Below are positions 1 to 30,123 of a stretch of 30,123 nucleotides of DNA, piece after piece; position 1 is the stretch's first letter; each line of letters begins with the position of its first letter. The stretch is from Sphingobium sp. (lineage in GTDB: Bacteria > Pseudomonadota > Alphaproteobacteria > Sphingomonadales > Sphingomonadaceae). A program made the position numbers and the translations under genes. The notes under the pieces are model-generated. The model made no database searches and had not been told where the DNA came from. It saw only the letters and a list, made by a program, of their open reading frames with translations. The DNA lies in the NCBI GenBank assembly GCA_017745115.1, contig JAGIAA010000036.1, positions 1 to 30,123 of the forward strand. Reading direction: 5' to 3'.

Positions 1-1598
1 AAGACGCCGTCGAGACCGGCAACCAGTTCGTCCACAATCTCGGCATCCTCACCAAATGCCACCCAGACGGCAAACCTTGCGTGCCGACCAATCTTAGCCC
101 GGGCGGCACGACGTCGGGTCTGTCCGGCCAGAAGACCAAGGACGTCCTGATTCCTTCGGACAATACCGCATCGACTTTCTGGATCACCAATCCGAACAAC
201 ATCTACCGGAACAACGCCGCCGCGGGGTCGGAGCAGATCGGCTTCTGGTTCGCATTTCCGGAGCAAGCCATCGGCGCGCACGAGGGCAGGAGCGGCAGCG
301 CCAATGTCCGTCCCCGCCAAACCCGGCTTGGAGAATTCAGCGGCAACACCGCCCATTCGAACTTCGACGGGTTCATGTTTGACCGCGGTCCCAAGGCGGA
401 TGGCACGTTCAGCGTTGTCGGCAGCAATTACCATATCGCTTATGCCGATCCGACCGACACGAAGAGCGCAAAGCTGGAGGCGGTGTTCGACGATTTTACC
501 GCCTACAAGAACCGGAACAACGCCATTTGGAGCCGTGGCGAGCTGCACACGTTCAAGAATCTGAAGCTGGCCGACAATGCGATCGGCTATACCCATGCCG
601 CCGGTCGCGGCCCCAATGCGTTCACGTCACAGGTCGTCGACTCTCTGTTCGTGGGCGAGAGCGCCAATATCGGCAATCCTCGCACGCCGTCGGAAGTTGC
701 TTACGGCCGCAGCTTGCCGGAACCCAATCTCGCGGACTTCCCCATCCGTGGCTATGAATATTATGATTTCCGCCATGACGTGAAGAACGTCACCTTCCGC
801 AACTTCGAGGACAACGCTACCCGCAAGGCGAGCGCGATCTCCTATCTGATGTATACCAGCTTCGGGATCAGCACCGAAAACGGCGTGGAGGGGCTGAAAT
901 TCGATAAGGCCAAGCCTGTTTATTTCCCGCCTGTCGACCGCAAATGGGCCAGCGATTTCGGAAGTCGTTCAGGATATATGGGCGCGGCTATCCACGACAG
1001 GGATGGCTCGATCGGCGGTAGTCCCAACTCTTACATCGTCATCGACAACGGCATTACGCCCGATCCGAAAGCCTGTGAAATGAAGCCGTCCTGGAACGCC
1101 GCCATTTGTCGGGGTGACCTGGGTCGCCTGAGCGTCGGCAGTGTGGGTGGTCCCGGCGCACTTCCGGTTGCGGCACCCGCTCCAACGGCCGGAGCGGCGC
1201 CTGGCACTCCGGGCGGCGCGCCGCGAGCCGCTGCGCCTCGCCCGCCTGCCGATCCGATCATGATCAGCCGCAACGGGAAGCAGGTTGAGTTGACCGGCGA
1301 AACCTCGATCCTCAGCGGATCGGAGGTGAAGGTGGACACCGCCAGGAAGACCGTAAACCTCGCCCTGCGAGAGATGGACAAAGGCTCCTGGGTGATTTTC
1401 GAGCTGCCGGGTTTTGCGACGAGCGCCGCCGGCACACCACAAAGCAGCCTGGCTGCGCTGCGGAATGCCGGCAGCACATCCTACTTCAAGGACGGGGATA
1501 CGTTGTGGGTCAAGCTCGTGGTTGCCGACATTGGCGGTCCAATGGTCGCGAACGTCGGTACTTTGGGACCCCGGACAAGCCTCGAAGTCAGCAGGTGA
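1..1598 (+). CDS. CEMIP/TMEM2-like (G8-family) right-handed beta-helix protein, C-terminal part
   Basis: The reading frame is open from the left edge (first full codon at 3) to TGA at 1596-1598, so about 531 C-terminal residues are present and the start lies upstream. An early block with NNAAAGSEQIGFWFAFP resembles the conserved AGS...GFW segment of the CEMIP/TMEM2/fibrocystin parallel beta-helix region. A stretch rich in Pro and Ala (about 1150-1250) links this to a compact beta-rich C-terminal domain of about 110 residues. In animals the family includes cell-surface hyaluronan depolymerases; the bacterial members are mostly uncharacterised, so the substrate is unknown. An extracellular or envelope location is inferred from the family. 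The G8 domain expected at the N-terminus is outside the window. It is followed by an inverted repeat at 1623-1662 and by unrelated secreted proteins. Confidence 0.7.
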   Translation, partial: DAVETGNQFVHNLGILTKCHPDGKPCVPTNLSPGGTTSGLSGQKTKDVLIPSDNTASTFWITNPNNIYRNNAAAGSEQIGFWFAFPEQAIGAHEGRSGSANVRPRQTRLGEFSGNTAHSNFDGFMFDRGPKADGTFSVVGSNYHIAYADPTDTKSAKLEAVFDDFTAYKNRNNAIWSRGELHTFKNLKLADNAIGYTHAAGRGPNAFTSQVVDSLFVGESANIGNPRTPSEVAYGRSLPEPNLADFPIRGYEYYDFRHDVKNVTFRNFEDNATRKASAISYLMYTSFGISTENGVEGLKFDKAKPVYFPPVDRKWASDFGSRSGYMGAAIHDRDGSIGGSPNSYIVIDNGITPDPKACEMKPSWNAAICRGDLGRLSVGSVGGPGALPVAAPAPTAGAAPGTPGGAPRAAAPRPPADPIMISRNGKQVELTGETSILSGSEVKVDTARKTVNLALREMDKGSWVIFELPGFATSAAGTPQSSLAALRNAGSTSYFKDGDTLWVKLVVADIGGPMVANVGTLGPRTSLEVSR

Positions 1599-1622
1599 AT
1601 TCGGTCCACTGAAGGAAGACGA

Positions 1623-1662
1623 ATCCCCGGTTGCAGCAATGCGCCGGGGATAACCCATCCCC
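1623..1662 (+). promoter_or_regulatory. Pair of mutually exclusive hairpins downstream of the G8-family gene
   Basis: ATCCCCGG (1623-1630) pairs perfectly with CCGGGGAT (1644-1651). The GGGGAT half (1646-1651) can instead pair with a second ATCCCC (1657-1662). There is no T-run, so this is not a standard intrinsic terminator. It may be a weak terminator, an mRNA end-stabilising hairpin or chance. Confidence 0.35.
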
Positions 1663-1864
1663 AAAACTGCGCCCGCAGCATTCCGCCCATATCCGGTCCG
1701 TCAAGACCGAGTGGTTCCGCGCACAAGTTGAGCATGCCCGATCTGATGTCGCTGGATCAAACGCCAATCCCTCACACAGCACCGTCCGCGTCGGCTCCTC
1801 CCTTGGGAAACGAACGGGGCCGGCGGGCGCAAAGCCGCGGCGTCGCGAAGGAGAAACCATCGCA

Positions 1865-3187
1865 ATGAACCGAGATGAGCAGGGTCAACCGCGAGGCCAT
1901 GCGTTGCACGGCACATCCCGCATTGTTGAATCGATTCCCGACAAAGGGCGGCGCTCGTTTCTGCAGGTTGCGCTGGCCCATGGCATAGCGGCGCCGGTCG
2001 CGCTCGCCTCGCTCAGCAATGCACAAGCGGCGACGCTGGCTCAGCCCAAGCCGGCACATGCGCCGGCAAAGAACCGGACCGGCATCATCATCCGCGACTT
2101 TGCCGATCCCTATCTCGAACTGCTCAGATTGCTACGAGAGGCCGCAGAAATCGAACATGGGCTCATGCTGCAATATCTCTACTGCGCATTTTCGATCAAG
2201 GCGCAGTATCAGCCTCTCATTGGAGCTGGTGCGCCGACATCGACGAACTTGCTGGGCGTGGCGGTACAGGAAATGCAGCATCTGGGCGCGGTCAATCGTC
2301 TGCTTGTCGCCCTTGGAAGCTGCCCGCATCTGGACCGGCAGGATTTCCCCTACGAACCCGACATCTACCCCTTCCCTTTCATGCTGGAGCCCATGAGCCG
2401 CCGCTCTCTCGCGAAATATGCCTATACGGAGGGGCCAGCCTCGGCCTTTGCTGCGGACGGCAAGCGCTCGCCCGAGGACGAGCAGTTCAGCAAGCATATC
2501 CTCCGCGATATCGGTGGCCTCGATCGGCCAAATCACGTTGGTAGTCTCTACCGGAATGTCGTCGATCTCCTGTCGGAATGCTCCGGACGGCCGGGATTTC
2601 CGCTCGCGCCGGCCGAAGTCGAGAAATGGCGCAGCGACCTGCTCGTCATCATGGAAGAGGGCGAACAGGATCACTTCAAGTTTTTCCGGCAGGTTTATGA
2701 AGGTCATCACCCCGCCTTCGCCAAATCAGGCGTGGAAAACGTCTGGGGTGTTGCGCCCGGCCATGAAGCCTATCCCGCACATCCGCTTCCGGAGAATCCC
2801 ACGGCCTTTGTCGGCCATCCCAACCAGATCATGTCGGAAGATGCGCACGGCATCGCCTGGCTGAGCAATCTCCATTATTGGCTTGCCCTCTGCTGTCTGG
2901 ACTTTGGCTATCGCCATGCCGAACAGAATGTGCGGGCTCTGTCTGTCACGCAGATGATGACGGCACTGCTCCCGCTGGCAACCGAGTTGCCGAAGCGAGG
3001 CGCCGGGGTGCCATTTGACACGCTCAGCATGGGATATGCCCTTGGGACCGACAAGGAGCACAGCCGCAGAATCATTCTGGCTCTCGCGGGAGAAGCGCGG
3101 GCATTTGCCAAGACCATCGAGGCGCAATTGCCCGCACGATATAATCAAAACAACACCAGCGCCGTTTTCGCGCTTCTGGGCGGATGA
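1865..3187 (+). CDS. Tat-exported ferritin-like protein, VioB/iminophenylpyruvate dimer synthase-like domain
   Basis: This 440-residue protein starts at ATG 1865, preceded by AAGGAG; the frame is open further upstream, but that part has no good ribosome site. A twin-arginine motif GRRSFLQ (residues 28-34) and a following hydrophobic stretch ending near AQA indicate Tat export. Residues about 75-280 match the ferritin-like domain found in VioB, RebD and StaD-type enzymes: LREAAEIEHGLMLQYLY (helix with ExxH at 95-98), QEMQH (135-139) and EEGEQDH (264-270), the spaced Glu/His pairs of a di-metal site. Family members couple aromatic amino-acid-derived imines, but only as one domain of larger enzymes; many stand-alone copies have no known reaction. 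Tat export fits a cofactor or metal inserted in the cytoplasm. The next gene begins 83 bases downstream. Function beyond a metal-binding ferritin-like fold is not established here. Confidence 0.75.
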   Translation: MNRDEQGQPRGHALHGTSRIVESIPDKGRRSFLQVALAHGIAAPVALASLSNAQAATLAQPKPAHAPAKNRTGIIIRDFADPYLELLRLLREAAEIEHGLMLQYLYCAFSIKAQYQPLIGAGAPTSTNLLGVAVQEMQHLGAVNRLLVALGSCPHLDRQDFPYEPDIYPFPFMLEPMSRRSLAKYAYTEGPASAFAADGKRSPEDEQFSKHILRDIGGLDRPNHVGSLYRNVVDLLSECSGRPGFPLAPAEVEKWRSDLLVIMEEGEQDHFKFFRQVYEGHHPAFAKSGVENVWGVAPGHEAYPAHPLPENPTAFVGHPNQIMSEDAHGIAWLSNLHYWLALCCLDFGYRHAEQNVRALSVTQMMTALLPLATELPKRGAGVPFDTLSMGYALGTDKEHSRRIILALAGEARAFAKTIEAQLPARYNQNNTSAVFALLGG

Positions 3188-3200
3188 CGACGCAAGCCAC

Positions 3201-3229
3201 TTCGATCGCTCATCGGTCGCCGCTATACT
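3201..3229 (+). promoter_or_regulatory. Candidate sigma70-type promoter for the DUF8021-like gene
   Basis: A good -10 hexamer TATACT lies at 3224-3229, with a weak -35 TTCGAT at 3201-3206 (17-base spacer). Initiation near 3236 would give a leader of about 35 bases before ATG 3271. It overlaps the first bases after the upstream stop codon. Confidence 0.4.
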
Positions 3230-3270
3230 GTTCTTGGAGCGGCGCTAAATTGGCTGCAGGAGAGGGAACA

Positions 3271-4212
3271 ATGAAAATCATTCTCGCGCTTTCACTCGCT
3301 CTTTCGTCATCTATCGCATCGGCCGCAACGCCGGTTCGGGTCTCCGACAAGACAGCACCGCCTTCTGCCGCAGCTGCTTGCGACCGCGAGTGCTTGCGCG
3401 GCAAGATCACCGAGGTGCTCTATGCCCTCGTCGAGCATGATGTCAGCAAGCTGGCCGTTGCCCCCACCCTCAGGGTCACCGAAGACGCCGTCGAAAAGCC
3501 CCTCGATAAAGTCGGCCTGATACGGTCGGTCACGAAGCTGCGCGGCTATCGGCAGGACATTCTCGACGAGCGGGCCGGCCAGGGCGTTGCCAGCGTGATG
3601 GTTGAAGAGGCCGGCGCGCCAATCATTCTGGTCGTGCGAATCAAGGTGGATGCCGACCAACGGATCAGCGAGCTCGAACTGGTGACGACGCGCAGCCGCG
3701 CGGACGGCATGATCTTCGCCATCGACGCCTATAGCGGCGCGGCCGCCAAGGCGATGAATATCGTGCCAAAGCCGTCTCAGCTGGCGCCCCGCGACAAGGC
3801 CATCGAGATAGCCATGCATTATCCGCGCGGGCTCAGCAACGCGAAGACCTTCAATGCGATCGGCACACCCTTTGCGCCCGAGGCCTACCGGCTCGAGAAC
3901 GGCGCGCTCATGGCCGGCCCCGGCTGCACCTTCGCCAAGGGCTGCGAAGACATCGGCAACCAGTCCCTCGCGATCTTCGAGCAGCTCGGTCGGGTCACGG
4001 TGCGCGACATCATCGTCGACGAGCGCGCGGGCATCGTGATCATGCGTCTCTCATGGAACCAGCGCGGACCGGGATCGGACAAGCTGACCGCATGGGAGAT
4101 GTTCAAGGTGTACGACGGCCAGATCCATATGGTGCAGGCTTATATGCGGCTGTTTCCACCGGCACAGGATCTGGGCGGGTGGCCGATCGCCCCGGGGATC
4201 ACTCAGCCCTGA
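3271..4212 (+). CDS. Secreted DUF8021-like protein of unknown function
   Basis: This 313-residue protein starts at ATG 3271 with AGGAGAGGG eight bases upstream. The frame extends to 3184 but without a ribosome site. A Sec signal peptide (hydrophobic residues 3-18, cleavage near ASA-AT) is clear. After it, CDRECLRGKITEVLYALVEH followed by a LAVAPTLRVTEDA stretch matches the N-terminal signature I associate with DUF8021 proteins of fungi and proteobacteria. The C-terminal half (about 190-310) contains a second helix plus curved-sheet segment that reads like an NTF2/SnoaL-type fold, with the pattern GPGSDKLTAWEMFKVYDGQI. No catalytic assignment is possible. The next gene also encodes a secreted SnoaL-like protein, so this could be a pair acting on small molecules in the periplasm. 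Confidence 0.75.
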   Translation: MKIILALSLALSSSIASAATPVRVSDKTAPPSAAAACDRECLRGKITEVLYALVEHDVSKLAVAPTLRVTEDAVEKPLDKVGLIRSVTKLRGYRQDILDERAGQGVASVMVEEAGAPIILVVRIKVDADQRISELELVTTRSRADGMIFAIDAYSGAAAKAMNIVPKPSQLAPRDKAIEIAMHYPRGLSNAKTFNAIGTPFAPEAYRLENGALMAGPGCTFAKGCEDIGNQSLAIFEQLGRVTVRDIIVDERAGIVIMRLSWNQRGPGSDKLTAWEMFKVYDGQIHMVQAYMRLFPPAQDLGGWPIAPGITQP

Positions 4213-4291
4213 TCGGATACTGAAATGAAGGCGGGAGCGAAGCAATTTCCCATGGCCGGATGCGCACGCAATCCCGATGTGCGGCGGCCGC

Positions 4292-4319
4292 TTGTCTCGG
4301 GTCAACCGGTCGCTATTCT
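4292..4319 (+). promoter_or_regulatory. Candidate sigma70-type promoter upstream of the SnoaL-like gene
   Basis: TTGTCT (4292-4297) and TATTCT (4314-4319) are separated by 16 bases. The implied leader is about 180 bases, long enough to hold regulation, but no recognisable riboswitch is seen. The rest of the 4213-4505 gap shows nothing else that can be named. Confidence 0.35.
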
Positions 4320-4505
4320 GGCCAGACGCCGGCCGACGACCGACCACATTGGATGCCGATGAGAGCAGCGGATTGACCCGGCATGCCGAAGCCGCAACCT
4401 GGGCGGTTTCGCTCCAGCCGGTCGGAGGGTGACGGGCCTGTTGGCCGAGACAATAGTTGAAACGAGCTGTCGGCGTGACAGCCATCATGACGGGAGTGCG
4501 ATGGG

Positions 4506-5033
4506 ATGGGCAGGAACATTGTGTCGATTTTGGCGGCAGCCTTGGCGCTGGCCGCGACTCCAGCCGGGAGCGCGGGGGCAGCAGGAACCCCGGCGGCGAC
4601 AGCGCAGGCACTGGCCGATCGGGCCGCAATCGAGGACCTGATCACCCGCTATTACAACAATTTCGGTGGCGGGGTCGAAAGTCAGATTGCCGAATATTAT
4701 GCGCCCGATGGTGAGATGGTCCTGGGACAGAATCACTATAAGGGCATCGAGGCGATCAAGGGAGCCTATGCGGCGGTTCCTGCCGATGCCCCGCAGCGCA
4801 AGTCCTTCGCTCTGAATATTCTGATCAGCAACTTGCTCGTCACCGTGCACGGAAACACCGCCACCGCCCGATTGGTCTTTACCGAGACGACGACCGAAAA
4901 GCAGGGCGACGCGCCCAAAATCCTCACCCAAGGGCGTGAATTCGACAACCTCGTCAAGCGCAACGGCCGCTGGTGGATCGCCAAGCGGCAGATCCTTGGA
5001 CCCAAGGGCGTACCGGACGGCTGGCAGGAGTAA
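4506..5033 (+). CDS. Secreted SnoaL-like (NTF2-superfamily) protein
   Basis: This 175-residue protein has an N-terminal signal peptide (residues 1-about 26, Ala-rich, cleavage near SAGAAG). The remainder is one NTF2-like domain: ADRAAIEDLITRYYNNF helix, then EYYAPDGEMVLG, a Y-K-G-x-E-A-I-K segment, and the terminal RNGRWWIAKRQI strand typical of SnoaL_4-type proteins. The family includes isomerases, cyclases, dehydratases and non-catalytic binding proteins, so no reaction is assigned. ATG 4506 is chosen because GGGAG lies about ten bases upstream and the signal peptide begins there; an ATG five bases upstream is out of frame. It ends 39 bases before the convergent histidine kinase gene. Confidence 0.75.
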   Translation: MGRNIVSILAAALALAATPAGSAGAAGTPAATAQALADRAAIEDLITRYYNNFGGGVESQIAEYYAPDGEMVLGQNHYKGIEAIKGAYAAVPADAPQRKSFALNILISNLLVTVHGNTATARLVFTETTTEKQGDAPKILTQGREFDNLVKRNGRWWIAKRQILGPKGVPDGWQE

Positions 5034-5072
5034 TCACGTCAGCCGTCGGCTTCGATCGCCTGGTCGGGGCCT

Positions 5073-6206
5073 TCATGCCGTGAAGCGCAGCGGCATCGCC
5101 AGGCGCACGAGGAAGCCTGTCTCGGACGCGAGGATCTCCAGGGTCGCCTTTTCATCGAAGCGGGCGCGCAGCCGCCGCCGGACATTGGCGAGGCCGACAC
5201 CCGTCCCTGGTTCGCTCGTGCTCGAGCCCGGCCCATTGTCGCAGGCCTCCAGTACCAGCCTGTCGCCGTCCCTGCGCGCTGCAATCCGCAGCAAGGTGCG
5301 CTGCGGTGCATCGTGCACGCCATATTTGAGCGCATTCTCCACCAAGGGCTGCAGAATGAGGCTCGGCACCAGGGCGCCCCGCAATTCATCGGGCACGTCG
5401 AAATCGGCGCCCAATGAATCCTCGAAACGAACAAGCTCGATATCGAGATAGAGCTTCTGCAGCGCCAGTTCATCCGCCAGCGTAACATCGTGGAAGGGAT
5501 CGACCGCGAGGCTGGTGCGGAAGAAGGTCGAAAGACGCATGACCATCGCTTCGGCCGCCTCATTGCGCCCGTCGAGGATCAGCGTGGCAATGGAACTCAG
5601 CGTATTGTGCAGGAAATGCGGATTGATCTGGTAACGCAGCGCCCGAACCTGCGCTTCATGCGCCTGCACAACGACCTGCGCGAGGCGTGCTTCCCTCTCG
5701 CGGACCTGCCGATGGTAGATCAACGCCATGATGGCCGCCATCCACACGCCGAAAGGCGCGATCCAACGCATCGCGTCCGACACGATGGCATTCATGGTCG
5801 CTTCGGGTTGGGGCTCGTTGAAGAGATCGAGCGAGAGCCGCACGATCCAGGTGAACGCGAAGGCCCCGGCGACGGTGGCGCCCAGGGCCGCCATCGCCTG
5901 AACAATAGTCGAGCGCTCGCGTAATGACGCAATCCCTATGTACATCAGCAGGCAGAGCGTCGCCCCGCAGCCGACGACGAGCAGCTCGATCGGCCTGGCC
6001 GTGAAGATCGCAACCTGGATCAGCACCGTCGCCGGATTGAGCGTCGCGCCTTGGCTGAGCGCATAAAAGACGTAGAAGACGAACTGAAACATCGCCCAGA
6101 AGACCAGCAGCAGCAGCGACACCGTGACGATCTCGCCGCGGGGCAGTGTCCGGCGCGGCGGCGTGTCGAGCGCCGGATCGCCAGGCCATATATTGTCGTT
6201 TCTCAA
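5073..6206 (-). CDS. LytS/YehU-type sensor histidine kinase
   Basis: This 377-residue membrane kinase has about four hydrophobic segments (roughly residues 26-50, 60-92, 100-125 and 148-165), a short coiled linker, a His_kinase domain with the motif QINPHFLHN (phosphoacceptor His197) and a HATPase_c domain with LQPLVENALKYG (N box) and GTGVGLANVRRRL (G box). The start codon is TTG at 6206: AAGGA lies at a suitable distance before it, and the next in-frame ATG would remove the first membrane segment. No periplasmic sensory domain is visible, so the signal may be sensed in the membrane. It is divergent from the LytTR regulator gene across 182 bases, so the two almost certainly form a two-component pair. 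Confidence 0.93.
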   Translation of the reverse strand: MRNDNIWPGDPALDTPPRRTLPRGEIVTVSLLLLVFWAMFQFVFYVFYALSQGATLNPATVLIQVAIFTARPIELLVVGCGATLCLLMYIGIASLRERSTIVQAMAALGATVAGAFAFTWIVRLSLDLFNEPQPEATMNAIVSDAMRWIAPFGVWMAAIMALIYHRQVREREARLAQVVVQAHEAQVRALRYQINPHFLHNTLSSIATLILDGRNEAAEAMVMRLSTFFRTSLAVDPFHDVTLADELALQKLYLDIELVRFEDSLGADFDVPDELRGALVPSLILQPLVENALKYGVHDAPQRTLLRIAARRDGDRLVLEACDNGPGSSTSEPGTGVGLANVRRRLRARFDEKATLEILASETGFLVRLAMPLRFTA

Positions 6207-6293
6207 ACCCGGTCCTTTTCCTGGCGCAGAAGCGCCGCGGAAAGGTGCTGCCCAGCTCGCGCCGACACAAGGGCCGCACGACGAATGGGCGAA

Positions 6294-6322
6294 TTGGTCG
6301 ACGGAAGGCCAATCAATATTGG
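6294..6322 (+). promoter_or_regulatory. Candidate operator region between kinase and regulator genes
   Basis: TTGGTCGAC (6294-6302) is close to the TTGGTCG copy at 7259-7265 upstream of the PEP-CTERM gene. It is followed by an inverted repeat CCAAT-caat-ATTGG (6309-6322). The location in the divergent kinase/regulator gap suggests autoregulation by the LytTR regulator; this is inference from position and the shared word. Confidence 0.3.
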
Positions 6323-6388
6323 CATGTCTCCGTCAGCTGTGCTTGAACCACGGTTCCGTGGGCCGACAGGAGCGAGCTGAATTCCTTC

Positions 6389-7207
6389 ATGAACACATTG
6401 CGTGTGCTCTGCGCCGACGATGAAGCGCTTGCGCTGCGGCGGCTGCAACTGTTGCTGGCGCGAATTCCGTCGGTCGACATCGTGGGTACGGCGCGCAATG
6501 GGCCCGAGACGCTTGCGGACGTGGCGCGGCTCAAGCCCGATATCCTGTTGCTCGATATTCGCATGGGGCAGATGAGCGGTCTCGAGGTTGCCGAAACCCT
6601 CATCGCGTCCGCAGCGCCACCGCATATCATCTTCGTGACGGCCTTCGATGAATTCGCACTGCGGGCCTTCGATCTCTCCGCAGTCGACTATCTCGTAAAG
6701 CCGGTGGAGCTTGGCCGGCTGGAGCAGGCCCTGACGAAGGCGCGCGCGGCGCTTGAGGCCGCGGATGCCGTGTCCCGCGCGGCGGAGCTGGAAGCCATCA
6801 TCGCCGCGCTGCGCGAAACACGCCGCCCCATGGCCTCCAGGCGCTACGCCACCGAATTCTGGGCACAGCGGCTCGGCGAACTGGTCTGCGTGCGCGTCGA
6901 GGATATCGACTGGATCGAAGCCGAGCGCGACTATGTGCATCTCCATGTCGGCGAGCGCTCCTATCTTCTGCGCGAAACCATCAGCGGCCTCGAAAGCCGG
7001 CTCGATCCCGCCAGCTTCCTGCGCATCCGCCGCTCGGCCCTGGTGAGAAGCGAACGCGTCGGCAGTATCAGGCGCGCGGGCTATGGCGATTATCGCGTCC
7101 TGCTTCACACGGGCGTGCAGCTGCGTGTCGGCCGGACCTATCTGAAGCCCTTCCGTGCCAGGCTGACCGCCTGGCGTGGCGGCGCCTCCGTCCCGCTCGA
7201 CGACTGA
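6389..7207 (+). CDS. LytTR-family response regulator
   Basis: This 272-residue protein has an N-terminal receiver domain (residues 1-about 120) with the acidic pair D10/D11, phosphoacceptor D56 in DILLLDIRM, T84 and K104 (VKPVE). The C-terminal LytTR DNA-binding domain (about 165-265) reads VRVEDIDWIEAERDYVHL, then a serine/arginine-rich FLRIRRSALV and a closing VGRTYLKPFRARL strand. LytTR domains bind pairs of short direct repeats about two helical turns apart and usually activate transcription. Start at ATG 6389, with GGAGCGAGC in the preceding 15 bases. It is divergent from its cognate kinase. The PEP-CTERM gene and the barrel gene downstream are on the same strand and are plausible targets. 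Confidence 0.93.
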   Translation: MNTLRVLCADDEALALRRLQLLLARIPSVDIVGTARNGPETLADVARLKPDILLLDIRMGQMSGLEVAETLIASAAPPHIIFVTAFDEFALRAFDLSAVDYLVKPVELGRLEQALTKARAALEAADAVSRAAELEAIIAALRETRRPMASRRYATEFWAQRLGELVCVRVEDIDWIEAERDYVHLHVGERSYLLRETISGLESRLDPASFLRIRRSALVRSERVGSIRRAGYGDYRVLLHTGVQLRVGRTYLKPFRARLTAWRGGASVPLDD

Positions 7208-7252
7208 TCGATCCACCAAGGCTTAACCTCATAGACCGTTCGTCGCCGGATT

Positions 7253-7288
7253 CGACCATTGGTCGGCGCCGGTCGCGCGCTGGTCGAC
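7253..7288 (+). promoter_or_regulatory. Candidate LytTR operator (phased GGTCG repeats)
   Basis: GGTCG occurs at 7261, 7271 and 7282, that is, phased at about one and two helical turns. The outer copies, ATTGGTCGG (7258-7266) and GCTGGTCGA (7279-7287), are 21 bases apart, the spacing known for LytTR direct repeats. The first copy also sits in a 13-base palindrome, CGACCA-T-TGGTCG (7253-7265). The PEP-CTERM start is about 120 bases downstream. Binding by the adjacent regulator is inference. Confidence 0.45.
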
Positions 7289-7406
7289 TTATGCCGCACG
7301 TTGATCGCTGAAGCCCTCCCCCCAGTCCCGCTTTGGCCGCACCAGCAGCCGCAGATCGGCGAACATCCCGCCGATGGGTTCAATCAAGCATAGTGGGGAA
7401 TTTCAC

Positions 7407-8204
7407 ATGAAGACGACTGCATTCATCGCCCTGGCCGCCGCCAGCCTGTTCACCACAGCCGCCGATGCGACGCAGTTCGTCATCGTCCCGGACATCATCG
7501 GCGGCACCGGAACGCCGCCCTCCTACAAGGGGCCGAGCGTCCAGGGCGGCAATCTCGGAGTGGTCAATGACGGCGGCCGCGACGCCTTCGACGGCTTCGG
7601 CTTCTACAATGCGACGGGTGGCCTTGCTTTCTCGCGCCAGACCGAAGCCTTCATGGATCAGAATCTGTTTCGCTTCTTCGACACCTTCACCAACACATCC
7701 AGCGAACGCGTCGTTCAGACGGTGACCTTCTACGGCAATCTCGGCTCGGACGGCCGCACCAGGCAGGTCGCGGGCGGAAGCGGCTATTCGGTCACCTGCG
7801 AATATGTGACGGCCTGCGCGGCCGATCCGGTCGTCGCGACGATCTACGGCAACAACAATCTCGGCGTGCAGACGCTGAACGGCGAGTATCTGTCGATCGA
7901 TTTTACGCTGACACTCGATCCAGGACAAAGCGCGAGCCTGCTCAACTTCGCGTTCCTTGCCTCCGACACCAACGGCACCAATGCATCGGACGTCGCTCTG
8001 GCGATCGAGCGCGCCCATCAGCTGGTCGCCAATCCGATGCTCGCCGGCCTCACCGACGAGCAACTGCGCCGCGTGGCGAACTTCGACCTCGGCTTGCCTG
8101 CCGCTGCTGTCCCCGAGCCGGCAAGCTGGGCGTTGATGATCGGCGGCTTCGCCGTCGTCGGATCGGCCATGCGCCGGCGGCAGACGATCCCCGCCTTCTC
8201 CTGA
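7407..8204 (+). CDS. PEP-CTERM sorting-domain exported protein (PEPxxWA type)
   Basis: This 265-residue protein has a signal peptide (residues 1-about 21) and a classic C-terminal sorting signal: PEPASWA at 236-242, a hydrophobic helix and the basic tail MRRRQ (255-259). The body is beta-rich and has no domain I recognise; it contains CEYVTAC (131-137), possibly a disulfide. PEP-CTERM proteins are processed by an exosortase and usually belong to exopolysaccharide-rich surfaces; no exosortase is in this window. ATG 7407 is chosen because the signal peptide starts there, with GGGGAA upstream; the frame opens slightly earlier. It lies 199 bases after the LytTR regulator gene, with candidate regulator sites between, and 68 bases before a barrel protein gene. 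Confidence 0.88.
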   Translation: MKTTAFIALAAASLFTTAADATQFVIVPDIIGGTGTPPSYKGPSVQGGNLGVVNDGGRDAFDGFGFYNATGGLAFSRQTEAFMDQNLFRFFDTFTNTSSERVVQTVTFYGNLGSDGRTRQVAGGSGYSVTCEYVTACAADPVVATIYGNNNLGVQTLNGEYLSIDFTLTLDPGQSASLLNFAFLASDTNGTNASDVALAIERAHQLVANPMLAGLTDEQLRRVANFDLGLPAAAVPEPASWALMIGGFAVVGSAMRRRQTIPAFS

Positions 8205-8221
8205 CCTCTTCCCGGTGCCGT

Positions 8222-8237
8222 CGCCCACCCCTGGGCG
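8222..8237 (+). promoter_or_regulatory. Intercistronic hairpin
   Basis: CGCCCA (8222-8227) and TGGGCG (8232-8237) form a perfect 6-base stem with a CCCC loop between the PEP-CTERM and barrel genes. There is no T-run, so it may adjust relative mRNA stability rather than terminate transcription. Confidence 0.3.
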
Positions 8238-8272
8238 GCGATACCGCCCTACGAACCCACGAAGGAAAGACC

Positions 8273-8863
8273 ATGAAATTTGCACAAAAACTTCGGCTGG
8301 CCGGAAGCCTGACCTGCCTCACGCTGCCGACCATCGCCCAGGCCGAGCCGTTCTCCGGCGCCTATGTCGGCACCGACATCGGTTTCGAGCGATCGGGCCG
8401 GCTGGACAAGAGCGGCGTCACCTACGGCCTTTTCGCCGGCTATGACGCACGGATCGGATCCGACGTCGTACTGGGTATCGAAGGCCGGATCGGCGACAGC
8501 GCGATCAACCGCACCGTCGTGCGGACCACCAGCGCGAACGAGACGGTGGCACGATCCAGCATCGGCTTCCAGTTCGGGGGCACCGCCCGCATCGGTCTGT
8601 TAGCGACGCCGCACACATTGCTGTTCGTGCGCGGCGGATGGGAACGCGTCGACGTGAAGGCGACGAGCACCCGCACGCCCCTGCCACCGACCTCCAGCCC
8701 CGCGCCGATCGTCAGCGATTTCAGCCTTCGGGATCATCTCATCACGCTCGGCGCCGGCGCCGAACAGGCCTTCGGTCCGCGCTGGCGCGCCCGGCTTTCC
8801 TATGATTATGGCGACAAAGCCCGGCGTCACCAGCTTCGTCTGGGCGTGATCGCCGCCTTCTAG
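8273..8863 (+). CDS. Small outer-membrane beta-barrel protein (Omp25/OmpA-like porin family)
   Basis: This 196-residue protein has a signal peptide ending near AQA (residue 23) and then FSGAYVGTDIGFER, the usual first strand of small eight-stranded outer-membrane barrels. Alternating amphipathic strands follow (YGLFAGYDARIG, VVLGIEGRIGD, SSIGFQFGGTARIG, LLFVRGGWERV), ending with a C-terminal aromatic residue (LRLGVIAAF), as required by the BAM insertion signal. Its role is probably structural or adhesive. The start has GAAGGAAAG at ideal distance. Its stop codon overlaps a possible minus-strand stop at CTAG (8860-8863). It probably shares a transcript with the PEP-CTERM gene 68 bases upstream. 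Confidence 0.83.
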   Translation: MKFAQKLRLAGSLTCLTLPTIAQAEPFSGAYVGTDIGFERSGRLDKSGVTYGLFAGYDARIGSDVVLGIEGRIGDSAINRTVVRTTSANETVARSSIGFQFGGTARIGLLATPHTLLFVRGGWERVDVKATSTRTPLPPTSSPAPIVSDFSLRDHLITLGAGAEQAFGPRWRARLSYDYGDKARRHQLRLGVIAAF

Positions 8864-9063
8864 AGGATGTCCATTTCGGCGGGCTGGACGATGTCGACGA
8901 GCCCGCCGATGAGGCGATCGGCCAGTCCGGCACCATCGGTGCGGCGGTTCCGGTCTCCGGCAAATGCGGCAGCCCGGTCATATGAGTGCGGGGACTCGTC
9001 AATTGAGGGATTATTGCTCGTGTCGCCTTCATTCCCGTTTTCAGTGAATCTGGCACAGGCCGC
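8860..9063 (-). pseudogene. Possible C-terminal remnant of a minus-strand gene
   Basis: On the minus strand, 67 codons are open from just after a TGA (9064-9066 on the plus strand) down to TAG at 8860-8862, with no usable start codon except near the end. The last 40 residues (DRLIGGLVDIVQPAEMDIL at the end) read like real protein and have typical third-position GC. No family is recognised. It could be the tail of a decayed gene or a chance frame. The remainder of 8864-9316 shows no convincing gene. Confidence 0.2.
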
Positions 9064-9261
9064 TCAACGCTGAGCCGATTGGCGAACGTTACCGCCATCC
9101 CGGCACTCCATTCAGTCTTCAGGAAGACATGATCTCGCCTTCGGGCGCACGCGTCGTTCGCCACATCGGCTCTGCGCCTGGAATGCATGTCTCCGGCCGG
9201 CACATCCACGAGCCGCATGATCGCGCGCAGTGACGCTGTCGCCGAGCGTTAAATACGGACC

Positions 9262-9275
9262 TTGCTACGTAAATT
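9262..9275 (+). promoter_or_regulatory. Candidate MarR operator in front of the marR-type gene
   Basis: CTACGTA (9265-9271), containing the palindrome TACGTA, lies about 46 bases before the MarR-family start. The same 7-mer occurs in reverse orientation at 9905-9911 before the TonB-dependent receptor. Shared presence in the two promoter regions suggests autoregulation plus control of the receptor; this is inference. Confidence 0.3.
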
Positions 9276-9316
9276 CATCTATGCTGTCATGGCAGGGGTT
9301 TAGGGGTTGATCGGCG

Positions 9317-9829
9317 ATGGAAACGAATAACGAGAATGCCTTCGATGTCTGGGCGAACCGTTTTCATCAGCAATTTGATAAAGGATCCCGACTGGAGAAG
9401 GAATTCCGGCTGACCCGGACGATCGTCGTGACGGCACGGCGCTGGACGACCTATACGGACGGCCTTGTGCGTGCGGCGACCGGCCATACGCGTGCGCGAT
9501 GGCAAACGCTTTCCGCGCTTACCTTCAGCGATGGCCCGGTCGGCACACTCGACCTGGCGCGGCGCATGGGGCTACGCTGGCCGACATTGATCCGCGTTCT
9601 CAACGAGCTTGAAACGGAAGGGCTGGTCGACCGGGCGCGCGACGAAACCGATGGCCGACGGCACCTGATCGCCATTACGCCGCAGGGGCGAGAACTCGTG
9701 GATCGCGTCCTGACCATCCTGAACCCGGCGCGAGCCGACGTCCTTTCCGACTTTTCCGACGAGGAACTGGTCGCGGCAGAGCGCGTGATCCAGCGCCTGC
9801 TGACCGTTCTCATCGCGCGAGACGGCTAA
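9317..9829 (+). CDS. MarR-family transcriptional regulator
   Basis: This 170-residue winged helix-turn-helix protein has TGHTRARWQTLSALTFS as the first domain helix. The HTH spans about residues 75-105 (LDLARRMGLRWPTLIRVLNELETEGLV), and the wing carries the family-typical DETDGRRHLIAITPQGREL (about 112-130). N- and C-terminal helices would form the dimer interface. MarR proteins usually repress nearby genes and are released by phenolic or other aromatic ligands, which suits the aromatic-catabolism genes in this window. The start at ATG 9317 has only a weak ribosome site. The TonB-dependent receptor gene begins 184 bases downstream on the same strand and is the likeliest target. Confidence 0.92.
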   Translation: METNNENAFDVWANRFHQQFDKGSRLEKEFRLTRTIVVTARRWTTYTDGLVRAATGHTRARWQTLSALTFSDGPVGTLDLARRMGLRWPTLIRVLNELETEGLVDRARDETDGRRHLIAITPQGRELVDRVLTILNPARADVLSDFSDEELVAAERVIQRLLTVLIARDG

Positions 9830-9891
9830 CGCGCCGGGGCAGTCGCCTGCCCAAAACACTTCGCACTAAAATGCTTGCCAAGCGAACGAAT

Positions 9892-9912
9892 ATACATAGT
9901 CTAATACGTAGT
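9892..9912 (+). repeat. Direct repeat upstream of TonB receptor (candidate operator)
   Basis: ATACATAGT (9892-9900) and ATACGTAGT (9904-9912) are 9-base repeats differing at one position with a 12-base period. The second contains TACGTAG, the reverse complement of the CTACGTA upstream of the MarR gene. The local AT-richness within a GC-rich window marks a promoter or operator region. Confidence 0.4.
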
Positions 9913-10013
9913 GTGGTACGCTTCTCAAGCGCACAAATGCGCAAGGCCACCATGCTGAGGATGCCCGCAAGGGCCGGAACGAGCTCCCCAGGGAGCAGGG
10001 AGAGGAGGCTTCG

Positions 10014-13000
10014 ATGGCGAATAATCAGCGTTTGCGCATGTGCACGCTCGCGTTCCTGGCGAGCAGTGCGATTGGTTTGACTTTTTGTGGTCAGTCTGCA
10101 CGAGCGCAGAATGTTGCGCCCGCGAACGCGCTGCCTCCTGCCGACACTCAGGCGGATGCATCCGAGAGCGCGATCGTCATTACGGGCTCGCGCATTGTCC
10201 GCCGCGACTATGACACCGACAGCCCGCTGGTCACCGTCTCGGCCGACACGATGAAGAACACGGCCGAGGTCAGCCTCGACCAGTCGCTCAACAAGCTTCC
10301 CCAGTTCGTGCCGGGATCGAATCAGTTCACCAGCGGTCAGGACACGCAGTCGACGCCGACCAACAGCCCCGGCATCTCGACCGTCAATCTGCGTGGCCTT
10401 GGCCAGAATCGCACCCTGGTCCTGCTGGACGGCCGCCGCACGCAGCCCGCCAATGCGAGCCTCGTCGTCGACATCAACACGATTCCCAAAGCCGCGATCG
10501 ACGGCGTCGAGGTGATTACCGGCGGCGCCGGCGCCACCTACGGCGCCGATGCCGTAGCCGGTGTCGTCAACTTCAAGCTCAAGCGTCACTTCGCCGGTAT
10601 TTCGCTCGACGGGCAATTCGGGCGCACCTCCCGAGGTGACGGCGACCAGGGCTATGTCTCGGCCCTGATCGGCGGAGATTTCGCCGGCGGCATGGGCAAC
10701 GCCATGCTTGGCCTCAGCTACGAGCAGCGCAGCCAGGTCTATTCACGCAACCGCGGCTGGCACCTGCCGGCCTATACCGACCCGGGCACCGCCGGCGAGG
10801 ATACCTTCCCGAACTTCGGCGGGGCCTCGAGCACGATCTTCGCGTCGCTGCCCAACGCGCCGGCCGGCAGCCCCTACACACAGGCAGCCATCGATCAGGT
10901 CTTCACCGCCAAGGGCTATTCACCGGGCGACGTGCTTCGCACTGCAACGCTGTACTTCAATCCCGCCGCGACGACGGCCGGCGCCACCCTCTTCTCGATC
11001 GCGCCGGGCGCCGTCTCGGGCAAGCAGGCGCCGGGCTATACGGGCGCCGTGGGCCCCGATTACAAATATCTGTCGAACGGTTCGCTTGCCAGCAACGCGC
11101 GCAATGGCTTCATCTCGCTGCCCCTGACCCGCTATTCCGCATTCGCCTCGGCCTATTACGACGTCTCCGACAATGTTGAGGCCTATCTCCAGGCCAACTT
11201 CAACCAGAGCGACACCAGCACCGAGATCAGCAACTTCACACCCGCGGCGCTGCAATGGTCCGTCGCCATTCCCTATGATGCCGCGACCAATGGTGTCGCC
11301 TCGGGGCACCCCGTTCCGACCGAACTCGCGACCATTCTCAATGCGCGCGCCAATCCCAATGCGGCATGGGGGCTCAACAAAGAGCTCAATTATATGGGGC
11401 CGCGGTCGATCAAGACGAAAACCTACACCTATGAAATCCTGGCGGGCGTGAGAGGAAAAGTCGGGGTCGGCGACATCACCTACGACCTGTTCGCCTCGCA
11501 TGGCCGCACCAACCAGAATGTCGACTATTTCGGCCATGTGGACCTGGCGCGATACCAGACGCTGATCTCCATGCCGAACTATGGCGCCAATGCCGACTTC
11601 AACGTACCGAATATCGGGCGCCTGGCCCACTGCACGAGCGGCCTCAATCCGTTCACCACGACGGTGGTGAGCCAGGATTGCAAGGACATCATCAACGCCA
11701 ACATCAACACCACCACCGACCTCATCCAGAACCAGGTCGAGCTGGATTTGCAGGGCGGCATCACGGAGCTGCCCGCTGGCGAGCTGCGCTTCGCCGTCGG
11801 CGCGGATTATCGGGACGACAAGTTCACCTTCAACCCGGACCCCGCGCTCTCCACGAACAACATCACCTCCTTGACCATCGGATTGTTCGATGTCGGCGCG
11901 ACGAGCGGCAAGACGACCGTCAAGGAAATCTATGGCGAGTTGTTGATCCCGGTCCTGAAGGATGTGCCCTTCGCACAATCCCTCTCGCTCAATCCCGGTT
12001 ACCGCTATTCGGACTATAATACCGCCGGCGGCGTCTCGACCTGGAAGATCACCGGCGACTGGGGCATCAACAGCTACATCAAGGTTCGCGGCGGCTATCA
12101 GCGCGCCAACCGCGCACCAAACGTCGCCGAGCTCTTCCAGCCGTCCGTCTATCTGACAGTGCCCTGGCCCGATCACGATCCCTGCTCGATCGTGACGCGC
12201 GCCGCCTATGGCAATGTCGCGGCCAATCCGGACCGCGCCAAGGTGCAAGCGCTTTGCACGACGCTCTCGGGCGGTTTCCCGATCAACAGCACATTTACCG
12301 GCAATCAGTCGGTCTACTTCCCGCTCGGACGCGACCAGCAGACCGGCAATCCCAATCTGCGCACCGAAAAGGCCAGCACCTGGACTGCGGGCATGGTGCT
12401 CAGATCGCCCGCCAAATCGGGTGCTTTGAGCCGCATCACGCTCTCGGTCGACTATTACAACATCAAGATCGAAGGCGCGATCGCGCCGGCCACGACGCAG
12501 TTCGTTTATCAGGAATGCTTCAATGGCTTCGGCACCAACCCCACCTACGATCCCAATTACGAATATTGCCAGCGGATCATCCGCTCATCGACCAACGGCT
12601 TCTGGCTCGCGACCAAGGCATCGTTCCAGAATCTGGGCATGATCAGCACATCGGGCGTCGATGCAGCGCTCGACTGGCGGATCGACGCGCCCGGCCTGGG
12701 CGGCGCGCGCGGCTCGGCCTACGCCAATGTCGTGTTCAACTATCTCGGCAAATATGATGTGCAGAACAATCCGGGCGGCAAGATTTTCGACTATGCCGAC
12801 TCGATCGGCTCCCCCATCTCGGCGCCGCCCTATGGCGCGCAGTTCCGCTGGAAGCTGTACAGCCGCCTTGGCTATGACTTCGGCGTGGGTGGCCTCGAAC
12901 TTGGCTGGCGTCATCTGCCGAACGTGCGCAATGTGGCGCTCGTGACGAACACGGCTTCGACCGCACTGGCGACCAAGGCCTACGATCTCTTCGACCTCTC

Positions 13001-13184
13001 GGGCCATGTCGCCATCGCCAAGCGCATCCAGCTGCGGGGCGGCATCGACAATCTGTTCGACCGCAATCCCCCCGTAGTCGGCGTAACGCCGGGCGTCACC
13101 AACGCTGCGGGCGTCACGGACATTGCCGGCTCCTATGACGTGCTCGGTCGCCGCTTCTACATCGGCGCACAGGTCAAGTTCTAA
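10014..13184 (+). CDS. TonB-dependent receptor (large, catabolic type)
   Basis: This 1056-residue outer-membrane receptor has a signal peptide ending near ARA-QN (residue 31) and a TonB-box-like SAIVITGSRI. A plug domain spans about 55-190, with STVNLRGLGQNRTLVLLDGRR and VEVITGGAGATYGADAVAGVVNFKLKR, and a long 22-strand barrel ends in GRRFYIGAQVKF with C-terminal Phe. Length and plug style match the sphingomonad receptors often found beside genes for aromatic or oligomeric substrates rather than classic siderophore receptors. Several Cys residues in extracellular-loop regions may form disulfides. GAGGAGG lies just before ATG 10014. It is preceded by the MarR gene and converges on the ring-cleavage gene cluster, whose substrate it may import; the substrate is inferred, not shown. 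Confidence 0.93.
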   Translation: MANNQRLRMCTLAFLASSAIGLTFCGQSARAQNVAPANALPPADTQADASESAIVITGSRIVRRDYDTDSPLVTVSADTMKNTAEVSLDQSLNKLPQFVPGSNQFTSGQDTQSTPTNSPGISTVNLRGLGQNRTLVLLDGRRTQPANASLVVDINTIPKAAIDGVEVITGGAGATYGADAVAGVVNFKLKRHFAGISLDGQFGRTSRGDGDQGYVSALIGGDFAGGMGNAMLGLSYEQRSQVYSRNRGWHLPAYTDPGTAGEDTFPNFGGASSTIFASLPNAPAGSPYTQAAIDQVFTAKGYSPGDVLRTATLYFNPAATTAGATLFSIAPGAVSGKQAPGYTGAVGPDYKYLSNGSLASNARNGFISLPLTRYSAFASAYYDVSDNVEAYLQANFNQSDTSTEISNFTPAALQWSVAIPYDAATNGVASGHPVPTELATILNARANPNAAWGLNKELNYMGPRSIKTKTYTYEILAGVRGKVGVGDITYDLFASHGRTNQNVDYFGHVDLARYQTLISMPNYGANADFNVPNIGRLAHCTSGLNPFTTTVVSQDCKDIINANINTTTDLIQNQVELDLQGGITELPAGELRFAVGADYRDDKFTFNPDPALSTNNITSLTIGLFDVGATSGKTTVKEIYGELLIPVLKDVPFAQSLSLNPGYRYSDYNTAGGVSTWKITGDWGINSYIKVRGGYQRANRAPNVAELFQPSVYLTVPWPDHDPCSIVTRAAYGNVAANPDRAKVQALCTTLSGGFPINSTFTGNQSVYFPLGRDQQTGNPNLRTEKASTWTAGMVLRSPAKSGALSRITLSVDYYNIKIEGAIAPATTQFVYQECFNGFGTNPTYDPNYEYCQRIIRSSTNGFWLATKASFQNLGMISTSGVDAALDWRIDAPGLGGARGSAYANVVFNYLGKYDVQNNPGGKIFDYADSIGSPISAPPYGAQFRWKLYSRLGYDFGVGGLELGWRHLPNVRNVALVTNTASTALATKAYDLFDLSGHVAIAKRIQLRGGIDNLFDRNPPVVGVTPGVTNAAGVTDIAGSYDVLGRRFYIGAQVKF

Positions 13185-13192
13185 AGCGCCGG

Positions 13193-13241
13193 GCGCGGCG
13201 CGGCATGTGGCATCGAGCGGTGCCACATGCCGGCGCCGCGC
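13193..13241. terminator. Long bidirectional hairpin between convergent genes
   Basis: GCGCGGCG plus CGGCATGTGGCA (13193-13212) pairs almost perfectly, apart from one inserted base, with TGCCACATGCCG plus GCGCCGCGC (13221-13241), leaving an 8-base loop. It sits between the receptor stop and the aldehyde dehydrogenase stop and can serve both directions, although no T-run follows. Confidence 0.6.
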
Positions 13242-13247
13242 AACGGA

Positions 13248-14669
13248 TCAGTAGCCGAGAACAGCCTTCACCTCGAGATATTCCTCGATGCCGAACACGC
13301 CATATTCGCGGCCGTTGCCGGACTGGCGATAGCCGCCGAAGGGTGCGTAGCCCGACCAGGCGGGGAAGTTGATATGGACCTGGCCGGCGCGAATCTGGCG
13401 AGCCACGCGCCGGGCGCTCTCGATGTCGGCGGACTGGACGTGCGAGCTGAGGCCATAGACCGTCGCATTGGCGATGCGGATCGCGTCCGCCTCGTCGTCA
13501 TAGGGCATGATGACCAGCACCGGCCCGAAGATTTCCTCCTGGGCGATCCGCATGTCGGTGGTGACCTCGGAGAAGATGGTCGGCTGCGCGAAGTGGCCGC
13601 GGTCGAGGCCCTGCGGCCGGCCGGGCCCACCGCAAATGAGCTTGGCGCCCTCGTCGATGCCGGACCGGATGAGGCCCTGCACCTTGGCGAACTGGGGCGC
13701 ATTGGCGAGCGCGCCGAGCACGGTGGCTTCATCGAGCGGGTCGCCGACGACGATGGCGTTAGCCGCCTCGGCGGCGAGCGCCTCCACTTCGGCGAGGCGC
13801 GACCTCGGCACAACGATCCGGGTCGGTGCCGCGCAGGACTGGCCGACATTGCGCATGCCGCCAAGCACGGCCTTGGGGACGGCGCCCGCGAAATCCGCGT
13901 CGTCGAGGAAGATATTGGGCGACTTTCCGCCCAGCTCCTGGATGACGCGCTTGACCGTCGGCGCGGCAGCCTGCGCGACGAGCACCCCGGCCCGGGTCGA
14001 GCCGGTGAACGAGACCATGTCGACATCGCGATGCGCCGACATGGCGGCGCCGACGACGTCTCCGGTCCCGTTGACGAGGTTGAACACGCCGGGCGGCGTC
14101 CCGGCATCGTGCATGACCTGCGCGAACAGCAAGGCGGTGAAGGGCGAGAGTTCGCTGGGCTTGAGCACGACGGTACAGCCCGTGGCGATGGCCGGGGCGA
14201 CCTTGGCGGTGACCTGATAGAGTGGCCAGTTCCACGGCGTGATCGCCGCGACCACGCCGACCGGCTCCTTGCGAACATGGATGCCGTTGACCTGTGACTC
14301 GAACTCGAAGTCGCGCAGCACGTCGATCGCCACGCGGACATGCTCGATGCCGAAATGGCATTGGCCGGCCCGGGCAAAGCTGATTGCCGAGCCCATTTCG
14401 GCGACGATGGACTGGGCGAATTGCTCGGCGCGCTCCTCGAGCAAGTCCCTGATGCGGATCAGCAGGGCGAGCCGGTCCGCGACCGGGCTCTGCGAGAAGG
14501 ACGCGAACGCGCGCTTCGCAGCCGCCACGGCGAGATCGACATCAGCGGCCGAACCGGCTGCGACATGGCCGATCACCTCTTCCGAAGCGGGATTGTACAC
14601 CGGGATCGCCGGGGCATTCGAGCGGTCCACCCATGCTCCGTCCAGATAGAAGCGCATGTCGTCGGGCAT
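13248..14669 (-). CDS. Aldehyde dehydrogenase, probable 4-hydroxymuconic semialdehyde dehydrogenase
   Basis: This 473-residue NAD(P)-dependent aldehyde dehydrogenase shows ITPWNWPL (cofactor region, about 143-150), KPSELSP (170-176), FTGSTRAG, general base E245 in QELGGKSP and catalytic C279 in GQSCAAPTR. The C-terminal FGGYRQSGNGREYG block is also intact. The start at 14669 has GAGGAGG upstream. It lies 21 bases downstream of the two-CxxC gene and in the same direction as the hydroquinone dioxygenase genes. In known hydroquinone pathways (hap and pnp clusters), such a dehydrogenase oxidises 4-hydroxymuconic semialdehyde to maleylacetate, so this role is inferred from context; the sequence alone supports only the aldehyde dehydrogenase family. 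A maleylacetate reductase is absent from the window. Confidence 0.88.
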   Translation of the reverse strand: MPDDMRFYLDGAWVDRSNAPAIPVYNPASEEVIGHVAAGSAADVDLAVAAAKRAFASFSQSPVADRLALLIRIRDLLEERAEQFAQSIVAEMGSAISFARAGQCHFGIEHVRVAIDVLRDFEFESQVNGIHVRKEPVGVVAAITPWNWPLYQVTAKVAPAIATGCTVVLKPSELSPFTALLFAQVMHDAGTPPGVFNLVNGTGDVVGAAMSAHRDVDMVSFTGSTRAGVLVAQAAAPTVKRVIQELGGKSPNIFLDDADFAGAVPKAVLGGMRNVGQSCAAPTRIVVPRSRLAEVEALAAEAANAIVVGDPLDEATVLGALANAPQFAKVQGLIRSGIDEGAKLICGGPGRPQGLDRGHFAQPTIFSEVTTDMRIAQEEIFGPVLVIMPYDDEADAIRIANATVYGLSSHVQSADIESARRVARQIRAGQVHINFPAWSGYAPFGGYRQSGNGREYGVFGIEEYLEVKAVLGY

Positions 14670-14690
14670 CAGTCCTCCTCGTCATCTTGT

Positions 14691-15599
14691 CTAGTCGCCG
14701 GCCTTGTTACCCGCAGTGGACTGGATAGAGATAGGCCCTATCAGCGAGGCAACGATCGGCGCGCCACCCGCGACATCGGCCCGGCGCGCGTCCATGCGCA
14801 GCTCGTTCATCGCGATATGGGCCGTCACATGCCGGACAAACGGTAGCACGGCGCCTTCGCCCCAGTCCTGATGCTCGATATCGAACGCGAGCGTATCGCC
14901 GCGGATCGCGAAATTCTCGAGCGAGCCCATGGTATAGGGGTTGTCGCAGGGACCGCAGGCGAGGCCGAACAGCTTCTCGCCGTCCTGGCGGATGAGGAAA
15001 TACTGCTTGTCCCGACCGAAGCCGAAGCCGATCCACACGCCGACAACATCGGCGGCAGTGAGGGAGCGCCAGGGGCCCGGCTGGAGATACGGCGCGGGCC
15101 GGCCTCCGCCACCCCCGCCGGCAACCGCGGTGGATTTGAGCACAGGCACAGGCGGCGCGCCCGGCGGCAGGATTGCGGTCGGGAATATGGATGGCGGCGG
15201 GCCGCGCGTGTCCTTGATCGCGATGCGCTCGACCGGCTTGCCGTCCGAACCTCGCCCGCCGCTGATTACCAGCCTGCCGCCGGACAGTTTCGCGCGCAGA
15301 TGCTCTTCCGACGCAAGGGCGCCTGCCGGCGTGAAGCGGCGCACGGTAAAGGTCAGCCCGTCGGTCTCGTTGAAGCGGCCCTCGACTCGCGCGAGCGTGG
15401 TGCCGTCGGCGCAATGCGTGCAGGCGATGCCGCTGACCGCGCCGCCGTCACGGATCACGAATTCATAGATCTGCGGCGGGCCGGCTTCGATGCGCCAACC
15501 GCCGCGATAATGATCGGCGCTTTCGGCACCTGCACGCGATGCGGCGAGCAGCGCCACGCCGGTCCATATGGCGACCGCGATCGAACGGATGCCCGGCAC
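14691..15599 (-). CDS. Secreted protein with two CxxC-containing repeats, unknown function
   Basis: This 302-residue protein begins at a GTG (15599), only 4 bases after the large dioxygenase subunit stop; no good ATG exists nearby. A signal peptide (residues 1-about 25, ending SRAGAES) indicates export. Two similar modules follow: GIACTHC with an aromatic strand before it (about 34-90, Cys60/Cys63), and GLACGPC (about 186-265, Cys215/Cys218). They are separated by a Pro- and Gly-rich linker (about 133-175). No His follows either CxxC, so these are not haem c motifs; disulfide or metal binding is possible. I do not recognise the family. Its place inside the ring-cleavage gene series suggests a periplasmic accessory role for the same substrate. 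Confidence 0.75.
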   Translation of the reverse strand: MPGIRSIAVAIWTGVALLAASRAGAESADHYRGGWRIEAGPPQIYEFVIRDGGAVSGIACTHCADGTTLARVEGRFNETDGLTFTVRRFTPAGALASEEHLRAKLSGGRLVISGGRGSDGKPVERIAIKDTRGPPPSIFPTAILPPGAPPVPVLKSTAVAGGGGGGRPAPYLQPGPWRSLTAADVVGVWIGFGFGRDKQYFLIRQDGEKLFGLACGPCDNPYTMGSLENFAIRGDTLAFDIEHQDWGEGAVLPFVRHVTAHIAMNELRMDARRADVAGGAPIVASLIGPISIQSTAGNKAGD

Positions 15600-15603
15600 G
15601 ACT

Positions 15604-16593
15604 TTAGCCGAAGTCGACAGGATAGGGCTTGAGCTCGCCCGAAGCGTAGCGGGTCTCGAGACCAGGCGTGCCGTTCTCCATGACCATCAGCATCGCGCGC
15701 TTGGGCGCGAAGCCCTGGTGCCGGATATCGGCCGGCATCGCACACACGTCGCCCGCCTTCATGACGATACGGCCCCGCGGCGCGCCGCTATTCTTGTCGG
15801 CGATGTTCCAGTGAATCTCGTCGCTCAGCTGGATAAACCACTCGTTGCGATCATTGCCGTGAATCACCGGGAGCATATGCTCCTCGGAGGTCACGCAGCA
15901 GATATTCGCACGGGTGATGGCGCTGATCGACGGGTTCCAGGTCACGTCCGAGCGGGCGATATGCTCGAAGAGATTGATCGCATGGAGTTGCCCCTCGAAG
16001 CCCGGCTCACATTCGATGTCGGGCTTGTCATAGCTCAAATCGGCAAAGGCGCGGTTGACCGGATGGCCGGTCGCGTCGGAGCGCACGGCCTTGTCACCCT
16101 CCAGCCCGAGCATGCGATCGGCGGCGATGAAGGCACGCAGCAGCGGATCGGTGCGCTCCTTGCCCTTGGGGCCGATCGGCGTTCCGGTTTCCAGCGGCGC
16201 GTTCAGCGGATCGTAGCCCTCGCTGATCCAGTCGCGCGAAATCGTCTCGAAGGCTTGCGCCACCGTCTCGGCCTTGAAGGTTTCGAGCAGGTCGATGCCG
16301 GCGTCCTTGCAGCCGCGGTCGTAGGAGCCGGCGAAGATGTCCACCGTGCCGTAATGGTTGGTGGTGCCGAAAATATCGTCGAAGAAGATCCAGCCGTAGA
16401 AGAAGCCCCAGCCGATATCGCGCACCATCGCCCGCAGGAAGCGATCGATCTCGATGATGTGACTGCCCTTGGGCCAGGTCACATGCGCGAAATATTCGTC
16501 GCGCCGGAAGGTGAAGCTGCCGAGCCTGAAGCGCGCATAGCCGGTGTCGGGATCGGTGCCGAGCTTCTCGACCGCTGCGTCCAAAACGTCCAT
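15604..16593 (-). CDS. hapD: Hydroquinone 1,2-dioxygenase, large subunit
   Basis: This 329-residue (about 37 kDa) protein has the C-terminal cupin fold of 3-hydroxyanthranilate dioxygenase type: HGNDRNEWFIQL (245-256), AGDVCAMPADIRHQGF (280-295) and a final MENGTPGLETRY stretch. Candidate iron ligands are N247, E251 and H292. The N-x3-E...H spacing equals that which I recall for the large subunit PnpD of the Pseudomonas hydroquinone dioxygenase (Asn258, Glu262, His303). The enzyme cleaves hydroquinone next to one hydroxyl to give 4-hydroxymuconic semialdehyde, using Fe(II) and O2 as an alpha2beta2 complex. The start at 16593 has AGGAGAGG; the open frame extends upstream without support. The small subunit gene is immediately upstream (73 bases). 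Size and pairing match the 38 + 19 kDa enzymes described from sphingomonads and pseudomonads. Confidence 0.85.
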   Translation of the reverse strand: MDVLDAAVEKLGTDPDTGYARFRLGSFTFRRDEYFAHVTWPKGSHIIEIDRFLRAMVRDIGWGFFYGWIFFDDIFGTTNHYGTVDIFAGSYDRGCKDAGIDLLETFKAETVAQAFETISRDWISEGYDPLNAPLETGTPIGPKGKERTDPLLRAFIAADRMLGLEGDKAVRSDATGHPVNRAFADLSYDKPDIECEPGFEGQLHAINLFEHIARSDVTWNPSISAITRANICCVTSEEHMLPVIHGNDRNEWFIQLSDEIHWNIADKNSGAPRGRIVMKAGDVCAMPADIRHQGFAPKRAMLMVMENGTPGLETRYASGELKPYPVDFG

Positions 16594-16666
16594 CGATCCT
16601 CTCCTTGACTCCTGTTTGCCGCATGTCCCGAGCCGTCGGGCGAACGCTCGACTTGAAAATGCTACA

Positions 16667-17158
16667 TTATCCCAGCGTGCAGATGTCGGACCAGCGCTTG
16701 ACGGTCGCGGGACCATCGACCGTCTGGATGATCGTCACAGCGGGCTTGCGCGAAACGAGCTGATAGGCCGCGCCCTCCGGCAGCAGCACCTGATGACCAC
16801 GGCGCGCGGTCACCCGGCCCATCGCCGGCCCGTTGGGCTGGGCACCGAGCTGGATCGCGCCGCCCTCATGGCTCGGCACCTGGCCGTCCGCCAGCTTGAT
16901 GAAGTTGAAGGTAACCTCCCCATCCATCACCAGCGCGAACTCGTCATGCGGCGCGGCGAACCAAGGCGAGACGCCCTCGACCCGCATCACTTCCGCGACA
17001 TATTCGAGATTCTGCACCACCGCGACGCGCTCGAACGGCTGCGCCGCACCGGCGACTTCGAAGACGTTCGAAAAGGCATATTTGCGAAGATCGTCGTCGA
17101 GCTCGATCAGGCCCTTCTCATAGGAATCGAGCGACCCGACATGCGTGCGATAGGCCAT
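16667..17158 (-). CDS. hapC: Hydroquinone 1,2-dioxygenase, small subunit
   Basis: This 163-residue (about 18 kDa) cupin-like protein contains FAAPHDEFALVMDGEVTFNF (about 78-97), GRVTARRGHQVLLPEGAAYQL (about 122-142) and a TIIQT strand. Size and neighbourhood match the small subunit of type II hydroquinone dioxygenases (HapC/PnpC/HqdA-type). In the known structure the small subunit is a degenerate cupin that supports the metal-bearing large subunit. The start at 17158 has GGGAGAGG upstream on the minus strand. The 176-base gap to the GST gene stop may contain a separate promoter (a minus-strand TTGACT is present), so the dioxygenase genes may not rely on the GST promoter. Confidence 0.82.
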   Translation of the reverse strand: MAYRTHVGSLDSYEKGLIELDDDLRKYAFSNVFEVAGAAQPFERVAVVQNLEYVAEVMRVEGVSPWFAAPHDEFALVMDGEVTFNFIKLADGQVPSHEGGAIQLGAQPNGPAMGRVTARRGHQVLLPEGAAYQLVSRKPAVTIIQTVDGPATVKRWSDICTLG

Positions 17159-17334
17159 CGCAATCCTCTCCCGTTCTTCCCGGATCCGTCGGCATTTGCC
17201 GTACGGGGGAATTGTTGCGCCTCGCCGCCGGGAAAGTCAAAACGGCTCTGGCGTCCCTTTCATCCAACGCAAATCGTCAACATATGCGCGAGCATGGGGA
17301 GGGACGGACGCTCAAGCGACGATCATGCCCAGAA

Positions 17335-18177
17335 TCAGGCTTTTGCCGCCTCACCTTTGAGCCGCGCGGTCTCGGCGGCCGTCGACTGGACGCCGGTGTT
17401 GCGCGTCGCGAGGCCGCCGACGGCGCCGCCCTTGATGAACGGTTCGGGATCGCCGTCACGCAGCTTCAGGCCGAACAAGGGCGAGAGGCCGGGGTGACGC
17501 CCGAGGCCGCCATAGAGGTCGAAACCGCGCTCGATCCAGTCGCGCAGCGGATCGTCTTCGGTCAGCACGGGCGTATCGGCGACCGAGGCGGTGAACAGGA
17601 ACACCGCGAGCAGGCGATAGTCGGCATAGTTGGGCGTGTCGCCGCCGAACCATTTGTTCTCGGCCAACACATTGCGCATGAGTTGCAGCGTCGGCGGCAC
17701 CTTGGGCAGGCGATCCTCGCGACCGACGATGATGTCCTCGATCTTGCGGCCGAACATGCGTTCGCGCGAGCTGGTCACATACTCATGATCCTGCGGCAAG
17801 GCGCGGTCGCGATACTGCTTGATGAAGCAGGTCATCCACGGGCTGATCGCCGCGCCCCAGAGCCATGCTTCCATGCCCTGGGTCAGCGCCTTGACGCTGG
17901 CATTGCCGATCAGCGTCGGGCGGTCGGGATAGGTTTGGTCGAGATATTCGGCGATCAGCCAGCTATCGAGCACCCATTTGCCATCGTCGACAATCGCCGG
18001 CAACCGCTCGGTGACGCCGCCCGTGCGCTCGGGAATGCCGGTGAAGCCGCCCTCGACGATGTCGAGATCGAACCCCTTGTGCGCGACGGCATATTTCGTC
18101 GCCCAGACGAAGGGGCTGATCGTCGCGCCATGGGCCAGCTGCAGGTCGTACAACGTGATCCTGTTGTCCTTCGCCAT
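17335..18177 (-). CDS. ligE: LigE-type beta-etherase-like glutathione S-transferase
   Basis: This 280-residue protein starts with MAKDNRITLYDLQLAHG; the ribosome site AAAGGAGAGG precedes 18177, and longer start choices to 18366 lack one. Against my memory of Sphingobium SYK-6 LigE/LigP (281 residues), the two are closely alike throughout: TISPFVWATKYA (catalytic-region Ser21), GGFTGIPERTGG, LPAIVDDGKWVLDSWLIAEYLD (cis-Pro60, D71-S72), YPDRPTLI, LPQDHEYV, GREDRLPKVPPTL, TEDDPLRDWIERGFDLYGGLGRHPG and LRDGDPEPF. LigE enzymes use glutathione to cleave the beta-aryl ether of lignin-type ketones, releasing a phenol. Identity to a true beta-etherase rather than a related GST (dehalogenase or isomerase) cannot be settled here. 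Its placement upstream of a hydroquinone dioxygenase suggests that the phenol released may be hydroquinone. Confidence 0.82.
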   Translation of the reverse strand: MAKDNRITLYDLQLAHGATISPFVWATKYAVAHKGFDLDIVEGGFTGIPERTGGVTERLPAIVDDGKWVLDSWLIAEYLDQTYPDRPTLIGNASVKALTQGMEAWLWGAAISPWMTCFIKQYRDRALPQDHEYVTSSRERMFGRKIEDIIVGREDRLPKVPPTLQLMRNVLAENKWFGGDTPNYADYRLLAVFLFTASVADTPVLTEDDPLRDWIERGFDLYGGLGRHPGLSPLFGLKLRDGDPEPFIKGGAVGGLATRNTGVQSTAAETARLKGEAAKA

Positions 18178-18208
18178 GGCAGCCTCTCCTTTGCTTGCTA
18201 ACAAGTCC

Positions 18209-18231
18209 GGTGCATTCCATAGGCTTGCACC
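18209..18231. promoter_or_regulatory. Inverted repeat in the divergent GST / alcohol dehydrogenase promoter region
   Basis: GGTGCA (18209-18214) and TGCACC (18226-18231) form a perfect 6+6 inverted repeat with an 11-base spacer, in the 152-base gap between divergent start codons. This resembles a dimeric-regulator operator. A second dyad, GCGCC-AA-GGCGC, follows at about 18237-18248. No regulator gene lies in this gap. Confidence 0.4.
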
Positions 18232-18329
18232 AACGCCGCGCCAAGGCGCGAAATGAAATGTGAACGGCCCGGTCTTTTTCGAGGACAAGGCTATCGCTAG
18301 AACGGACGACCTATGGGGAGGGGAAGCAC

Positions 18330-20456
18330 ATGATCCGCATCGCGCCATCCGTTCTGCTCGCGGCATCGCTCGCGCTCATGCTGGCCGCGTGCAACGCCCA
18401 GCAGCGCTTCGGCGAGATCGATCAGGCGCGGCTCGACCAGGCCGATACGGACGACGACAACTGGCTGAGCTATGGCCACGGCTATAGCGAGCTGCGCTAT
18501 TCGCGGCTCGACCAGGTCAATGACAGCAATGTGAAGCAGCTCACCCTCGCCTGGTCCGCGCCGCTCGACACCCGGCGCGGACAGGAAGCGACGCCGATCG
18601 TCGTCGACGGCATCATGTATACCTCGACCGCCTGGTCCAAGGTGATGGCGCTCGACGCAGCGACCGGCAAAGTCCTGTGGAGCTTCGATCCGCAGAATAT
18701 CGGTTCCAAGGGTGCCCATGCCTGCTGCGATGTCGTCAATCGCGGCGTGGCGGTCTGGAAAGGGCGTGTGTTCGTCGGCACCATCGACGGGCGGCTGATC
18801 GCGCTCGATGCCAGGACAGGCGCGAAGATCTGGGACGTGGTCACCGTCGACCAGACCAAGCCCTATACGATCACCATGGCGCCCCGCGTGGTGCGCGACA
18901 AGATCTTCATCGGCAATTCGGGCGCCGAACTCGGCGTGCGCGGCTATCTCTCGGCCTATGACACCAACACCGGCAAGCTGGTCTGGCGTTTCTACACCGT
19001 GCCCGGCGACCCTGCGAAGGGACCGGACGGCACCGTCTCCGACGAGGCCATCGAAAAGATCGCGCGGCCAACCTGGTCCGGCACCAACTACTGGAAGCTC
19101 GGCGGCGGCGGCACGGTCTGGGACAGCGTTGTCTATGACAAGGACCTGAACCAGCTGCTGGTCGGCGTGGGCAACGGCTCGCCCTGGAACCATCACTGGC
19201 GCAGCGCGGGCAAAGGCGACAATCTCTTCCTGTCGTCGATCGTTTCGCTGGATCCCGACACCGGCAAATATAAGTGGCACTATCAGATAAACCCCGGCGA
19301 AAGCTGGGATTACACGGCCACGCAGCAGATCATGCTCGCCGACCTCAAGATCGACGGCAAGGACCGCAAGGTGCTGATGCAGGCGCCGAAGAACGCCTTC
19401 TTCTACGTGATCGACCGCACCAGCGGGAAGCTCATCTCGGCCGAGCCCTATGCCCGGCAGAACTGGGCCAAGGGCATTGACCTCAAGACCGGCCGGCCGA
19501 TCGAGAATCCCGGCATCCGCTATGACAAGGGCCCGGCGCTGGTCATCCCCTCGGGCATCGGCGCGCATGCCTGGATGCCGATGAGCTATTCGCCCAAGAC
19601 CGGCCTCGTCTACATCCCGGCGATGGAGCATCCGCTTGTCTATGGCGACTCCAACCCCTTCGAGATCCATGAGGGCCGCTGGAACACCGGCGTCTCCTTC
19701 CTGGCGCCGCCGCCCCTGCCCGGCTTGCCCGCAACGCCCGAGGGCCGGCGCGCAGCGCTGACCGCGATGACCAAAGGCAAGCTGGTGGCATGGGATCCCG
19801 TCGCCCAGAAGGCACGCTGGGAAATCAAGCGCGACTGGCCGTGGAACGGTGGCACGCTCGCGACCGCCGGCAATCTCGTCTTCGAAGGCACTGCCCATGG
19901 CACGTTCGAGGCCTATTCGGCCGACAAGGGCCAGAAGCTCTGGTCGTTCGCGACCGGGCGCGGCACGCTGGCAGGCCCCGTGACCTATCGCGTCAATGGC
20001 GAACAATATGTCGTCGTGCTGGCGGGCTATGGCGGATCGATGGGCATGGCGACCAGCACCGACTTCATGCGCGAGAAGATGCCGAACGGCGTGATCCTCG
20101 CCTTCAAGATCGGCGGCAAGGCGGCACCGTTGCCGCGCGAGACCATCCCACTCGATACGCCGCAACCGAGCAACGAGCGCTTCACGCCCGCGCAGGTCGC
20201 GACCGGCGCCAAATTCTATGGCACTTATTGCGCCATCTGCCATGGCGGCCCGGTCAATCCGGACTTGCGCCGCTCGGCCCTGCTGCAGAGCAAGGATGCC
20301 TTTCAGCAAGTCGTCATCGGCGGCTCGCTGTCGCAGAACGGTATGGCGAGCTTCGCGGCCTATATGAAGCCGGAGGACGCGGAAGGCATTCGCGCCTATC
20401 TGAACGGCCAGGCCAAGGCCTTGCTCGCCGAGGAAAGCAGGAAGCCCGCTCATTGA
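18330..20456 (+). CDS. PQQ- and haem c-dependent quinohemoprotein alcohol dehydrogenase (lipoprotein)
   Basis: This 708-residue protein carries a lipobox (LMLAAC, Cys21), so it should be anchored in the periplasmic leaflet. The eight-bladed beta-propeller PQQ domain follows, with WSYGHGYSELRYS-like start, tryptophan-docking repeats (ALDAATGKVLWSF and similar), the vicinal disulfide C132-C133 in AHACCDV, and the catalytic-region W326-D327. A C-terminal cytochrome c domain contains C634-AI-C637-H638. This is the type II quinohemoprotein alcohol dehydrogenase layout, which passes electrons from PQQH2 through its own haem. It oxidises primary or secondary alcohols, here of unknown identity. GGGGAGGGG sits before ATG 18330. 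It is divergent from the GST gene and is followed 123 bases later by an aldehyde dehydrogenase with its own promoter, a natural alcohol-to-acid pair. Confidence 0.93.
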   Translation: MIRIAPSVLLAASLALMLAACNAQQRFGEIDQARLDQADTDDDNWLSYGHGYSELRYSRLDQVNDSNVKQLTLAWSAPLDTRRGQEATPIVVDGIMYTSTAWSKVMALDAATGKVLWSFDPQNIGSKGAHACCDVVNRGVAVWKGRVFVGTIDGRLIALDARTGAKIWDVVTVDQTKPYTITMAPRVVRDKIFIGNSGAELGVRGYLSAYDTNTGKLVWRFYTVPGDPAKGPDGTVSDEAIEKIARPTWSGTNYWKLGGGGTVWDSVVYDKDLNQLLVGVGNGSPWNHHWRSAGKGDNLFLSSIVSLDPDTGKYKWHYQINPGESWDYTATQQIMLADLKIDGKDRKVLMQAPKNAFFYVIDRTSGKLISAEPYARQNWAKGIDLKTGRPIENPGIRYDKGPALVIPSGIGAHAWMPMSYSPKTGLVYIPAMEHPLVYGDSNPFEIHEGRWNTGVSFLAPPPLPGLPATPEGRRAALTAMTKGKLVAWDPVAQKARWEIKRDWPWNGGTLATAGNLVFEGTAHGTFEAYSADKGQKLWSFATGRGTLAGPVTYRVNGEQYVVVLAGYGGSMGMATSTDFMREKMPNGVILAFKIGGKAAPLPRETIPLDTPQPSNERFTPAQVATGAKFYGTYCAICHGGPVNPDLRRSALLQSKDAFQQVVIGGSLSQNGMASFAAYMKPEDAEGIRAYLNGQAKALLAEESRKPAH

Positions 20457-20507
20457 TTCGCGTCGGCAGATAGGTTGCATTTTGCGACCGGGAAATGGAA
20501 GACTCCC

Positions 20508-20536
20508 CTGTCAACGCGCGCTGGAATTGCTATACT
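20508..20536 (+). promoter_or_regulatory. Extended -10 promoter for the aldehyde dehydrogenase gene
   Basis: TATACT (20531-20536) is preceded by TGC, making an extended -10 (TGCTATACT). A -35-like CTGTCA lies at 20508-20513 with a 17-base spacer. Initiation near 20543 gives a leader of about 37 bases to ATG 20580. Confidence 0.5.
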
Positions 20537-20579
20537 GCATAACGTCCGACGCGACCCTCAGCGTCTTCAGGAGAGCGAC

Positions 20580-22052
20580 ATGGAAAATTATTTGAAGACC
20601 ATCGGCGGAATCAAGGCACGCGGAGCCGCGGGCCTGTTCATCGATGGCGAGTGGCGCCCCAGCTCGGGAAGCACCGTGCTCGACGTGGTCGCGCCGCATA
20701 CCGAGGAAACCGTCCTGCAATATATCGAGCCGACGGCGGCCGATATGGATGCAGCCGTCGCCGCTGCCCGCCGCGCCTTCGACACCGGGCCCTGGCCGCG
20801 CATGACTCCGCCGGAGCGCGGCGTCTACCTCAAGAAGATCGGCGACCTCCTGCAGGCGCGCATGCCCGAGCTCGCCGAAGCCTGGACCGGCCAGGTCGGC
20901 GCGGTCATCAGCTTTACCAGCAAGGCCAGCTACCAGTGCCCCGGCCTGTTTCACTTCTATGGCGGTCTCTGCGACACCTATAAGTTCATCGACGAGCGCA
21001 TCGGCTCGCAGGGCGGCAATCGCGTGCGCGTGGTCAAGGAGCCGGCCGGCGTCGTGGCGGCGGTCACGCCGTGGAACGCGCCGCTGGTGCTGCTGATCTA
21101 TAAGGTCGCCGCCGCGCTCGCCGCGGGCTGCACGCTGGTCTGCAAGCCCTCGCCTGAGTCGCCGGTCGACACGCACATCCTGGCCGAGTGCATCGAGGAA
21201 GCGGGCCTGCCCAAGGGTGTGTTCAACATGCTGCCCGGTGGCCGCGAGGTGGGCGACCATCTCATCCGCCACCCCGGCATCGACAAGATCAGCTTCACCG
21301 GATCGACCGTGGCGGGCAAGCATATCGCCGGCGTCGCGGCCGAGCGCCTGGCGCGCGTCTCGCTGGAGCTGGGCGGCAAGTCGGCGGCGATGATCCTCGA
21401 CGATGCGGACATCGACCATGTTCTCAAGACGCTGGTGCCTTATTCGATGCCGATCACGGGCCAGGTCTGTTTCTCGCTGACTCGCGTGCTGGTCTCCAAG
21501 AACCGCGAGGCCGAGTTCGTCGACGCCTATACCAATGCCATCTCCAAGGTGAAGGTCGGCGATCCATTCGAAGCCGATGTGGGCATCGGCCCGCTCGCCA
21601 TGCAGCGCCAGCTCGATCGCGTGCTCGGCTATATCGAGAAGGGCAAGAATGAGGGCGCCAAGCTCGCGCTGGGCGGCGGCCGTCCTTCCGGTCTCAATCG
21701 CGGCTATTTCGTCGAGCCGACAATCTTCACGAATGTCGACCCCAATATGACCATCTTCAAGGAAGAGATCTTCGGCCCTGTCGTCTCGGTCGTCAGCTAT
21801 GACAATGAGGCCGATATGATCGCCAAGGCGAACGACACGAGCTACGGCTTGCATGGCGCCGTCTATACGCAGGACCCGGAGCGCGGCTTCGGCGTCGCGC
21901 GCGAATATCGTGCAGGCTCGGTCGCGGTGAATCACATGGCTGTCGACATCCACATGCCGTTCGGCGGTTTCAAGCAGTCCGGTATCGGGCGCGATGGCGG
22001 CATCGAAGGCCTGGAGAACTACACCGAAACCAAGGCCGTCTACTTCGGCTGA
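20580..22052 (+). CDS. NAD(P)-dependent aldehyde dehydrogenase
   Basis: This 490-residue protein starts with MENYLKTIGG after the ribosome site CAGGAGAG; the earlier frame to 20475 is unsupported. Aldehyde dehydrogenase landmarks are complete: VTPWNAPLV (163-170), CKPSPESP, SFTGSTVAGK (238-247), E263 in LELGGKSA, C297 in GQVCFSL and FGGFKQSGIGRDGG near the C-terminus. The substrate is not evident. A periplasmic PQQ alcohol dehydrogenase gene directly upstream suggests it oxidises the aldehyde or a derived aldehyde after uptake, but it has its own promoter and could act on another intermediate. It differs clearly from the minus-strand aldehyde dehydrogenase at 13248-14669 in active-site sequence, so the two are not a recent duplication. 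Confidence 0.9.
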   Translation: MENYLKTIGGIKARGAAGLFIDGEWRPSSGSTVLDVVAPHTEETVLQYIEPTAADMDAAVAAARRAFDTGPWPRMTPPERGVYLKKIGDLLQARMPELAEAWTGQVGAVISFTSKASYQCPGLFHFYGGLCDTYKFIDERIGSQGGNRVRVVKEPAGVVAAVTPWNAPLVLLIYKVAAALAAGCTLVCKPSPESPVDTHILAECIEEAGLPKGVFNMLPGGREVGDHLIRHPGIDKISFTGSTVAGKHIAGVAAERLARVSLELGGKSAAMILDDADIDHVLKTLVPYSMPITGQVCFSLTRVLVSKNREAEFVDAYTNAISKVKVGDPFEADVGIGPLAMQRQLDRVLGYIEKGKNEGAKLALGGGRPSGLNRGYFVEPTIFTNVDPNMTIFKEEIFGPVVSVVSYDNEADMIAKANDTSYGLHGAVYTQDPERGFGVAREYRAGSVAVNHMAVDIHMPFGGFKQSGIGRDGGIEGLENYTETKAVYFG

Positions 22053-22069
22053 TTGCCTTTTTGGTGAAC

Positions 22070-22107
22070 AAGAAGGGGCTCGGGCGCGATGTCCGGGCCC
22101 CTTTCTT
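22070..22107. terminator. Intrinsic-type terminator between convergent genes
   Basis: GGGGC-T-CGG pairs with CCG-G-GCCCC (one mismatch), flanked by AAGAA and TTTCTT, so it can serve both strands. It lies between the aldehyde dehydrogenase stop and the PepSY gene stop. Confidence 0.7.
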
Positions 22108-22186
22108 GTGCGCGGAACCTGGGGCGAGAGGACGCTACATAGGCTCGAGACTCCTGCCTTCGCAGGAGCACCGACCGATCGATCGA

Positions 22187-23716
22187 TCACCGCCTCAGAC
22201 GCTTCCAGCCGATCCATACCCCGCTGATCGAGGTGACGAGCCCGAGGATCGAAAAGGCCCAGAGAAGCACGTCCCACAGCGGCCGGCGAAGCGTCAGGAC
22301 ATTCAAGTCCCATTTGTGGAACATGTCGTAGAGCCAGCGGTAAGTCCGGCGGCGGCTGTCGACACCGTTCACGATCTCGCCGGTTACCGGATCGAGATAG
22401 AGCCAGTTCCTGCCCGGATCGTCAAAGCGCAGGCGCAGGACCGGCAGCCGGGGCCTGGCGCCGATGTCGTAATAATAGGCGTCGGGTTCGGTCATGAGTG
22501 TGGCGTCGGTCAGCTTGCCGGCGGGGATGAGTCCGCGGGCCGCTTGTTCGATCCTGTCGATTTGCGCCTGTGCCGGCACCAGACCGGGCAGGGTCAGTAC
22601 CCGCCGTTCGCCCTTGCCATCGAACAGCGTCACGACCGGCAGTCCGGCATGGGCCGAGAAGCGCGCCAGCCGCGTGCCCTGTGCCACCGCGCCGAGCCGT
22701 CGCAGATCGATGGCGGGAATGTCCGTGCTCGCCGAATAATGCTGCTCGACGCCGTCCGGTGGACCGGACGCTTCGAAGAGATGCCCCGGATCGACGGACA
22801 GCCAGCCACTGAAGATCCAGAGCAGCAGCGCCAGGCCGCCGACCAGGCCCGCGATATGATGCCACAGCATCCAGCCATGATAGGGAACCATGCGCCCGCC
22901 TTTGAAGCGGCGCTTCCCGATGCGCGTCCGCAGGATGCCAATCCAGATGCCGGTCAGTGCGGCCGCGATGCACGGTCCCGAGACCCACATCACCACCTGG
23001 CGCCAGGCTTCATTGTCCTGTCGAAGCAGCCTCGGATAGATCCAGTGCGGGACCGACCCCAGCCAGTTCCAGAAGCGCTCGCTGCGTGTCGTCGCCTGCA
23101 CCACGCTGCCGGTCGAGGACGAGACATAGAGCTGCGTGCCCGGCGGACCGGCGAGCGAGACCTTCCACAGCGGCCGATGGCGGTCGAAGCCGCCGGCCAC
23201 GGTCCACTGGTCGCTCTCGATGGGATGGACGTCCAGCACGTCCGCACGGCCGAAGCGCGACGCGACCCGACCGGCATAAGCCGCGTTGACGACGGGCTCC
23301 GGTACACCCTGCTCCGCCGCGGCGGACAGGCGCTTGCCGTCCCAACCCAGCACGCGCCAGACCGGATGCCCGTCGCGCATCTCCAGCTCGAGGCTACGCG
23401 GCGTGCCCTTGAACGAAATGGGCGGCGGCACATCGACCTTCGCCCAATCAATGGCCTCCTGCCCCGCAACCTTCTCGCCGAGCGAAAGCGAGGGATAAGG
23501 CACGTAGATCATGACGAGGCCCGAGGCGAACCACATCGCGAAGAGCAGGCAGCTTCCGATGCCCACCCAGCGATGGATCAGATAGAGCCAGCGCTTGAGG
23601 ACGTGGCGCCCGCGCCAGGACGCCTGGGAACCGCGTCCGGCTGCCGCCGCCCTAGAAATTGGCACGGAGCGAGACATCGAAGGAGCGCGGCCGCCCCAGG
23701 ATCCATTGCTCGTCAT
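22187..23716 (-). CDS. PepSY-associated membrane protein (ferric-siderophore reductase-like)
   Basis: This protein of about 509 residues has four membrane segments: near LYLIHRWVGIGSCLLFAMW (about 43-70), an Ala-rich one around CIAAALTGIWIGIL, one around WHHIAGLVGGLALLLWIF, and the C-terminal WDVLLWAFSILGLVTSISG. Periplasmic PepSY regions lie between. Conserved His residues in the membrane helices (IHRW, WHH) are typical of PepSY_TM proteins such as FoxB and PiuB, which act with TonB-dependent receptors in releasing iron from siderophores. The gene overlaps the end of the receptor gene by about 65 bases. The start is uncertain: ATG 23716 and ATG 23677 both lack a clear ribosome site. Co-transcription with the receptor is near certain. 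Confidence 0.85.
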   Translation of the reverse strand: MTSNGSWGGRAPSMSRSVPISRAAAAGRGSQASWRGRHVLKRWLYLIHRWVGIGSCLLFAMWFASGLVMIYVPYPSLSLGEKVAGQEAIDWAKVDVPPPISFKGTPRSLELEMRDGHPVWRVLGWDGKRLSAAAEQGVPEPVVNAAYAGRVASRFGRADVLDVHPIESDQWTVAGGFDRHRPLWKVSLAGPPGTQLYVSSSTGSVVQATTRSERFWNWLGSVPHWIYPRLLRQDNEAWRQVVMWVSGPCIAAALTGIWIGILRTRIGKRRFKGGRMVPYHGWMLWHHIAGLVGGLALLLWIFSGWLSVDPGHLFEASGPPDGVEQHYSASTDIPAIDLRRLGAVAQGTRLARFSAHAGLPVVTLFDGKGERRVLTLPGLVPAQAQIDRIEQAARGLIPAGKLTDATLMTEPDAYYYDIGARPRLPVLRLRFDDPGRNWLYLDPVTGEIVNGVDSRRRTYRWLYDMFHKWDLNVLTLRRPLWDVLLWAFSILGLVTSISGVWIGWKRLRR

Positions 23717-25844
23717 TATAGGTCATCTGGGCATAATCCTTGTTGAACAGATTATAACCGTGCACGTCGATGGCCAGCCGGGGCGTTATCGCATAGGAAA
23801 TGGTGCCATCGATGGTGGCGTAACCGGGAATGCGGAATTTGTTGGCATTGTCCGAATAGGTCGGGCCGACATAGCGAAGCCCGGCACGAGCCTGCAGCTG
23901 AGGGGTCGCGTCCCAACGCAGCCAGAGATTGGCGAGTTCTTCCGCGATATTCGGCGGGGTCTTGCCGGTATAGCTCGTGTTGCCGGACATGAAGTCGTCG
24001 AACTTGGCGTCGAGGATGGTGCCGTTGGCATCCAACCCGAAACCGCCGGCCAGATCCAGCGAGAGCGACGCCTCGATGCCCCGCGCGGAACGCTGGCCGA
24101 CCTGCTCGACGGCACTGGACAGCGTCCGCTGTGAGAGCAACCCGTTCTTGACGATGCGATAGGCCGCGATCGTCGCCGCGCCGTGGCCGTCGAGGAAGCT
24201 CGCCTTGGCGCCGACCTCGATCTGGTTGCCGGTTGCGTTGCTGAACGCCACCTGCCCGGTCGAATAAGTGGTGAGCGTGCCCAGCGGATCCGTGCCGGTC
24301 GAATATTGCGCATAGAGCGAAACGGTCTTGGTCGGCTGATAGACCGCGCCGACCCGCCAGGTCGTGTTGTCGAGCGACTTGTCCAGCGCGATGACGTCCG
24401 TTCCCGTGTTGATCGACCAGCGCTTCACGCGGTCATGCTCGACGCGGATGCCGCCCACCACCGACAATTGCTCGGTCAGCTTCAGCCGGTCCTCGGCGAA
24501 GAAGGCATATTCGTCGGTCCTGGTGCGATATTGCGGCGTGATGCCCACCGTCACCAGATATTTGCCGGGCACCGGATTGAGCGGGTCGACATAGTCGGCC
24601 TGCACATCGCCATTGAAGTCGTGCGAATAGGTGAGCTTGATCGAGTTGATGTCGAACCCGACCACCAGATCATTGCTGATCCCACCGCCGAGCGCCGTCC
24701 TGATCGTGGCCGTGGCCTGATCGCCCCACTGAACCTGATCGTGGGCGATGCCGAAATTGTCCGTCCGGAAAATCTGATTGGGCGGGCCCGGAATCGCATC
24801 CGGGTCGTCCGGATCGCCATTATATTTATTGGGGCAGAAGCCGTTGGACGCCGTCCAGCAATAGCTTTCCAGATTGGTCCACATGCGTTTGCTGCTGAGC
24901 CTGTAAACCTGGTTGTTGAATGTGATGGCGTCGCTGGCGTGCCAATCGATCTCGAACGTGGTGCGATTGTCGTGCGACCACTCGACCGCGTCGGAGACGT
25001 TGTAGTTGCGCGCCCGGATCCGCGTATCGAGCTGGCCGTTGTGAAGCGGCGTGCCGGTATATTTCTGGGGATTGGCGTCACCATAGTCGTTGCGCAGCGT
25101 GAGGGTGAGCGCTGCGGTCGGTGCCCAGCGCAGCGTGCCCGAGATCGCGAACGAATGTGAATCGCCACGATCGACATAGCCGTCCGACCGGCGATAGCTG
25201 GCGTCGAGGCGATAGGAGAGCTGGTCGCCCAGCGGCCCGCCGATACCCGCCGCGACATGCGCCGTGTTCTGCGAACCATAGCCGGCCTCCGCTTCGATCT
25301 CGGTACGGCTGCTATTGGGCTTGCGCATGATGACGTTAGCCGCAGCGCCGAGCGCGCCCTGGCCATAGAGCACCGACGCCGGGCCGCTCAATATATCGAT
25401 GCGCTCGACCATCCACGGATCGGTCGGGAATGTGATCGAGCCGGCGGCGGGGAAAAGCCGGACACCGTCGACGAGTTGCAGCACCGAACCCTGGCCGCCG
25501 AAGCCGCGTGCGGCCAGCGCCGTATTGCCATTGCCCAGATTGCCGACATTGGTGATGCCGGGCGCGCGCGCCTGCGCCTCGACGATCGACATGTCACCGC
25601 GCGCGCGGATGGTGTCGCCATCGATCACGCTCAGAGTGGCCGGCGTCTCGAGCGGCGTCAGGTTGAGGCGGCTACCGGTCGGCGAGACCGTGGTGAGGTC
25701 CGCCGCGCGCAAGCCCGTGATGACGATGGTGTGCTTGTCATCATTGTCGTCCGCGGCCTCGGCGTGAACTGCCGCGGCATTGAGCAGCAACCATGCGGTT
25801 GCCGCAACACTCGCGCCACGGTGCCAATTGCGCTGAAGTCCCAT
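23652..25844 (-). CDS. TonB-dependent siderophore-type receptor
   Basis: This 730-residue protein has a signal peptide ending near VHA-EA (residue 28), TonB-box-like HTIVITGLRA, a plug domain with TGSRLNLTPLETPATLSVI, ARGFGGQGSVLQLVDGVRLFP and RIDILSGPASVLYGQGALGAAANVIMRKP, and a siderophore-receptor barrel ending DVSLRANF with C-terminal Phe. The layout and length match FhuA/FoxA-type receptors; the ligand is not predictable. GGGAGG precedes ATG 25844. The PepSY gene overlaps the 3' end, so uptake and reductive iron release are probably linked. A 12-base palindrome and TTACG repeats lie in the shared upstream region facing the molybdenum enzyme genes. Confidence 0.93.
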   Translation of the reverse strand: MGLQRNWHRGASVAATAWLLLNAAAVHAEAADDNDDKHTIVITGLRAADLTTVSPTGSRLNLTPLETPATLSVIDGDTIRARGDMSIVEAQARAPGITNVGNLGNGNTALAARGFGGQGSVLQLVDGVRLFPAAGSITFPTDPWMVERIDILSGPASVLYGQGALGAAANVIMRKPNSSRTEIEAEAGYGSQNTAHVAAGIGGPLGDQLSYRLDASYRRSDGYVDRGDSHSFAISGTLRWAPTAALTLTLRNDYGDANPQKYTGTPLHNGQLDTRIRARNYNVSDAVEWSHDNRTTFEIDWHASDAITFNNQVYRLSSKRMWTNLESYCWTASNGFCPNKYNGDPDDPDAIPGPPNQIFRTDNFGIAHDQVQWGDQATATIRTALGGGISNDLVVGFDINSIKLTYSHDFNGDVQADYVDPLNPVPGKYLVTVGITPQYRTRTDEYAFFAEDRLKLTEQLSVVGGIRVEHDRVKRWSINTGTDVIALDKSLDNTTWRVGAVYQPTKTVSLYAQYSTGTDPLGTLTTYSTGQVAFSNATGNQIEVGAKASFLDGHGAATIAAYRIVKNGLLSQRTLSSAVEQVGQRSARGIEASLSLDLAGGFGLDANGTILDAKFDDFMSGNTSYTGKTPPNIAEELANLWLRWDATPQLQARAGLRYVGPTYSDNANKFRIPGYATIDGTISYAITPRLAIDVHGYNLFNKDYAQMTYNDEQWILGRPRSFDVSLRANF

Positions 25845-25909
25845 TCATGCCTCCCATCGGCCTTGCTGGTTCCTGATCATGCGGGAGGGGATGGAAGACC
25901 GTTGCATTA

Positions 25910-25950
25910 CGAACAAGTTACGTACCGTTCGGGCAGTTTCATGAAACGTT
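25910..25950. promoter_or_regulatory. Palindrome and TTACG repeats in the TonB receptor / iorA divergent region
   Basis: GTTTCATGAAAC (25936-25947) is a perfect 12-base palindrome. Two TTACG words lie close upstream, 11 bases apart. The remaining part of 25845-26163 holds the divergent promoters but no recognisable small gene. It does not match a Fur box well; the binding protein is unknown. Confidence 0.35.
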
Positions 25951-26163
25951 ACACCGCCCGTGAATGGCTTCGCAGGCGCGCAATCCGCTATGGCAATGTC
26001 GATTTTGCGTTTGTGAGAACGGCGCGCCCACGCCGTCGGATGCTATTGAGGTCATAGCAGCGTGGACACCGGGATTGCCGGCATGTTCGCGCGTGATACT
26101 TGCCAAGCGGTCGGTCATGGGTGTACCGACCGGTCTAGAAACATCCTCATCGTAGGAGCCTTC

Positions 26164-26628
26164 ATGATCTTCAACCTGAAGGTGAACGGGACGGCCCGGC
26201 AAGTGGACGTCGATGACGACACGCCATTGCTGTGGGTGCTCCGTGACAATCTGGGCCTGACAGGCACGAAATTCGGTTGCGGCGTCGCGATGTGCGGCGC
26301 GTGCACCGTGCATATGGATGATCAGCCCCTGCGCTCCTGCTCGGTACCCGTGAGCGCCGCGACGGGAGAGATCACGACAATCGAGGCCGTGCAAGGCCCG
26401 GAAGCCAAGGCCGTCCAGTCGGCATGGGTTGCGCATGACGTGCCGCAATGCGGCTATTGCCAGTCCGGCCAGATCATGACCGCCGTCGCGCTGCTCCGCG
26501 AACAGCCCAAGCCGAGCGATCGCGACATCGACCTGGCGATGAACGGCAACATCTGCCGCTGCGCGACCTATGTCCGTATCCGGTCGGCCATTCACGATGC
26601 CGCCAAGTCGCTGGAGAAGAGCGCATGA
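26164..26628 (+). CDS. iorA: Isoquinoline 1-oxidoreductase-type 2Fe-2S subunit
   Basis: This 154-residue small subunit of the xanthine oxidase superfamily has a plant-type 2Fe-2S site at C39, C44, C47 and C59 ([11 protein letters not shown]...C) and a second 2Fe-2S site at C96, C99, C131 and C133 (QCGYCQSGQ ... [11 protein letters not shown]). It relays electrons from the molybdenum centre of the large subunit. It has no export signal of its own and probably rides with the Tat-exported partner. TAGGAG precedes ATG 26164; the frame upstream of this is unsupported. Its stop overlaps the next start by four bases (ATGA), so translation is coupled. Confidence 0.93.
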
Positions 26629-28793
26629 CCGCGCATGACGCCCGGCTCTCGCGCCGCGCGATCCTGAAAGGCGGCGGGGCGCTGGTCATTGGCTTCATGC
26701 TGCCCATGGGCGTCAGCAGGCTGGCCGCGCAGCCGCCGGGGGCAGGCGGGCCACCGCCGGTCGATCCGAACGCCTTCATTCGCGTCGCGCCAGACAGCAG
26801 CGTCACGGTGTTGATCAAGCATATCGAGTTCGGCCAGGGGCCGTTCACGGGGCTGGCAACCCTGGTCGCCGAGGAGATGGATGCCGACTGGTCGCAGATG
26901 CGCGCCGAACATGCGCCGGGCAACCAGAAGCTCTACGCCAATCTGTTCATGGGCATGCAGGGCACCGGCGGATCGACCGCCATGGCCAACAGCTATTTGC
27001 AGATGCGCAAGGCCGGCGCCATGGCGCGCTGGATGCTGGTCAATGCCGCAGCACAGAGCTGGGGCGTGCCGGCAGCGCAGATCACCATCAAGGATGGCGT
27101 GATCTCCGGGCCGGGCGGCAAGACCGGCAAATTCGGCGAATTCGTTGCTGCCGCGGGGAAACTGACGCCGCCGCAGGACGTGCCGCTCAAGGATGCGAGC
27201 AAGTTCACCCTGATCGGAAAGGACAAGTCGGTCGGGCGTGTCGACAGCCTCGCCAAGTCGACCGGCAAGGCGCATTTCTCGATCGACCAGTGGGAGCCGG
27301 GCACCCTCTCGGTCGTGGTCGCACATCCGCCGCGCTTCGGCGCCAGGGTGGCGAGCTTCGATGCAGCGCAAGCGCTGAAGGTCAAGGGCGTTGTCGCGGT
27401 GAAGGAAATCCCGAGCGGCGTCGCGGTCTATGCGGAGAGTACCTGGCCCGCGATCAAGGGGCGCAAGGCGCTCGCGGTCAAATGGGACGAGAGCAAGGCC
27501 GAGGCACGCGGCAGCGCAGAGATGGCGTCGGAATATCTGGCGAAGGCCGGCAAAGCTGCCAAAGTCGCCAAGACCAACGGCGATGTCGATGCGGCCCTTG
27601 CGACCGCGGGCGCGACGCTGGTCGAGATGGACTATGTCTTCCCCTATCTCGCCCATGCCCCGATGGAACCGCTCGGCGGATATGTCGAATGGGACGGCAA
27701 GAGCGCGGTCGCGCGCTTCGGATCGCAATTTCCGGCGTTCGACCAGCCCGCCATCGCCAAGGTTCTGGGCATCCCGCTCGAACAGGTGAAGCTCGAGCCG
27801 GTTCTCGCAGGCGGGAGCTTCGGACGTCGCGCGACTGGCGATGGGCATCTCGCCGTTGAGCTGGCCGAGTGCGCCAAGGCGATCGGCCCGGGCAGGAAGA
27901 TCCGCCTGACCTGGACGCGCGAGGATGACATTCACGGTGGTTATTATCGGCCGCTGATCGTGCACCGCATGAAGGGTGCGGTAAAGGACGGCAAGATCCT
28001 CGCCTGGACCGACAGCGTCATGGGCCAGAGCTTCGCAATCGGCGGACCGATGGAAGCGATGATGGTGCAAAACGGCGTGGACTCGACCATGGTCGAGGGG
28101 TCGGACAAGCCGCCTTACAAGCTGGCAAACTTTCGCTGCGATGCGACCATCGACGCCTCGCCCGTGCCGACCCTCTGGTGGCGTTCGGTCGGCCATACGC
28201 ACACCGGCTATGCGGTCGAGACCTTCGTCGACCGGCTGTTGGAAGTGGCGGGCAAGGATCCTGTCGCAGGTCGGCTGGAGCTGATGGCCGAGGAGCCGCG
28301 CGCCGCAGGCGTTCTCAAGGCGGTCGCTGAACTCGCCAAATGGGGTTCCCCCCTGCCCACGGGCCGCGCCCGCGGCGTCGCAGTGGTCGAGAGCTTCAGC
28401 ACTTTTGTTGCGGAAATCGCGGAGGTCTCCATCGGCGAGGACGGCGAGCCCAGGGTGCACAAGGTCTGGGCGGCGGTCGACTGCGGCACGGCGGTCAATC
28501 CCGACATCATCCGCGCGCAGGTCGAGGGCGGGATCGGCTATGCGGTCGGCCACATTCTCTATGGCGAAGTGCCGCTCGTTGCGGGCAAGCCGGCGGTGTC
28601 GAACTTCAACGACTATCGTTCGTTGAGGATCATGGAGATGCCCGAAGTGGAGGTGACGATCATCAAGTCCAGCGCTCCACCGACCGGCATTGGCGAGCCG
28701 GGCGTACCGCCCTGCGGCCCGGCTATCGCCAATGCACTCGCCAAGCTCGGACGCGAGCGCCCGACCCGCCTGCCGATGGTGCGGAAAGCATGA
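26625..28793 (+). CDS. iorB: Isoquinoline 1-oxidoreductase-type molybdopterin subunit
   Basis: This 722-residue Moco-binding subunit has a Tat signal ([17 protein letters not shown], about 8-24). The start is the ATG of the ATGA overlap with the preceding subunit. Visible blocks are [32 protein letters not shown] (Moco contact region), DCGTAVNPD, and the catalytic base E691 in GEPGVPP. The IorB branch includes periplasmic aldehyde dehydrogenases and N-heterocycle hydroxylases, so the substrate could be an aldehyde produced by the PQQ alcohol dehydrogenase or an N-heterocycle. The following gene encodes a dihaem cytochrome, again with an ATGA overlap, supporting a three-part periplasmic enzyme that passes electrons to the respiratory chain. 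Confidence 0.93.
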
Positions 28794-29422
28794 TCGCGCG
28801 CATGGCATTGCTTACGGCGTTCGCGTTGGCGCTGAGCATGGTCGGCGTGCAAGTGGTTGCGCAATCAGGAGCCAAGCCGGCGTCGCCGCCGGTCATGGCG
28901 ACGTCGCTTCAGCCGCTCTCCGCCTTTACCGGCATCAAGGACCCGAATGCGCGCTCGCTCGCCTTGTTCGCGGAAGTGGGCAAGGTGATCCAGCATCCCC
29001 GGTGCCTCAATTGCCATCCGCGGACCGATCGCCCGACCCAGACCGACGCGATGCGCCCGCATATGCCGCTGGTCGTACGGGCCGACGGCATCGGCGCGCC
29101 GGGCCTGCATTGCTTCACCTGCCATCGGGACAAGAATTTCGATCCGGCCAATGTGCCGGGAAATCCCCGATGGATGCTGGCGCCGCCGGAAATGGCCTGG
29201 CAGGGTAAGACCCTTGGCCAAATATGCCTTCAGATCAAGGACAAGACCCGCAACGGCGGCAAGACCATGGCCGAGATGGAAGAGCATATGGCCACGGACG
29301 AACTCGTCGGCTGGGGTTGGCATCCAGGCGGCAACCGTACGCCCGCGCCAGGCACCCAGGCGCAGTTCGGCGCCTTGTTCAAGGCATGGGTGCAGAGCGG
29401 AGCCGTGTGCCCCAAAACCTGA
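28790..29422 (+). CDS. Dihaem cytochrome c subunit of the molybdenum oxidoreductase
   Basis: This 210-residue protein has an N-terminal hydrophobic signal (residues 5-24, ending VVAQ) and two haem-attachment motifs, C72LNCH76 and C108FTCH112. There is no further CxxCH. A conserved C-terminal WGWHPGGNRTPAPG region and a final CPKT complete it. This matches the proteins often annotated 'isoquinoline 1-oxidoreductase subunit' beside iorAB. The likely role is to accept electrons from the 2Fe-2S subunit in the periplasm. The start codon overlaps the previous stop as ATGA, the second such overlap in the operon. Confidence 0.88.
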   Translation: MIARMALLTAFALALSMVGVQVVAQSGAKPASPPVMATSLQPLSAFTGIKDPNARSLALFAEVGKVIQHPRCLNCHPRTDRPTQTDAMRPHMPLVVRADGIGAPGLHCFTCHRDKNFDPANVPGNPRWMLAPPEMAWQGKTLGQICLQIKDKTRNGGKTMAEMEEHMATDELVGWGWHPGGNRTPAPGTQAQFGALFKAWVQSGAVCPKT

Positions 29423-29788
29423 GGCGGGTCGATATCTCGGCCAACGCCAGGAAGCACCAACAAGGCGACCGTCCAGCCGACCGTGGCGGCGGTTTTTAAC
29501 GGCCCTACGTTCGTCGTGAGGGTTGCCGGCGTTTGATGGCATCAAGACCGGTCAATGCTCAAATTTCGGTCCGCTCAGATAGTATCTGGGCGTCGTCCAC
29601 ATCGACGCCGAGGTCCCTGGCCATATTCTGGAAACACGTCTCCATTGGCCGGAATGGTCAAGTGGCAGATAACTGATGCTGGTTGGACCGGGATATTCGA
29701 CCGCTTGGCAAAGGCGCTCACGCTTTGCATAGTCCTTCGCAAACAAACAGGTGCGGGACTCGCCGCGCTGAGTGAGGGGATCAACGTC
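29423..29788 (+). other. Intergenic region before the right-edge G8 gene
   Basis: No convincing gene is seen in these 366 bases. Contents are the possible terminator above, and a near-palindrome CAGATA-G-TATCTG (29576-29588) about 200 bases before the next start. Short minus-strand frames here lack a supported start and recognisable features. Confidence 0.6.
29470..29497 (+). terminator. Possible terminator after the iorAB-cytochrome operon
   Basis: An imperfect GC-rich stem (CCG..CAGCC with GGCGGCGG) is followed by TTTTT at 29493-29497, about 50 bases after the cytochrome stop. The stem is imperfect, so the call is tentative. Confidence 0.35.
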
Positions 29789-30123
29789 ATGCGCATGGGC
29801 TCGCGCCTGCTTCCATTGTCTTTGGCGCTTCCAGCGTCCTTGCTGCTTGGCGTTTGTGCGCCGGCGAGCGCGCAGGAAGATCATTCCAGGATGAGCATGC
29901 CGGTCCCGGCGCCGGCCGGGCCGATGAAGCAGACGCGGTGGTCGGATCCGGCGTCGTGGCCGGGGGGCAAGGTGCCGGTGGCGGGCGAGGCGGTGACCAT
30001 CGGGCGCGACCGGAACATTCTCCTCGACGTGGCGCCGCCGGCGCTGCGCAGCCTGACCATCAACGGCAAGCTGAGCTTTTCCGACGCGCTCGATCTCGAG
30101 CTCAGGACCGAGTGGATCTACCT
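29789..30123 (+). CDS. G8-domain surface protein, N-terminal part (runs off the window)
   Basis: Starting at ATG 29789 (a second ATG lies at 29795), with GAGGGG upstream, the frame stays open to the right edge: 111 full codons. A signal peptide (about 1-29, ending ASA-QE) is followed by TRWSDPASWPGGKVPVAG, VTIGRDRNILLDV and LRSLTINGKLSF, the hallmark of the G8 domain, with conserved Trp and Gly residues. In animals the G8 domain precedes a parallel beta-helix in CEMIP and TMEM2. The rest of this protein is outside the window. It is not the same gene as the left-edge one: joining the two window ends would be out of frame. Confidence 0.8.
   Translation, partial: MRMGSRLLPLSLALPASLLLGVCAPASAQEDHSRMSMPVPAPAGPMKQTRWSDPASWPGGKVPVAGEAVTIGRDRNILLDVAPPALRSLTINGKLSFSDALDLELRTEWIY

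Follow-up and report, generated by a model that had tools for sequence, protein, structure and literature searches.

A LigP-type beta-etherase gene beside hydroquinone dioxygenase genes in Sphingobium sp.: candidate parts of a beta-aryl ether catabolic system

Genes of the window

The window, meaning the whole stretch of 30,123 nucleotides that was analysed, carries on its minus strand the genes of a glutathione S-transferase (GST), both subunits of a hydroquinone dioxygenase, a secreted CxxC protein and an aldehyde dehydrogenase (ALDH) (Table 1). The sequence and the ORF coordinates confirm all five members and the single direction in which a preliminary description had listed them. Calculated from the coordinates, the GST gene is followed by gaps of 176 nt to the small subunit, 73 nt to the large subunit, 4 nt to the CxxC gene and 21 nt to the ALDH; the tightly spaced genes are the last three. 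A strict operon extending across the 176-nt gap to the GST gene is not supported; promoter and terminator scans gave no signal above chance (one promoter-like match found in 13000-18500, 0.9 expected).

Table 1. Features of the window, with positions counted from its first nucleotide
Feature	Position	Strand	Evidence
MarR-family regulator	9317..9829	+	PF12802
TonB-dependent receptor, convergent with ALDH	10014..13184	+	PF00593, PF07715
Aldehyde dehydrogenase (ALDH)	13248..14669	-	PF00171 524 bits
Secreted protein, two CxxC motifs, two similar halves	14691..15599	-	no Pfam/NCBIfam match
Hydroquinone dioxygenase large subunit, 329 aa	15604..16593	-	phmmer 5m21_B 401 bits, 4zxa_W 397 bits (both computed on a 370-aa form); PF18191
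Hydroquinone dioxygenase small subunit, 163 aa	16667..17158	-	phmmer 5m21_A 159 bits, 4zxa_A 156 bits
LigP-type GST (predicted beta-etherase), 280 aa	17335..18177	-	NF042997 508 bits, cut-off 440; tree
PQQ-dependent alcohol dehydrogenase, C-terminal cytochrome c, divergent from GST	18330..20456	+	homologues near LigE elsewhere
Second aldehyde dehydrogenase	20475..22052	+	PF00171 518 bits

The GST passes the cut-off of the NCBIfam beta-etherase equivalog, in agreement with its earlier description as LigE/LigP-like. It shares 90.7% identity with locus L001, which by elimination is the SYK-6 LigP locus, 62.9% with SYK-6 LigE and 28.0% with LigF. The phylogeny against LigE, LigF and LigP that had been suggested as a check places it inside the LigE/LigP group and apart from LigF, in a set of 8 rows with the SYK-6 LigP locus (SH-aLRT 98). 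Judged by its sequence, the GST is a LigP-type beta-etherase.

The adjacent small and large subunit genes give full-length matches to two hydroquinone dioxygenases of solved structure, 5m21 (HqdAB of Sphingomonas sp. TTNP3) and 4zxa (PnpCD of Pseudomonas sp. WBC-3). The N-x3-E...H motif of the iron ligands was located at N247, E251 and H292 in the 329-aa form of the large subunit starting at 16593; the longer reading frame, beginning at 16716, would run into the small subunit gene. By these matches and residues the enzyme belongs to the type II hydroquinone dioxygenases, as had been proposed. In a tree with 5m21 and 4zxa the large subunit falls in a clade of 96 rows (clade A, support 100), which contains no enzyme of solved structure, as both 5m21 and 4zxa lie outside it. 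Eleven positions are fixed differently from the 5m21/4zxa-type enzymes, among them N250 beside the ligand E251.

The four cysteines of the double-CxxC protein are invariant in 34 aligned homologues. Its predicted structure, a weak model (pLDDT 68), consists of two small beta domains and gave no PDB match at E<=1e-3, the best being single-chain dimeric streptavidin at 3.3e-3. The ALDH adjoins the dioxygenase in 10 of the 13 genomes carrying clade A, and we propose that it acts on the ring-cleavage semialdehyde. The second ALDH probably starts within the listed reading frame, because its Pfam match begins at residue 60. The PQQ dehydrogenase shares 63-67% identity with a PQQ dehydrogenase near LigE in five other genomes. 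Homologues of the TonB-dependent receptor are found near the dioxygenase in S. nicotianae (54%) and in genome G659 (36%); the receptor is a possible uptake partner, and the MarR-family protein a possible regulator of the region.

Linkage and co-occurrence of etherase and dioxygenase

A conserved LigP-dioxygenase pair or operon was rejected, since a dioxygenase was found in the flanks of none of 80 LigP/LigE loci (the best 80 of 109 relatives), with the same result at E<=1e-5. At most 10 kb of flank was covered on each side; the sequence available came to at least 20 kb at 51 of the 80 loci and to less than 10 kb at 14. A GST directly adjacent to the clade A dioxygenase was likewise seen at none of 13 other loci, and the adjacency described for this window did not recur among these loci.

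These results favour a serious rival explanation, which we regard as a real possibility although short of probable: the genes may be neighbours by chance or through a shared niche, with LigP serving beta-ether cleavage, the dioxygenase and the ALDH serving another p-hydroxyaromatic compound, and co-occurrence reflecting kinship and an aromatic-degrading lifestyle. The gap between the GST and small subunit genes points the same way, and most carriers have their dioxygenase, ALDH and etherase genes at separate sites. A LigE- or LigF-type GST was present in the examined stretch of only 4 of the 13 carriers, which form two pairs of apparent relatives: in G131 and G349 LigE and the dioxygenase are about 30-32 kb apart, and in G030 and G558 LigF-like GSTs lie 14-24 kb from the dioxygenase.

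Against chance stands, besides this linkage within about 32 kb, the co-occurrence at the genome level. In an order-level sample, all four clade A carriers have LigE/P, compared with 31 of 396 genomes overall (hypergeometric 3e-5, a statistic that ignores kinship, with carriers confined to a few genera). LigE/P is also present in all eight carriers tested genome-wide (G558, G559, G591, G592 and G659 were covered in locus stretches only), and a LigF homologue with 60-91% identity occurs in the same eight, the match in G030 having an internal stop. Co-conservation of the two gene sets, the lack of which the preliminary description would have counted as refuting its reading, holds for presence in the same genomes and fails for adjacency. 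A further observation counting against chance comes from S. xanthum, where the neighbour of the small subunit gene encodes a gallate dioxygenase, an enzyme of lignin-monomer breakdown.

The proximity of the gene sets here and the tendency of their relatives to share genomes are hints that bacterial lignin degradation may have a branch not yet described. The open-access literature searched contained no paper joining a beta-etherase with a hydroquinone dioxygenase and none linking a hydroquinone dioxygenase to a beta-aryl ether.

A possible source and fate of the hydroquinone

A PnpA/HspB-like flavin monooxygenase is encoded by all eight clade A carriers tested; it was first noticed in G131, G349 and G051, so the independent test comprises the other five carriers only. 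Among 27 sampled LigE/P genomes that lack clade A, three encode it (G006, G062 and G187), as does G273, a genome without LigE. In four genomes (G131, G349, G051 and L074) some 4 kb separate it from LigE, and at nine loci an alpha/beta hydrolase gene adjoins it. The window itself contains no gene for either enzyme. Together with LigE/P and the dioxygenase, the monooxygenase makes up three unlinked genes that co-occur in every tested carrier, which again argues against chance neighbours.

The preliminary description had suggested that the leaving group of the ether cleaved by LigP is itself a hydroquinone or substituted hydroquinone, and that ring cleavage by the dioxygenase then yields maleylacetate. 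The enzyme families named there were correct and the genes are indeed adjacent in this window. The adjacency is not conserved elsewhere, however, and the monooxygenase, for which such a route has no need, accompanies every tested carrier. Because of this constant companion, the hydroquinone would rather come from the ketone half or from the released phenol, and direct release by ether cleavage appears very unlikely.

Maleylacetate as the ring-cleavage product is doubtful too. No maleylacetate reductase match was found in the window, nor was one found by the dioxygenase genes in any of 13 clade A stretches, compared with 5 of 6 classic loci. A search of 14 genomes at E<=1e-20 gave matches in nine, one of 52% identity (G030) and the rest of 30-36%; the latter are probably other iron alcohol dehydrogenases, among which a divergent reductase could hide. 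A close reductase is thus found in only one of eight carrier genomes.

If the released phenol were the source, a guaiacol-like product of LigP would be para-hydroxylated by the PnpA-like monooxygenase to give methoxyhydroquinone for the dioxygenase. The same co-occurrence of LigE/P, clade A and the monooxygenase would be expected, and LigP is known to release guaiacol from model ketones (PMC3961688). Plain hydroxylation would, however, leave the partner hydrolase without a role. PnpA and HspB, the closest solved relatives of the monooxygenase, act on carbons already bearing a leaving side group; in the case of HspB this is an acyl chain positioned para to a hydroxyl group. We consider this route unlikely.

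Our preferred but tentative reading, to which we give somewhat less than an even chance, is that the window encodes part of a system for beta-aryl ether (lignin) catabolism, one branch of which, fed by the ketone half, leads to ring opening of the hydroquinone type. The PQQ dehydrogenase would make the alpha-ketone or oxidise the gamma-alcohol; LigP would displace the aryl ether with glutathione, and removal of the thiol would then leave a p-hydroxyaryl ketone. The monooxygenase and the hydrolase, with genes expected elsewhere in the genome, would swap the side chain for a hydroxyl group, giving a hydroquinone, for which methoxyhydroquinone is the likeliest candidate. Ring opening by the dioxygenase would follow, and the ALDH would oxidise the resulting semialdehyde. 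The substrates of all these enzymes are inferred.

In sphingomonads, known beta-ether catabolism proceeds from beta-hydroxypropiovanillone via vanillate to protocatechuate and requires an O-demethylase. That sphingomonads run a second such branch, with LigE/LigP, the monooxygenase and hydrolase, methoxyhydroquinone and a dedicated dioxygenase clade bypassing vanillate, O-demethylation and protocatechuate, is a wider proposal from gene content that we consider rather doubtful. Protocatechuate 4,5-dioxygenase (LigA family) is present in all 24 genomes examined, and therefore the classic route is available; a bypass forced by want of protocatechuate cleavage was rejected on these grounds. If true, the (methoxy)hydroquinone branch would be a further ring-opening outlet for lignin dimers, would assign a role to a dioxygenase clade often encountered in metagenomes and would be a source of enzymes for converting lignin.

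Comparison with known systems

The GST shares its family with LigP (SLG_32600) and LigE of Sphingobium sp. SYK-6, and with LigP also its clade. In SYK-6, by contrast, the large subunit finds no match, and no dioxygenase gene lies less than 10 kb from LigP. HqdAB (5m21) and PnpCD (4zxa) resemble the window enzyme as two-subunit type II hydroquinone dioxygenases in which the N-x3-E...H motif is kept, but belong to a separate clade, and the window cluster lacks a maleylacetate reductase. The likeness of PnpA and HspB is to the monooxygenase that accompanies clade A from outside the window, and is one of sequence; their substrates derive from nitrophenol and nicotine, whereas the accompanying monooxygenase is linked to lignin by genome context. 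A Baeyer-Villiger monooxygenase is suggested, for a different ether ketone, in PMC8861056. The pinoresinol route of Pseudomonas sp. SG-MS2 differs from the window in having no beta-etherase; at the level of the end product it is a precedent for our proposal, as there a lignin-type dimer is converted to protocatechuate and methoxyhydroquinone (PMC12607616).

Gene set of the window and enzyme identities

The preliminary description had listed five minus-strand genes, the GST, the small and large hydroquinone dioxygenase subunits, a CxxC gene and an aldehyde dehydrogenase (ALDH), and all of them were found in the window. The ligand residues N247, E251 and H292 are correct for the 329-aa form of the large subunit, which starts at 16593. 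Both dioxygenase subunits match the solved structures 5m21 and 4zxa over nearly their full length. From the coordinates, the intergenic gaps from the GST to the ALDH are, in order, 176, 73, 4 and 21 nt, and a promoter scan of 13000-18500 gave one match against 0.9 expected. The G+C content of the window is even (0.605-0.671 in 1500-base steps), which argues slightly against a foreign insert or chimera.

Features of the window and of two comparison loci
Feature	Position	Strand or orientation	Remark
Beta-etherase GST	17335-18177	minus	508 bits to the NCBIfam beta-etherase equivalog (cut-off 440)
Double-CxxC gene	14691-15599	minus	family of hundreds of members (at least 297 matches)
PQQ alcohol dehydrogenase	152 nt from GST	divergent from GST	C-terminal cytochrome c domain; closest solved structure 1kv9
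Second ALDH	just after PQQ alcohol dehydrogenase		
TonB receptor		convergent with first ALDH	MarR regulator ahead of the receptor
PepSY protein and TonB siderophore-type receptor	22187-25844		probably iron uptake
Molybdopterin-binding oxidoreductase subunit	26448-28793		34% homologues a few kb from LigE in loci L077 and L150
CEMIP-like beta-helix protein, ferritin-like protein, sensor histidine kinase, PEP-CTERM protein	3-3187 and 5073-8204		apparently unrelated to the finding
C. salegens gene row	L223:4133-12346		also holds a thiamine-diphosphate enzyme gene
S. xanthum gallate dioxygenase	L094:11148-12404		663 bits (cut-off 412); adjoins dioxygenase small subunit

The window GST shares 90.7% identity with locus L001 of SYK-6 (at about 3.52 Mb) and 62.9% with SYK-6 LigE, which adjoins LigF in stretch L215. 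The family has two matches in SYK-6, one being LigE, and an excerpt of PMC6369299 gives LigE and LigP (SLG_32600) as the LigE-type enzymes of this strain, so by elimination L001 is LigP. In a 90-row tree built by a quick method, the window GST and this SYK-6 locus fall in one 8-row set (SH-aLRT 98).

The window large subunit belongs to a 96-row clade, here clade A, in a 141-row tree made by a quick method and carrying long-branch warnings elsewhere; the clade has a support of 100, and its stem measures 0.50 changes per column. Both 5m21 and 4zxa lie outside it. At eleven positions, including N250 beside the ligand E251, the residue fixed in 77 clade members differs from the one fixed in 37 others.

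Neighbourhoods of the etherase and dioxygenase genes

The adjacency of GST and dioxygenase was found only in the window: neither dioxygenase subunit occurs in the flanks (up to 10 kb per side) of LigP/LigE loci in species genomes (0/80, the best 80 of 109 relatives). Five other genomes (G131, G349, G051, G007 and the one containing locus L074) carry a PQQ dehydrogenase close to LigE, with 63-67% identity to that of the window.

We compared the surroundings of the dioxygenase in 13 genomes whose large subunit is close to that of the window (82-94%). A close ALDH (74-83%) adjoins the dioxygenase subunits, downstream or divergent, in 10 of the 13, and a PQQ dehydrogenase takes its place in G007, G592 and G659. 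The CxxC gene lies between the large subunit and the ALDH, as in the window, in 3/13 (G030, G558 and G559, turned round in G559). Only one of 94 Sphingobium genomes has a double-CxxC match at E<=1e-40 (L156), near TonB receptors and not near the dioxygenase.

A LigE/LigF-type GST is present in the examined stretch around the dioxygenase in four of the 13 clade-A genomes, two pairs of apparent relatives, with stretches varying in length down to 9.6 kb (G464). About 30 kb (G131) and 32 kb (G349) separate LigE from the dioxygenase, and these two genomes share most of the intervening genes. Besides the flavin monooxygenase described below, this conserved stretch of about 35 kb (L143, L144 and L099 in G131; L146, L147 and L098 in G349) encodes a FadL-type porin, two esterases and five PQQ dehydrogenases; it resembles a large island for the catabolism of lignin compounds. 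In G030 and G558 the dioxygenase has LigF-like GSTs, an ALDH (38-39% to the second of the window) and a PQQ dehydrogenase (47-49% to that of the window) at distances of 14-24 kb.

Co-occurrence with beta-ether cleavage and a flavin monooxygenase

Among 396 genomes of the order (E<=1e-40 for the large subunit, E<=1e-60 for LigE/P), the large subunit was found in eight, four of clade A (87-94%) and four classic (41-55%), and LigE/P in 31. All four clade-A carriers have LigE/P, versus one of the four classic carriers (G339); the hypergeometric probability for clade A with LigE/P is 3e-5, kinship ignored. LigE/P and a LigF homologue (60-91%, with an internal stop in the G030 copy) occur in all eight clade-A genomes tested directly, of which G002, G004, G007 and G030 were first reached via LigP/LigE loci and G051, G131, G349 and G464 via the dioxygenase. 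The association of etherase and dioxygenase at genome level is above chance, kinship aside; plain coincidence as the reason why the two modules stand side by side in the window is a serious alternative, about as probable as the pathway favoured below.

In G131, G349, G051 and L074, a PQQ dehydrogenase separates LigE from a flavin monooxygenase about 4 kb further on, and an alpha/beta hydrolase comes next. The solved enzymes closest to the monooxygenase are PnpA, which swaps out a para nitro group, and HspB, which takes off an acyl chain para to a hydroxyl. Neither monooxygenase nor hydrolase was found in the window. At E<=1e-60 and with up to four candidates scored per genome, so that counts are lower bounds, at least 8/396 order genomes have the monooxygenase (38-100% identity over all), including all four clade-A carriers, at least 3/27 LigE/P genomes without clade A (G006, G062 and G187) and G273, where LigE is absent. 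It is also present in all four further clade-A genomes tested, and in 0/8 LigP/LigE genomes without the dioxygenase searched alongside them. Since the monooxygenase was noticed first in G131, G349 and G051, these do not test its link to the dioxygenase; a test comes from the five remaining carriers, in none of which the monooxygenase stands close to the dioxygenase. Seven of the eight clade-A carriers have two copies, and the hydrolase adjoins only one kind. In C. salegens (G030) two GST genes that overlap by 4 nt are lined up with the monooxygenase-hydrolase pair; one of the two shows 36% identity to LigF across 242 columns, and together they possibly encode a two-subunit etherase.

Proposed source and fate of the hydroquinone

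Maleylacetate reductase is found in 5/6 classic dioxygenase stretches and in 0/13 clade-A stretches. Across whole genomes, one of the eight clade-A carriers has a close match (52%), three have matches of 32-36% and four have none. Because the reductase is scarce with clade A, the route from hydroquinone through maleylacetate to beta-ketoadipate is not an obvious fate of the product.

With the enzyme families, gene order, clade and co-occurrence established, we infer the chemistry of the pathway and its direction. The preliminary description, in which ether cleavage by the GST itself releases hydroquinone to be opened to maleylacetate, named the genes and kinds of enzyme rightly, yet that release step is improbable. 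The pathway set out here depends on an enzyme that lies beyond the window, and the adjacency was seen in the window alone. Our preferred source of the hydroquinone is the ketone half, since an HspB/PnpA-like monooxygenase and its hydrolase partner are kept, which suits side-chain removal; together they would strip the side chain from the ketone half to give hydroquinone. The phenol leaving group is an improbable source. On the favoured route from the ketone half a thioetherase step would come first, since the LigP product, according to part of PMC3961688, is the glutathione adduct of the ketone. A precedent appears in an excerpt on strain SG-MS2 (PMC12607616), where likewise a hydroquinone, there methoxyhydroquinone, comes out of a lignin-type dimer.
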